A stretch of DNA of 54,626 nt from Dictyobacter arantiisoli (GTDB taxonomy: Bacteria; Chloroflexota; Ktedonobacteria; Ktedonobacterales; Ktedonobacteraceae), in NCBI RefSeq assembly GCF_008326305.1, contig NZ_BIXY01000047.1, positions 1-54,626 of the forward strand. Reading direction: 5' to 3'. A model generated the notes under the pieces. That model did not search any database. It was given only the letters and a program-made list of their open reading frames with translations, and was not told the origin of the DNA. Position numbers and translations under genes: made by a program. Below are positions 1 through 54,626 of the stretch, piece after piece (position 1 is the first letter of the stretch; the number at the start of each line of letters is the position of its first letter).

Positions 1-65
1 AAAATCTCCTTTACTACTTTTGCCTTAAATTCTGCCGTGTGTTGTTTTCTTTTTTGCTTTTCCAT
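1..65 (-). CDS. IS3-family transposase OrfA, N-terminal 21 residues only
   Basis: The minus-strand ATG is at 65-63 and the frame runs off the window edge. The visible peptide begins MEKQKRKQHTAEFKAKVV. This matches the opening of the helix-turn-helix OrfA of IS3-family elements, which bind the terminal repeats and are fused to the OrfB integrase by programmed frameshifting. The family is clear from this basic opening and the TAEFKAKVV motif. The subgroup (IS3, IS150 and so on) cannot be decided from 21 residues. No strong ribosome binding site is visible upstream. Confidence 0.65.
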   Translation of the reverse strand, partial: MEKQKRKQHTAEFKAKVVKEI

Positions 66-118
66 GAATCAATTTTATCTTACGAGCCAACTTTTTTCTG
101 TCTGAATTTCTAGGGGCA
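1..118 (-). mobile_element. Left part of an IS3-family insertion sequence (partial)
   Basis: The segment carries the start of an orfA-type transposase on the minus strand. It ends at 118 with the outward-facing terminus TGCCCCTAGAAATTCAGAC, read on the minus strand. IS3-family elements characteristically begin with TG. The sequence beyond 118 reads directly into an integrase frame without a start codon, so the element appears to have inserted into that gene. The rest of the element lies outside the window, so the second terminus and the target duplication cannot be checked. Confidence 0.7.
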
Positions 119-815
119 TTATACTGCTCCTCGAGCTCAAAGGACTGAGATGAAATACATCACACACGAACAAGCGATGCAGTTGTTGGAAGCAGCCAAA
201 GGATATCGAATTGAAAACATCATTTTACTTGCAGTTTCTTTAGGATTAAGAAGGGGAGAAATCCTCGGTTTACATTGGGATGATATTGATTTTGCCCAGG
301 GTAAACTCTCTATCAGAAGAACAGTTTCGTACATTCCACCTCAAGATGGAGCGCAACATGTGTATCTTGAAACTGATCCAAAGACGGCTACCAGCAAACG
401 CATAATTATTCTCCCAACCTTTATTCAAGAGGCACTGAAAACACATCGGTCATTACAATTACAGGAGCGCTTAAAAGCAGGCAAAGCCTGGGAACAAAAT
501 CATCTGGTATTCTGTAGTACTCTGGGAAAACATGTGAAACCATCTTCTCTAAGAAATCAATTTAAATGTGCGCTGGAGAAGGCAAATTTACCAGATATGC
601 GCTTCCATGATTTACGCCATTCGGCAGCCACCATTTTGTTATCAATGGGAGTGAACATCAAGGTGATTCAAGAGCTTCTGGGTCATGCGAATATCAGTAT
701 TACGTTGGATATCTATTCACATGTGACACCCGATATGCAACGTGACGCGATGAAAGATCTCGACCGGCAGTATCAAATGGCTCAGAAAGGAGACACACTT
801 CTCACATCTGTCTAG
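119..815 (+). pseudogene. Tyrosine recombinase/phage-type integrase, catalytic domain only
   Basis: From the ATG at 150 the frame gives 221 residues comprising a C-terminal catalytic domain. It has Arg34 in GLRRGE, the HDLRH box (His153, Arg156), His179 in LGHANIS and the nucleophile Tyr189 in DIYSH. Full-length relatives are about 370-400 residues with an N-terminal SAM-like core-binding domain, which is missing here. The frame stays open upstream of 150 back to about 114, where family-like linker residues (APRAQRTE) join the end of an IS3-type element. The N-terminal half was therefore probably displaced by that insertion, with the ATG at 150 merely internal. All catalytic residues remain, but without the core-binding domain function is unlikely. 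A second integrase remnant lies at the other end of the window. Confidence 0.75.
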
Positions 816-1241
816 CCGTAAAGCTAGCTACAGCACTGGTTTGTTCAAAAAATTTTGACATCCAATTTGACATCCAATTTACTCGAACAGGGCGGTTTAA
901 GCCGCATCATGACGGGTCGGTATGAAGGCACTTTTGAGCTCAAATGTCCAGAAAAGACATCCTCTCCGCTCCCCTCGTTGAAGCGAAAATGGTAAGACTG
1001 GTATAAGACAGGTACATACACGGTCTTTTCTCAGCTGGAAAATACCATAACCTCTCATGGCGTTCCCTGAAAATGGTCCTTTTCCTCCTCTTTCCGTCGG
1101 TAGCTCCTTTGATTATGTACTACGGGTACACACAATTTCCTCTTTTGTGACGGAAGGTAGGTAGGAGATGGCAGAAAGATCGAGCACGTATACTCAGTTT
1201 CATCAGAGGCCAATAACACCCATATTTTGGAGGATGTCTAG
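816..1241. other. Intergenic region with a short direct repeat
   Basis: No convincing gene is seen. A 13-bp direct repeat, TGACATCCAATTT, occurs twice in tandem at about 856-881, just after the integrase stop. Such repeats next to integrase genes can be binding sites or insertion scars, but nothing else supports an att core here. The last 40 bases hold the leader of the sigma factor gene, including its GGAGGA ribosome binding site. Confidence 0.4.
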
Positions 1242-2288
1242 ATGAAACAGATGATGGTTATCGACGCAGCAAATACAAAAAATACAGCAGATATGTCCGA
1301 TGCACAATCCTCTTCTACTACTACGATGCGTATCGAGGCAGATCCAGAGACACTGAGCTTGAATGATTCGTCACGCTTCTATCGCTATGAAATTGGTCAG
1401 GTCGATTTGCTTTCTTCTGAAGAGGTGAAGGGACTGGCAGAACGCATTGAGAAGGCCCGCGCCTTTACGGGAAAGCGACAACGCGGCCTGCCACGCCTTC
1501 CGCAGACATCCCGAGAAAGTGAATCTTCTTACGAGGTGCGCGAGGTACGCGATGCTTCAGAGGCGAAAAGGCAGTTGATTGAGGCAAATCTTCGTCTGGT
1601 GATGCATCTCGCACGCAGGTATAAGGGTTTCGGCGTCGACCTGATGGACCTCGTCCAGGAGGGGAATATTGGGTTGATGCATGCTGTGGAGAAGTTTGAT
1701 TACAGGAAGGGATATCGCTTTAGTACGTATGCGACCTGGTGGATTCGACAGTATATTACCCGTGCTCTGGTCGAACAGGCCCATATGATCCGCGTTCCTC
1801 TCTATAAGGTAGAGGAAATTAAGCGGCTGGGTCGCGTGCGTCGTCGCATTCAACAGGAACAGGGGCAGCAAAACGAGCCGACCCTGGAAGAGTTGGCTCT
1901 ACAGATGGAGGTGAGCGTTCAGCAGGTAATCTCTCTGCTGTCTACGCATCAGGAGACGGTAAGCCTGGATATGCCACGCAAAGGGGGCGATGATGAAATC
2001 ACGTTGAGCGATCTTTTGGAAGATGATCCAATGTATTCGCCAGAACGTATCGTCATCTCTGAAACCTTAAAAGAGCATATTCATGATCTACTCAATGCGT
2101 TGTCACAGCGTGAGAGACGGGTAATACAGCTACGCTACGGCCTGGATGGGCTGGGTGAACATAGTTTATCGGAGACAGGTAAAAAGTTGGGCCTGAGCCA
2201 CGAGGCGGTTCGCCAGGTGGAGTTTCGCGCGCTACGCAAACTCGATCCGCCCAGCCGCAACAAACGGCTACAGGACTTTTTGGGGTGA
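1242..2288 (+). CDS. RNA polymerase sigma-70 family factor (RpoD/SigA-like group)
   Basis: This 348-residue sigma factor resembles primary and group 2 sigma factors and would direct core RNA polymerase to -10/-35 promoters. Region 2 (about residues 115-185) contains IEANLRLVMHLARRYKGFG, the core-binding DLVQEGNIGLMHAVEKFDY and the -10 recognition segment RFSTYATWWIRQYITRAL. Region 3 follows, and region 4 (about 290-345) has a helix-turn-helix around LSETGKKLGLSHEAVRQVE. Region 1.1 is absent and the first 40 residues are low complexity, which fits an accessory rather than the housekeeping factor. The ATG follows TTTTGGAGGATGTCTAG, a strong ribosome binding site. A rho-independent terminator lies 100 bp downstream, so the gene is probably monocistronic. 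Confidence 0.9.
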   Translation: MKQMMVIDAANTKNTADMSDAQSSSTTTMRIEADPETLSLNDSSRFYRYEIGQVDLLSSEEVKGLAERIEKARAFTGKRQRGLPRLPQTSRESESSYEVREVRDASEAKRQLIEANLRLVMHLARRYKGFGVDLMDLVQEGNIGLMHAVEKFDYRKGYRFSTYATWWIRQYITRALVEQAHMIRVPLYKVEEIKRLGRVRRRIQQEQGQQNEPTLEELALQMEVSVQQVISLLSTHQETVSLDMPRKGGDDEITLSDLLEDDPMYSPERIVISETLKEHIHDLLNALSQRERRVIQLRYGLDGLGEHSLSETGKKLGLSHEAVRQVEFRALRKLDPPSRNKRLQDFLG

Positions 2289-2389
2289 TGCCATTGAGCC
2301 ATTTCGATGATGAGGAGCAGGATCGCGGCTAAGATGGGCCGTATCCAGCAGGCATGTAGCTTCTTTCTATATGCCGTATAGATGACACA

Positions 2390-2440
2390 GATTGAGCCAT
2401 ACAGGCGCCTGCCAAGCGCTTTCGGCTCAATCATTTTTTT
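2390..2440 (+). terminator. Rho-independent terminator after the sigma factor gene
   Basis: The 9-bp perfect arms GATTGAGCC (2390-2398) and GGCTCAATC (2424-2432) enclose a 25-base loop. A run of seven T residues (2434-2440) follows immediately. The polarity matches transcription of the sigma factor on the plus strand. Confidence 0.8.
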
Positions 2441-2461
2441 GCCCGCGCCAATTTTTATTTA

Positions 2462-2548
2462 AGATGCCTGATGAGTAGCTCCACCTGCGACCATTAGTCA
2501 GCTGCGTTCCTTGCCAGGGAACTCCACCTTGTACTTATTCAGGCATCT
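2462..2548. other. Structured intergenic element of unknown type
   Basis: A 10-bp perfect outer stem, AGATGCCTGA (2462-2471) with TCAGGCATCT (2539-2548), encloses 67 bases. Inside are a smaller hairpin (GTTCC with GGAAC) and an imperfect GCGAC/GTCAGC pairing. No T tract follows on either strand, so a simple terminator is unlikely. It lies between the convergent sigma factor and glycosidase genes. It could be a structured RNA, a protein-binding dyad or a repeat. I do not recognise a known riboswitch. Confidence 0.35.
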
Positions 2549-2665
2549 CTCGATGATGAGCACTTTTAGTCTACCATAGACATACAGCAAAGGTGAATGA
2601 AGAAAGTATTAAAGATTCTTTCCACAGAATAGTATGCACATCTCGAGGAGAGGATATTACTCTGT

Positions 2666-4516
2666 CTATCCAAGCAGCTTCCCATTGAGGGCACGATCCA
2701 GATTGTAGCAGGCGCTGATCAGGGCAAGATGGGTAAAAGCCTGAGGGAAATTTCCCAGAGCTTCACCGGTGGGACGAAATTCTTCAGCAAAAAGGCCAAC
2801 ATGATTGGCGTAACTTAAGATTTTCTCCAGAGTAAGACGGGCTTCCGATAGACGACCAGCACGTGCCAGGGTCTCAACCAGCCAGAAACTACAAGGAGTA
2901 AAAGTTCCCTCTTCTCCTTGTAAACCATCAAAAGCGGCTTTATCCGGAATATAGCGATAGACATGCGAATCGCTGGTCAACTCACTGAGAATGCGATCCA
3001 CTGTACTCAGCATTTTTGGATCGGTGGGGCCGCAGAATTTGGTTAAGACCATGAGGAGCGAGCTGGCATCAATGGCCTCACTTCCATAATACTGGACGAA
3101 ACTCTTTTTTTCGGCATTCCAACCATGCTGCATCACATCGCGATAGATAGCAGCACTGGAGTTGGTCCAATCCCCAAAGGGCGCGGGCAGGCCACGATGG
3201 CGGGCGATACGCAATGCCCGGTCAAAAGCAACCCAGCTCATCACACGCGAATGGACAAAGTTTTTCGGTCCTCCGCGCACCTCCCAGATACCCTCATCCG
3301 GATCATTCCAATGGCGATCCAGCCACTGTAGCAAAACAGAGAGCTGTTCCCAGAGATCATAGGAGATATCCTGATGACGATTAAAGATATACACAGAATC
3401 CATCAGTTCACCATAGACATCCAATTGTTTCTGTCGGTATGCGCCGTTGCCGATGCGCACTGGTGAACTCTTACGATATCCTTCGAGATGATCAAGCGTC
3501 AGCTCAGGAAGCTCACGCGCACCCATAATGGTATACATAGGTTGCAATGGACCATTAGCATGTATTTCATGGCAAATCTTTTCCAACCAGCTCATAAAGG
3601 CTTCAGCTTCATCGGTAAATCCTAGCGTCAACAAACCATACAGGGTAAAAGCCGCATCGCGCAGCCAGGTATAGCGATAGTCCCAGTTGCGTTGTCCACC
3701 AATACTTTCCGGGAGACTGGTCGTAGCCGCAGCGACAATCGCGCCAGTCGGGGCATAGGTTAACAGCTTCAAAACCAGGGCCGAGCGCTGGACCATCTCG
3801 CGCCAGCGGCCTTGATAGGTACAGTGCGACATCCATGTTTGCCAATACTGCATCGTCTGTTGAAAATCATGCTCGAAGTGCCGTTCATTCATCGGCTCAA
3901 GGCGGATATTATTATCGACAGTACATTCCAACGCAAAAAATGCCCGCTGCCCAGTTTGAAGCGTAAAATGCGAACACACCCCTCTTTCTCCATCCTCTTC
4001 TAGCGGCTCCCGTGTTGCCAGACCAAGGAATAAATCATGGCTGCGAAAGATCGCGCCCCGCTGATGACAGAGCTGCACCTGATGCTCATCGCGTGCATAG
4101 TTGAAAGCCGGGCGACAGATCATTTCAAAAGGTAATGTGCCGCACACCACCTTGACCATACGAATCAAATGATGGAGATGTTTGAATTCCAGGGTTTGGT
4201 TGACCGGCATAAAATCAGTCACTTCCGCGACACCAGCTCTGGTAAGAAAGCGCGTTACCAGGATATTTGTTTCAGGATAATAGATCTGACGAGTGCGAAT
4301 AGGATCATCTGCAGTTGCAGCTAGATCGGGCGCGATACGAAAAAAACCGCCCTTTTGCGCGTCTAATAATGCTCCAAAGACACTGGGAGCATCAAAACGT
4401 GGAATACAACACCAATCAATTGAGCCATTTTTGCCCACTAATGCCACCGTATGGAGATCGCCAATAATCCCATAATCTTCAATCGGCTGATAATCGTTCG
4501 CTCGCAGTTCTTCCAT
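2666..4516 (-). CDS. Glycoside hydrolase family 15 protein (glucoamylase/trehalase-like)
   Basis: This 616-residue cytosolic-looking protein has no signal peptide and the full architecture of bacterial GH15 enzymes. The N-terminal beta-sandwich begins with IEDYGIIGDLHTVALVGKNG and SIDWCCIPRFDAPSVF. The (alpha/alpha)6 barrel has GGQRNWDYRYTWLRDAAFT around residues 273-291, and the C-terminal segment EEFRPTGEALGNFPQAFTH carries the region of the catalytic base. Family members hydrolyse alpha-1,4 or alpha-1,6 glucans or trehalose to beta-glucose by inversion. The substrate cannot be chosen from sequence alone. Length is typical for the family. It is transcribed convergently with the sigma factor gene and is separated by 600 bp from the divergent ATPase operon, so it appears to be a single-gene unit. 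Confidence 0.9.
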   Translation of the reverse strand: MEELRANDYQPIEDYGIIGDLHTVALVGKNGSIDWCCIPRFDAPSVFGALLDAQKGGFFRIAPDLAATADDPIRTRQIYYPETNILVTRFLTRAGVAEVTDFMPVNQTLEFKHLHHLIRMVKVVCGTLPFEMICRPAFNYARDEHQVQLCHQRGAIFRSHDLFLGLATREPLEEDGERGVCSHFTLQTGQRAFFALECTVDNNIRLEPMNERHFEHDFQQTMQYWQTWMSHCTYQGRWREMVQRSALVLKLLTYAPTGAIVAAATTSLPESIGGQRNWDYRYTWLRDAAFTLYGLLTLGFTDEAEAFMSWLEKICHEIHANGPLQPMYTIMGARELPELTLDHLEGYRKSSPVRIGNGAYRQKQLDVYGELMDSVYIFNRHQDISYDLWEQLSVLLQWLDRHWNDPDEGIWEVRGGPKNFVHSRVMSWVAFDRALRIARHRGLPAPFGDWTNSSAAIYRDVMQHGWNAEKKSFVQYYGSEAIDASSLLMVLTKFCGPTDPKMLSTVDRILSELTSDSHVYRYIPDKAAFDGLQGEEGTFTPCSFWLVETLARAGRLSEARLTLEKILSYANHVGLFAEEFRPTGEALGNFPQAFTHLALISACYNLDRALNGKLLG

Positions 4517-4952
4517 TATGTTACCCTATCTTAAGAATTCAACACACGCTCATCAACAGTCATAGCACGTATAGAGTAGCGTCGAAAGTAACATGCGATA
4601 TCCCAAATTTTGAAACGGGCTCTCCGTCATTGCGGGTGAAAGCGGGGTGCAGGGGCGGCAACCCATGACGGAGCGCGAGGTGTCCTCGCAAACTCCCCCT
4701 CCTCTCAATCCTCCGGAAGGATAGAGAGCCTTGAAACGTCATGCATCGTGGACACACACGCCTGATAAGGTATAGGAAAAATAGTAACATATAATTAGTA
4801 GCTATTCCACAATCTATCTTGTATAATTTTCTGGTGAAGCAAATCAGACAAAAAAGATCCCTTCCATTGTATGTAGGACCATAGCCTACTGCCAGAGTAA
4901 TCATTTATTGGCGGATAGAAGCATTTATATATTGCTATATATGGAGTTGTAG
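4517..4952. repeat. Intergenic region with a GC-rich palindromic repeat
   Basis: The region separates the divergent glycosidase gene and the ATPase-CHAT operon. A stem of CTCCGTCAT (4622-4630) and ATGACGGAG (4665-4673) encloses a G-rich loop containing GGGGTGCAGGGGCGGCAA. That loop is close in wording to the repeats at 39180-39590, so it is probably a copy of a dispersed intergenic family. The remaining bases, especially 4770-4950, are AT-rich and must hold the operon promoter. No reading frame here looks genuine. Confidence 0.5.
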
Positions 4953-5126
4953 ATGCCATTTGTACAAGATACTGTTCAAAATGAAGTGGGCAAAAATAGT
5001 ATGCTAAAGATTGAAGTCACAAGTGCTTCGAACACCGATGGCTGGAACGATACGCGCTCCCTGACAGGGCAAGCTGAGGAGGCCATTACAAAGGTGATAT
5101 TGAAATGGGGAAGCAAGAATGGATAA
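4953..5126 (+). CDS. Small protein opening the ATPase-CHAT operon (57 aa, unknown)
   Basis: The ATG at 4953 follows TATATGGAGTTGTAG, a reasonable ribosome binding site. The 57-residue frame overlaps the start of the AAA+ gene, whose ATG is at 5119, by 8 bases. This is the same type of overlap that links the rest of the operon. The peptide starts MPFVQDTVQNEVGKNSML and ends EEAITKVILKWGSKNG. It has no membrane segment and no motif I recognise. Position and coupling suggest a real small subunit or regulatory partner of the ATPase. Alternatively it is only a translated leader that couples translation. Confidence 0.45.
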   Translation: MPFVQDTVQNEVGKNSMLKIEVTSASNTDGWNDTRSLTGQAEEAITKVILKWGSKNG

Positions 5127-6108
5127 GAGTAGCGACAACATACTGCGAACCATTCTTCCTTATACTGAAATCGTTGAACAGAGAGAGCTGAAGATGGCAT
5201 TGGAGCTGGCTTATATTGCTCCACGCATAGGTGGTGTGCTGATCAGTGGACAGCGCGGGACCGCTAAATCGACGACGGTACGCGCCTTCGCGAGCATGAT
5301 GTATGACAAATTGCCCGTCACTATTCCGATTAATGCCACTGAGGATCGCGTTGTTGGGGGCTGGAAAATTTATAAGCTGATGGAAGAGAGCAAGCTTGAG
5401 AAACAAGCAGGATTGATCGAGGAAGCAGATGGTTCAATGCTTTATATCGATGAAGTAAACTTGCTCGATGATCATATTATTAACATTCTCCTCGATGTGA
5501 CCTCCACAGGGAAACTAATCATACAGCGCGAAGGACGTCAGGACGGCCGGGATGTGCACATGATATTAGTTGGGACGATGAATCCTGAAGAGGGTAATTT
5601 ACGGCCCCAACTGCTCGATCGTTTTGGCTTGATGGTGCAAATTACATCACTCACCGGTCGTGATACACGACGAGATATCCTCAAGACGGTACTTGCTTTT
5701 GATCGGGCGCTCCTGGAGGAAGAGCAAAACGGGACGTCACGTTATTTGGAAAACGCCCATAAAAATGCTCAGGATTACAAAGCGTTCCTCAAAGAGGCAA
5801 GAGACAGACTGCCACAGGTGACCATCCCCGAGGAGATTATCGATATTTGCGCGATGCTGACCGAGAAGTTGGAGGTTGTCGGTCATCGAGCTGACTATCT
5901 CCTGGCGGTAGCTGCCCAGGCCCATGCCGCACGCGAGAGGCACATGACGACTACCAGAGAGGATGTCCTGAAGGTGGCTGAATTGGTCCTTCGTCATCGT
6001 ATCGCGAATAGTGATCAGCTCGATAGTGCAGCATGGAATGAGGAACACCGAAAAAGTATAGTAGAGATAGTAGGACAAGTTGAACACATTGAGCACGCTT
6101 CAAAATAA
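5119..6108 (+). CDS. AAA+ ATPase, magnesium-chelatase ChlI/MoxR-like
   Basis: This 329-residue AAA+ ATPase has Walker A GQRGTAKST (residues 44-52), Walker B LYIDEVN near 108-114, sensor 1 around VGTMNPEEGNLRPQLLDRF and a C-terminal lid helical domain. The wording is of the BchI/ChlI type, in which an ATPase ring works with a vWA-bearing ChlD partner to remodel a third protein. The next gene encodes exactly such a ChlD-like partner and overlaps by 29 bases. No ChlH-like large chelatase subunit or other tetrapyrrole gene is present, and a CHAT protease follows, so a role in magnesium insertion is unlikely. I infer a regulatory ATPase controlling the downstream effector, as in MoxR-vWA conflict systems. 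Confidence 0.85.
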   Translation: MDKSSDNILRTILPYTEIVEQRELKMALELAYIAPRIGGVLISGQRGTAKSTTVRAFASMMYDKLPVTIPINATEDRVVGGWKIYKLMEESKLEKQAGLIEEADGSMLYIDEVNLLDDHIINILLDVTSTGKLIIQREGRQDGRDVHMILVGTMNPEEGNLRPQLLDRFGLMVQITSLTGRDTRRDILKTVLAFDRALLEEEQNGTSRYLENAHKNAQDYKAFLKEARDRLPQVTIPEEIIDICAMLTEKLEVVGHRADYLLAVAAQAHAARERHMTTTREDVLKVAELVLRHRIANSDQLDSAAWNEEHRKSIVEIVGQVEHIEHASK

Positions 6109-8023
6109 TCCACTATTGATGGCTCTGGCAAGCGCTGTGCTGAATCCTAACTTGCGTACTCTACTTATTTATGACGCACCTTATGATGGACTACGACAGA
6201 TTGCCAGTTATCTCGATGCTATTATCAGATCGCTAGAGCATGAGAGGAAGATAGTCACGACCCAGCTCGGTTCGACAGAGCACGATGATACGCTGTGGGG
6301 ATATATTCCCTTACCCGCAAGGGGTAAAGATGCTCAGCAGCAGATAGAATTTAAGCCACTTCTTTTCTCGCAACAACAAAGCGCAGCGCATCAACAACTC
6401 CTGCTGATTCCCAATCTGGCGCAGATAAGTCTGGCGGTTGCCCGCGCTGGCATTATGCTAATGGGAACAAATGTGGCACATCTTGAGCGCAACGAACAGA
6501 GCGAGAGATGGCAGCCTCAACAATATTGGATCGCCGCTTGCGCACAGGATGCTATTGGCTCGGTATCCTCACATCTCGTGGATCGTTTTGTGCTGCGCTT
6601 ACGCTGGAATGATGCATCCTTTGCGACTGATCATCAGACACACATACAGTATCTACAACAGCGCCTGGCCCACAATCCCAGTGCCACAGATTTATCCCCT
6701 GCCGACCTCGCGCAAATTCAGGCCGTCGTCAAACTCATCAAAGAAGCACAACAACATCATCCCCAGGCAACGCCAGAAATGATGGAATCTTTACTCGACT
6801 ATTTCGCGGAGGAGATTCCGGCCGCGCGACTCTTTCATCGCCATGAAATAACTCTGGCGCGCTATGCCGTAACGGTAGCACAAATCGCCGGTGCGGATAG
6901 CGTCGATGAACAACATATTGCTGATGCGGCACGGCTCATGGGTATCAGCAAACCGGAACTTGAAGATGACGATACCAGCGAGCCAGCCATCAAGCAAGAG
7001 AGTAGCACTCCTGCCAAAAAGCCTGAAGCAACGGGAGAGAACAAATCGAATTCAGCAATTCAGGAGCCAGGAGCAACACAGGCCACACGCGAGAAGAAAG
7101 AGCAAGTGAGCGCTGAAGTACAGGAGACAATCATAACACCACTCCTACAAAGTGTGCTTGCGCCGGAAAATCCCTATCTGGAGGAGAGCGCGCCAATACT
7201 GCATGAAGAGGATGCTCTTCGGCTTCCATGGCGTCACTCTCCATTGGGTAGAGCTGACCATGGGGAGATTGTTGGGATAGAACAGGGAGCTTCGGTACAC
7301 GATATCGCGATCATCAGCACGCTACTGCATGCAGCCCTCTTCAGCAAGCAACGGCAGTCTAAGGACGAGGCAACAGAAAATACAACCGGCATACGCATAC
7401 GCATCACGCCGGAAGATCTCCACCATTATCGGCGCGCCCCCGCTCCCGAACAGATGCTACTACTCCTGCTCGACTATACCAGCCTCAAGCGCTGTAACTG
7501 GCAAGAGGCCCTGCTACCATATTTAAGTTGGGCTTATACCAGACGTGCCAGTATCAGCATCGTTAAAGTTGGTGCGCAGGATGCCCATGATGAATTACAA
7601 GCCGAAGTTGTCAACACCAGAAACGTGCTAGCTCCGCTGCTTGATCGTACATTAGAGGCAAGCACAGGGAGAGCAACGCCGCTTGCGCATGGTATGCAGC
7701 TCGCATTGCAGACAGTACAGCGCAATCTGCAACATGGCAGAAATACAGTCCAACATGTACAGCTAATCGTGATCAGCGATGGACGTGGCAATATCCCATT
7801 GCAGGCCAGCATCAACAAGCGTGTAAGCACGCCAGTAACAAGAGAAGGTATCGCAGATGCCTTGAAAATCGCGCAAGAGATACGCGCACTAAAACACATC
7901 GAAAGCGTCCTGCTAAATCCCCAACCAACTCACTATGCACACCTGCCCATAGCATTAGCAGACGCGCTTGGGGCGACCATTATGCCGATTCCCCCATACA
8001 CAGTAGAAATAGAGGTATCATAA
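6080..8023 (+). CDS. ChlD-like protein: degenerate AAA domain plus von Willebrand factor A domain
   Basis: This 647-residue partner of the ChlI-like ATPase has an N-terminal AAA-type region (about 1-290) without a Walker A motif and a charged linker (about 295-360). The C-terminal vWA domain lies at about 445-645. In the metal-site motifs, the first loop is LLLDYTSLKR, where the usual DxSxS serines are Thr and Leu. The threonine loop RATPLAHGM and the acidic loop VISDGRGN, the latter very like ChlD, are kept. Metal binding may therefore be weakened. The annotated start is a TTG preceded by GTAGGAC and overlapping the upstream gene. An ATG at about 6118 is a possible alternative. The stop at 8023 is two bases before the next start, so the genes are co-translated. 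Confidence 0.75.
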   Translation: MNTLSTLQNNPLLMALASAVLNPNLRTLLIYDAPYDGLRQIASYLDAIIRSLEHERKIVTTQLGSTEHDDTLWGYIPLPARGKDAQQQIEFKPLLFSQQQSAAHQQLLLIPNLAQISLAVARAGIMLMGTNVAHLERNEQSERWQPQQYWIAACAQDAIGSVSSHLVDRFVLRLRWNDASFATDHQTHIQYLQQRLAHNPSATDLSPADLAQIQAVVKLIKEAQQHHPQATPEMMESLLDYFAEEIPAARLFHRHEITLARYAVTVAQIAGADSVDEQHIADAARLMGISKPELEDDDTSEPAIKQESSTPAKKPEATGENKSNSAIQEPGATQATREKKEQVSAEVQETIITPLLQSVLAPENPYLEESAPILHEEDALRLPWRHSPLGRADHGEIVGIEQGASVHDIAIISTLLHAALFSKQRQSKDEATENTTGIRIRITPEDLHHYRRAPAPEQMLLLLLDYTSLKRCNWQEALLPYLSWAYTRRASISIVKVGAQDAHDELQAEVVNTRNVLAPLLDRTLEASTGRATPLAHGMQLALQTVQRNLQHGRNTVQHVQLIVISDGRGNIPLQASINKRVSTPVTREGIADALKIAQEIRALKHIESVLLNPQPTHYAHLPIALADALGATIMPIPPYTVEIEVS

Positions 8024-8025
8024 TA

Positions 8026-9669
8026 ATGCCTATGAACCTCATCCAGAGAATGCTGGCGAATAAGTCTTCACGACATCCAGACCAACGCCCACCAACAGCC
8101 CTACAAACAAGAGAGAAAATCTGGTTCGATATGTATGTGACGAAAAATGGCGAGCAGATTAACAACACGATCTGTCGCGAAGGGATTACCTATTGCAAGG
8201 TTGATGCGGGAGAAACATATACTCTGGTAGCACTGGGCAGCAACATCCCATCTCATTTTCACACGAACTCCATGGGGCTTGAGTTTACCACAGAGATTAA
8301 AGTACGTATACAATGCATCGCCGATACACAGATCCTTATCGAAGAAGAGAGGACAATTACAGGCACAGAGGCAAACAATTACCGACAAGAGTTCGCATTG
8401 TCCATAGATGCCATGCTGCCCACCTGCGAACTGGTGCTACGCATGGACGTCGTAGTAGCGAAAGATGCTGTACGCACTATCGGCACAAAAAAGCTATTCA
8501 TCAAAGGGACATATGAAGTCATTCATCCCCAAATTTTGCACGAATGCCAGATAGCAACCAGGCTCCCTGATAATGTTTCCATACTCTCAATCCTCCCTCA
8601 CCCTGATCCCGCGTATCAATTTGGCTTTACCGTACAGGGATGGAATTCAGGTCAGAATTTGCCTACCTTACAATACCCAAACCGAAAGCCAGTAAGCATC
8701 CAGCAATATCGACAAGAAGGCACTGACTTTATGGACATCCGTGTAAATATACGTAATTTATCTCACTATCTAAAAAACTATGAGCATAAAAAACTGCCCA
8801 TATGGTTGACATGGTTAGAAAAGTCTTATCACGAAGAGTGCTATCTGATCATTGAAGATGAAAGTGCCCTGGAGATTCCATGGGAAATGCTAGAACTACA
8901 GGGCGACTATCGCTATCTGGGAGTGGAGTTCAAGGTAGCACGCTGGATCTCCAGGAGTGTTCAAGCCATACCAATGAATTTAGCGGTGAATACATCTACC
9001 CACCAGGGATCAGTCATCAGCTATCTAGATAGTATGTTAAAAGAAGAAGAGACAAAAGCAGAAAGAGCGATCCTTCAGCACTTCCTTCTGGAAGAATGCA
9101 GTGATCTCAACAGTCTGAACCAGCGCTTCAAGAAGGATGGCAATTTAACCAATATTGGACTCATCTATATCGGTTCTCACGGTGAGGCTGGCAACAAACT
9201 CCATATGGCTAGCCAACAAGTTTTCCCTGCTGGCCGTCTAAAGCTCATGGATGAACATGCTTATCCACGCCCTCTTGCCTTCTTCAATGCCTGTGAATCG
9301 GCACGCCTGGGACTCATCGGGACATTTGACAATAACAGTTTTGTAACGACCCTTCTTGAGCGCATTGTCCAGGGTTATATAGGCACATTAGCAGAGGTTG
9401 GCAGTAAGCGTGCGTCAGCCATCGCATACAGCTTGCTTTCCACGGCCCAGCGCAATCCTGATCTACCTATCGCAGCCATACTCCAGCAGATACGCAAAGA
9501 GGCGGCCCAACGCCTCAGACAAACCTATGAAAACCTATCAGATGATGATCCAAAAGAGAAAGCCGCCGAGCAAGCATTTATCTATACGTTCCTCTATGTA
9601 TATTATGGCAACCCTTTAGCAAGCTTGCGGTTAACGCCACGCGAGGAAACATCATGCAACAACAATTAG
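8026..9669 (+). CDS. CHAT-domain caspase-like protease
   Basis: This 547-residue protein has a C-terminal CHAT domain, a caspase/separase-clan cysteine peptidase. The predicted catalytic His is residue 385 in YIGSHGEAGN and the Cys is residue 423 in FFNACESARLG. Both follow hydrophobic strands as the fold requires. An earlier conserved segment, LEIPWEMLELQGDYRYLGVE, is also typical of CHAT proteins. The first 180 residues are beta-rich and match no family I can name. They may recruit the neighbouring proteins. CHAT peptidases act as effectors in several bacterial conflict systems, often downstream of NTPase sensors. Here the gene sits between the ChlD-like gene (2-base gap) and the methyltransferase fusion (16-base overlap), so it is an integral component. 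The substrate is unknown. Confidence 0.85.
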   Translation: MPMNLIQRMLANKSSRHPDQRPPTALQTREKIWFDMYVTKNGEQINNTICREGITYCKVDAGETYTLVALGSNIPSHFHTNSMGLEFTTEIKVRIQCIADTQILIEEERTITGTEANNYRQEFALSIDAMLPTCELVLRMDVVVAKDAVRTIGTKKLFIKGTYEVIHPQILHECQIATRLPDNVSILSILPHPDPAYQFGFTVQGWNSGQNLPTLQYPNRKPVSIQQYRQEGTDFMDIRVNIRNLSHYLKNYEHKKLPIWLTWLEKSYHEECYLIIEDESALEIPWEMLELQGDYRYLGVEFKVARWISRSVQAIPMNLAVNTSTHQGSVISYLDSMLKEEETKAERAILQHFLLEECSDLNSLNQRFKKDGNLTNIGLIYIGSHGEAGNKLHMASQQVFPAGRLKLMDEHAYPRPLAFFNACESARLGLIGTFDNNSFVTTLLERIVQGYIGTLAEVGSKRASAIAYSLLSTAQRNPDLPIAAILQQIRKEAAQRLRQTYENLSDDDPKEKAAEQAFIYTFLYVYYGNPLASLRLTPREETSCNNN

Positions 9670-12665
9670 GGCAGAGCACCCAACTTCCAGCCATCAAACT
9701 AAACTCCTTGATTAGCTATCCAACAAAGGCACAGGTTGGGAAAAAATATTTGCTGACTATCGATGTGCAGACAGATGAAACAGATGTAGCGTGGCCTTAT
9801 CCAGAAGAAGAATATGAGATTTCATTGCAACTCAATCTCCGCCCTTTCTTCAGCTATCAATCTCTGGTGGGCCATACGCCAGCTATTATTCTGCATCGCT
9901 TTGGCGGAACCTATGGACCGGCAGAGTTCATATTGACTGCGAACACAGAAGAAGTTCCCACTGGCACCATCAAAATAACCTTCAGGAATGCAGCTGGGCT
10001 GACAATAGCCTATTTTGAATTGCCATGCGAGATCCGACAAGAGGTTGAGGTAACATCTGAGCAGAAGCGAGTCGCAAGAGTTACCCCCTCCACAGAAAAC
10101 AGGCCAATCTCACCTGCCTCCCTGACAACAGTAATACCTCCATACATTGAGGAGGTTGAACAGCAGTTGCAGCAAGCCGGATGGACAATCATAGAATATG
10201 AGACCTTCAAATCAAGAGCATGGGGACGCAATACGCAAAGTGACCCGGACCCTCTATTCATATCCTTTGTCGCTGTAAAATCACTACCTTTATATCCACA
10301 TGATTATGTGCTCCTCATTAACGAAGAGATTGTGGGCTTTGTAAAAACGCAGCATCCTAATGAGCCCCTGAATAATGGAGCAAAAACGGTTCCCTCTTCA
10401 TCATTGGCAGAAACTTTAGGAGAAGAGTGCAAGTATGCCCTTGTTCCATTTGTCTATGATGCGACAGGCTCAAAGATACAAAGTACGAACAAGCTTGAAA
10501 TCAATCCGCAATGCCGGGAAATCGCTATGTTCCATCGTCCAGAAACCCTGCAAAGATGGATTGATGGTGTCCCAGATATGTTTGCGCTGAGCAATAGCCT
10601 CTTCCGCTCACGGATACAAAATCTGCCATCATTAAAGAAGGGCACGTTACGACCCTATCAATTTGAAGCCCTGCAAGCGCTAGAGCAATCATTAGCGCGG
10701 CAACATACACGTACACTCGTGCAAATGGATGCAGGTAGCGGTCAAACACATACACTTATCAGCAGTATCTATCGTCTCTTAAAATATGGGAACGCCAAAC
10801 ACATATTGTATATAGTAGATAGTCCATCAGCCGCAGGCTATGCAATGAGTGCATTTGAACAGAGTGTGGTTGAACAGGATGATCAGAATGATGAGCCTGA
10901 TAGTACAATTACATTCACTGATAGCTTTAATGTACATTATGTACAATCATTCAATCACAGGACAAATTTGAACCCAGATGCACATGTTTATGTTGCCATG
11001 TTAGAAGATATTTATCCCCTGCTTACCGACCATCTTAATGCTACGCCTTCCTATGATTGGAACGAAAATGATGGGCCATTGCCCGTCGCCTATAATAACA
11101 ACCTTCCGATTGAATACTTTGATGCTATATTTCTAGCTGAGAGCGAGTATGTCCAATATAACCGCTGGAAACTCCTCCTCAGCTATTTCGACGCCACGAT
11201 AATTGGTATGGCAGATCATGTTTCAGAAGAAACACTTGAATTTTTCCAGCACAATCTTGTTTACCCACGGCAGACAAAGGAAGAGGTGCGTCAGCACCTC
11301 TCAAGGACCATCAAAAGCATACGCAATCTCCTACGCAGGGATGCGGGCCTGGCAGGCGATACAGATCGGCTCTCACAGCTCACATGGCTGCTCTTCCTCA
11401 AAAACCTGGATGACTTCGAAATGACCCAGGAAGAGATGTATGGTCAGAACTACAAGCCCATCCTTGAAGCTCCCTACCGCTGGCGCGACTGGGCGGCATG
11501 CGAAAACCTATCTGATCGCCGCACAGGTGATGAACTGCTCACCTTCGTCAATGCCGATCTGACCCACTATCTCAAGTCGCTGAGTGGTGAGAACAATCGG
11601 GATATCCGCACGATTGTCAGTACGATCTTCCAGGGTACCTCCAATTGTCTGAAATCTGGCTATGTTTTGTGTGATGTCATCGACAATCTAAACACCATCA
11701 ACTTTAACTCATTCGATATCGTAGAAGCTATGTCGATCTTCTATGAGACTATGCTCAGAGAGATGCGCGACTCGGCTGGCGACTCCGGCGAGTTCTATAC
11801 GCCGCGTCCCGTGGTACACTTTATCGTTGACCGTCTCAATCCCCGGTTGGGCGAGCTCATTATGGACCCCGCTTGCGGTACTGCTGGCTTCCTGATCGAA
11901 GCCTATACCAGAATGAGCAAACAAGTTAGAACCGCAGAGCAACAGCAACTCCTCTTAGACTCGCTGATCGGGATCGAAAAGAAATCAACACCCTACCTGC
12001 TCGCCATCATGAATATGCTGCTACATGGCATCGAAAGCCCCAATGTCATAGAGCGCAACGCCCTCTCCGTCAACGTCAATCAAATTCCTGATGACGAACG
12101 GGTTGACATAGTAGCCACCAATCCCCCTTTTGGTGGTGAAGAAGAAGAAGGCATCCTCAACAATTTCCCGGCCGGGATGCGCACTCACGAAACGCCTCTC
12201 CTTTTTGTTCAATACATCATGGCTCTGCTCAAACGCCCAGGTGGCCGTGCTGGCATCGTGATGCCCAATGGCTTCCTCTTTCGCAATGGCATTGCCAACA
12301 GAGTCAAAGAACAACTACTTACGCAATTCAATCTACATACCATCATACGATTGCCACATGGGGTCTTCGCGCCTTACACCAGCATACCGACAAACATGCT
12401 ATTTTTTGATGCAGGCGATGATTTCTACCTGGCAAGAACAAGGACAACGACACAAGAAGTCTGGTACTACGAGATATCACCGCCAGAAGGGCGTAAGATT
12501 TATACAAAAACCAGGCCGATACAAGATGAGGATTTCCAGGCATGCAGCAAGTGGTGGGATGAGCGCGTCGAGAATGCACATGCCTGGAAGATATCTATCG
12601 ATGAGATTATAAAGAACAACTACAATTTAGATTTTAAGAATCCATATCCAAGAAGCGAAGTGTAG
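9654..12665 (+). CDS. Fusion: beta-rich domain, dead HsdR-like half, HsdM N6-adenine methyltransferase
   Basis: This 1003-residue protein has three parts. Residues 1-130 are beta-rich with no recognised family. Residues about 140-540 align in order with a type I HsdR, but key motifs are altered: the nuclease region has NEEIVGFVKTQ where an ExK motif is expected, Walker A reads GSGQTHT instead of GTGKT, the DECH box reads AESE, and the TATP motif reads MADH. From about 542 a full HsdM follows, with an N-terminal helical domain, DPACGTAGF (near 737, AdoMet binding) and NPPFGG (near 822, catalytic). The HsdM part looks intact and is closely related to the separate HsdM at 16732. I infer a DNA-binding, methylating or methylation-sensing subunit without motor or nuclease activity. 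A GAGGAAAC ribosome binding site precedes the ATG. Confidence 0.8.
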   Translation: MQQQLGQSTQLPAIKLNSLISYPTKAQVGKKYLLTIDVQTDETDVAWPYPEEEYEISLQLNLRPFFSYQSLVGHTPAIILHRFGGTYGPAEFILTANTEEVPTGTIKITFRNAAGLTIAYFELPCEIRQEVEVTSEQKRVARVTPSTENRPISPASLTTVIPPYIEEVEQQLQQAGWTIIEYETFKSRAWGRNTQSDPDPLFISFVAVKSLPLYPHDYVLLINEEIVGFVKTQHPNEPLNNGAKTVPSSSLAETLGEECKYALVPFVYDATGSKIQSTNKLEINPQCREIAMFHRPETLQRWIDGVPDMFALSNSLFRSRIQNLPSLKKGTLRPYQFEALQALEQSLARQHTRTLVQMDAGSGQTHTLISSIYRLLKYGNAKHILYIVDSPSAAGYAMSAFEQSVVEQDDQNDEPDSTITFTDSFNVHYVQSFNHRTNLNPDAHVYVAMLEDIYPLLTDHLNATPSYDWNENDGPLPVAYNNNLPIEYFDAIFLAESEYVQYNRWKLLLSYFDATIIGMADHVSEETLEFFQHNLVYPRQTKEEVRQHLSRTIKSIRNLLRRDAGLAGDTDRLSQLTWLLFLKNLDDFEMTQEEMYGQNYKPILEAPYRWRDWAACENLSDRRTGDELLTFVNADLTHYLKSLSGENNRDIRTIVSTIFQGTSNCLKSGYVLCDVIDNLNTINFNSFDIVEAMSIFYETMLREMRDSAGDSGEFYTPRPVVHFIVDRLNPRLGELIMDPACGTAGFLIEAYTRMSKQVRTAEQQQLLLDSLIGIEKKSTPYLLAIMNMLLHGIESPNVIERNALSVNVNQIPDDERVDIVATNPPFGGEEEEGILNNFPAGMRTHETPLLFVQYIMALLKRPGGRAGIVMPNGFLFRNGIANRVKEQLLTQFNLHTIIRLPHGVFAPYTSIPTNMLFFDAGDDFYLARTRTTTQEVWYYEISPPEGRKIYTKTRPIQDEDFQACSKWWDERVENAHAWKISIDEIIKNNYNLDFKNPYPRSEV

Positions 12666-13069
12666 GTGCGTGCCCGTCGGCATGGGGCCCACAAATGTGG
12701 TTGAGGTCCGTTACGGTCAATACCGCTCCAATCACGCGAAGCTTGATGGAGGGCCCTGAACCATGAAATGCTCCCAATTTCAGGTATTCTTCATATACTT
12801 ATATCCTTTTTAGCTACTGCAATCCATCTTTAGATCTACCCATTTTATATATACAGGATAGTTGTTATTACTTACCATAGATGATATAATAATATTCTGC
12901 AAGCTAAGCATCAATGACAGGAACAGAGGAACCATGAATGCAAGCATCGCTATTCAATATACCACACGTCAGCACGTGAGTTTCTTGCACAAAACAACCT
13001 ACCTAAGATGATTGCTAACTTTATCTACAATTTTTATGCATCATAACACACTATATCTATGGTTTTCGT
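12666..13069. other. 404-bp intergenic region with dyads and a possible 25-aa leader ORF
   Basis: The first 110 bases are GC-rich and contain paired segments, including CTCCAATCA with TTGATGGAG (8 bp with one bulge, about 12729-12755) and CCTGAA with TTCAGG. No T tract follows. A short frame at 12934-13011 starts with ATG after GAACAGAGGAACC and ends before the HsdR gene. It would encode 25 residues (MNASIAIQYTTRQHVSFLHK and 5 more) and could be a leader peptide, though nothing else supports it. The rest is AT-rich and probably contains the promoter of the restriction locus. No known RNA was recognised. Confidence 0.35.
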
Positions 13070-16000
13070 ATGGAAAGGAGTCCGCTTACGAACACACATA
13101 TCACGGTGGTAACGTCTGAGCCAGATGATGTTACACAGCGTTTGCAGAATGTAATTTGTCGCTGGCGCGTTCAACCTGAAGGATTTTCGCTTGATCAGCT
13201 TTATCAGGATTGTAGCGCGATGCTCGGATCAGATACCCACCTCCTTCCTCTGAGAATAATCACGGTTAAAGAACTCGATGCCACGAACCTTGCCCACGCT
13301 ATGAAACGCAGAAATATCTCCATTAGATTTCGCGTCGGCCCGATTGGACGCTTTGAGTCAGCCTTGATCCCCATGCTGAAGCCCGATGGTACCGGGAAGG
13401 GTTTTATCCTGGTCCTGGATGAGGATCTATCACCAGCCGATCAAGTGGCGCTCTTCGGTCACGCCGTCGCACATCTGATAAGAAATCATCGGGATCAAGC
13501 AACGGGGCAGAAGCTAACGCTCGATCCCAATAATGATGCAGTGCACATCGATAAGGTGGACGAGTTGCGCTACTTCGATCTCGCACATACTCATGATAGG
13601 ATCAATCGCAATGTGATCGAAACATGCCCCAGATTGCACCAGCTCTTTGAGACACCTGAAGAGGGTCCCATCGTTCAGGCACAGGTCAGGCAGAAACTTG
13701 ATGACCTGTTGCGCAAAAAGGGCTGGACAGGATTCTATGTGCGCCAGACACATCTCTATACCGATGGTCGTGTCCTGCCAGATCCAAATGGTCGCACACG
13801 CCGTGGCAAGCGGCAGAGTATCGACGCACTGCTGCGCATCGAACTATCCTTACCTACCGCTGCACTCCATGTGCAACGCTCAGACGAAACTGAAGCGACC
13901 GCGTTACGCCGTGTTCGTGAGGCGGGGCAGAAATTATCCGTGCCTTTCGGCTATATGGTCACTGAAAAACGCGAGATCCTTGAATACGACTGGACCACGG
14001 GCTCCGACGCGGACGTTACGCTACGGGCCGAGCTGCCTGATCGCTCGGAGCTAACAGAACGCTGGTTTAAGGCGCTGCAACTGACCGAGAAGAAGGAACG
14101 AGATGCCCTCACGCATACTTTCTATATGCAGGATAAGCAACCGCGCTATTATCAAGAGGCAGCCATCAATCGAGCGATCATTGCAACGATGCAGGCGCGG
14201 CGCGGCCTGCGTCCCAAACGTATCCTGCTCACGCTCGCCACCGGCACGGGCAAAACCCAGATCGCCTTCCAGATCCTCTGGAAATTGCGTCAGAGCCACA
14301 ATACGCGCCGCATCCTCTTCCTGGCAGACCGCAGCTATCTGCTCGATCAGGCCCAGTTCAATGCTTTTGGTCCCTTCACCGATGCTCTGGCTCGTGGCAC
14401 TGGCAAGATTGATATCGTGCATGATGTACTCTTCGCCTCCTACCAATGGCTTACCACGAACAACGCAGTGACCGGCCAGCCCAACTATCTCGACTATCCC
14501 TCCGATTACTTCGATATCATCGTGATTGATGAGTGTCATCGCGGGAGCGCGGATGAAGATTCCAACTGGCGTAAGGTGCTCTTACACTTTTCCGAGGCCA
14601 TCCAGATTGGTCTGACCGCGACGCCGTTAGCAACCAGGGATGTTCAGACCAACGCCTACTTTGGCGCATCTATCTATACCTATTCACTTAGTCAGGGCAT
14701 CAATGATGGCTATCTGGCCCCCTATCGCGTACACCGTATCCAGATTGGCAAACAGGTAGCAAAGCCAGCGCCAGAGCAGGATCAAAAGGATAATCCTTCC
14801 GCAACACAGGTAACACAGGCAACACAGGCAACACAGAATTTCATCGGGGTTGTGCCTGAAGCACCAGAGCAGGATGGTAAGCCGCAGGAGGAGGTCGCGC
14901 CGGAGATTGTGACTGAGACGGCCCAGGCGATGCGCGAATATACCACAGTAATCGCGGACCACCTCGCTAACTATCTGCGTCAGACCGATACACAGGCCAA
15001 GACGATTATCTTCTGTGTCGATAATAACCATGCCAACCAGATGCGGCTGGCGCTTGAAACTGCCTGCGCTGATTTCGCTCGCGCCGGGGATATTGTGCGC
15101 ATTGTCGATGATGATGGCAATGATGGCAAGCTGGATCTCAACAACTTCTGTATTCCCAAAGAGCGTCAGCCGGTCATCGTCACGACCTCACGCCTGCTCA
15201 GTACCGGCGTCGATGTGCCAACCTGCAAAAATATCGTGCTGGCACGCGGCGTCGGCTCGATCGTGGAGTTCAAACAGATTATCGGGCGTGGCACTCGCCT
15301 CTATACCACAGCGACGCCCGCCAAGAACTGGTTTACGATCCTCGACTATTCCGGGGCGATCAAACACTTCTTTGACCGTGACTTCGATGGTGATCCAGAA
15401 GCTATCCAAAATGAACAGCTCATCATCAAAACACCAACGAGCACAGCTGAAAACACAGAACAGGCCGAACCGGGAGAACAGCCAGGCACCGAGACAAAGA
15501 GAGAAGCAGACCCATCAGAAAGGGTAGCAGATACGGCTACAGACAGCCCGGCGACGCAGCAGGAGGAAGACAATCATAACACAGTTGTCACCCCAGGCGC
15601 TGAAAGTGATGCTGAAGAGCCTGCCAGCCATCCCGGCCAGAATAATACGCCAGAGCAGGAAGCTGGATCTCCCCAGGATAGTCAGCAGGAGAACAGTGGA
15701 GCGCCAGCTACGAACACGATTGATGAGCAGACAGAACAAACTGGCGTGGAGGGAACAGGGAAAGGCAATCCGGCAGAAGAAGGAGCGCGTGCTGATGATC
15801 TGGCGGCATCCATCCAGGCGAGCAGGAGCGAGGGGCAATCGGCTGTGTCAGAGCGAAAAAAGCCACGACAGGTGAAGGAGCAGCCTTCTGCTAAGTTTAC
15901 AGGACCGCAGGAAGCGACGGCAGAGCAGGCTGAGACATTAGCAAAGGCCGAAAAGCAGGGGCGGGCACACAGGCTTGGGAAGAAGAGCGATGGGACGGTC

Positions 16001-16555
16001 TATGAGATCGTAAATGATGTTATCTATGAGCTGGGACCAGATAATCATCTGCGCCTGGGAAGTATGCACGATTTCGCGCAGCAGGCGCTGCGGGGCTATA
16101 TCTCGACGCCCGAAGACTTTCGCCTGCTCTGGCTCACCAAAGAGGGGCAGAAAGAGATTAAGGAGCAGTTAGAAGGCGAGCTGGTGACGACCGATGCCCT
16201 GGCCGCCGCACTCAAGAAGGACGATGTGGATGTACTGGATCTGTTGCTCTATGTTGTCTTCGATATTGAGCCGCTGACACGAGTACAGCGCGTGGAGCGT
16301 TTGCGCCAGCGCCATCAGGACTTTTTCCAGCGTTTTGCCCAACCCCCTTTAGCAAGTCAGGTACTCAATGCCATTCTGGATAAATACATCCTTGGGGAAG
16401 CGCCCGATGTGAGTAAGCCCGCGCTGCTTAGCCTCCCACCGTTGACCAAACTGGGTATGCCCATGGACCTTTCCAGAGCATTCAGTACAGGACCAGAGAG
16501 AAAAAACGTCTCGGAGGTGCTACGCGAACTACGCAGCTTGCTCTATAGCGTTTAA
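13070..16555 (+). CDS. hsdR: Type I restriction enzyme HsdR-like subunit with degraded nuclease motif
   Basis: This 1161-residue protein has an intact SF2 motor: GTGKT near residue 389, DECHRGS near 486, GLTATPLATRD near 513 and IIGRGTRL near 736. This is the ATP-dependent translocase of type I enzymes. The preceding region corresponds to the PD-(D/E)xK nuclease. It keeps an Asp in IDALLRIE, but the usual ExK is ALHVQRSD, so cleavage may be lost. Near residue 131 the sequence FGHAVAHLIRNH resembles the HExxH helix of ImmA/IrrE-like metallopeptidases with Ala in place of Glu, also apparently inactive. About 180 acidic, Gln/Glu/Thr-rich residues (near 785-965) separate the motor from a C-terminal EcoEI-like helical region. 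The start is not supported by a strong ribosome binding site. Confidence 0.85.
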   Translation: MERSPLTNTHITVVTSEPDDVTQRLQNVICRWRVQPEGFSLDQLYQDCSAMLGSDTHLLPLRIITVKELDATNLAHAMKRRNISIRFRVGPIGRFESALIPMLKPDGTGKGFILVLDEDLSPADQVALFGHAVAHLIRNHRDQATGQKLTLDPNNDAVHIDKVDELRYFDLAHTHDRINRNVIETCPRLHQLFETPEEGPIVQAQVRQKLDDLLRKKGWTGFYVRQTHLYTDGRVLPDPNGRTRRGKRQSIDALLRIELSLPTAALHVQRSDETEATALRRVREAGQKLSVPFGYMVTEKREILEYDWTTGSDADVTLRAELPDRSELTERWFKALQLTEKKERDALTHTFYMQDKQPRYYQEAAINRAIIATMQARRGLRPKRILLTLATGTGKTQIAFQILWKLRQSHNTRRILFLADRSYLLDQAQFNAFGPFTDALARGTGKIDIVHDVLFASYQWLTTNNAVTGQPNYLDYPSDYFDIIVIDECHRGSADEDSNWRKVLLHFSEAIQIGLTATPLATRDVQTNAYFGASIYTYSLSQGINDGYLAPYRVHRIQIGKQVAKPAPEQDQKDNPSATQVTQATQATQNFIGVVPEAPEQDGKPQEEVAPEIVTETAQAMREYTTVIADHLANYLRQTDTQAKTIIFCVDNNHANQMRLALETACADFARAGDIVRIVDDDGNDGKLDLNNFCIPKERQPVIVTTSRLLSTGVDVPTCKNIVLARGVGSIVEFKQIIGRGTRLYTTATPAKNWFTILDYSGAIKHFFDRDFDGDPEAIQNEQLIIKTPTSTAENTEQAEPGEQPGTETKREADPSERVADTATDSPATQQEEDNHNTVVTPGAESDAEEPASHPGQNNTPEQEAGSPQDSQQENSGAPATNTIDEQTEQTGVEGTGKGNPAEEGARADDLAASIQASRSEGQSAVSERKKPRQVKEQPSAKFTGPQEATAEQAETLAKAEKQGRAHRLGKKSDGTVYEIVNDVIYELGPDNHLRLGSMHDFAQQALRGYISTPEDFRLLWLTKEGQKEIKEQLEGELVTTDALAAALKKDDVDVLDLLLYVVFDIEPLTRVQRVERLRQRHQDFFQRFAQPPLASQVLNAILDKYILGEAPDVSKPALLSLPPLTKLGMPMDLSRAFSTGPERKNVSEVLRELRSLLYSV

Positions 16556-16680
16556 GCACCTGGCAAGCTCGCCCGGCATAGCAGATAACTCCTATATTAT
16601 GGCTCATATGCTTGAACATTTATCCTGAGCGGATTAACATAGATAGAATGAAATATTCATAGATTACAGGTACGCTGTAG

Positions 16681-16701
16681 GGGGAGAGGTATACTCTCCC
16701 C
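16681..16701. promoter_or_regulatory. Palindrome upstream of hsdM
   Basis: GGGGAGAG and CTCTCCCC form a perfect 8-bp inverted repeat around GTATA, 30 bp before the hsdM start codon. No T tract follows directly, and its location in the leader favours an operator or a translation-controlling hairpin over a terminator for hsdR. This reading is inferred from position only. Confidence 0.4.
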
Positions 16702-16731
16702 GCTCGTAGGTAGGAAGAAGGAAATTGTAGC

Positions 16732-18348
16732 ATGGTCGTCACCCACACTCAACACGCCCTCGGAGATGATTTTCCAGTTACTGATACAGATACGCAGGAG
16801 GCCACCGTCAACGCGGCCTCGAAACAGAAGCGCCAGACCAAGAAAGCGAAGCTACCGTTGAGCAGTAAACAACAACTCTCGGCTACCATCAAAAGCGTAC
16901 GCGATCTCCTGCGCAAGGACGCAGGCCTGGCAGGTGATACGGATCGCCTACCGCAGCTCACCTGGCTGCTCTTCCTCAAAAGCCTGGATGACTTCGAAAT
17001 AGCCCAGGACGAGATGTATGGTGACGACTACACGCCCATCATCGCGGAACCCTACCGCTGGCGTGACTGGGCGGCCTGCGACAACCTATCTGATCGTAAA
17101 ACCGGCGATGAACTGCTCGCATTCGTGAATAACGACCTGACCAACTATCTCAAAGCGCTGGGCGGCGAGAGTAACCGGGATATCCGCACCATCGTCGGCA
17201 CCATCTTCCAGGGTACCTATAATCGGCTACGCTCCGGCTATCTCTTGCGCGATGTCGTTAATAAGCTCAGTACTATCAACTTCAACTCCTCCGACGATAT
17301 CCATGCTATTTCACTCTTCTACGAAACCATGCTGAAAGAGATGCGCGACTCGGCAGGCGATTCCGGCGAGTTCTATACGCCGCGTCCCGTGGTGCGTTTT
17401 ATCGTTGATCGTCTCAATCCCCAACTGGGCGAGCGCATTATGGACCCCGCCTGCGGAACCGCTGGCTTCCTGATCGAAGCCTATACCAAAATGCGCGAGC
17501 AGGTCAAAACCACCGAACATCAGCAAACCCTCTTCGATGCGCTGATCGGGATTGAGAAGAAGCCCATGTCCTATTTACTGGCGATCATGAACCTGCTGCT
17601 ACACGGCATCGAAAATCCCAATATCAGAGAGCGCAATGCCCTGGCGGTGAACGTCAATCAGATCCCAGATAACGAGTTGGTTGATGTTATAGCCACCAAT
17701 CCCCCTTTTGGTGGTGAAGAAGAAGATGGCATCATCAAAAACTTCCCGGCCGGGATGCGCACCCACGAAACCGCGCTGCTCTTCTTCCAATACATCATGG
17801 CCCTGCTCAAACGTCCTGGTGGCCGCGCAGGCGTCGTGCTCCCCAACGGCTTCCTCTTTGGCAATGGCATCGCCAGCACCGTCAAAGCCAGACTGCTCAA
17901 ACAATTCAATCTACACACCATCGTTCGCCTACCTGTGGGAACCTTTGCCCCCTACACCAGCATTCCCACCAATATCCTTTTCTTTGACGCCTGTGAAGAG
18001 TCAAGCGAGCTAGACCCTAAGCCCTGCACTCAGGAGGTCTGGTACTACGAGATTCCACTGCCAGAGGGACGCAAAAGCTATAGCAAAACAAAACCCATGC
18101 AGAATGAAGATTTCCAGGGCTGCATCGATTGGTGGGAGAAGCGCGTCGAGAACGAACACGCCTGGAAAGTCAACGTCGAAGAACTGATAGCCAATGGCTA
18201 CAACCTGGATATGAAGAATCCCAATGGACAAAAAGAACTTGTACATCTGCCGCCTGAACAATTAGTTGAAAGCATTCTGGAAAAAGAGCAACGGATTGTA
18301 GATATTATGGGTGAAATCAAAAGGATGTTGGGAGAAAGTAACAAATGA
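16732..18348 (+). CDS. hsdM: Type I restriction-modification methyltransferase subunit HsdM
   Basis: This 538-residue N6-adenine methyltransferase subunit has an N-terminal helical HsdM domain from about residue 50 (LSATIKSVRDLLRKDAGLAG). The AdoMet-binding MDPACGTAGFLIEAY and the catalytic NPPFGGEEEDGII are both intact. The protein would methylate the host recognition sequence as part of an M2S complex and associate with HsdR for restriction. The ATG follows GAAGGAAATTGTAGC, and the stop overlaps the hsdS start codon (ATGA), so HsdM and HsdS are translationally coupled. The same protein, with many substitutions, forms the C-terminal half of the fusion encoded at 9654-12665. One copy therefore probably arose by duplication of the other. 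Confidence 0.93.
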   Translation: MVVTHTQHALGDDFPVTDTDTQEATVNAASKQKRQTKKAKLPLSSKQQLSATIKSVRDLLRKDAGLAGDTDRLPQLTWLLFLKSLDDFEIAQDEMYGDDYTPIIAEPYRWRDWAACDNLSDRKTGDELLAFVNNDLTNYLKALGGESNRDIRTIVGTIFQGTYNRLRSGYLLRDVVNKLSTINFNSSDDIHAISLFYETMLKEMRDSAGDSGEFYTPRPVVRFIVDRLNPQLGERIMDPACGTAGFLIEAYTKMREQVKTTEHQQTLFDALIGIEKKPMSYLLAIMNLLLHGIENPNIRERNALAVNVNQIPDNELVDVIATNPPFGGEEEDGIIKNFPAGMRTHETALLFFQYIMALLKRPGGRAGVVLPNGFLFGNGIASTVKARLLKQFNLHTIVRLPVGTFAPYTSIPTNILFFDACEESSELDPKPCTQEVWYYEIPLPEGRKSYSKTKPMQNEDFQGCIDWWEKRVENEHAWKVNVEELIANGYNLDMKNPNGQKELVHLPPEQLVESILEKEQRIVDIMGEIKRMLGESNK

Positions 18349-19651
18349 TCACGCAACATTCAATGGTACATCTAGCAGATCTATTAATAAAATCTGAAGA
18401 GCAAGCAGAGATTGATCCAGCTAAAACTTACAAATTAGTAACAGTGAAATTATGGGGAAAAGGGGTAGAACTTAGAGGTGAATTTGAAGGAATAGGTTTA
18501 ACCAATTCCCAATTATTTGTCGTTAAGGAACAACAATTTATTTTATCAAAAATTGATGCGAGAAATGGTGCATTTGGTCTTATCCCAGCATCACTCAATA
18601 ATGCAGTAGTTAGTTCAGATTTTCCAACTTTTTCACTCAACACATTAAAAATTATACCAGCATATTTAAATTGGCTAAGGCATGGTTCAGAATGAGCTCA
18701 GATCAATGTGACAACTTTGAACAACCCACACTGTGAAAAATAAATCCTGAGAGGGCCTCCTGAGCGGCTTCAGGATTTATTTGTGGGTGTTTCCATCGTT
18801 CACAACTGTCACATCCATTTGAACCTTGCCTAAGTAAAACTAATGATTTTGTAAATATTTGTGCCCGAGCTAGTGAAGGTTCTACCAACAGAGTTCGTTT
18901 AAAGATCGAGCGCTTTCTTGCTACTCAAATCCCCCTCCCCCCACTCGAAGAACAACGCCGCATCGTCGCCCGCATCGAAGAGCTTACGGGCAAGCTTGAA
19001 GAGGCTTGGACACTAAGAAACAATACAAATAAAGATAAAAGAAACCTTTTATTAAGCGAATACATAAATATAACCAAAAAGATAGAAATGCACCCTATGG
19101 GTGAAATTGCACCGCTTATAAGAAGGCCAGTGGAAGTTGACATAGATAAAGATTACCTCGAACTGGGTATACGTTCTTTTGGCAAAGGCACATTCCACAA
19201 AACTCCAACTAAAGGAACTGAATTAGGGGCAAAAAGAATATTTAGAATCAAAGAAAGTGATTTGCTTTTTAATATAGTTTTTGCCTGGGAAGGTGCTATA
19301 GCAGTAGCAACATCTAATGATAATGGTAGAGTAGGATCACATAGGTTCTTAACTTGTGTTCCTAAAGGAAACATAGCAACTTCTGAGTTCTTATGCTTTC
19401 ACTTCTTAACAAAAGCAGGCCTAGAACAAATTCTAGCAGCATCTCCTGGCAGTGCTGGAAGAAACCGAACCTTAGGGATAAAAGCATTAGAGGATATTCG
19501 AGTGCCCCTTCCACCTATTGATAAACAAAGGAATTTTACCGCTCTTATCAAGGCTTTAAGTGCCACAAATCAAATCGACGAAGAAGTGGAAAAAGAGTGG
19601 GACTCCTTGCTTCCCGCAATTCTTGACAGAGCATTCAAAGGGGAGTTGTAA
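18345..19651 (+). pseudogene. hsdS: Type I specificity subunit HsdS, interrupted by a MITE
   Basis: The frame starting at 18345 gives the first target-recognition domain up to AYLNWL and then hits a stop inside a 152-bp insertion (18679-18830). The same protein resumes after it as SKTNDFVNICARASEGSTNR. It continues through a coiled-coil conserved region (PPLEEQRRIVARIEELTGKL), a second recognition domain and a final helix (PPIDKQRNF to FKGEL, stop at 19651). Removing the insertion and one TAA copy restores a single 383-residue frame of normal HsdS length. HsdS chooses the DNA sequence, so this disruption should silence both methylation and restriction by the cognate complex unless the element excises. 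A start further inside the second part (19088) could give a half-size protein. Confidence 0.85.
18679..18830. mobile_element. MITE (152 bp) inserted in hsdS
   Basis: The terminal inverted repeats are GGCATGGTTCA at the left and TGAACCTTGCC at the right, an 11-bp match with one mismatch. They are flanked by a TAA duplication at 18676-18678 and 18831-18833. The identical context CTAAG lies on both sides. The centre holds a strong hairpin, AATAAATCCTGA with TCAGGATTTATT. There is no reading frame for a transposase. The first 45 bases closely match the end of the larger element starting at 54505, so that family is the likely source of transposase. A three-base TNA target points toward IS5-like groups, which is an inference. 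Confidence 0.85.
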
Positions 19652-19652
19652 C

Positions 19653-19913
19653 ATGGCTGAACCCAACTATAGAACTATTGCCAATGAAGTCGTTGAGTTG
19701 GGCGAGAGTCTGTTTGAGCTGGCTTTGCAGGGGCAGGCTGTACAGCACGCAGACACTACCATAGCTGGGGATGTGGAGCAGCAAGCAGTCGCTTCGGAGC
19801 AAGGGTTGGAGCAAGAGCCGGGATACCCGACAGAGGAGATACGCATCGCGGCGGATGAGTTTTTCACGGCGCTGCGTTTATTGTTGGGGGTGCCACAACA
19901 GAATAATCGGTAA
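19653..19913 (+). CDS. Small acidic protein after hsdS (86 aa, unknown)
   Basis: The ATG follows AAAGGGGAGTTGTAAC, one base after the hsdS stop, so it is part of the hsdMS operon. The 86-residue protein (MAEPNYRTIANEVVELGE onward) is acidic and mostly helical in character, with a Gln/Glu-rich centre and a final amphipathic segment EEIRIAADEFFTALRLLLG. No known domain is recognised. Position suggests an accessory of the type I complex or a link to the helicase gene that begins 85 bp downstream. Confidence 0.6.
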   Translation: MAEPNYRTIANEVVELGESLFELALQGQAVQHADTTIAGDVEQQAVASEQGLEQEPGYPTEEIRIAADEFFTALRLLLGVPQQNNR

Positions 19914-19998
19914 GGGTTGAGGTGGCCTCGGCCCACTGGCGTAACACACACAATGATCACATAATATCGTTTCAGCGCTTGAGAGAGGGAGTACAGGT

Positions 19999-22900
19999 AT
20001 GGATACCAGGACGCGGATTGTAGAGATCGCGACGGAGTTGTTAGGCACGGAACAGGCCGGGATGACTGGCGAGGCGCTGGTGCGACAGGTGGCAAAGAAG
20101 CTGGGCCGCAATCTGCCGCCGGTCCATATTATGAAGCTGCTGCAAGAACGGCCCCAGGATTTTGTGGAGGATGATGGTGGGCGCTGGCGCTTACGCCAAC
20201 GGCAGTCCACCCTCTTCACCGCCGAGGAAACAGTATCAGTACCCACAACCAGCCAGACAGGCACAGCAGACGCGCCAGAACCAGAGCTCAAGCGCGGCAG
20301 CTATGTGATCTTTGATCTGGAGGCGACCCAGCAGGATGCACGCTCCCCCTATACAGAGATTATTCAGATTGCGGCTGAACGCTGGCAGGATGGGGTACGC
20401 CTGGATACCTGGATGCGCTTCGTCAAGCCTGAAGTGGAGATCCCTGAGCGTATCATCGAGCTGACCAAGATCACACGTGAGGAATTGCGCGACGCCCCCT
20501 CGATCCATGAAGTGCTGCCAGCGTTTTTCGCCTATGCTGGCGAGCTACCACTGATCGCGCACAATGGTGCCAGCTACGATGGTCCCTTGATCGAGAGCAC
20601 CTGCCAGCGCCTCAACATCCCCCTCCCGCCCTCCTTTCTAGTCCTGGATACCCTGCCGCTGGCTCGCACGCTGCTACCAACCGAGGAGGCGCATCGCGTC
20701 GGCACGCTCGCCAAACGCTTTGGCTGCGCCCGCGAAGATGCCCATCGCGCCGATGCCGATGTAGAGATGCTCGGCGGCATCGTCAAGGGCCTGGAAGATC
20801 TGCTGCATGAGGATGCCAGCGGCTCCGCAGTCTACGAGTTCCTGCTGCGCGCCAATGATCCCTGGACCGCCCTGCTCACCCCACCTGCAGAGCCTCCCAG
20901 CACCGCCGAGATCCTCGCCACCTTTGCCAGAAACATCACCCCCCTGATCCCTGAATCCATGCCCGCCAGCCAGAGCCCGCTCGACGCAAGCGCCCTCGAT
21001 GTCACCTTTACGCAGGCAGAACAATTGGGACGCACACGCCGCCCGGCCCAGATCGAGATGTCCCAACTGGCAATCGGTACGCTACGCGATGGAGGATACG
21101 CCATCATCGAAGCAGGCACCGGCACCGGCAAGAGCCAGGGCTATCTGCTTCCCGCCGCCCTCGCAGCCCGCTCCAGTGGACGCCCCATCGCCGTCTCCAC
21201 CTTCACGCGTATCCTGCAAAGTCAGCTCGTGAAACGCGAACTCCCCTTCATCCAGCAGCTCATCCCCGAAATCACCTCGACCCAGCTCCAGGGGCGCGCC
21301 AACTATCTCTCGCTCTCGCGGCTGGCCGAAGAAGTAGAAGACGCCCTCACCGAAAAAAGCCTGACCCCGGCACGCGCCTGGATGCTCGCAACTCTGATCC
21401 GCTTCGCCGCCAGCACGATCCACGGCAACCTCGAAGAGCTCGGCATGCTCCCCCAGGCATTGGATAGCTTTCTCAACGCCGAGGGCGCTCCCTTACAGAT
21501 CATCGCCAGTGTACGCTCCAGCCAGGACGATACGCCCGGCATGGGCGTGCCGCACGATTTCTATCGCCGGGCACGTGAGAACGCCGACCGCGCCAATCTG
21601 GTCGTCGTCAATCACGCGCTCCTGCTACGCAATAGTCTCGGCCTCGAAGACGAAGAGGTTCCCTTTGCAAGCACCATCATCTGCGATGAGGCCCATACGC
21701 TAGAGGATGCCGCCACCAGGGCCCTGGAACGGCGCGTTGAGGAACGCGTCCTACGCCGTATCCTGCGCGCCATCCACAATCCCCAGCGCGGCGGCTTCGT
21801 CAACGACTGCCTGCGCAGACTGCATATGCCTGAGAGCGATCCGACCCTCCAGGCCCTCGGCAAGGCCGTAGACACTGCCCAGGCCGCCCTCGATAACCTC
21901 TCCAGACGCCTGCATACCTATGTCACCAGCGTCGCCGTCGTCGCCACTGAAGATATGCGCCGCTACGGTGTACGCGTACGTATCGACAAAAACGCCCTCG
22001 CCATGGCAGGTGGGCCCGCCCTGCGCACAGCCTATCAGGCCACCGAAGAGGCCCTCAAACAGCTCCGCACCATCCTGGCAACTTTGATCGAACAACTCGG
22101 TGCCAACACAGAGGCATCCCCGGAAGCAAACAAGCAGAACTATGACAGCAAACGCAAGCGCCGCATCCAACGGCTGGCCCGCTCACTTCAGCGCGACCTG
22201 GGCGAACACGTCGCCAACTTTCAATGGTTCTGGCGCTTCGACCAGAGCAGCAGCTATGTCTATACCGTCGAACTAGAAAAGCAAGAGATCAGTAGCGAGA
22301 GCAAGCCAGCAGAAAAAGAGCGCCCCAGAGCCCCGATTGTGATCAGCGCCGTCCCCATCAACGTTGGCCCACTGCTCTGGACACACCTCTGGTCCCGGCT
22401 GGATGCGGCCATCTGCACCTCAGCCACCCTGACCGTCTCCGGGCAGGGCTTTGACTTCTTCCTGCGTCGCGTCGGCTTAGAAGCGGAACGTATTGCCAGC
22501 GCCGGTACTGGCAAGCAATTAATTACCCACACGCTGCCCCACGCCTTCAACTATCATGAGAAAGCCTTACTCATGCTACCCAACGATCTGCCCGCCCCCA
22601 GGGATAGTGATCTAAAACGCAACTTCCCGGCTGCCGTCGCCGAGCTCTTGCGCCGCTTCATCCCAACCTTTGAAGGTCGCTCGCTGGGACTCTTTACCGC
22701 CAACTCGCGGCGCGACTTCGTCTATGAGCATATCGTGGATGAACTCTCAAATAAAGGATATCCCGTCCTGCGCCAGGGTCAGGGCAGTCTCCAATCGCTC
22801 ATCGACCGCTTCCGCGAAGAAGATCCCACCTCCCTGCTCGGCACTCGCTCACTCTGGGAAGGCGTCGACGTACCAGGACCCTCGCTCTCCTATGTCTTCC

Positions 22901-25527
22901 TGGAGAAACTCCCTTATCCCAGCCTCGGCGATCCCGTCGAGGCGGCCCGCATGGGAGCCGTCGAGAACGCGGGCGGCAACCCATTCTATGACTATATGCT
23001 TCCCAAAATGATCATTATCCTCAAGCAAGGCTTCGGACGCCTGATTCGCTCTAACGAGGACAAAGGGGCCGTGATTCTCCTCGACAAGCGCCTGCGCAAC
23101 TCGCTCTATCGCCGTGATGTCCTGGCCTCCCTGCCTGATCCCACCATCGGCTACGAATCCGATCTCGACATGTTCCAACAGATCGCCGCCTGGATGGGCC
23201 GGACCCTCGATCCATCCGAGCTGCCCGCACCGACCGTGCCCGATGTCCAGCGCGTCTTAAATGAACAGGCGCTATCATCTCCCATCGTCTCCCTCGAAGA
23301 CTTTGAGTTGACTGCCAGACCGCGCCTGCTCGCCGTCCAAAAAGCCATCTGGAACCAGGACAGCTTCCGAGATGGACAAGAAGCGATTATCCGCGATGTC
23401 CTGGCCGGAAAAGATGTCCTGACGCTACTGCCCACGGGAGCAGGCAAGAGCCGTACCTATCAGCTCCCGGCCCTTATTCGTCCCGGCCTGACGCTGGTCA
23501 TCTCGCCCTTAATCGCGCTGATCCGGGATCAGGTCGAGAAGTTGCGCGAGGTACCCGGCATCACCTGCGTCGCCTCGCTCGTCTCCGGCATGGATGCCGC
23601 CAGCCAGGAAGAGGTATTGCGCAACGCGGTAGCCGGTAAGATCAAGCTTCTCTACGTCTCGCCCGAACGTCTGCGCGATCCCCGTTTCCGTGCCTATCTC
23701 CCCCAGCTCAGGCTCGTTCAGCTAGTCGTGGATGAGGCCCATTGTATCTCAACCTGGGGACATGACTTCCGCCCCGACTTCCTGGGCATCATGCAGCATC
23801 TACCTGCGAGGGACACCAATACAACCTATCCCATCCACGCCCTGACCGCCACAGCCACCGAACAGGTACAGGGTGAGATCATCGCAGGCTTAACCCTGAA
23901 CGCACCCGGTCATGAACTGGTCACGCATACCGGAGACTTTGTGCGCGACAATCTGATCTTCCGCATGTATCACGTGGAGAAAAAAGAAGAGCGCGACATC
24001 ATGACCCTGAGCATCGTGCATCAGATTGTCCACAACCAGGAGCGCGGCGGCGCGGGTATCGTCTACGTAGCCACCAGGAAAAACGCCATGCAGCTAGCCC
24101 GCCTGCTGCGTGACAACAACGTCGCCGCGCAGGCCTATCACGGAGGCATGGAGACGGCCGAACGACACCAGGTACAGGAACGCTTTATGCAAGGCGACCT
24201 GGATGTCGTCGTCGCCACCTCCGCCTTTGGCATGGGCGTCGACAAGGCTGAGATCAGATTTGTCCTGCACTATGATCATCCCGCCAGTCTGGAAGCCTAT
24301 GCGCAAGAGGCAGGTCGAGCTGGACGCGATGGCAAAGAAGCCTATGCCATCCTGCTCTATCATCGCCAGACCCAGCAAACCGAACGCTTCATCGCCCGCC
24401 AGGGCGTCCCTGATCGACTGGTCCTGCAACGCTACCGCAACGCCCTCCTCTCCTTCGACGAAGAGGACTCGCCCATCGTGCGCCTCCCAGATCACACCAT
24501 CATCTGCAATCCCGACACGCTGGCCGAGCTAGCCAACATTGAAATCACCCAGGCCCGCGTCCTCCTCTACTCCTTTGAAGAGGCCGGACTGATCCAGCGC
24601 GACGTTGATAGCACACTGGAAGCCAGCATCATGCTCACCCAACCGCTCGCCAACGTGCTGGCAGGATTATCCACGCCGGAGGATCAAGAGCTTGCGCAAC
24701 GCCTCTTCACCACACTGGACGCCAGACCCGACTATCAAGTCACCTATCAGGCCACTCGATGCTACCAACAAGCCGGAATCGATCCCCGACGCATTGATCC
24801 TCTCCTGGTAGAACTGGCAAGCAAAGACCTCCTCCTGTATCGCGCCTACAAGCGTGGCATCAGCTTCAGGATCGATCAAAGCATTCATAACAACAACCAG
24901 CTCATAACCATCGAGAGCAAGTTCGGGCGTCGCTATCAGCGCTTCGAGGAACGCCTCCAGAGCATGCTCGACTACATATGGTTAAAGTCAGGCCAGAACC
25001 GTTGCCGCAGCGCTGAACTGATCAATTATCTAACGAACCAGCACGATACGCCCCATTGTGGCAAATGCGACCTGTGCAGTCCCACCCGCGAAGGACTGCC
25101 CTGGGACCCCGGACTGCGCCTCTTCACCGAGAAGCTCACCGTCAACACACGGCTGGCAATCCTCGGCGCGGCACGCGATCACAATGGCATCTATGCGCAA
25201 GGCACCCTGGAAAGAATCCTGCTGGGTATCCCCTATACCCAATATGCAGGACAAAAGAAACCATTAACCACAGCCGCCCGGAGCTCCGATCACTATGACG
25301 AGCTCAAAGGTCACAGGATCACACAAAATCAGCTCCGCCAAACGTTTATAGCATTAATCGAAGGCGGCTATCTGCAACAGCTAGAAAAGCCACTGCGCAA
25401 TCAAACTAGCGCTAGCGAACGCAAGACCTATCAGGCCATCGCCATCACCCAGAAGGGGCGAGACGCCCTGGCGGGCGGCATAGAACTGCCAGCCGCAACA
25501 GAACAAGAACTAGAGGTGCACGCGTGA
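19999..25527 (+). CDS. DnaQ-like exonuclease / DinG helicase / RecQ helicase triple fusion
   Basis: This 1842-residue protein combines parts usually found separately. Residues 1-75 look like a winged helix. Residues 100-270 form a DEDDh exonuclease (FDLEAT, IAHNGASYDGP, HRADADVEM). Residues about 335-1085 form an XPD/DinG-type SF2 helicase with Walker A GTGTGKS near 372, DEAH near 562 and a late arginine-finger motif QGFGRLIRS. Residues about 1110-1500 form a RecQ helicase with LPTGAGKS near 1143, DEAHCISTWGHDFRPD near 1243 and QEAGRAGRDG near 1437, followed by zinc ligands HCGKCDLC near 1686. The iron-sulphur cysteines of classical DinG are not obvious. All ATPase motifs look intact. The ribosome binding site is GAGGGAG. 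The gene overlaps its partner by four bases and probably serves DNA repair or phage defence. Confidence 0.9.
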   Translation: MDTRTRIVEIATELLGTEQAGMTGEALVRQVAKKLGRNLPPVHIMKLLQERPQDFVEDDGGRWRLRQRQSTLFTAEETVSVPTTSQTGTADAPEPELKRGSYVIFDLEATQQDARSPYTEIIQIAAERWQDGVRLDTWMRFVKPEVEIPERIIELTKITREELRDAPSIHEVLPAFFAYAGELPLIAHNGASYDGPLIESTCQRLNIPLPPSFLVLDTLPLARTLLPTEEAHRVGTLAKRFGCAREDAHRADADVEMLGGIVKGLEDLLHEDASGSAVYEFLLRANDPWTALLTPPAEPPSTAEILATFARNITPLIPESMPASQSPLDASALDVTFTQAEQLGRTRRPAQIEMSQLAIGTLRDGGYAIIEAGTGTGKSQGYLLPAALAARSSGRPIAVSTFTRILQSQLVKRELPFIQQLIPEITSTQLQGRANYLSLSRLAEEVEDALTEKSLTPARAWMLATLIRFAASTIHGNLEELGMLPQALDSFLNAEGAPLQIIASVRSSQDDTPGMGVPHDFYRRARENADRANLVVVNHALLLRNSLGLEDEEVPFASTIICDEAHTLEDAATRALERRVEERVLRRILRAIHNPQRGGFVNDCLRRLHMPESDPTLQALGKAVDTAQAALDNLSRRLHTYVTSVAVVATEDMRRYGVRVRIDKNALAMAGGPALRTAYQATEEALKQLRTILATLIEQLGANTEASPEANKQNYDSKRKRRIQRLARSLQRDLGEHVANFQWFWRFDQSSSYVYTVELEKQEISSESKPAEKERPRAPIVISAVPINVGPLLWTHLWSRLDAAICTSATLTVSGQGFDFFLRRVGLEAERIASAGTGKQLITHTLPHAFNYHEKALLMLPNDLPAPRDSDLKRNFPAAVAELLRRFIPTFEGRSLGLFTANSRRDFVYEHIVDELSNKGYPVLRQGQGSLQSLIDRFREEDPTSLLGTRSLWEGVDVPGPSLSYVFLEKLPYPSLGDPVEAARMGAVENAGGNPFYDYMLPKMIIILKQGFGRLIRSNEDKGAVILLDKRLRNSLYRRDVLASLPDPTIGYESDLDMFQQIAAWMGRTLDPSELPAPTVPDVQRVLNEQALSSPIVSLEDFELTARPRLLAVQKAIWNQDSFRDGQEAIIRDVLAGKDVLTLLPTGAGKSRTYQLPALIRPGLTLVISPLIALIRDQVEKLREVPGITCVASLVSGMDAASQEEVLRNAVAGKIKLLYVSPERLRDPRFRAYLPQLRLVQLVVDEAHCISTWGHDFRPDFLGIMQHLPARDTNTTYPIHALTATATEQVQGEIIAGLTLNAPGHELVTHTGDFVRDNLIFRMYHVEKKEERDIMTLSIVHQIVHNQERGGAGIVYVATRKNAMQLARLLRDNNVAAQAYHGGMETAERHQVQERFMQGDLDVVVATSAFGMGVDKAEIRFVLHYDHPASLEAYAQEAGRAGRDGKEAYAILLYHRQTQQTERFIARQGVPDRLVLQRYRNALLSFDEEDSPIVRLPDHTIICNPDTLAELANIEITQARVLLYSFEEAGLIQRDVDSTLEASIMLTQPLANVLAGLSTPEDQELAQRLFTTLDARPDYQVTYQATRCYQQAGIDPRRIDPLLVELASKDLLLYRAYKRGISFRIDQSIHNNNQLITIESKFGRRYQRFEERLQSMLDYIWLKSGQNRCRSAELINYLTNQHDTPHCGKCDLCSPTREGLPWDPGLRLFTEKLTVNTRLAILGAARDHNGIYAQGTLERILLGIPYTQYAGQKKPLTTAARSSDHYDELKGHRITQNQLRQTFIALIEGGYLQQLEKPLRNQTSASERKTYQAIAITQKGRDALAGGIELPAATEQELEVHA

Positions 25528-27059
25528 GTGAATTTTCCCCAGAAGAACAGGCCTTTCTCGATGAGGCCTATCAACGCCTGCGCACCACGCGCACAACCTT
25601 TACCGACAAAGAGGCCCTGCAACCCGCCTTTGACGAAGGCTACGATCTCGACATGCTCCACGATCCCCGCTTCGCCAGAGCGGAACTCAAGCAAGGCGAC
25701 ATCCCACCTCATTATCGCCTGGCAGAACACATCCTTGCCAACACCCGCCTCCTCAATGAATTACAGGCAGGAACATGGGATGGCAACAACCTAACCACCA
25801 AACTCGCGGAACTCGACACTGAAATAGAGCCAGCTCAGGATGGGGAAAGACAGCAGCATCACATCTTCTATCCACACGATCCCCGTATCTTTCAAAACCG
25901 TCAGGGAGCCTGGGAAGCGCACGGAGAACGTCAAATCACAGTGCCCTTAGATCTCACAACAACACTGGATACCCTGCTAGCAGGGCTAAAAAAGCGCTGG
26001 TTACAGATCAACACCCCCCTGACCATCAACCGTATCATCGAACTGCTCAGAGACCAGGGCTGGAAACAGAGTGAGCGTCCAAATGCCGCTCGCTATATCC
26101 GGGCCTGGCTCTTATCCACCAGCCAATTCCAACGCGTAAACCAGGACTACTGGATACCCCTGGAACTGCTGCCCCCTGAAATCCAACACACCCGCCTACA
26201 AGTACAGCCACTGCGCACACCTGATCAACCACAAGAACCAGAGCAAGCAGGAAATATTACTGATCCGACAGGAGAGCAAAGTACACCAACCAGCCAGCGC
26301 CCATCATACGCAGAAACATTGATTGTCAAAGGCACCGCAACAAAATCCCATGTCAGTTGGACAACCTATTTGCGAACCAGCAATCTCAATGAAGGCTTCC
26401 TGGCTGTTCCCAAAGCCATGCAGGTCATCTATCCGCCTCAGTTTCCCGGAGAGAGCACTCAGGCCGTCATACGTGGCAGATGGTACACCGACAATACCAT
26501 GCTCTGGATCTGGCTCGACCGCGTCCAGCATCGTCTCTACGGACCCGACCTGCTCGACAAATTCTTCGACCAGGACACCGGCGATAAGCTCCGCATTGAA
26601 TGGCAGGCAGACGAAATTACATTGCACCTGGCAGGCCATAGCGACGAAATCCAGCAGGAAGAAACGCGCCTGATCGACATAGAAGAACTCAAACAGTTAC
26701 GCCTGGGCATAGGCGAAAACTACCGTCAAACCATACAAGCAATATTAGCAGCAGCGCCCCAGGGGCTCCTATTTCGTGAGCTAGTCAGGATAGTAAGCGA
26801 GCGACAACAGCATCCCGTCTCATCCCGCAGCATACGCGCCCTACTCGCAGCAGGAACATTCCTACATCACCAGGGACGCTGGTACGCAGCACCAAACGAC
26901 AAAGACAGCGCCCGAGCACTGCGCGCAACCCTGATTGAAACACTGGTACCGCCAGAGCAAAGCACCCACGCCACCCATAGCGAATATGTACACACAAGAG
27001 TCAACGCCATCTATCAACGCCTGACAGAAATCACCCAACTACTACGGGACAGCGTTTGA
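25524..27059 (+). CDS. Partner of the DinG-RecQ fusion (511 aa, unknown function)
   Basis: The gene starts with GTG inside the stop region of the helicase gene (GTGA overlap), so the two proteins are almost certainly made together. No family is recognised. The first 120 residues are acidic and helical. A segment at about 165-215 (LTINRIIELLRDQGWKQ to NQDYWIPLELLP) and another at about 410-465 (GLLFRELVRIVSERQQHPVS to HHQGRWYAAP) have the pattern of winged-helix domains. A proline-rich linker lies near 230-265. The protein could be a DNA-binding or specificity subunit for the helicase. No catalytic motif is visible. Confidence 0.75.
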   Translation: MSEFSPEEQAFLDEAYQRLRTTRTTFTDKEALQPAFDEGYDLDMLHDPRFARAELKQGDIPPHYRLAEHILANTRLLNELQAGTWDGNNLTTKLAELDTEIEPAQDGERQQHHIFYPHDPRIFQNRQGAWEAHGERQITVPLDLTTTLDTLLAGLKKRWLQINTPLTINRIIELLRDQGWKQSERPNAARYIRAWLLSTSQFQRVNQDYWIPLELLPPEIQHTRLQVQPLRTPDQPQEPEQAGNITDPTGEQSTPTSQRPSYAETLIVKGTATKSHVSWTTYLRTSNLNEGFLAVPKAMQVIYPPQFPGESTQAVIRGRWYTDNTMLWIWLDRVQHRLYGPDLLDKFFDQDTGDKLRIEWQADEITLHLAGHSDEIQQEETRLIDIEELKQLRLGIGENYRQTIQAILAAAPQGLLFRELVRIVSERQQHPVSSRSIRALLAAGTFLHHQGRWYAAPNDKDSARALRATLIETLVPPEQSTHATHSEYVHTRVNAIYQRLTEITQLLRDSV

Positions 27060-27434
27060 CAGCGAGCGTTAGCATCTCAAACGCAAAGTTATTGATAGCC
27101 AAATAACAATATAACCAGCACACCAGCAATGCCAAAGCAGAGCCAGCCAGGTATTTGATAGAACAACTTCCTCTCAGGAACATACAGAGCATGGAAAACC
27201 GACGCAACAACCAGAGCGTTGCTTTTTAGGCGTGAAAGGCCATAATTGGATTGGACTGTTGGGGAGGTCTTCACGTACGCTCTCGAGGAGAGAGCTACCA
27301 TGCGGCGTGCGTATTTTTTGAGCTCATCCAGGACTGCTGGGACGAAGTCAGTAGCCTGAGAGAAGATACTATCATATGGTAAAATGCTAACGTTACATGT
27401 ATCATTAAAACACAGCCATAAAAAGGAGTGCTAC
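27060..27434. other. Intergenic region after the helicase operon
   Basis: No confident gene. A minus-strand frame (27089-27301) ends with a hydrophobic stretch, GWLCFGIAGVLVILLFGY, that could be a membrane anchor of a short protein. Start, ribosome binding site and homology are all unsupported. The segment just before 27435 carries the AAAAGGAGTGCTAC ribosome binding site of the next gene. Confidence 0.3.
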
Positions 27435-27980
27435 ATGCATAAGCTGTCCTTGTTTTCAAACAAAAGATGCTCATTTTGCTCTTCACGCCGCATTTTTTTG
27501 ATAAATGCGGGTATGGTGGGGATTGGGGCGAGTCTCTTGTCAGGGTTTGAGATTACTCATGTGCATGCATCTACAAATACAAGCTCCTTGGATGGAATCA
27601 TAGAGAACGATAAGAGTGCCCTTGGCTTTTTACGCACTTGCATAGATAAACGTTTTGTGGCTGGCTCACGAATGGCATTTGAGCAAGCAACGCAACTGAA
27701 GGGAACTAACTACTGGCACGAGTCCTATGCGGGTGGCTCAGCGCTTCCCCCACCAAATACAATCAGCGAGGATTACTCAGTAGAACATGGCGCGACTATC
27801 CTGGGCTGGCAAGCTCATATTAATGGTTGTGGTGGACAACCAGGCGTTAGCGACCAGGAGATTACAGCACGATTAGATAGCGTAATTGCCGAAAAAGTCA
27901 AGAAGTATCCAAATTTGCGGCATTTTCGTATTCTTGCATCGCTGAATGGTATAGATATCAAAGAAGTATTTCCATCATAA
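27435..27980 (+). CDS. Secreted protein with twin-arginine-type signal (181 aa)
   Basis: The ATG at 27435 is chosen over the upstream 27384 because AAAAGGAG lies eight bases before it. The N-terminus contains SSRRIFLINAGMVGIGASLL, which fits the twin-arginine pattern S-R-R-x-F-L followed by a hydrophobic core. A likely cleavage region lies near HVHAST. The mature part of about 145 residues has no domain I recognise. It contains a Cys in LRTCIDKRF, one in HINGCGGQPG, and a segment SVEHGATILGWQAHINGC. It could be an extracellular binding or small enzyme domain. It stands alone between the helicase operon and the polyketide cluster. Confidence 0.7.
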   Translation: MHKLSLFSNKRCSFCSSRRIFLINAGMVGIGASLLSGFEITHVHASTNTSSLDGIIENDKSALGFLRTCIDKRFVAGSRMAFEQATQLKGTNYWHESYAGGSALPPPNTISEDYSVEHGATILGWQAHINGCGGQPGVSDQEITARLDSVIAEKVKKYPNLRHFRILASLNGIDIKEVFPS

Positions 27981-28582
27981 TTTCTCGTTCTTTAAGCAGT
28001 ATTGTACGCCAGGACAGCCAGCTGTAAGGGTAAGCTGGATCGTCGATGGTCCGGGCGGCAGTGGTCATTGCAAAGCTCCTTCTTTGGATGCTACGAGCAG
28101 TTAGCAACACAGCGTCATGCTCGTTCAATGTTCTATAATCGAACAAGCAATCCGATAATAGGTACACTACTCTGTGTACATGATCTATGAGAGAATGTCA
28201 AGGTTATCCAGGCGCAACACGAGAGAATCAAGGAAGCAATTCGAAATCCAACAAATCGTCTATATATGTACATTCATTGATATATAGAGCTCCCTCAAGC
28301 AGTAGTTATATTTTACCTCAAATACATTGCCACGCCATAAATACCTGATAGTGCTTACATAAATACAATAGCCTTTTATGGTTACGCACTTCTTTTTAGA
28401 GAAAAAATGTGAGTAAAATAAATATATATAAATATCAACCCATTGTACCTCTATATATTTAACCTTCTTTTAATGTGAAGAACACCCTGGCAAATTCGAT
28501 ATCACGCACCTGTCAGAATTTTTTCACAAATGAATACAGGAGTAGTGGTATTCAGTCCTGGCTCGATAAAGGAGTATAACTG
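27981..28582. promoter_or_regulatory. 600-bp AT-rich leader of the polyketide/fatty-acid synthase operon
   Basis: No reading frame here looks genuine. Base composition changes to strongly AT-rich from about 28250, with runs such as ATATATAAATAT and CTATATATTTAACC. This is consistent with a promoter region for the four-gene operon that starts at 28583. The ribosome binding site is AAAGGAG at about 28569. No operator dyad stands out. Confidence 0.4.
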
Positions 28583-30592
28583 ATGAACAGTCATCATGTG
28601 GCAGTTCTTTTTCCTGGACAAGGTGCCTTTTATAAGGACGTACTGAGCACTTCCTATGACAAGTATCCGCAAGTTGCAAGTGTCTTTGTAGATATTGATG
28701 CAATAACCATTCGTGAACTCGGCATCACCATATCTGACGTCCTTTTCGGCTCTGAACAAGCAGAGATAGAAGATTTGCTGACGCAATCATCCTCTGTATT
28801 ACAGATGGCAATCTATGGTATAGATGTGGCTGTATACAAAATCCTGGAAGCTCATGGGCTTAATCCAGAGGTATTGATTGGGCATAGTTTTGGCGAAATC
28901 GCGGCCCTGGTCAGTGCGGGAGCCTTTTCTGTGATGGAAGGGGCACAAATTGTTTGTCAGCGAGTGAAAGCCTTAGAGCGCCTGGCATCTTCCAGTGGAT
29001 ATATGGCAGCCCTACAGATAGACGCCTCGCGCACGCAGAAGTTATTGGAGTTGATAGGAGATCACAATCTGGCCTTAGCGGTGGAAAATCATCAGGAGCA
29101 GACAGTCGTCTCTGGTACCAACAAACTGATGGACAGAGTCAAAGATATCGCAGCAATCTTGCATATCCCATTTATAAAAATCAATTCGCCATATCCCTTT
29201 CACAGCCGTCTGCTCCAGCCGGTGGTAGCTGAATTCGCCGCCAACATTCGCCACCTGACGCAGCGACCATTGCAGGTCCCAGTATTTTCACCAATTTTAC
29301 AGCGCTACTATAAAGATGATGACATGTTGACTGAATATCTGGCTCAACATCTTATTTTACCAGTGAAGTTTCTAAGTTCAATTCAATATCTTTATAGCGA
29401 AGGCATTCAGGTATTTGTCGAAAGTGGAGCCAGGGGTACGCTGGGTAAACTTGTCAAGGAAATCATCAACACCGATCAGGTAAGCACTGTGACCTGCCTT
29501 GATCCAAAATTAGATGATCTCCAGTCATTGGATCACGCTCTCACTATTCTCGATAGCCAGGGTCTGGTAACTAAAGTGCTCCCCACGCCCGGTGGTCAGG
29601 GGCTGCTACAGAAAATGACAAACTTTAATCTGGCTGATTTCCTACCTGAGGCTGATCCAGAACTGTTTAATGCTTTCTGGAGTGAGCAGAGGAACCAACT
29701 GTTTTCACATGTTCTTTTACATATCAAGCAAGAGTTCGAAACCTTTCAACAGAAGCGGAATGGCTCGACGTTGCCATTGAGAACACAACCCGAAATCGTG
29801 ATTACCGAGCAACTCGCGCATAGCCAGAAAAGCGAGCCACTGATGGACGCTGCTGCTTCCCCCCAGCACCAGCCCCAGACAGTAAGCGACCAGCAATCCT
29901 TCAGTCGCGCAACGCTATTTCAAGAGCTACGTACGATATATGCCAACGCACTGGAATATCCTGAAGAGGTCTTTAGCGATGAAGTCTCCCTGGAAGCTGA
30001 CCTGGGCATTGACTCTCTTAAACAAACAGAATTGCTCACACGTATTGGTGAGCACTATCATTTACCGCCACGTCCAGCCAATTTCCGCTTGAGCCAGTAT
30101 GACACCATGGGCAAAGTTGTTGACTATACCTTCTCGCTGCTTCAACAAGGGATTAAACATTCCAGAACTGTACTCATGAGCTCTTTCTTGCCGCCCAGAA
30201 CACAGGCAGACATTCCCAGCACTGAAACACACATACGTAGACAGAAAAGCGAGCCACTGATGGACGCTGCTGCTTCCCCCCAGCACCAGCCCCAGACAGT
30301 AAGCGACCAGCAATCCTTCAGTCGCGCAACGCTGTTTCAAGAGCTACGTACGATATATGCCAACGCGCTGGAATATCCTGAAGAGGTCTTTAGCGATGAA
30401 GTCTCCCTGGAAGCTGACCTGGGCATTGACTCTCTTAAACAAACAGAATTGCTCACACGTATTGGTGAGCACTATCATTTACCGCCACGTCCAGCCAATT
30501 TCCGCTTGAGCCAGTATGACACCATGGGCAAAGTTGTTGACTATGTGTGGAACGCCCTCAAGCAAACAACCATGGTGAAAGCTTCTCGGTAG
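28583..30592 (+). CDS. Polyketide/fatty-acid synthase subunit: acyltransferase and two ACP domains
   Basis: This 669-residue protein begins with a FabD-like acyltransferase (residues 5-320) with FPGQGAFY, the nucleophile Ser in GHSFGE near residue 100 and the later His in PYPFHSRL. It loads malonyl or similar units. Two acyl-carrier domains follow near 445-515 and 585-655. Each has LGIDSLKQTELL, whose Ser takes the phosphopantetheine arm. The two ACP segments are almost identical in DNA (29825-30127 and 30242-30544), so the doubling is recent. Tandem ACPs are typical of PUFA synthases and some iterative systems, where they raise yield. This gene opens an operon that supplies the other activities (KS, ER, KR, DH). 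No thioesterase or phosphopantetheinyl transferase is seen. Confidence 0.88.
   Translation: MNSHHVAVLFPGQGAFYKDVLSTSYDKYPQVASVFVDIDAITIRELGITISDVLFGSEQAEIEDLLTQSSSVLQMAIYGIDVAVYKILEAHGLNPEVLIGHSFGEIAALVSAGAFSVMEGAQIVCQRVKALERLASSSGYMAALQIDASRTQKLLELIGDHNLALAVENHQEQTVVSGTNKLMDRVKDIAAILHIPFIKINSPYPFHSRLLQPVVAEFAANIRHLTQRPLQVPVFSPILQRYYKDDDMLTEYLAQHLILPVKFLSSIQYLYSEGIQVFVESGARGTLGKLVKEIINTDQVSTVTCLDPKLDDLQSLDHALTILDSQGLVTKVLPTPGGQGLLQKMTNFNLADFLPEADPELFNAFWSEQRNQLFSHVLLHIKQEFETFQQKRNGSTLPLRTQPEIVITEQLAHSQKSEPLMDAAASPQHQPQTVSDQQSFSRATLFQELRTIYANALEYPEEVFSDEVSLEADLGIDSLKQTELLTRIGEHYHLPPRPANFRLSQYDTMGKVVDYTFSLLQQGIKHSRTVLMSSFLPPRTQADIPSTETHIRRQKSEPLMDAAASPQHQPQTVSDQQSFSRATLFQELRTIYANALEYPEEVFSDEVSLEADLGIDSLKQTELLTRIGEHYHLPPRPANFRLSQYDTMGKVVDYVWNALKQTTMVKASR
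29825..30127 (+). repeat. ACP-encoding direct repeat, copy 1
   Basis: This 303-bp segment matches 30242-30544 with only two differences found by eye (in CGCTATTTC and ACGCACTGG). The offset of 417 bp keeps the frame. It covers a Gln/Pro-rich linker and one complete ACP domain. Confidence 0.9.
30242..30544 (+). repeat. ACP-encoding direct repeat, copy 2
   Basis: This is the second copy of the 303-bp ACP unit. The two copies are separated by about 114 bp of unrelated linker. Such similarity makes unequal recombination, with gain or loss of an ACP, likely. Confidence 0.9.
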
Positions 30593-30639
30593 ATAACATT
30601 CACACGTGCTTAGATACCTACTTGATAGAAAGAATACTC

Positions 30640-33042
30640 GTGAACAATTTTGAAGGGAAACTGGTTCTTGTAACCGGTGGAGCTAAAGGTATTGGCAAAA
30701 TTATTGCCAGAGAGTTTGCTGTCCAGGGAGCCCATATTCTGCTCAATTTTTTCCATTCGCTTGAAGCTGCGAAACAGACAAAAGCAGAGTTAGAGCAGAT
30801 GGGCGCGCAAGTGGATCTGTTGCGGGCCTCGGTCGCTAAGAAAATCCAGCTTGAGCGAATGTTTCAAGAGATCAAAGACACCTATGGTTACCTGGATGTG
30901 CTTGTAAATAATGCCGCCGATGGTGCGTTGTTTCCAACAAATGACATTGCAGAAGAACATCTTGATCGAGCGTTCAATAGCATGTTGAAAGGGAGCCTCT
31001 GGTGCTCCCAGTTAGCGGCGCCTCTGATGGAAAAGCGTGGTGGTGGAGCGATTGTCAATATGTCCTCCATTGGTTCTCCGATGGTTATCGCAAACTACCT
31101 GGCATGTGGCCCGATCAAAGCAAGTGTTGAAGCCCTGACACGCTATCTGGCAGTTGAGTTTGCACCGCTTAATATTCGTGTCAATACGGCATCAGGTGGA
31201 CTTATTGACAGTCCAGTCATAGAGCACTTTCCACGTACGCAAGAATTACAACAAGTTGTCAAAGACGCGACACCGCTTGGGCGCCTGGGACAACCCGAAG
31301 ACCTTGCCAGGGTCGTTTCGTTCCTGGCCTCAGATCAATCTCGCTGGGTAACTGGACAAGTTATTCTGGCTGACGGTGGATTATCCCTTGGTAGCGTGTT
31401 ACTGGCTCCTCCATCTCAAACGGTCAGGGAAATACCAGTGCAGGCGCAGAAAACACAACCTGCCGAAGTGACAGCGGATCAAGCCATAACTGCTACAACA
31501 TCTTCTCATAAAACAGTCCCGCTATCTTTATCAGATCAACCTGAAACGAGAGAAAATTTCAAGGCCGCGACAGAGAGAACGTCAATCGCAGCTCAGGAAT
31601 ACGTGAACGTGAATAGTGCTCCAGGTAGCCATAGCGAGCAACCTGATACTGACGATGATGATATCGTAGTAGTAGGTATGGGTGTGACCGTTGCAGGAGC
31701 GAATAACCCGGAAGAGTTCTGGCGTGTAATGGTAGATGGGCCAGAGCTCTTTAGCAAAGCGGCTAACAATCGCTGGGATAATAGTCTCTTTTATTCAGCT
31801 GACCCGGCTGCTGAAGACAAAACTTACCAGGATGCCTTTGCATTTATCACAAATCTTTCTTCCAGGTCAGCATTGGAACAAGATACGCAACAATCCAATG
31901 ATGAATTGACAACGCTGTGGCTACGCCATGCTTTGCAACAGGCACTAGAGAACGTCAAAACACAAGAAAATGACACATACTCATTCGTAATCGGGTATAC
32001 GGCTGATGGTAATCAACATCTCGATGAAGCCTCTGTGATCGCGGGTGCCACCTACCGTTTAGGTGAACAACTCAAGCAGTTACCTGGTTCTAGCGCTGAA
32101 AAACAAAGCTTGTTTGAAGAGATCAAAGCAACGTTAGAGCAGCGCTATAGACACGGCATGACCGAAGTCACACGCTTTTTACCACATAATGTAGGTTACA
32201 ATGCGATGCATGGTATCTTACCTGCAGATACCGAACTGCAGATAGTAGATACAGCCTGTTCTTCATCGCTCTATGCGATGGATATTGGCATCAAAGGGCT
32301 TTTAATGGGGAAACAAGACATCGCAGTGTGTGGTGGTGCGTTTGCTCTTACACCACGTAATTCCATTCTATTTGCCAAATTGCATGGTTTATCGGTGGGT
32401 GGTCAGGGTCGATCTTTAGATAAGAACAGCGATGGGGTGCTTTTTGCTGACGGAGCGGGTGTGGTCGTGCTGAAGAAGAAAAAAAAGGCGCTTGAAGACG
32501 GTGATCACATATTTGCGGTACTAAAGGCGCTTGGGTCATCCTCAGATGGGAAAGGGAAAGCCATTTATGCTCCTAACTCAGCGGGGCAGGCACTGGCTAT
32601 TGAGCGCGCGATCAACCAACCACAAACGCATGTTGAGAATATCGACTGGATCGTCGCACATGCCACTGGAACAACAGCGGGAGATCTAGCCGAGTTTACC
32701 ACGCTGCGTGAGACAATCATCCCTGATCATCCAATCTATGTTACCTCAAATAAATCCTTGATCGGACACACAGGCTGGGCGGCCGGGGTCATCTCACTAA
32801 TCGAAGTGATCCTGGGACTGGAGAAAGAACTTATTCCTCCCCAGTATAAATTTACGGCCCCCCCTGACAGTTTCCAAATTGAAACGACGCAATTAAGGAT
32901 TCCTACCACTGCTGTACCCTGGCCCGCGCAAGCAGATCGCGTGCGCGCAGCAACTGTCTCAAGTTTTGGTTTTGGTGGTACTAACGCCCATCTCGTTGTT
33001 GAAGAATATAGAGAGGAAGCACATGCTTCACGAAAAGCATAA
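30640..33042 (+). CDS. Fused FabL-like enoyl reductase and ketosynthase
   Basis: Residues 1-250 form a short-chain dehydrogenase whose wording (TGGAKGIGK, VNNAADGALFP, ASGGLIDSPV, ADGGLSL) is closest to the FabL type of enoyl-ACP reductase, with an NADPH site at the N-terminus. After a linker of about 90 residues comes a beta-ketoacyl synthase (about 345-790). The active Cys is in DTACSSSLY near 539, with His in HATGT near 675 and GHTGWAAG near 709, all present. A C-terminal FGFGGTNAH completes the fold. The GTG at 30640 is preferred as start because it directly precedes the SDR domain. An upstream GTG at 30547, overlapping the previous gene, also keeps the frame. The SDR-type ER fused to a KS is unusual, since PUFA synthases use a separate flavin ER. 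Confidence 0.82.
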   Translation: MNNFEGKLVLVTGGAKGIGKIIAREFAVQGAHILLNFFHSLEAAKQTKAELEQMGAQVDLLRASVAKKIQLERMFQEIKDTYGYLDVLVNNAADGALFPTNDIAEEHLDRAFNSMLKGSLWCSQLAAPLMEKRGGGAIVNMSSIGSPMVIANYLACGPIKASVEALTRYLAVEFAPLNIRVNTASGGLIDSPVIEHFPRTQELQQVVKDATPLGRLGQPEDLARVVSFLASDQSRWVTGQVILADGGLSLGSVLLAPPSQTVREIPVQAQKTQPAEVTADQAITATTSSHKTVPLSLSDQPETRENFKAATERTSIAAQEYVNVNSAPGSHSEQPDTDDDDIVVVGMGVTVAGANNPEEFWRVMVDGPELFSKAANNRWDNSLFYSADPAAEDKTYQDAFAFITNLSSRSALEQDTQQSNDELTTLWLRHALQQALENVKTQENDTYSFVIGYTADGNQHLDEASVIAGATYRLGEQLKQLPGSSAEKQSLFEEIKATLEQRYRHGMTEVTRFLPHNVGYNAMHGILPADTELQIVDTACSSSLYAMDIGIKGLLMGKQDIAVCGGAFALTPRNSILFAKLHGLSVGGQGRSLDKNSDGVLFADGAGVVVLKKKKKALEDGDHIFAVLKALGSSSDGKGKAIYAPNSAGQALAIERAINQPQTHVENIDWIVAHATGTTAGDLAEFTTLRETIIPDHPIYVTSNKSLIGHTGWAAGVISLIEVILGLEKELIPPQYKFTAPPDSFQIETTQLRIPTTAVPWPAQADRVRAATVSSFGFGGTNAHLVVEEYREEAHASRKA

Positions 33043-36000
33043 AAAAGATTATAAAGAACAGATTGTGATTGTAGGGTGGTCAACGCATATTCCAGGCCTG
33101 GCTTCTCGTGAAATTTTGCTCGACTGGATAGATGGGAAACGTCAAGGGCCGGAGCAATCCTTTGGCGACTATTATCCACAGCCACCTTTCGAGAAAGTGC
33201 GCATGCCTTCCAGTACCATACGTACGATTGATAGATGCCAGTTGATGATATTGGAATGTGCTCATAGTCTGCGGCAGCAGATCAACAACTTCTGGGATGC
33301 GAGTCGCCGTCAAACAGGAGTTTTTGTTGGACATATGGGCATCACGCGCAATGCCGTACTCTATAATAACCGCGTCTATCTGGACGATATCAAACGTACC
33401 TTGTACAGCAATCCAAAGCTTTCCGATTCAGCACTGATGGCAACCTTATTTGAACAGTTCGAGCAAGAAGTCAAGCGACTGGTGCCAGCAGCCAATGAGG
33501 ACTCAAATCCTGGCGAGATGCCGAATATTATTCCAGCCAGGGTCGCCAATTATTTTGATCTCAAGGGACCCAATATGACTCTGGATACGGGGTTCTCTTC
33601 AATGCTCTCAGCCTTTGAGGTAGCCTGTCGCTACTTGCAGGCGCAAGAATTAGAACTTGCACTCGTTGGAGGCATTAATGGCAATAGTACTCCAGAAATG
33701 CGCTATTTATTACACACATTGACTGGTCCAACCAATCCGATGCCTGCCGAAGGAGCCTTTCTGTTTGCGCTAACGACCCAAACGCTGGCGCAAAAAGCAG
33801 ACCTGCCCATTCTTGGTTATGTAAACGATTGTACCATCAGTGCTCATGCCTCAACTGACCCATCATCGGTGTTATGCGGCAGCGCCTCGACCAATACATA
33901 TAATTATCTGGGAGCAGAAGGGGCGCTCGCGATCGTACAAGCATTGCATAAAGGTGCAAATGAGAAGATAACCATTACCTGCCACAATGCAATAGATATG
34001 CCCATCGTTAATCTCACACTCACTGTGCCTGGTACAAATACATCCCATGGCGAGACAATCCCGCTCCCTCCTCGGTTCTTACAGGACCAGGAATATGAAC
34101 CAGGTAAAACATTACAAATACAGCGCTATATTCATGAGATGGAAGAGTTACCTATAGAGCAGATACGTCCTTCCATGGCGTTCCTGCCCGAACGCTGCAT
34201 ACTATTGACTGATCAGCCCGCCCTGCTAGAACAACTTACCAATATTCCGACGGATATGACGGTGTTATCGACCCGGCCGTTAGCCACTCCATCCCGCAAC
34301 TGGTTCTACTTACCGGACGTGACGCCAAAAGCAGTGCAACAATATATCAGCCAGCAGGGAACATTTACGCATGTGCGTGTGCTCACCGACCTGAATCTTT
34401 CCGCGCCCACACCAGCATGCCTGGCGGCATTACCCACCGCACTGGTTGCCTTGCATGATCTGACATTTCTGGTATTGCAGCAGTGCTACGAAGCGCTGAA
34501 AGAAGAGCAGAGTTCATGTATCGCGCTCTTTCTTAATGCGCTACCTGATAAGACTCCTCATCCATTTACTGGTCTCTTCGGTGGTCTGATTAAAAGTATC
34601 TATCATGAATTGCCTGGTTGTCTGATGTATGGATTGTTTACCGATACAATCCATATGCATAAAGGCATACAGCAAGCCGAGCAAGAGAGTACCGCAAGAC
34701 GCTTTTTACCGATTATTTTCTACCAGGGGAGAAGCCGAAAAACCACGCGTTTAAAGGATGCAATGATCAACCTGCCAGAGCAGACGCCAGCCCGATTAAA
34801 GAGTGACTCGGTCATTGTTGCGGTCGCAGGGGCGCGGGGCATCACAGCGGAACTACTCAAAGCTGTCGCGCAATACTTTCAGCCCCGGCTCTATTTAATC
34901 GGAAGTAATCCCATTGACCTGCACTCAGCGGAAATATTCGCAGGAAGCGATCCTGAGTTTGCGAAACAGCGATCGACCTATATTCGTCAGCAACAGGCAA
35001 GCAAGTCTGGCAAAAACGTATCTATGATCAATAAAGAGTTCCAGCTCTTGCTGAACGCGAGAATTGCACAGAGTAATATCACAGCCATGAGTGATTTTAG
35101 CGGAGCAGGAAAGGTACACTATCTGAGCTGTGATGTGACTGATCAGGATAAATTGACGGCTGTGATGAACCAGATCATACAGGCAGAAGGCCATATTGAT
35201 CTGCTGATTAATGCTGCTGGTCTGAATAGCTCAGCAAGCATTGAAATGAAGAACTTTGACGAATTTCGCAAGATCCGCGACGTCAAGATGCGCGGCTATC
35301 TCAATCTCAAGCACGCGCTACGTGATTGTCCACCACGGATGTGGTGTAACTTTGGTTCCTTACTGGGAGTTATGGGTCAGCCTGGAGAAGCGGACTACGC
35401 GGCAGGGAATTCCTTCTTGAGCAGTGCCGCTACTTACAGCCATCAGGTACTCAATGCTGACGAATTCACAATTGACTGGACGTTCTGGAAATCAATCGGC
35501 CTGGCAGCCAATCCCTTAACCAGGGCTTACCTGGAAAATTTTGAAGGGTATACCGCCCTGACAAATGAGGAGGGCATTCATCACTTTATTCGCGAAGTGA
35601 ATCAGCCAGCGCATGATCCTGCGCTTCTGCTTATGGGGGCCGCAGAAAAGCGGACGATCGAGGGCTATTTCCCCGGTTTCTTTAGCCAGCAGAACGAGCG
35701 GCAAAAGTCCAGCAGTTTCTATCTTGATAAAGTGTTAATGGTCCAGCCAGACGAAATGGTATTCGAGCATGTCTTCGATCTGACGAAAGAAGACTATTTA
35801 AACCATCATCGAGTGGATGGTCATGCCACGCTGCCCGGTACCTTCGTGACAGAGATCGCGGCAGAAGCGGCGGCACAATTAGTTCCTGATTGGCATGTAG
35901 TCGGCTTTGAAGATGCCATGTTCGGCTCTTTTCTGCGTGTCCCTCAGGAGAAAGCAGTGGCAAAAAAAATACACGCTCGCGTCATTGATCGCTCTGCTGA

Positions 36001-36682
36001 GCAGATAATTGTCCTGGTACGCATTACCACCGATATCATGGCACCCAATGGCATGATGCTCACAAAAGATAAGCTCCATTTCCAAATCAAAGTTATCTTC
36101 AGCCAGCATTTTGCAGGACCTTTTTATTGGGAAGCATGGAATTCGGCTGGCGAACAGGCTGTACCAGACCCTTATCATTTCCCAACATCGCCTGTGCATC
36201 TTACGGGTATGTTTGTTGCGACGACAAACACACGTTTACATCCTATGGGAAAAAGGGCAACCTATTCCCTGGCACTACCTGCTGATCATCCAGTATTTTC
36301 TCATTTCAGAGTTCCCTGTATTCTGCTGGATGGACTCGCCCGTTCAGGTGTTCTCAATCTGATAGATGAGAACTATCTGCCCCTGGCAATCCCAACAAGG
36401 ATTCGACGCATTGACCTCTATGAAGAAGTTAATGATTGCCAGCTTTCAGGGCCAGATATCCCTATAGATCTCTATGCCACACCCAGAGCATCAACCACAG
36501 AACATTTCGCAGACACGAATCGGCTGGTGGCTGTTCGTCGAGCTGATGGCAAAGTTATCGCGCAGATCAAGGATATAGCGATGGCCCCTGCCGGCTATAT
36601 ACATCGGATCTCAGGTGAGTTCATATTACCTGATCAACTCATCCAATACACGAGCAACAATATGCGAGGAGGGCAAGTATGA
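33023..36682 (+). CDS. Synthase subunit: inactive ketosynthase (CLF-like), ketoreductase, dehydratase
   Basis: This 1219-residue protein starts with a ketosynthase fold (about 10-400) in which the active Cys is lost: LDTGFSSML stands where DTACSSS is expected. It may therefore serve as a chain-length-factor-like partner of the KS in the preceding gene. A ketoreductase follows, with its structural half near 440-590 and the NADPH domain (AVAGARGITAEL) near 605. Ser is in NFGSLLG, and Tyr and Asn are in ADYAAGNSF. The C-terminal third is a hot-dog dehydratase with catalytic HRVDGHATLPGTF and a later Asp in CILLDGLARSG. The ATG at 33023 follows GAGAGGAAGCAC and overlaps the upstream gene by 20 bases. 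The stop overlaps the next start (ATGA), so translation is coupled. Confidence 0.85.
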   Translation: MLHEKHKKDYKEQIVIVGWSTHIPGLASREILLDWIDGKRQGPEQSFGDYYPQPPFEKVRMPSSTIRTIDRCQLMILECAHSLRQQINNFWDASRRQTGVFVGHMGITRNAVLYNNRVYLDDIKRTLYSNPKLSDSALMATLFEQFEQEVKRLVPAANEDSNPGEMPNIIPARVANYFDLKGPNMTLDTGFSSMLSAFEVACRYLQAQELELALVGGINGNSTPEMRYLLHTLTGPTNPMPAEGAFLFALTTQTLAQKADLPILGYVNDCTISAHASTDPSSVLCGSASTNTYNYLGAEGALAIVQALHKGANEKITITCHNAIDMPIVNLTLTVPGTNTSHGETIPLPPRFLQDQEYEPGKTLQIQRYIHEMEELPIEQIRPSMAFLPERCILLTDQPALLEQLTNIPTDMTVLSTRPLATPSRNWFYLPDVTPKAVQQYISQQGTFTHVRVLTDLNLSAPTPACLAALPTALVALHDLTFLVLQQCYEALKEEQSSCIALFLNALPDKTPHPFTGLFGGLIKSIYHELPGCLMYGLFTDTIHMHKGIQQAEQESTARRFLPIIFYQGRSRKTTRLKDAMINLPEQTPARLKSDSVIVAVAGARGITAELLKAVAQYFQPRLYLIGSNPIDLHSAEIFAGSDPEFAKQRSTYIRQQQASKSGKNVSMINKEFQLLLNARIAQSNITAMSDFSGAGKVHYLSCDVTDQDKLTAVMNQIIQAEGHIDLLINAAGLNSSASIEMKNFDEFRKIRDVKMRGYLNLKHALRDCPPRMWCNFGSLLGVMGQPGEADYAAGNSFLSSAATYSHQVLNADEFTIDWTFWKSIGLAANPLTRAYLENFEGYTALTNEEGIHHFIREVNQPAHDPALLLMGAAEKRTIEGYFPGFFSQQNERQKSSSFYLDKVLMVQPDEMVFEHVFDLTKEDYLNHHRVDGHATLPGTFVTEIAAEAAAQLVPDWHVVGFEDAMFGSFLRVPQEKAVAKKIHARVIDRSAEQIIVLVRITTDIMAPNGMMLTKDKLHFQIKVIFSQHFAGPFYWEAWNSAGEQAVPDPYHFPTSPVHLTGMFVATTNTRLHPMGKRATYSLALPADHPVFSHFRVPCILLDGLARSGVLNLIDENYLPLAIPTRIRRIDLYEEVNDCQLSGPDIPIDLYATPRASTTEHFADTNRLVAVRRADGKVIAQIKDIAMAPAGYIHRISGEFILPDQLIQYTSNNMRGGQV

Positions 36683-39123
36683 TCACCGACCAACGATTAC
36701 CGCAGCCCTCTATTGCATATCCTGCTGACGATTCCGTCTATCCAGCGACAAGATTTATTTGGGATCCCACGCCTACGCCATTGCAGTCGTTGGAAATCTC
36801 GCCACAGATACGTGACAAGAAGATCGTGATCATCGGCGGAACCGATCAGGCCGCCAAGCGCATTGCGCAGTTGCTAGAAACCCATGGCGCAACGATCTAT
36901 CGCTACCAGCATGATGGACTTGAGGACGAACAAGCCGGGGAAGCATTCAGACAGAGGGTCGGTATGATCGATGGGATCATTGATCTCAATATCGAAGAGC
37001 CATTTCAGCTTGCGAAGCATTCCGCGTGGGAAACGTCTTTCAAACACTCAGTTAGCCTGCTGAAAACCTATCATGAAGATTGGTTGGCGGAAACGGATAG
37101 CACACGCCTGTTCTATCTCGTGGTAACGGCGATGGGTGGCCTGATGGGTCGCGGTGTAACAGAGCTTTCTCAGCCATTGGGGGGCCTCTGGGCTGGTTTA
37201 GCAAAAACGTTGTGCGTGGAAATTCCCAATTGCAATATCAGAATTCTCGACCTTTCATCTCACGATTTCCCGCAATTGGCATCTATCATTGCCAGTGAAT
37301 TATATAAATGGGGTTTATTCGAGATTGGCTATCAGAATGGTATACGGTATACCCTTGTTGCGCGTAAAGAAGAGGTTGCGCGGCCTGATCTGAACATCGA
37401 TGCGCAGGATCTTTTGCTGATTTCAGGCGGTGGACGAGGGATTGGTTTTGCTCTTGCCAAAGCGCTAGCCAGGAATTTCGGCTGCCGGGTCATCATCACC
37501 GGGCGCGATCCACTCCCCTCAGGCGATGAAAAATGGGTGCAGATGGACGCTGTAACCTTTAAAAATTACCAGCAAAGTTGCTTGAAAAACCTTGTACCTG
37601 GTACGACTATCGCTGTAGCTCGACGCGACATAGAACAGCTTAAGCGGCGCAGGGAACTTTATCAGCATCTTAAGGCGGTGCAGGAAGAAGGATTAGATAT
37701 CGTCTATGAAGTATGTGATATTTCCTCTTTGCCGCAAGTTCAAGCTCTCCTGGCAAAGATTGGACCACGGCTGAGTGGTGTGATTCACAATGCAGGCGTA
37801 CAGACCCCAACCAGACTCCCGGCAAAATCAATGCAGGCATTTATCAATACGATCCAGACAAAAGTCAACGGGTTTCTCAATCTCCTTCAAGCACTTAATG
37901 GGAAAGAGCTCAAGTTTTTTAATAACGTGGGTTCTATGACCGGGCGTATGGCAGGTGCCATTGGACAACTGGATTACAGTGCTGCCAACGAAGGATTAGC
38001 TCGACTGGGATTGTGGGCGGCCCATTTCCAGCAGATCAATGCCCCATTGAAAACAATCTGCTGGCCAACCTGGGAACACCTGGGGCTGATTATCAACTAC
38101 CAGGGTGCCACCAGATATATGGCTGCAATGAACGTAGAGGAGGGACTCTACCACTGGCAACGCGAATTACTTACATCTGGTTCTGGAGAGATTACGATTG
38201 TCTGTCCTCTCAGGCAGATACTCAACCTCAACCCGATTATAGCAAAGGGGTATAGCCCTCTGCTCGAACTGCCCTACATGGAACATTACTATGCCCAGGG
38301 CTTCTATCTAGGCGAACTACGCCAGTTCATACCGTACCGCTATCTCCTGACACAGCATCACATCGATGCCAGGATAACAGCCGCATTCTCCGAATTTAAA
38401 GTCGCTGCGACCCCTGCCCTACCGATTAGCCTCTTACTTGAGTATGCCTTATCTGCTGGTGAGCGGATTGTTCCTGATGGTATGTCAAATCTGAATTTAC
38501 AAGAGATCCATACGCTTACGGTAAATGTTCAAGCCCTCAAACAGGATCCAGATGGTACGTTTGCGTTTGAAAGAGAAGTGCTCGGCGACTGGCAAGCGGA
38601 CAAATGGGTCGTGGACGTAAAGCTCACAAAGATCGGAACTCCTGGTAGAGAAGCTCTGGCACAATTACAACTGGTGTATGCTCCGGAGAAGCCGCAGCCG
38701 GAAACCGCACCAACAATAGATGCTGCGTCGTGGCCCGATGTCGTATTAGATTCAGCCGATGACCTCACCTGGATGGGGTTCGTATTCAAACGGGCTCGTT
38801 GGAAACGGGGCACCGATCAGCTACTTGTCGGGGAGCTACTTGTTGGGGAGGTAGAATCCTATCATCCTGCCGACCTGTGGGTACTACCAGTCCCACCCAC
38901 AAGCCAGTTACCGCTTAGCCAATTTGAAAACATCGTGAGAGCAGTCATAGCACAGCGATCAGCTACAACAGCGATCACAACCTTAACAATTGAGTGCCTC
39001 AAACTGTACGATTCGGCAGCGGCAGTCGGGCCTATTATAGGTAACACACAAGAGAATAGCTGGTATGTCATGGATCAAGCGTGGGAGCGCACCCTATTGT
39101 ACCTGCAAAACCTTAAAGTATAG
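36679..39123 (+). CDS. Synthase subunit: second ketoreductase and degenerate dehydratase
   Basis: This 814-residue last gene of the synthase operon starts after GGAGGGCAAGT and overlaps the previous gene by four bases. Residues 30-220 are the structural half and about 235-500 the catalytic half of a polyketide-type ketoreductase, with LISGGGRGIGFALAKAL, HNAGVQTPTR, Ser in NVGSMTGRM and Tyr and Asn in LDYSAANEG. It looks active. The C-terminal 270 residues resemble a hot-dog dehydratase, but the His motif is FKVAATPALP rather than HxxxGxxxxP, so it is probably a structural DH. A small in-frame repeat, LLVGELLVGE, occurs near residue 715. With the other three genes it gives AT, ACP2, ER, KS, KS0, KR, DH, KR and DH0. 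Confidence 0.8.
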   Translation: MITDQRLPQPSIAYPADDSVYPATRFIWDPTPTPLQSLEISPQIRDKKIVIIGGTDQAAKRIAQLLETHGATIYRYQHDGLEDEQAGEAFRQRVGMIDGIIDLNIEEPFQLAKHSAWETSFKHSVSLLKTYHEDWLAETDSTRLFYLVVTAMGGLMGRGVTELSQPLGGLWAGLAKTLCVEIPNCNIRILDLSSHDFPQLASIIASELYKWGLFEIGYQNGIRYTLVARKEEVARPDLNIDAQDLLLISGGGRGIGFALAKALARNFGCRVIITGRDPLPSGDEKWVQMDAVTFKNYQQSCLKNLVPGTTIAVARRDIEQLKRRRELYQHLKAVQEEGLDIVYEVCDISSLPQVQALLAKIGPRLSGVIHNAGVQTPTRLPAKSMQAFINTIQTKVNGFLNLLQALNGKELKFFNNVGSMTGRMAGAIGQLDYSAANEGLARLGLWAAHFQQINAPLKTICWPTWEHLGLIINYQGATRYMAAMNVEEGLYHWQRELLTSGSGEITIVCPLRQILNLNPIIAKGYSPLLELPYMEHYYAQGFYLGELRQFIPYRYLLTQHHIDARITAAFSEFKVAATPALPISLLLEYALSAGERIVPDGMSNLNLQEIHTLTVNVQALKQDPDGTFAFEREVLGDWQADKWVVDVKLTKIGTPGREALAQLQLVYAPEKPQPETAPTIDAASWPDVVLDSADDLTWMGFVFKRARWKRGTDQLLVGELLVGEVESYHPADLWVLPVPPTSQLPLSQFENIVRAVIAQRSATTAITTLTIECLKLYDSAAAVGPIIGNTQENSWYVMDQAWERTLLYLQNLKV

Positions 39124-39159
39124 TCATGTCAAAACACTAGCAATCCCCCGACTGCAAAG

Positions 39160-39600
39160 GACAATACTACTCTGTCAAGCTTCATTTGAAGGGCAGGGGT
39201 GCAGGGGCAGAGGGCGAAGCCTTCTGCCGGGGTGTGGGGTGTCCCCACATACTTCTTTTCCCCTTTTTGCATGCCGCCTGCGGCGGCGCGAGGAAAAAGA
39301 AAAAAGGCAGGGGACACCCCTGCCACCCCGGCAAGGGGCTTGCCGCCCCATAGGTACGAACGTAAGCGGGATTGTTAAGGGTGCAACCCTTAACCTGGGG
39401 TTCGGGGCTGTGCCCCGATCTCTCACCTCCCTCTCGCCGCCGCGCGCGGCGGCGAAGAAAAGAAGAAAAAGGGGTATTTGGGGACGCCCCACACCCCGGC
39501 AAAGGGCTGGCCGCCCTTTGCAATCCCGCTTGAAAAGCCTTACGTTCGCACCTATGGGCTTGCCGCCCCTTGCAACCCCGCTTGAGGAGCGGATTGAAGT
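39160..39600. repeat. Mosaic of GC-rich inverted repeats
   Basis: The region contains several overlapping palindromic units. CATAGGTACGAACGTAAG near 39352 pairs with CTTACGTTCGCACCTATG near 39539. GGGTGCAACCCTTAACC and TTAAGGGTGCAACCC form a local dyad. GCCGCCGCGCGCGGCGGC near 39436 is a perfect palindrome. CACCCCGGCAAGGGGCTTG and CACCCCGGCAAAGGGCTGG are repeated units. Open frames in it are artefacts of low stop-codon frequency. A copy of the same wording occurs at 4630-4660. It separates the synthase operon from the next gene and may also act as transcription terminator. Confidence 0.6.
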
Positions 39601-39607
39601 GGATCGA

Positions 39608-39997
39608 ATGCCTGTTCGAAAAATTGATGTTCGATCAGATGAAGAAGCGCAAGAAGTAGAAAATTATAGTCCTCCTATCGTAAGCGAAATGATGCAAATG
39701 CATGGTTTTCTCAGCTGGACAACGATGACGATTGGAAATCGCTTCTATACAGTTACTGCCTGGAAAACGCCGGAGAATGTCAGTCAGTTGATGAAGAGTA
39801 AGGCACATCGTGAGGCAATGAAGCGCTTCTACAAGACCGATTTCACGGCTGGAGGAATGACAGGCGTATGGGTGCCACACCATCTCGGTGATATTTGGAT
39901 CCAATGCCCGGCATGTAAACGTAAGGCCATGTACAAAGAACATGGAGGCAATTGCAGTTGTGGGCAAACACTCCCAGAACCTCCACCTTATTGGTAA
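39608..39997 (+). CDS. Small ABM-like protein with C-terminal zinc ribbon (129 aa)
   Basis: The frame is open from 39065, but the upstream part is repeat DNA, so the ATG at 39608 is taken. Residues about 30-85 (FLSWTTMTIGNRFYTVTAW and the following helix with KAHREAMKRFY) have the pattern of the ferredoxin-like antibiotic-biosynthesis monooxygenase or heme-degrading family. The first strand seems short, possibly lost to the repeat. The C-terminus has CPACKRKAMYKEHGGNCSCG, a four-cysteine zinc ribbon. The combination is not one I know. A role in tailoring the neighbouring synthase product is possible but unsupported. Confidence 0.6.
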   Translation: MPVRKIDVRSDEEAQEVENYSPPIVSEMMQMHGFLSWTTMTIGNRFYTVTAWKTPENVSQLMKSKAHREAMKRFYKTDFTAGGMTGVWVPHHLGDIWIQCPACKRKAMYKEHGGNCSCGQTLPEPPPYW

Positions 39998-40050
39998 GCT
40001 GAGCTTGATCAATGGCTTATGTTTCATGGCTATATGGATAAAAGAAGTAC

Positions 40051-41421
40051 TTACACTTGCACAATGACCACACTGATATTGTCAGCGCCTCCTCCTCGTA
40101 AGGCCGTTTGAACCAGCCGTTCGCTTAAAAGATGGGGATTATCGGTTGCGCGTACAATACGTTCAATGACGGGATCGCGTATCATTTCCCAGAGGCCATC
40201 AGAGCAGAGGAGCAGGCGATCATGCGGCTGAAGATCAAGGATAAAGGAGTCAATTTTTAGATCGGTTCCCTGTCCAAGGCTGCGATATATTTTGCTGCGC
40301 TCAGGATGGGTGTAGATCTCATCGGGTGTAATTTGTCCAAAGGCGACCAGTGAGGCGACTAATGAATGATCATGAGTGATCTGAATCAAGCCAGCACTCT
40401 CACGGAAAAGATAGGTGCGACTATCCCCAACATTGATAATATAGGCTTTACAATCAATGATAAGGGCCGCCGTCAGGGTAGTTCCCATATCACTGCCTTC
40501 TTCCTGACCTCGTTGATAGATGGCAAGATTAGCCCACTCAGCGCCTCCAATCAACATGTCCAGGAAGAATTCGTCGCTCATCTCTTTGCCCATAATAATA
40601 TTTTGTAGCACGGTATGTGACATACTTTGCATGGCGAGCTGGCTGGCTTCCAATCCATTATCGTGTCCCCCCATACCATCGGCAACGACAAATAATCCAT
40701 ACGGCAAGAGCTGACCCTGATAGGTATACGTCCCTTGCAGGACAGCGATACTGTCCTCATTAGGAAAGTGGCGCCGGGCCAGTCCAGTATGCCAGCCGAC
40801 ACCTACCTGAAGCGGTAAGACACGGGGATTGTGAGCATGCAATGGGATAGTGAAACGTGGCGTGTTCTGCTGCTGGGTACTATCAGTATCTGCGGCAGGC
40901 GCGGGTCGGGTCGGCACCTCGGCGACATCAAAATCCTGCCCACGCGCCGGGCGTTGTGGGAGACGCAGGCGCGGCGCAGTCATATCAGATGTGGAAAACG
41001 CATCTCTATTGATCATAGCAGAAGCATGCTCTACAGAAAGAAAAGGTATACTCGTACCAGTTGCAGAGGTTGAGACAGCCATAGATATTTGCTGTGAAGG
41101 GAGCCATGTGGCAGCGATACGTTTGATTTGCTGCGTCAAAGATTGTCGCTGGCGCTGATGTCGATAGACACACAAGCCAACCCATCCTAAAAGATACCAC
41201 ACGAAGCCCCAAAAGAGTGACAGGCCGAGCTGGAATGGGAAGGCAAACAGTCCAGAATTCGCAGGCATACGCACAAGCATCTGGACAAAGATCAACCAGG
41301 ATCGAGGAGGCAGACCGCCATCGATGATAAAGATACATACAACCATACATCCAAATCCGCTCCAGATCAGATAGCGGAACCAACGATAGGTGTCATACAG
41401 AGCGAAGAATCCTATGAACAT
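40051..41421 (-). CDS. PP2C-type serine/threonine phosphatase with membrane N-terminus
   Basis: This protein of about 456 residues has two or three hydrophobic segments near residues 1-90 (around FRYLIWSGFGCMVVCIFII and LSLFWGFVWYLLGWVGLCVY). A cytoplasmic linker follows, then a PP2C domain from about residue 205. Metal-binding and catalytic motifs are present: NEDS, FVVADGMGGHDNG, MGTTLTAALI, VGDSRTYLF, LLCSDGLWE and GGGADNISVV. It should dephosphorylate Ser/Thr proteins, working against Hanks-type kinases, none of which is in the window. The ATG at 41421 follows GAGGATAGTGGC. An in-frame GTG at 41460 has no ribosome binding site. Confidence 0.88.
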   Translation of the reverse strand: MFIGFFALYDTYRWFRYLIWSGFGCMVVCIFIIDGGLPPRSWLIFVQMLVRMPANSGLFAFPFQLGLSLFWGFVWYLLGWVGLCVYRHQRQRQSLTQQIKRIAATWLPSQQISMAVSTSATGTSIPFLSVEHASAMINRDAFSTSDMTAPRLRLPQRPARGQDFDVAEVPTRPAPAADTDSTQQQNTPRFTIPLHAHNPRVLPLQVGVGWHTGLARRHFPNEDSIAVLQGTYTYQGQLLPYGLFVVADGMGGHDNGLEASQLAMQSMSHTVLQNIIMGKEMSDEFFLDMLIGGAEWANLAIYQRGQEEGSDMGTTLTAALIIDCKAYIINVGDSRTYLFRESAGLIQITHDHSLVASLVAFGQITPDEIYTHPERSKIYRSLGQGTDLKIDSFILDLQPHDRLLLCSDGLWEMIRDPVIERIVRATDNPHLLSERLVQTALRGGGADNISVVIVQV

Positions 41422-41605
41422 GCCACTATCCTCGAGTATGCTCAAAGCGCCACAATTCACAAACGCATTACAATCGCTGACCAGAACCCATAGGTATTAT
41501 CAGACTGAGGCAGGGAAAGACCGGGATGTCAGTTATACTCGTTAACAATCCTCGCACTATCCTATCAGACGCTGGTTGGATATGTGAAAGATCCTCAATT
41601 GCGAG

Positions 41606-41839
41606 CTACTCCTGTGGTAATACCTGCTCCATCGTATCAATGTAGATCTGGCAGACCATCATCGTCGCCGTATTATCACCCAGATGGTGTGCCAGGTGAT
41701 CCTGACAGGTCCCGATACGCGACATACTGGCATGGATAAAATCATGACGGGCGCGCCCGGAGGCCAATCCAGTTAAACCACGACGCATCGCAACTAATTC
41801 AAATTCAATTTGTTGACGTAACAAAGCAATTTCGCTCAT
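41606..41839 (-). CDS. Small protein upstream of the phosphatase (77 aa, unknown)
   Basis: The ATG at 41839 follows TCAGGAGGTTGCTTGCTC, a strong ribosome binding site, so a longer open frame upstream was not used. The 77 residues (MSEIALLRQQIEFELVAMRR onward) are largely helical. They include HASMSRIGTCQDHLAHHLGD, with several His residues and one Cys that might bind a metal. No family is recognised. It lies 185 bp upstream of the phosphatase in the same direction and may share its transcript. Confidence 0.6.
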   Translation of the reverse strand: MSEIALLRQQIEFELVAMRRGLTGLASGRARHDFIHASMSRIGTCQDHLAHHLGDNTATMMVCQIYIDTMEQVLPQE

Positions 41840-42749
41840 GAGCAAGCAACCTCCTGATAAAAAGCAAACAACAGGATAATACCGAAAGACAAATATTTCG
41901 CAAAAGGCAAAGGTCATACAACAGGGCAAACAGAGTGCAAATGAAAGCAGATAAACGTATTACAAAACCCACAATACATTGAACGTATTCTCAGTATAAG
42001 CTCACCAGATTTTGATCATATCCCATATTGCTTTGCAATGCGAAAATGAAAACAGACAAAAAGTATCCACAGAGGGATCACCGGAGCACCAATACGCTCT
42101 CCATAGAAAGCCAATAAAATGATATCCAGTCATAAGAACATCTTCAGGAAAGGAAAATGTGTTTGTCTCTGGTGGACAAATTCGCGATGAATGCTTGTCT
42201 CACCCAGAGCGCCCAGGCAATGTGAGCCCTGCATGCCGGGACTGGAACAATAAAGAAAGAGGATATATAATCCACCAGCGAAAAGACAGAGTATTCCTTT
42301 TGTAGAAGAAAAGGCAATACTGTCTTATACGTCTTATACCAGGGTCTTCTCATTCCGCTTCCTCAACAAAAGTGTGTTGAGCTCAGGAAAATCCGCCAGA
42401 GTTCGCTCGAAGCTGTCTCTATACGTAGAAATTCATGGTAATGGCTGTCAAATTAATTAAAGACAGTACGCTGATGATGATAATCCCACGTCGAACGAAT
42501 GATGCTCATCGCCGGTAGAGACCAGTTCACCGAGGGATCATTCCAGACAAAGGGATCATTCCAGACAAAAGGACATATTTATCTCTTCATATCTCGATGT
42601 GCTTGATTTCACCACGATGCTCCATTTTTAGCCATCTATGATGAGTTATTGTTCCATTCCCTCATCATAGAATGCCTGAAATGATCGCATTTCTAGCACA
42701 TCTCAGGTATACTATCTTGAGAGAGAAAGAGAGAGAGACTGTAATAGAA
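41840..42749. other. 900-bp intergenic region with a short tandem repeat
   Basis: No gene is supported. Near 42535-42572 the unit GGGATCATTCCAGACAAA is present twice in direct tandem. Homopurine GAGAGAGAGA at 42720-42738 lies directly before the sigma factor start and may serve as its ribosome binding region. The remainder is AT-rich without obvious structure. Confidence 0.35.
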
Positions 42750-43754
42750 ATGTCAACCCAAACCGTCCTGGTGCTCGCTGCTCAAGCGGGTAATCAGAAG
42801 GCGTTCGAGGCCCTGGTGGGCGCATATCGGCGTGAACTGCTCGTGCATTGTTATCGGATGTTGGGCTCGCTCTCCGACGCCGAAGATCTGGTGCAAGAGA
42901 CCCTGCTGCAAGCATGGGAGAAACGTGCGACGCTCACCAGCCCGGAGTCTTACCGTGCCTGGCTGTACCGCATCGCCACCAATCGGTGCCTCAATCGGCT
43001 CACGCGCGCTCCTCGACGGTTCTTGCCATCAGAAACCCATCCACCGAGCGATCCCAGCAGCCCTGCGCCGCCACGACTGCGGGAGCCAATCTGGCTGGAG
43101 CCGTTTCCCGATGATCTGCTTGCCGATCCTGGGGCCAATCCCGAAGACCGCGCGGAGAGGAGCGAACGAATCACCCTGGCCTTTCTGATGGCACTCCAGC
43201 ACTTAACGCCAGTGCAACGGGCAATTCTGCTCTTACGTGAGGTGCTGGAGTGGCAGGCCTCCGAAGTCGCCGAATGGCTTCACCTCTCGGTTCCCGCCGT
43301 CAATTCCGCCTTGCAGCGTGCTCGACGGGCTTTGCGCCAGCGCAACGTTAGAGACGAGGCGCAGATGGTTCTGCCTCGCCCCCAGTTACAAGAGCTTCTT
43401 GACCGCTATGTGGCCCTCTGGGAACAAGCGGACATCCCTGGTCTCGTGGCGCTGCTGCGAGAGGATGCCTGGTTCACCATGCCGCCGCTTCCCGTCTGGT
43501 ATCAGGGACGAGCGGCTATCGCCACATTGTTCCAGACGAGCCTGTTTCCTCCCGGCCGACAATGGCATCTGCTTCCAACGTGCGCCAATGGCAGTCCAGC
43601 GTTCGGGCTCTATCGGCGAGAGGCTGGGGCAGACGACTCTCAGCTTGTTGGTCTGCTGGTTCTGGGTATGGAGGGCGAGCAGATTGGCAGTCTTGTCGCG
43701 TTCCTGGATGTGGCCAGTTTCACGTCCTTTGGCCTCCCGCCCACCTTCGTTTGA
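42750..43754 (+). CDS. ECF sigma-70 factor, SigG-like, with C-terminal SnoaL-like region
   Basis: This 334-residue protein has region 2 near residues 15-80 (FEALVGAYRRELLVHCYRML, SDAEDLVQETLLQAWEK) and region 4 near 160-215 (LQHLTPVQRAILLLREVLEW, SVPAVNSALQRARRALRQ). A C-terminal domain of about 115 residues (YVALWEQADIPGLVALLRED, AWFTMPPLPVWYQGRAAI) has the SnoaL/NTF2-like pattern. The arrangement matches the SigG and SigJ kind of extracytoplasmic-function factors, where the extra domain controls activity in place of an anti-sigma factor. No anti-sigma gene is next to it. The ATG at 42750 is preferred over the in-frame ATG at 42672 because it starts directly at the conserved domain. Confidence 0.88.
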   Translation: MSTQTVLVLAAQAGNQKAFEALVGAYRRELLVHCYRMLGSLSDAEDLVQETLLQAWEKRATLTSPESYRAWLYRIATNRCLNRLTRAPRRFLPSETHPPSDPSSPAPPRLREPIWLEPFPDDLLADPGANPEDRAERSERITLAFLMALQHLTPVQRAILLLREVLEWQASEVAEWLHLSVPAVNSALQRARRALRQRNVRDEAQMVLPRPQLQELLDRYVALWEQADIPGLVALLREDAWFTMPPLPVWYQGRAAIATLFQTSLFPPGRQWHLLPTCANGSPAFGLYRREAGADDSQLVGLLVLGMEGEQIGSLVAFLDVASFTSFGLPPTFV

Positions 43755-43780
43755 TCTGTTATTAAGAGGAGCAACCAGAT

Positions 43781-44701
43781 TCATTGAACCTCTCCTTTAT
43801 TTTCCTGGAAGGAGGGGTCTCTGAGTCTCTCTCTCACAAGAGAGAGAAAAGCTTTCAGCGCTGGGGATTGCCACTTCTCTCTATGCCAGATCAGTTGTGT
43901 CACCACTTCAAACCCAGCTTCGCTCCACGGAAGTGCAACAAGCCGACCTTGAGTCACTTCCATCTGCACAGCCACCTCTGGCAAGACGGTAATCCCCATG
44001 CCGAGCATGACACATTGCTTAATCGCTTCGACACTGTTCAACTCCAGATTGGTCGTCGGATAGACTCCTGCTGCTGCCAGAGCCCGCTTAAAGAGATTTC
44101 GGTAACTGCACCCCACCTCCGTCAACAGGACTGGTTCACCTTCTAAATCAGCAGGGGTGACCAATGGACGTTGTGCTAACGGGTGTTCGGGAGGCGCGAC
44201 AACCAGCAATGGTTCTCGAAGTAACGGTTCCACGACCAGCCCGGTTGCCCGCAGTGGTTCTTCCAGCAAGAAGGCCACATCCACTCTTCCTTCCAAAACA
44301 CTCCGCCGTAATTCAGGAACGGGAAGGGGACGAAAATGCACCTGAATATGGGGAAAAGCTGCACGGAATTGATGCAAGACCGGTGGAAGTCGATAGGTGC
44401 AGAGGGTTTCTGGCGCACTGAGCGTTACAGCTCCTGTTGGCTCGGAACGCGCGGAAAGTGCGGCGTGTGCTTCTTCTGCAAGACTCAGCAATTTCTCGGC
44501 ATAGACGAGCAATCGTTGTCCCTCGTCCGTAAGAATTACCCGTTTATTGAGCCGATCAAATAACAACACCCCGAGCTCGGCTTCAAGCTCTTGAATTTGG
44601 GCTGAGACGCTGGATTGAACATACCCAAGCAAGGCAGCCGTTTGGGTAAAGTTGAGCGTGGTGGCTAGTGTTCGAAAGGTCGTAAGGTGGCGCAATTCCA
44701 T
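43781..44701 (-). CDS. LysR-family transcriptional regulator
   Basis: This 306-residue protein has an N-terminal winged helix (LTTFRTLATTLNFTQTAALL, QSSVSAQIQELEAELG, LFDRLNKRVILTDEG) and a periplasmic-binding-protein-like effector domain (ETLCTYRLPPVLHQFRAAFP onward). Two start codons lie six bases apart. The ATG at 44701 has GGAAGG at a good distance and is chosen over 44707. The gene is divergent from the cyclase gene at 44819 with 117 bp between them, the classical layout for a LysR protein that controls its neighbour. The signal is unknown. The gene is convergent with the ECF sigma factor. Confidence 0.92.
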   Translation of the reverse strand: MELRHLTTFRTLATTLNFTQTAALLGYVQSSVSAQIQELEAELGVLLFDRLNKRVILTDEGQRLLVYAEKLLSLAEEAHAALSARSEPTGAVTLSAPETLCTYRLPPVLHQFRAAFPHIQVHFRPLPVPELRRSVLEGRVDVAFLLEEPLRATGLVVEPLLREPLLVVAPPEHPLAQRPLVTPADLEGEPVLLTEVGCSYRNLFKRALAAAGVYPTTNLELNSVEAIKQCVMLGMGITVLPEVAVQMEVTQGRLVALPWSEAGFEVVTQLIWHREKWQSPALKAFLSLVRERLRDPSFQENKGEVQ

Positions 44702-44818
44702 AGACATCCTTCCATCGAAACAGGCGATGATGAGCATCGGTTTTGTTCGTTGGACACGATTATACGTTACCCCTACAATAGATGCAACCATGTTATGCTA
44801 CTTGAAAGGATCACTGGT

Positions 44819-45625
44819 ATGGAAAAACAACAGCTCTTTGACATCACCTCGAATCTGCGTGTCTATGATCTCGAACAGCCACGTTATTTTGGAGCACCTA
44901 TTCTGCCTGCCCATGCTCCAGGGTTTGTCTACACCTTACATCGTCGTCATGAATCAGGTTTGGGAGAGGCTCGCACAGGTGCGTCCGGCTTCATCTATAC
45001 GGCAGAGCACTCTGGCACCCACATTGATGCGCTCTGCCATCAGGCAGAGGAACTCTCTTTGTATGGTGGACAGAAAGTAACCGCCCAGGTGCAGACCTCT
45101 GCCGGTTTTACACAGTTAGGTGTGGAGACCATCTCACCTATGATCAGTCGGGGCGTGTTACTTGATGTCGCTGGATACCGTGGTAGTGATTGGATCGAGG
45201 CTGACCAACCAATCACTCGCAAGGATCTCGAAGCTGTCAGTCAGGATCAGAAAGTGACTCTGAACTCGGGAGATGTCGTCCTGGTACGAACGGGCAATGG
45301 AGCGCGTTGGAACGATCCAGCAGCCTATCTGTCCAGCGGAGGCGTCAGTGCTGATGCTTCCCAATGGCTCGCCGACCAACAGGTCAAGGCAGTTGGTGCC
45401 GATCATACGGCCTGGGATACCGTTGGTGTCGTTGACCCCGATCTGCATGTTTCCTTTCCAGGACATCTCATTCTCCTGGTTCGTCATGGCATCTACATCA
45501 TCGAAAATCTCTTGCTGGAAGATCTGGCCAGAGATCGCGTGTACGAATTCCTTTTTGTCTGTCTGCCACTCAAAATGCGCGGGGTGACTGGCTCACCGAT
45601 ACGCCCCATAGCGCTCGTTCCATAG
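44819..45625 (+). CDS. Cyclase/kynurenine-formamidase-family metal hydrolase
   Basis: This 268-residue protein has the family signature HSGTHIDALCH (His64, His68, Asp70, His74 by my count), which holds the metal in bacterial kynurenine formamidases and related cyclases. Further matching segments are GVLLDVAGYRG, LNSGDVVLVRTGNG and GADHTAWDT. The family hydrolyses N-formyl or lactone substrates. The actual substrate is not clear. The ATG follows GAAAGGATCACTGGT. Together with the divergent LysR regulator and the nearby SDR it may form a small catabolic unit. Confidence 0.85.
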   Translation: MEKQQLFDITSNLRVYDLEQPRYFGAPILPAHAPGFVYTLHRRHESGLGEARTGASGFIYTAEHSGTHIDALCHQAEELSLYGGQKVTAQVQTSAGFTQLGVETISPMISRGVLLDVAGYRGSDWIEADQPITRKDLEAVSQDQKVTLNSGDVVLVRTGNGARWNDPAAYLSSGGVSADASQWLADQQVKAVGADHTAWDTVGVVDPDLHVSFPGHLILLVRHGIYIIENLLLEDLARDRVYEFLFVCLPLKMRGVTGSPIRPIALVP

Positions 45626-45704
45626 ACACCAAACGGCATAGAACCCCTCCCCAGGTCACCTGAGGCTCGCATCCTCAAGAACGGATGCCCATCACTGGAT
45701 GCAA

Positions 45705-46013
45705 CAAGGGATATAAACGAAGAAGAAACCCGGAAACGAAAACGGCAGAGGACACCGAATAACCGTACAACGACAGGATATCGGGTCAGCGATGAACTGT
45801 GGGCAGTGCTCCAGCCACTGCTCCCTGTGTCTATCAATGCGCATCGCTTTGGTGGCGGGCGACCGCGTGTGCCCGATCGAGACTGTGCCGACGCGATTTT
45901 CTACGTTCTGCGAACCGGGTGTCAATGGCAAGCTCTCGACCAGGCCGAGTTGTGTGCCCATTCAACGGCCCACGATTTGATGAGGAGAGCAGGATCAACC
46001 GGGTTATTCGGAT
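45705..46013 (+). pseudogene. IS5-type transposase N-terminal fragment
   Basis: A frame without its own start gives RVSDELWAVLQPLLP, GGGRPRVPDRDCADAIFYVL and RTGCQWQAL, the N-terminal DUF4096-like region of IS5-family (IS427/IS1031-type) transposases. After HSTAHD the reading frame shifts (the phase one base over reads RFDEE) and the DDE catalytic domain is missing. It is therefore an old remnant with neither terminal repeat recognised. Confidence 0.75.
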
Positions 46014-46022
46014 AGGCTCTTA

Positions 46023-46799
46023 CTACTTGAGCAGTTCTTGCCCTCGTTGATCGTAGATATTGACAATCTCACCGGTACTCTCTCCCCGGAGTAGATTGAC
46101 GACGAGACGCGCAGGTTGAGATGGCTCAAGCAATGTGCCCTGCTCATAAAAGCCCTTGAAGCGGTCATGGATTTGCTGCCCGGCTTGTTCTATTGGTAAA
46201 CCACGAATATGCACCTGTATCGCTGTATCAACAGCACCCGGGCGAACAGCATTCACATTCACGCCTGTCCCTTGTAGTTCAGCCGCACTATTGCGAGTGA
46301 GCATCTCAAGCCCTGCTTTGCTTGTCGAGTACGCACCGCTGTTCTCCATCCCTGTTCCAGTCGCTGCCCCTGTCGAAATGTTGACGATACGTCCCCAACC
46401 GCGTTCAAGCATCATCGGGAGACAGGCACGCATCCAACGAAACGCTGCGATGAGATTGATGTCGATAGCTTGCGCCCATACATCAGGATCAACCGCTTGG
46501 ATGGAGCCGATTGGCTCGACGACCCCTGCATTATTGACCAGAATAGCAATCGGACCAAGCTCTTTCGTGATGGCCGCGAATGCATGAGCTATTGCTTTGC
46601 CATCCGAGAGGTCACTACTGATTGCAAAGCTCCGCTGCCCTGTTGCTTGTATCTCGGTGGCGACCAGTTCGATCTCTCCCTGAGTACGCGCTAGCACGGC
46701 AACATGACAACCCGTTTGCGCCAATGTAAGCGCGATGGCACGCCCAATACCACGTCCGCCACCAGTTACCAATGCAACTTTTCCCTGCAACTCGTTCAT
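46023..46799 (-). CDS. Short-chain dehydrogenase/reductase (FabG-like)
   Basis: This 258-residue classical SDR has the cofactor loop TGGGRGIGRA near residues 12-21, NNAGV, Ser in VNISTGAA and the catalytic pair in YSTSK, followed by NAVRPGAVDT. It should be an NAD(P)-dependent oxidoreductase acting on a hydroxyl or keto group. The substrate cannot be read from sequence. GAAGGGATT precedes the ATG. The gene ends within the remnant transposase region and lies upstream of nothing on its strand, so it appears to be monocistronic. Confidence 0.9.
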   Translation of the reverse strand: MNELQGKVALVTGGGRGIGRAIALTLAQTGCHVAVLARTQGEIELVATEIQATGQRSFAISSDLSDGKAIAHAFAAITKELGPIAILVNNAGVVEPIGSIQAVDPDVWAQAIDINLIAAFRWMRACLPMMLERGWGRIVNISTGAATGTGMENSGAYSTSKAGLEMLTRNSAAELQGTGVNVNAVRPGAVDTAIQVHIRGLPIEQAGQQIHDRFKGFYEQGTLLEPSQPARLVVNLLRGESTGEIVNIYDQRGQELLK

Positions 46800-46926
46800 G
46801 ATACAATCCCTTCGTTATCGCTCGAAAGCGAGCGTCGTCCTTTCTTCCGGCATCATCTTGATATAACCTGGAAGAACGGAACTCCTCCTACAATTCTGGT
46901 AGAGCTTTGTGCCTTACCTTCTCTTA

Positions 46927-47340
46927 TTACTGGTAGAGACCCACCTCTGCCAACTGGATGATTTCAGCGGCGACCGCAGATGGCGTCTCCAGTGGAGGGC
47001 AGTGTCCAGCCGCTGGTACCCGTACCAATCTGGCATGGGGAATGCGGTTCGCAAGCTGGACAGCCGTCTCCATGGGAATAGCGGCGTCATCCTCTCCGTG
47101 GATCACGACGGTCGGAACGCCAAGCTGTGCGGCGACCTGAGTATTGTTTGGCCTTCCAGTCACCGCTCGCCCGACCGCTGGCATCTCCTTTAAAGCATAG
47201 TTTGACACAGCCTTCGTCCATTCGCCCAGAAACGTTGGATGCGCTTGCAGAAACGCCTTTCCGATCAGCAGCCCGCCGACCTGACCAGCCAAAATGGTGT
47301 CCTTTCCTATGCAAACTCGATGTGCGAGAGGGGTCAATCC
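46927..47340 (-). pseudogene. Alpha/beta hydrolase, C-terminal remnant
   Basis: The minus-strand frame contains the end of an alpha/beta-hydrolase: the acid loop VPTVVIHGEDDAAIPME and the catalytic-His segment VRVPAAGHCPPLETP, with a regular last helix. The nucleophile elbow and oxyanion strand (about 130 residues) are missing. The sequence beyond about 47340 no longer resembles the family, so the gene is truncated. Confidence 0.7.
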
Positions 47341-47379
47341 CCTTTCACCTCTAGGACACACAAGTGATCCCAAACTCAT

Positions 47380-47983
47380 CGCAAATGATCAGCAAATTTG
47401 GGGAAGAGGGTGGTGGCCGCGTCGATGAGCGCAAAAAGGTGAGATAGGTTTTTTTTGCATATCCCCCCGAAATGGTGCACTCAGCTTCCCCCAGGCATCT
47501 CCTTCATCCATTCCGAGATGGTGGGATGGTGGGCTAAGGCTTCGACGATCGCTTCTATATTGATGGGCTCTGACGCTTTGGTAAACTCATACCGCCCCTA
47601 GAAATTGATATGTTGCCAGGCCACTGAAGAGATATGGGCGAGGTGCGGATTTAACTTTTTCTCCATGTGTTGTTGCCTGCTTAGCGAAAAAATGTCGGGA
47701 CCCCTCCATGACCCAGCACCTGGTCCGCTTCGGGATCTATCACATAGATCATACTCGCCGCCCCAAACCGCTGACCTATCAGGTGTCCTTTGATCCAGAA
47801 AAAGCTCAGGAGGAGAAAGAAGAGGCCAACCGTTCAGTGCGACGCCGCTCATGGTCTGGGTTCGCACCGAGCTATCCGTCTTGCGTTCCCTCATCGATGC
47901 TCACCAACTTGTCTGGTGAACATCGGTGAGGCAGTGGAAGTGGTCGGCAGCGGCGTGAGGGCCGCCAGCCGAGACAGCGGCAA
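47380..47983. other. Decayed intergenic region
   Basis: No confident gene. A minus-strand frame near 47484-47590 encodes about 35 residues (ending in HHPTISEWMKEMPGGS). A plus-strand frame at 47708-47929 starts MTQHLVRFGIYHIDHTRR. Neither has a ribosome binding site or a recognised relative. Frames with abrupt stops next to a truncated hydrolase suggest gene decay. Confidence 0.35.
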
Positions 47984-48364
47984 CTAAGCCTGAACCACCA
48001 GCCAGCGGTTGCCATCGGGATCACTGATCTCAAACCACTTGACGCCAGAGCCTGGGCCATACAGATCATCCTTCACTTCGTTGACCTTTGCCCCCTTTGC
48101 TTTGAGCTCGTTGTACGCCGCTTCAAGATCCGAAGTCGCAAGATAGAGCTTCATCGTCCCAGGCTGCATGTTTTCATGCATGGTGGTCAGATTGAGCGAG
48201 GCACCTCCTCCGGGAAGTTCAAGAGAGACCCAGTGCTGATCGCCCTGTCCGAAGTCTTTGGTCACACGGAAGCCTAACTGCTCCGCATAGAATGCTTTGG
48301 CCTTTGCCATCTCGGTGACCGCTATCGTCAACATCGAAATTTTCTCGTTTGCCATGGTTATCAT
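47984..48364 (-). CDS. VOC-family (glyoxalase-like) protein
   Basis: This 126-residue protein forms a single vicinal-oxygen-chelate domain pair. MLTIAVTEMAKAKAFYAEQL opens the first beta-alpha-beta-beta-beta unit, and YGPGSGVKWFEISDPDGNRW ends the second with the Glu usual at a metal site. Small VOC proteins serve as lyases, dioxygenases or antibiotic-binding proteins, and the specific role is not clear. The ATG at 48364 follows GTGAAAGGCAG, with an alternative ATG at 48355. A palindromic possible operator sits 20 bp upstream. Confidence 0.88.
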   Translation of the reverse strand: MITMANEKISMLTIAVTEMAKAKAFYAEQLGFRVTKDFGQGDQHWVSLELPGGGASLNLTTMHENMQPGTMKLYLATSDLEAAYNELKAKGAKVNEVKDDLYGPGSGVKWFEISDPDGNRWLVVQA

Positions 48365-48383
48365 CTGCCTTTCACGTATCGTA

Positions 48384-48399
48384 ACAGAACGTGTTCTGT
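48384..48399. promoter_or_regulatory. Candidate operator dyad before the VOC gene
   Basis: ACAGAAC and GTTCTGT form perfect 7-bp arms around GT, 20-35 bases upstream of the VOC start codon. Size and place suit a dimeric repressor such as a MarR- or TetR-type protein. No such repressor gene is adjacent. Confidence 0.4.
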
Positions 48400-48644
48400 G
48401 TTCTTCTTATCGGACTGGAGCCAGCGCGTTTTCGCTAGCGTACCGTCGCATTTTCGTCCTTCGCATCTCTGACGAAACAGCGTGCAGAAATGTGACCGGC
48501 TCCTTGAAGTCTGCGAGCCAGATGAGAGATCATCCAGAGGATTACCCCAGGAGGGGTATTAGGCCCGCTGGAGAAATGTCCGAGCGCTTTGGCATGAGAG
48601 AGGTTGAGGATCAGGCAGCACATGCTGACCCGCCACCTGCCTGT

Positions 48645-49091
48645 TTATGCGCGTTTCAGGATACTGCCGAAACTATCGGTTAGCTTCCCAAGGGTGCGGC
48701 TTTGTGGTCGAAGCGCCCAGGAGGCGACCACGAGCAGAAGCACTGAACCGGTATAGATGAGGTGGAATTTGCTATCGCCAACAATGGCGTGGGAGAGAAA
48801 CGCGCCAGTCATGTTGAAGAACATGCCAGCATATGCCCATTCCTTGAGCCGAGGAAAACGCGGCACGACGATAGCTATAACCCCAAGAATCTTCCATGTC
48901 CCGATGATATTCAAAAGGAAGAGTGGGTATCCAAGGACCGTGTGCGTTTCCACCGTTCCAAACTGCTGTGTCAACTCTCCCATAGCGCCTGCGAGCATCA
49001 CAAACACAAGAGCCACCGTGACCGTCCAATACGCTATCGCTTTTCCTTTTGCTGATCTGAGAGAAACGTTCATTGATACTGTCTGTTCCAC
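48645..49091 (-). CDS. DoxX-like integral membrane protein
   Basis: This 148-residue protein has four predicted membrane helices (around AYWTVTVALVFVMLAGAMG, PLFLLNIIGTWKILGVIAIV, WAYAGMFFNMTGAFLSHAIV and LIYTGSVLLLVVASWAL), matching DoxX-like family proteins. These are linked to redox or stress functions in the membrane. The GTG at 49091 is used because AGGAGGAG lies nine bases before it. An ATG six codons further on is possible. Confidence 0.85.
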   Translation of the reverse strand: MEQTVSMNVSLRSAKGKAIAYWTVTVALVFVMLAGAMGELTQQFGTVETHTVLGYPLFLLNIIGTWKILGVIAIVVPRFPRLKEWAYAGMFFNMTGAFLSHAIVGDSKFHLIYTGSVLLLVVASWALRPQSRTLGKLTDSFGSILKRA

Positions 49092-49370
49092 GTTGTTTTT
49101 CTCCTCCTGATATGAGAGTGTGTAGTTGTCTCTGGAATGCTATGTACAGAATTTCACACATGGATGCGAGTCTGATCCTGGGACTGAAACCAGTTGAAGG
49201 CATCAACGCGCGGAGCGGTTTTATGAGAGCCTGTACGAAGCGTTTTCTTTTGTGGGAAGCCAGCCTGTTCATGCTTCGATGAAACTGAACCTTCTCTGCT
49301 TCCATTTGCTGCGTTTTCGTCCTCACTCTTCTGACGTAATCTGGCCAGAGGATGTGACCGGGGGAGAGCA

Positions 49371-49664
49371 TTACCCTAAGGCAAAAATCTCCACCGTGTA
49401 TTCATCACCAAGAGAGAGATAGGGGTGGCTCTGCACCAGGCGAAATGCCTCTGCCCTCTCTTCCGCTTGAATGATGGAATAGCCATTGAGGGGAGTCGCA
49501 CTCTCATCTGCCGAACCATCCCCATGCAGAGTGTACCCCTGTTTCATTGGCGATCCCACATCAAGCAGATGTTCCCCCAACCCAGTAAACCATTGTGGCC
49601 ACCCGTCGTGTGATGCATCTGGCGATGTGGCTGGCCCTTTATAGAGCAAAAGAAATTTGTTCAT
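49371..49664 (-). CDS. YCII-related domain protein (97 aa)
   Basis: The frame begins MNKFLLLYKGPATSPD and ends with HPYLSLGDEYTVEIFALG, the usual pattern of DGPF/YCII-type ferredoxin-like proteins, including an ...GYSIIQAEERAEAF segment. Such genes are often near ECF sigma factors in Actinobacteria and Chloroflexota, and one is present 6 kb away. The ATG at 49664 follows AAAGGGAGAAGACC. The function is poorly known in general. Confidence 0.85.
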   Translation of the reverse strand: MNKFLLLYKGPATSPDASHDGWPQWFTGLGEHLLDVGSPMKQGYTLHGDGSADESATPLNGYSIIQAEERAEAFRLVQSHPYLSLGDEYTVEIFALG

Positions 49665-49775
49665 GGTCTTCTCCCTTTCTTGCATGATCTCTATGTATCA
49701 GCATATTCGGCTGGTCAGCCGACGTACACTCAGGTGTTGCGAGGATGTACGCCGACTGATCTGCTTCCCATCACC

Positions 49776-50231
49776 TTACCAACCCTGGCCCGCCATCTGC
49801 CTAGTTGTGGCGTTCAGGCGATTGAAGAGGTTGGTGGTAGCGATCATGAGAATGACCGCTGCCAGCCCTTTCTCATCGTAATGGCGGGCGGCCTCCTCCC
49901 AAATCTCGTCTGAGACCGGGTCAGTCTGATCAGCGAGACGTGTAGCGGCCTCGGTGAGCGCGAGCGCGGCGCGCTCAGCATCGGTGAAGTACGGCGTCTC
50001 CCTCCAGGCGGCCACGGCAAAGAGCCGCTCGTCTGTTTCACCCTCTTTCTTCGCGCTGCGTGCGCCAGAGTCCACACAGTAGCTACAGCCATTGATCTGA
50101 CTCGCGCGCAGGTGTACCAGTCCGAGCGTCTTGCGCGGCACTCCGCCCTTGTATGCGGCTTTCAACAGAGCTTGTATGCCCTCATTGGCATCGGGAAGGA
50201 TCATTACGGGATTGCTCATTCGTGCTTGCAT
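49776..50231 (-). CDS. Carboxymuconolactone decarboxylase/AhpD-like protein
   Basis: This 151-residue all-helical protein has the redox motif GCSYCVDSGARSAKKEG, a CxxC followed by an acidic or His-bearing helix as in AhpD. In AhpD the motif carries peroxidase or disulphide-reductase activity. The remaining helices (YFTDAERAALALTEAATRLA and GLAAVILMIATTNLFNRLN) agree with the family. The ATG follows CTGGAGGAGAACAATTTACC. It overlaps the upstream gene (50530-50216) by 16 bases, so the two are co-translated. Confidence 0.9.
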   Translation of the reverse strand: MQARMSNPVMILPDANEGIQALLKAAYKGGVPRKTLGLVHLRASQINGCSYCVDSGARSAKKEGETDERLFAVAAWRETPYFTDAERAALALTEAATRLADQTDPVSDEIWEEAARHYDEKGLAAVILMIATTNLFNRLNATTRQMAGQGW

Positions 50232-50530
50232 GGTAAATTGTTCTCCTCCAGGTTGTTCAGTTCTGTCGGCTTCGATGAAGTTGTGTCGGGATGGTTCGCA
50301 TCCCCTATTCGATATTCTTGCGTTTCGGCGGCCTTATGGGCCTCAAGGGAGAGCAAGATCAAACCCAGACGGCTGATCTTGAGCAGCACCCCGAAGAGGG
50401 CCGCCTGATCGGGCAAGGGACCAGTAAGCAGCGTCGTTCCATCTGGCTCATACGCTATCTGGAGTCCTGCCAACCAGTCCTGCCAAAAGGGATCAAGGTG
50501 TCCTTTGATCCGAATCTGATAGTTCATCAT
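50216..50530 (-). CDS. Small protein coupled to the AhpD-like gene (104 aa)
   Basis: The paired ATG codons at 50530 and 50527 follow AAAGGGAGAAGAGCCTG. The protein reads YQIRIKGHLDPFWQDWLAGL and then TTLLTGPLPDQAALFGVLLK, with a leucine-rich end of the folded part. This is a pattern seen in short proteins whose genes sit next to signalling or detoxification genes, but I cannot name the family with confidence. It overlaps the AhpD-like gene, so the products may work together. Confidence 0.65.
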   Translation of the reverse strand: MMNYQIRIKGHLDPFWQDWLAGLQIAYEPDGTTLLTGPLPDQAALFGVLLKISRLGLILLSLEAHKAAETQEYRIGDANHPDTTSSKPTELNNLEENNLPCKHE

Positions 50531-50677
50531 CAGGCTCTTCTCCCTTTGTGGTTCTCTCCACACACAAAGGATAGCTCAGAACTGGGGCGGAGACAGTCGT
50601 CAAAAGTCTACCTCAAGGAGAATATTGCGAGGAGCAAGCAAGAGGTGTTGGGGGTCTCTGTTGGGAATGAAAAAGAA

Positions 50678-50746
50678 TTACAACCTGGTGTTAAATAGCA
50701 GAGAAAAATTTGCGATTTTTCTCTGCTATTCAACACCAGGTTGTAA
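50678..50746 (-). terminator. Long hairpin, probable terminator of the LuxR gene
   Basis: TTACAACCTGGTGTTAAATA and its partner TATTCAACACCAGGTTGTAA are the ends of a stem of about 32 bp with a single mismatch and a loop of about 3 bases. The inner stem holds A and T runs. It starts seven bases after the stop of the minus-strand regulator gene, so a terminator acting on that strand, and perhaps on both, is likely. The length is unusual for a terminator and would also fit a small palindromic mobile sequence. Confidence 0.55.
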
Positions 50747-50752
50747 GGGATC

Positions 50753-53700
50753 TTAGAGCAGGGCGGCGGCACGAGCCAGGGCGATCGCCTGGGTGCGGCT
50801 CTCTGCTCCCAGCTTCGCGAGCAGGCTGCTGACATGCTTTTTGACAGTGGAAAGCTGGATGATGAGCGTGTTGGCGATCTGCTGGTTGGAGGCACCCTCG
50901 GCCAACAGGCACAGGATCTCCTGCTCGCGCCTGGTCAGCGGCTCGACAAGCGTTGGTGAAGGAGAAGCAGCGCGCTCTGGAACAGGCACAGCTTGAGGCG
51001 GTTGGACCAGAGGAAAATGAGGCGCGCTCTTTCGTCCCTCCTCTTGCGCGTAAGCTGCCAGCAAGCGCAATATGTAGGGGTGAAAACTGGCCACAGCCGC
51101 GCTAGCTGGTTCATCTTCCCCTGGCTGCGCGGCCAGCAAGGCTTCCAGCGCCTGGCGCATCGGTCTCCCCTCATCCAGATAGACGCGCAGATGGCCCTCT
51201 GGCTCTGTAAGCGCAAAGAGGCGGGCCGCGAGGTGCGCCGCCTGCACCCTTTTGCCCACGTGATGCAGGGCGACCAGTTGCAAGGCCAGATACTCGATCA
51301 CCGTATCAACAGTGCCTTCCTGGTCAAAGTGCTGGTTGAAGCGCGCGAGCATCTCAACCGCTTGCTCGTATTGCTGCCGGGTCACGAGAACTCGCACCAG
51401 CATCAGCAGCTCCCAGCGGCGTAAGGGATTCCAGGCGGCGGGCGAGAAAGTGGTTTGTGCCGCCCACGCTGCGGCCTCCGTCAAATTGCCCTGAGCCAGC
51501 CATAACTTGACCCGCAGAACCGTGATCCAGGGAGCATGATAGGCCAGCCCACCTTGCTCAAGCAGGATTTCAAGCCTGTGCAGGCTATTTTCTACCTCCA
51601 CAAGGTCGCCTCTTGCCAGCCCAAGCTGAGCTGAGAAAATCTCGGTGACAGCCAGCAGTTGCATGTGTTGCCAGTCCTGCGCAAGACGCCGCAAACGTTG
51701 GAGCCAGCCGGGGGCCTCTTCCAGCCGATTCCAGGCGTAGGAGATTACGAACAGGCAATAATAGAGATAGCCTTCCCAGGGAGTATGCGCGCCAATCTGT
51801 TCAGCCAGGGCCAGGGCCTCCAGGCATTCCTGCTGAGCCTGGTGTAACTGGATGGCATAGGTCGAGCGAATTTGAGCCGACCAGCTTAAGACGCGGGTCG
51901 CCATCAAGAGATCTCTTTCCTCCAACAACTGCTGCTTGGCCGCGCTTAAGCGGGGCAGCAGGGGAACACCGTATTCCTGATACATGGTGGTCAGCCAGAA
52001 GGTGAGGTAGAGCGGGATGATGTTGCAGTGTGTATCCTCATCTGGCGGCAGCGCATCAAGTTCACGAATGAGATCCCGTAATCGCCCGGCATCGTTCTGT
52101 CTGAGGATGCCTCTGAGTTCGATCAAGGCCCGCAACTGGAATAGGCGTTGCTCGATCCACACCGCCTCGCTTACGGAGAGCAGGCGGTGTTGTTGTTCAG
52201 ACCGCAGCCGGGTGTCCAGGGAAGGAAGGAGTGCTTCAAGGCGCGTGAAGGTCCGCTCGACCTGAGCGACCATGCCAGCATAGATGGCCTGGCTGCTCAA
52301 ATTCACCGCGTCGAAGAAGCGAAATGCGGCCCCCAGAGCCAGAAACAGGTGCTCACGCAGGACAGCATCGGGCAGGGAGAAGATCCAGCTATGAAGCGTC
52401 TTTGCTTCTCCACGAGACCAGAGCGACCCCGCCGCCTGCTCCATCAAAGAGGCGGCATACACGTGGTCAGAGGCAGCCAGCGCGTGGGTAATGGCCTCGC
52501 GCCACTCACTGCGAGCCTCATAGAATCTGGCGGCCCGCAGGTGCAGGAGCGGCACCAGTTGGGGATGGCTGGCATGCAGACGAGCGAGCAAGGCCTCTCG
52601 AAAGAGATCATGATAGCGGTACCACCGCCGCTGCTCATCCAGTGGGACGAGAAAGAGGTTGGCCTGCTCCAGCCCCTGCAACCGCTCCTGGCTCTCAGGC
52701 TCACCCGGAGCTTCGGTGAGAGCCTGGCAGAGAGCTGCATTCATGCGAGGGACAATGGCTGTCTGCAACAAAAAGTTCTGGAGAGACTCAGGCAGCGGCG
52801 CGAGGATATCCTGTTGCACATAATCCAGCAAATACCGATGGGTACCCGCAAAGTCCTTCACAAAAGCAGCGTGATCTGGCCGCTTACGCAGAGAGAGCGC
52901 GGCCAGGTGCAGCCCGGCGATCCAGCCTTCCGTTCGCTGGGAGAGGGTGGCTACATCGTCTTCCGAGAGCGGCAAACCCATGGCCTCGCACAAGAAATGG
53001 GTCGCCTCTGGTTTGCTAAAGCGCAAATCCTGATCGCGGATCTCCAACAACTGCCCACGCACGCGAAAGCGGGAGAGCGGAAGATCAGGGTCAGTGCGGC
53101 TGAGCAGGACCAAGTGCAGGGTAGCGGGCGCGTGATCGAGGAGAAAGAGCAGAGAATCAGCTATGGCTTGGTCAGCGATCACATGGTAGTCATCCAGCAC
53201 CAGGATGATATCTTGCGTGTTCCGCTCAAACTCACGCAGCAGCGCGATCAGAATGGTTGAGAGTGGGAGGGACTGGGGCGAGTGCAGCAGCACGAGTGCC
53301 GTCTCTCCCAGGGCGGGGCGACAGCGGCGCAGTGCCGCAATGACCAGATCCCAGAAGCGAATCGGATCATCGTCCAGCTCCTCAAGGGAGAGCCAGGCGA
53401 CCTCCTGCTCGGCTCCTCGTATACGCCCTGAACTTTCCTGCGCCTTTTTTGAGGCTGCCCACGCTGAGAGTAGAGTAGTCTTGCCACTGCCTGCCGAAGC
53501 AGAGACAAGGGTTAACGGGTAAGAGCCGACGGCATCAAGGTCAGTGAGCAGGCGCGAGCGTTCCACCAGAGAGCCTGGCAGGCGGGGTGCAGAGAGTTTG
53601 CTGGAGAGAAACAGCCCCCGCAAATCGAGTGACGGCGCGACTGGCTCGGCGGCCAAAGGTGCCGGGGGTTCCAGATCGCTTACCAGGGCCTTCGCCTCTT

Positions 53701-53995
53701 GCTCTAAGCGAGCTAACGTCACCTGGTTCGCTAGCCCTAGATAGCGCTTCCGGGTGCGTTTCCCCTGCTTATGATAGGCGTACCAGTAGCCGCTTCCACG
53801 AGACCGAGCTTCTTTGAGGACTGAGAGCCGTCCAGCCTGCCCTGCAAAAGCAAAGGATGTATGTGTCTCCAACCAGCGAACGAACGCGGGGTCGTCTCCT
53901 GGGTGAAAGTATTGCCCAGGTTTTCCCTGGGTGTAGAGTTCATAGTGCTGGGGTTCGTCTGACCAGACGAGCGTGTACTGTGATGGTTTGGGCAT
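50753..53995 (-). CDS. MalT-type LuxR-family transcriptional regulator (1080 aa)
   Basis: This is a large signal-integrating regulator. Residues 1-110 are an extension of unknown fold, with MPKPSQYTLVWSDEPQHYEL and a basic YHKQGKRTRKRYLGLANQVT segment. A STAND-type ATPase follows, with Walker A VSASAGSGKTTLLSAW near 165-180 and Walker B DIILVLDDYHVI. A long helical repeat region comes next, ending in a LuxR helix-turn-helix (LTRREQEILCLLAEGASNQQ, LSTVKKHVSSLLAKLGAESR). MalT-like proteins bind ATP and a ligand to oligomerise on DNA. The ATG at 53995 follows CACAGGAAGGATACT and is preferred to open frame further upstream. Palindromic repeats 140-195 bp upstream may be its control sites. Confidence 0.9.
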   Translation of the reverse strand: MPKPSQYTLVWSDEPQHYELYTQGKPGQYFHPGDDPAFVRWLETHTSFAFAGQAGRLSVLKEARSRGSGYWYAYHKQGKRTRKRYLGLANQVTLARLEQEAKALVSDLEPPAPLAAEPVAPSLDLRGLFLSSKLSAPRLPGSLVERSRLLTDLDAVGSYPLTLVSASAGSGKTTLLSAWAASKKAQESSGRIRGAEQEVAWLSLEELDDDPIRFWDLVIAALRRCRPALGETALVLLHSPQSLPLSTILIALLREFERNTQDIILVLDDYHVIADQAIADSLLFLLDHAPATLHLVLLSRTDPDLPLSRFRVRGQLLEIRDQDLRFSKPEATHFLCEAMGLPLSEDDVATLSQRTEGWIAGLHLAALSLRKRPDHAAFVKDFAGTHRYLLDYVQQDILAPLPESLQNFLLQTAIVPRMNAALCQALTEAPGEPESQERLQGLEQANLFLVPLDEQRRWYRYHDLFREALLARLHASHPQLVPLLHLRAARFYEARSEWREAITHALAASDHVYAASLMEQAAGSLWSRGEAKTLHSWIFSLPDAVLREHLFLALGAAFRFFDAVNLSSQAIYAGMVAQVERTFTRLEALLPSLDTRLRSEQQHRLLSVSEAVWIEQRLFQLRALIELRGILRQNDAGRLRDLIRELDALPPDEDTHCNIIPLYLTFWLTTMYQEYGVPLLPRLSAAKQQLLEERDLLMATRVLSWSAQIRSTYAIQLHQAQQECLEALALAEQIGAHTPWEGYLYYCLFVISYAWNRLEEAPGWLQRLRRLAQDWQHMQLLAVTEIFSAQLGLARGDLVEVENSLHRLEILLEQGGLAYHAPWITVLRVKLWLAQGNLTEAAAWAAQTTFSPAAWNPLRRWELLMLVRVLVTRQQYEQAVEMLARFNQHFDQEGTVDTVIEYLALQLVALHHVGKRVQAAHLAARLFALTEPEGHLRVYLDEGRPMRQALEALLAAQPGEDEPASAAVASFHPYILRLLAAYAQEEGRKSAPHFPLVQPPQAVPVPERAASPSPTLVEPLTRREQEILCLLAEGASNQQIANTLIIQLSTVKKHVSSLLAKLGAESRTQAIALARAAALL

Positions 53996-54133
53996 AGTAT
54001 CCTTCCTGTGGGGTGTTGTTGGGAACCATCTCGTTGATACCCAACAGCAGGCAGTATACCACAGAACCAGGGAAGCGAGCAAAGAGGCGGCGGGAGGCCC
54101 GCGCATCCCCAAACAGAGAAACACAGACTGTTG

Positions 54134-54190
54134 CGGAAATACTTCCGACAGTATCGGAAACACTTCCGCAAGATAGCAGAGCTACTTCCG
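54134..54190. promoter_or_regulatory. Palindromic iterons CGGAANNNNTTCCG upstream of the LuxR gene
   Basis: CGGAAATACTTCCG (54134-54147) and CGGAAACACTTCCG (54155-54168) are perfect dyads 21 bases apart. A third half-site, TTCCG, ends at 54190, 22 bases on. A two-helical-turn period is typical for co-operative binding of a dimeric regulator. They lie 140-195 bp upstream of the minus-strand regulator start. Confidence 0.5.
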
Positions 54191-54198
54191 ATATCTCA

Positions 54199-54504
54199 AA
54201 TGGGACTCCCAAGGCTCACCAGGCGGGCTCTACGTTGGAATGATATTGATCTCAAAACAAAGACATTGAAAGTTCATCGTTCTGTTGCATACATCAAAAT
54301 AGATGGCAAAACACTTTTCACGAATCAGAACCGAAAACAGCCACGAGTCGTCGTACAGTTACCCTTCCTTCATTCGTAGTTGATGCACTTAAAGAACATA
54401 GAATCAAACAAAAAGAGTTGCGTCTGAAAGCAGGTGAGAAATGGCAAGAGAATAACCTTGTGTTTTGTATACTCCGTGGTAATTTCTATGGGATTTCATG
54501 CTTA
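54199..54504 (+). pseudogene. Tyrosine recombinase (integrase) fragment with frameshift
   Basis: One frame gives LRWNDIDLKTKTLKVHRSVA, and the next frame continues with ESEPKTATSRRTVTLPSFV and KAGEKWQENNLVFC. These match in order the integrase remnant at the left end of the window (LHWDDIDF, ETDPKTATSKR, KAGKAWEQNHLVFC). The shift lies near 54316-54322. The fragment is then cut at 54504 by another element, so the HxxR-H-Y part of the catalytic domain is missing. It cannot be functional. Confidence 0.75.
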
Positions 54505-54626
54505 GGCATGGTTCAAAGTGAGCGTGAACCAATGTGACAATTGACGAACAAATTGACAAAAAGAATCCCTGAGAGTTAAGGTGAAATTGACAAAAACAAC
54601 ACCGTTCTCAGGGAGGAAACATGATC
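54505..54626 (+). mobile_element. Left end of an insertion sequence related to the hsdS MITE (partial)
   Basis: The element begins GGCATGGTTCA, the same terminal repeat as the MITE at 18679, preceded by TTA (the MITE has TAA). It shares about 45 further bases with it, including CAATGTGACAA. It interrupts the integrase frame. At 54621 an ATG follows CAGGGAGGAAAC, a strong ribosome binding site, so the transposase gene very probably starts here and continues beyond the window. Confidence 0.65.

Follow-up and report, generated by a model that had tools for sequence, protein, structure and literature searches.

The window analysed here, a 54,626-nt stretch of the Dictyobacter arantiisoli genome, encodes a fusion of a DEDDh exonuclease, a DinG-type helicase and a RecQ helicase (denoted EDR) which, along with a partner protein, lies behind the genes of a type I restriction-modification (R-M) system, and the composition of the locus suggests an add-on that might destroy foreign DNA. 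The gene order hsdR-hsdM-hsdS-small ORF-EDR-partner is shared by all three loci seen in full, namely, those of the window, Tengunoibacter tsumagoiensis and a genome from a second class (G449), which represent three genera and two classes; the pair thus holds, in independent genomes, the fixed position behind hsdRMS that is expected of an accessory gene set. Judging from the sequences compared, this six-gene, restriction-linked set appears to be new. The triple fusion as such is already known: it has been on record since 2005, usually under the label 'RecQ family helicase'. Its six-gene form, devoid of the Fe-S cysteines of the DinG module and combined with a putative B3-type partner, appears to be undescribed in open-access papers and in the PADLOC of 2023. 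The placement behind type I genes, the small ORF and the likely DNA-recognizing partner make the function of the fusion directly testable and raise the question whether restriction recruits a helicase-nuclease to finish cut DNA.

EDR (19999..25527 of the forward strand, on which all the features described below are located) is one intact chain of 1842 amino acids with no internal stop, in which Pfam and NCBIfam profiles match all three modules, confirming the single frame described in the first-pass annotation. A small N-terminal helical region is followed by the DEDDh 3'-5' exonuclease domain (residues 103-258; 20305..20772; RNase_T, PF00929, E 5.6e-22) with the motifs FDLEAT, HNGASYD and AHRADAD. 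The DinG/XPD helicase module (residues 335-1049; 21001..23145; dinG_rel, TIGR01407, E 1.5e-114) comes next, with PRK08074/DinG of NCBIfam matching residues 346-1066 (E 2.4e-142) and Helicase_C_2 of Pfam matching residues 887-1046 (E 1.9e-37). The RecQ helicase core (residues 1115-1471; 23341..24411) is recognized by the NCBIfam recQ model (TIGR00614, E 1.5e-114; 329.5 bits, above the 219.8-bit cut-off) and by the Pfam families DEAD (residues 1125-1290, E 5e-34) and Helicase_C (residues 1338-1445, E 6.5e-24). Between this core and the zinc-binding domain lies an insert that is helical and winged-helix-like in the AlphaFold2 (AF2) model (residues 1471-1627; 24409..24879; pLDDT about 77), and a Foldseek search with the RecQ tail returned weak matches only, including the RQC domains of BLM and RECQL. 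The zinc-binding domain itself (residues 1632-1693; 24892..25077) scores slightly below the cut-off for RecQ_Zn_bind (PF16124, E 1.8e-4), with its four cysteines, claimed previously as zinc ligands, present in the alignment with relatives.

In the same alignment, the DEDDh residues, both Walker A motifs, the DEAH and DEAD boxes and the regions of motifs III, V and VI are all intact. Hence, the earlier claim that all motifs are preserved holds for the exonuclease, both ATPase cores and the zinc cysteines, but fails for the DinG module, in which none of the four cysteines of the 4Fe-4S domain is retained. EDR has the arrangement that defines ExoDinG, a DEDDh exonuclease followed by an XPD-type helicase with intact motifs, and qualifies as a RecQ protein by both its subfamily score and its zinc cysteines; against the full-length DinG equivalog NF005981 it reaches 476 of the 789 bits required, the RecQ half being an addition. 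With full-length identities of 66-67% between genera and 56% between classes, the fusion is conserved far beyond what chance would produce in these sequences.

The triple fusion is not unprecedented: a three-domain DnaQ-DinG-RecQ protein encoded on the megaplasmid pTT27 of Thermus thermophilus HB27, and missing from T. thermophilus HB8, was reported and treated among genome-maintenance genes by Omelchenko et al. (2005; PMC1274311). In the present analysis, this protein was assigned to TT_RS10770. A tblastn search of plasmids recovered the fusion in T. thermophilus, T. oshimai, T. aquaticus, Meiothermus, Allomeiothermus and Deinococcus; the records label it either a 'RecQ family helicase' or a hypothetical protein. 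The Chloroflexota with a fusion, either complete or cut by a contig end, are the window, Tengunoibacter (G010), the Ktedonobacteraceae MAG G014, G293, G448 and G449, while G379 has a truncated copy; a match on another D. arantiisoli contig (C151) turned out to be a RecQ core with a UvrD-like NTPase region behind it and not an EDR. All 12 EDRs fall on one side of a branch in the RecQ-core tree (support 78/77), so that a single origin of the fusion is possible. No function for it was found in the open-access literature searched, and the word RecQ is absent from a 2025 review of DinG-like proteins (PMC11981726).

The Fe-S cysteines divide this family. All four are lost from the EDRs of the window, Tengunoibacter, G014 and G449, a clade with full support in the RecQ-core tree, and all four are kept in those of the Thermaceae, Deinococcus, G293, G448 and the truncated G379 copy. 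At the sequence level, the loss coincides exactly with the restriction-linked clade and represents a natural removal of the cluster inside one fusion family. The closest solved exonuclease-DinG protein is Staphylococcus aureus DinG (SaDinG; PDB 8zef), which comes from a group whose members have no complete Fe-S site (PMC11981726) and displays 3'-5' exonuclease and 5'-3' helicase activities (PMC12345164), whereas an earlier study, as cited in PMC11981726, did not find the helicase activity. Since SaDinG is active although its group lacks a complete site, the loss of the cluster from EDR does not decide whether the DinG motor functions.

Upstream, the R-M neighbour named in the first-pass annotation consists of hsdR, hsdM and hsdS, directly before the small ORF and EDR. 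The EcoAI-like HsdR (1161 aa; 13070..16555; PADLOC REase_I, E 1e-140; NCBIfam EcoAI R, E 1e-192) carries an N-terminal extension of ~210 aa with an HxxxH stretch and is followed by the methyltransferase subunit HsdM (538 aa; 16732..18348; PADLOC MTase_I, E 9e-186). The specificity subunit gene hsdS (18345..19651) is intact in Tengunoibacter (407 aa) and broken in the window by a frame change and stops that leave ORFs at 18345-18695 and 19088-19651, so that in D. arantiisoli either another HsdS serves or EDR and its partner work alone. The small ORF (86 aa; 19653..19913), with the motif EVxELGE...DEFFxxLRLLL, has counterparts at the same position in Tengunoibacter (67 codons, 54% identity) and G449 (61 codons, 41%), with both EVxELGE and DEFFxxLRLLL common to the three; no such ORF was seen behind hsdS in G036 and G051, whose loci have an HsdM of this family but no EDR. 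In G014, hsdM and hsdS end at the edge of one contig (C419) and EDR begins at the edge of another (C222), an arrangement that fits the six-gene order and proves nothing. Identity between the window and Tengunoibacter declines from HsdM (70%; 59% to G449) through EDR (66%) and the partner (46%) to HsdR (44%), and the lower conservation of HsdR compared to HsdM and EDR indicates that it has probably been exchanged. The conservation of the small ORF, the constant gene order downstream of hsdRMS in other genera and the break in the window hsdS are observations that go beyond the first-pass annotation; a CHAT neighbour, which it also named, is weakly supported.

Downstream, the start codon of the partner gene (511 aa, GTG start; 25524..27059) lies inside the EDR stop, and the four-base overlap, previously noted in the window (GTGA), recurs as ATGA in Tengunoibacter. 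The partner is 46% identical to the window protein in Tengunoibacter, 51% in G014 and 40% in G449. It matches no Pfam (B3 included), PADLOC or NCBIfam family, has no homologue in the PDB by sequence search, and none was found in the plasmids and viral contigs searched. The AF2 model was built on three sequences, and its overall quality is poor (pLDDT 57, pTM 0.28). The winged-helix-like parts claimed earlier do appear in it, at residues 142-212 (25947..26159) and 399-455 (26718..26888), with the low confidence of the model attached to both. Between them, residues about 276-370 (26349..26633) resemble a B3 DNA-recognition domain: the top Foldseek matches, weak and obtained with this low-confidence model (E 2e-3 to 0.1), include At1g16640 B3, BfiI, LlaJI.R1, LEC2, VRN1 and UbaLAI and are mostly B3 domains from restriction enzymes and plants. 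Poor models may yield false fold matches, and the B3 reading is taken seriously only because one fold class recurs among the top matches; the partner may be a DNA-recognizing protein of the B3 type. The B3 domains of restriction enzymes recognize specific DNA sequences.

EDR and its partner are an accessory pair, not core genes. EDR occurs in 3 of 201 relatives. Of the 47 genomes of the class, 3 encode the partner, the same three that carry EDR; neither is present in the four congeners of D. arantiisoli. Among the 158 genomes of the second class, a full-length partner was found in G449, which also encodes EDR, so that the joint search proposed in the first-pass annotation recovered the two together in all four genomes with a full-length partner. 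A GTDB-wide scan for the partner yielded Tengunoibacter and the G014 MAG alone, and is no measure of total spread, given that the strict peptide patterns employed would miss partners such as that of G449. This sparse spread rules out a core repair gene, the explanation under which the pair would have been found in all relatives. Housekeeping genes for ExoDinG, DinG and two RecQ proteins are located elsewhere in the D. arantiisoli genome. A partner homologue beside a cytosine methyltransferase and Vsr in G061 is a decayed, 5'-truncated piece, as are similar pieces in G020 and G445, and was therefore left out as a genomic context.

Elsewhere, EDR keeps other company. Its homologues reside on Thermaceae and Deinococcus plasmids, where several adjoin CRISPR or BREX genes, and no type I R-M genes were detected within the flanking stretches examined in the Thermaceae, Deinococcus, G293 and G448. 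In the Thermaceae, EDR is followed by a trio of hypothetical genes, two encoding coiled-coil proteins and one a protein of about 510 aa; in Deinococcus, by an 886-aa protein; in G293, by a sacsin-type protein of 2162 aa that matches TmtA of Tiamat (E 4e-125); and in G448, by at least four genes. Homology of the window partner to the G293 sacsin-type, Deinococcus 886-aa, Thermus 514-aa and G448 267-aa proteins, considered by eye, gained no support in profile comparison, which likewise detected none among the partner genes of the different EDR lineages. Because the partners differ and are not detectably homologous, EDR looks like a shared enzyme, with one helicase-nuclease chain paired with different genes across bacteria.

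Since EDR lies between hsdRMS and a partner that is likely to read DNA, the most economical reading of the locus is a finishing device for DNA recognized or cut by the type I enzyme. We tentatively prefer this reading, in which EDR and its partner would form a helicase-nuclease add-on that processes or destroys DNA recognized or cut by the type I system, even though it falls somewhat short of being probable; the possible defence role proposed in the first-pass annotation is, on sequence grounds, partly supported. From the anatomy, the intact catalytic motifs, the conserved order, the accessory spread and the Fe-S loss, we infer the activities, recruitment and defence role as follows. The type I complex would recognize unmodified foreign DNA, translocate and cut it, and the partner, via its B3-like and winged-helix parts, might recruit EDR to the DNA. 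The RecQ module would then unwind, with 3'-5' polarity if it behaves as its known relatives, while the DinG module, which lacks the Fe-S cluster and whose known relatives move 5'-3', could pull on or clamp the opposite strand; degradation from 3' ends could fall to the DEDDh domain. A single chain with two oppositely directed motors could follow each strand of a cut duplex, in the manner of RecBCD, such that a repairable cut would be turned into destruction of the invader. That the six genes constitute a type I set of precisely this kind, with two opposite motors and a 3'-5' exonuclease aimed by a B3-type partner, is possible but doubtful.

The restriction-coupled add-on is favoured by the order and small ORF kept in all full loci, by the complete co-occurrence and accessory spread of EDR and its partner, including their absence from the congeners, by plasmid-borne homologues near CRISPR or BREX and the G293 EDR joined to a TmtA-like protein, by the separate housekeeping helicases, by the resemblance of the partner model to restriction-enzyme B3 domains, with its CglI/NgoAVII parallel, and by the activity of SaDinG despite the incomplete site of its group. 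However, EDRs without adjoining type I R-M in the stretches examined indicate that the fusion does not require it, the HsdM family also occurs without EDR, the order comes from three full loci, and the B3 fold from a low-confidence model with E-values of 2e-3 or worse. Furthermore, characterized ExoDinG proteins act in crosslink repair, replication stress and RNA processing, and the presence of AddAB-like PD-(D/E)XK helicase-nucleases in the D. arantiisoli genome means that EDR fills no obvious gap and is not a substitute for missing RecBCD/AddAB. The broken hsdS of the window, next to open EDR and partner genes, also speaks against coupling and would suit a stand-alone defence pair, in which the partner would guide the helicase-nuclease once it senses foreign DNA or a phage structure, with R-M merely a frequent island neighbour. 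The lineage-specific genes behind EDR, which make it look like a shared effector, point the same way, but the order of hsdRMS and small ORF, kept over two classes at 56-67% identity, exceeds chance neighbourhood, and we regard such a pair as unlikely. That EDR serves the R-M carrier in repair or self-protection, by acting on host breaks, stalled complexes or crosslinks after self-restriction, seems to us quite improbable. In favour of such a module, SaDinG is required for crosslink resistance through both its activities (PMC12345164), the RecQ and DinG families are repair helicases, and the Thermus fusion was discussed with genome-maintenance genes (PMC1274311), yet the spread of EDR is sporadic, plasmid-borne or R-M-linked and housekeeping copies exist in the same genome. 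Finally, EDR could be an ordinary enzyme of DNA metabolism placed beside restriction genes by accidental shuffling within an island, with which the mere three full R-M-linked loci and the exchange of parts suggested by HsdR (44% vs 70% for HsdM and 66% for EDR) are compatible; the conserved order, the small ORF, the four-base overlaps and the invariable pairing of EDR with its partner make this very improbable.

Several known systems resemble parts of the locus. The RecQ core matches the DpdF models of Dpd in PADLOC (E 5e-122), but membership was rejected, given that it is this core alone that matches, at 202.6 of the 550 bits required for DpdF NF041063, and no further Dpd proteins were seen beside it. 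The link to Tiamat concerns the TmtA-like G293 partner and not that of the window. RecQ/WRN-type helicases share the RecQ core, and WRN also couples a 3'-5' exonuclease to it, whereas they lack the DinG module and EDR has an insert between the core and the zinc domain. ExoDinG, exemplified by SaDinG, has the N-terminal DEDDh exonuclease and DinG in a group without a complete Fe-S site, but lacks the RecQ half, the R-M operon and the partner. The strain-variable HB27 fusion, located near CRISPR genes, aligns with EDR over the full length, with the same three modules on one chain in the same order and all catalytic motifs, at about 32% identity in matched stretches; unlike the window EDR, it keeps the four Fe-S cysteines, lacks the N-terminal extension, precedes the coiled-coil trio in place of the window partner and has no type I R-M beside it. 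In CglI and NgoAVII, the B3 domain is placed in the nuclease protein, whereas in the window the nuclease is part of the helicase chain, no such domain being seen in the partner. These restriction systems, which comprise a nuclease and a separate DEAD-family ATPase (PMC4267653), nevertheless offer a parallel in the way the set may work, through a B3-type recognition subunit and a separate helicase-type ATPase. RecBCD, the parts of which are unrelated to EDR, would be its functional analogue, uniting two motors of opposite polarity with a nuclease.

The hsdS gene of the window (18345-19651), part of the same six-gene set as the exonuclease-DinG-RecQ fusion and its 511-aa partner, is disrupted by a frame change and stop codons, whereas hsdS of Tengunoibacter encodes an intact 407-aa protein; D. 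arantiisoli may have no specificity subunit of its own for this type I system. The N-terminal extension of the window's HsdR (13070-13700) contains an HxxxH stretch (FGHAVAHLIRNH) and is found again (L053, 7612-7106) as the first part of a helicase protein of the SNF2/NO VEIN kind, encoded directly behind the operon of G449, a genome from another class. Upstream of hsdR, an HsdR-like helicase part and a second copy of HsdM share a single frame (9654-12665); this copy is 73% identical to the HsdM encoded at 16732-18348. The frame has the look of a second type I locus reduced by a deletion, or else of an unusual fusion, and a similar one is present in the Ktedonobacteraceae MAG G014 (contig C611).

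Decayed pieces of the partner gene were found in the genomes G061 (L018, 9950-10592, minus strand), G020 (C1:2623777) and G445 (C204:923), and the G061 piece lies next to two genes, one for a cytosine methyltransferase and the other for a Vsr endonuclease. On contig C151 of the D. arantiisoli genome (L019, 137-4414), a 1425-aa protein combines a RecQ core, bearing an extra zinc-ribbon-like insert, with a UvrD-like NTPase region; behind its gene lie a shorter helicase-like ORF and a transposase-like gene. Two related loci on contigs C25 and C93 of the same genome (L030 and L031) are likely to represent another, duplicated multi-gene helicase system: large frames of ~1720-1780 and 960-985 aa match the DEAD helicase profile, with a third frame of >1100 aa and two smaller adjoining genes.

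At the edge of the window's own contig, a tyrosine-type integrase gene (150-815) possibly marks the border of a mobile island carrying the defence genes. The region 5119-9669, encoding a MoxR-type AAA ATPase (5119-6108), a 647-aa protein of no assigned kind and a CHAT-like protein (8026-9669), resembles a conflict system of the MoxR/CHAT type; the match to CHAT is weak (E 0.006).
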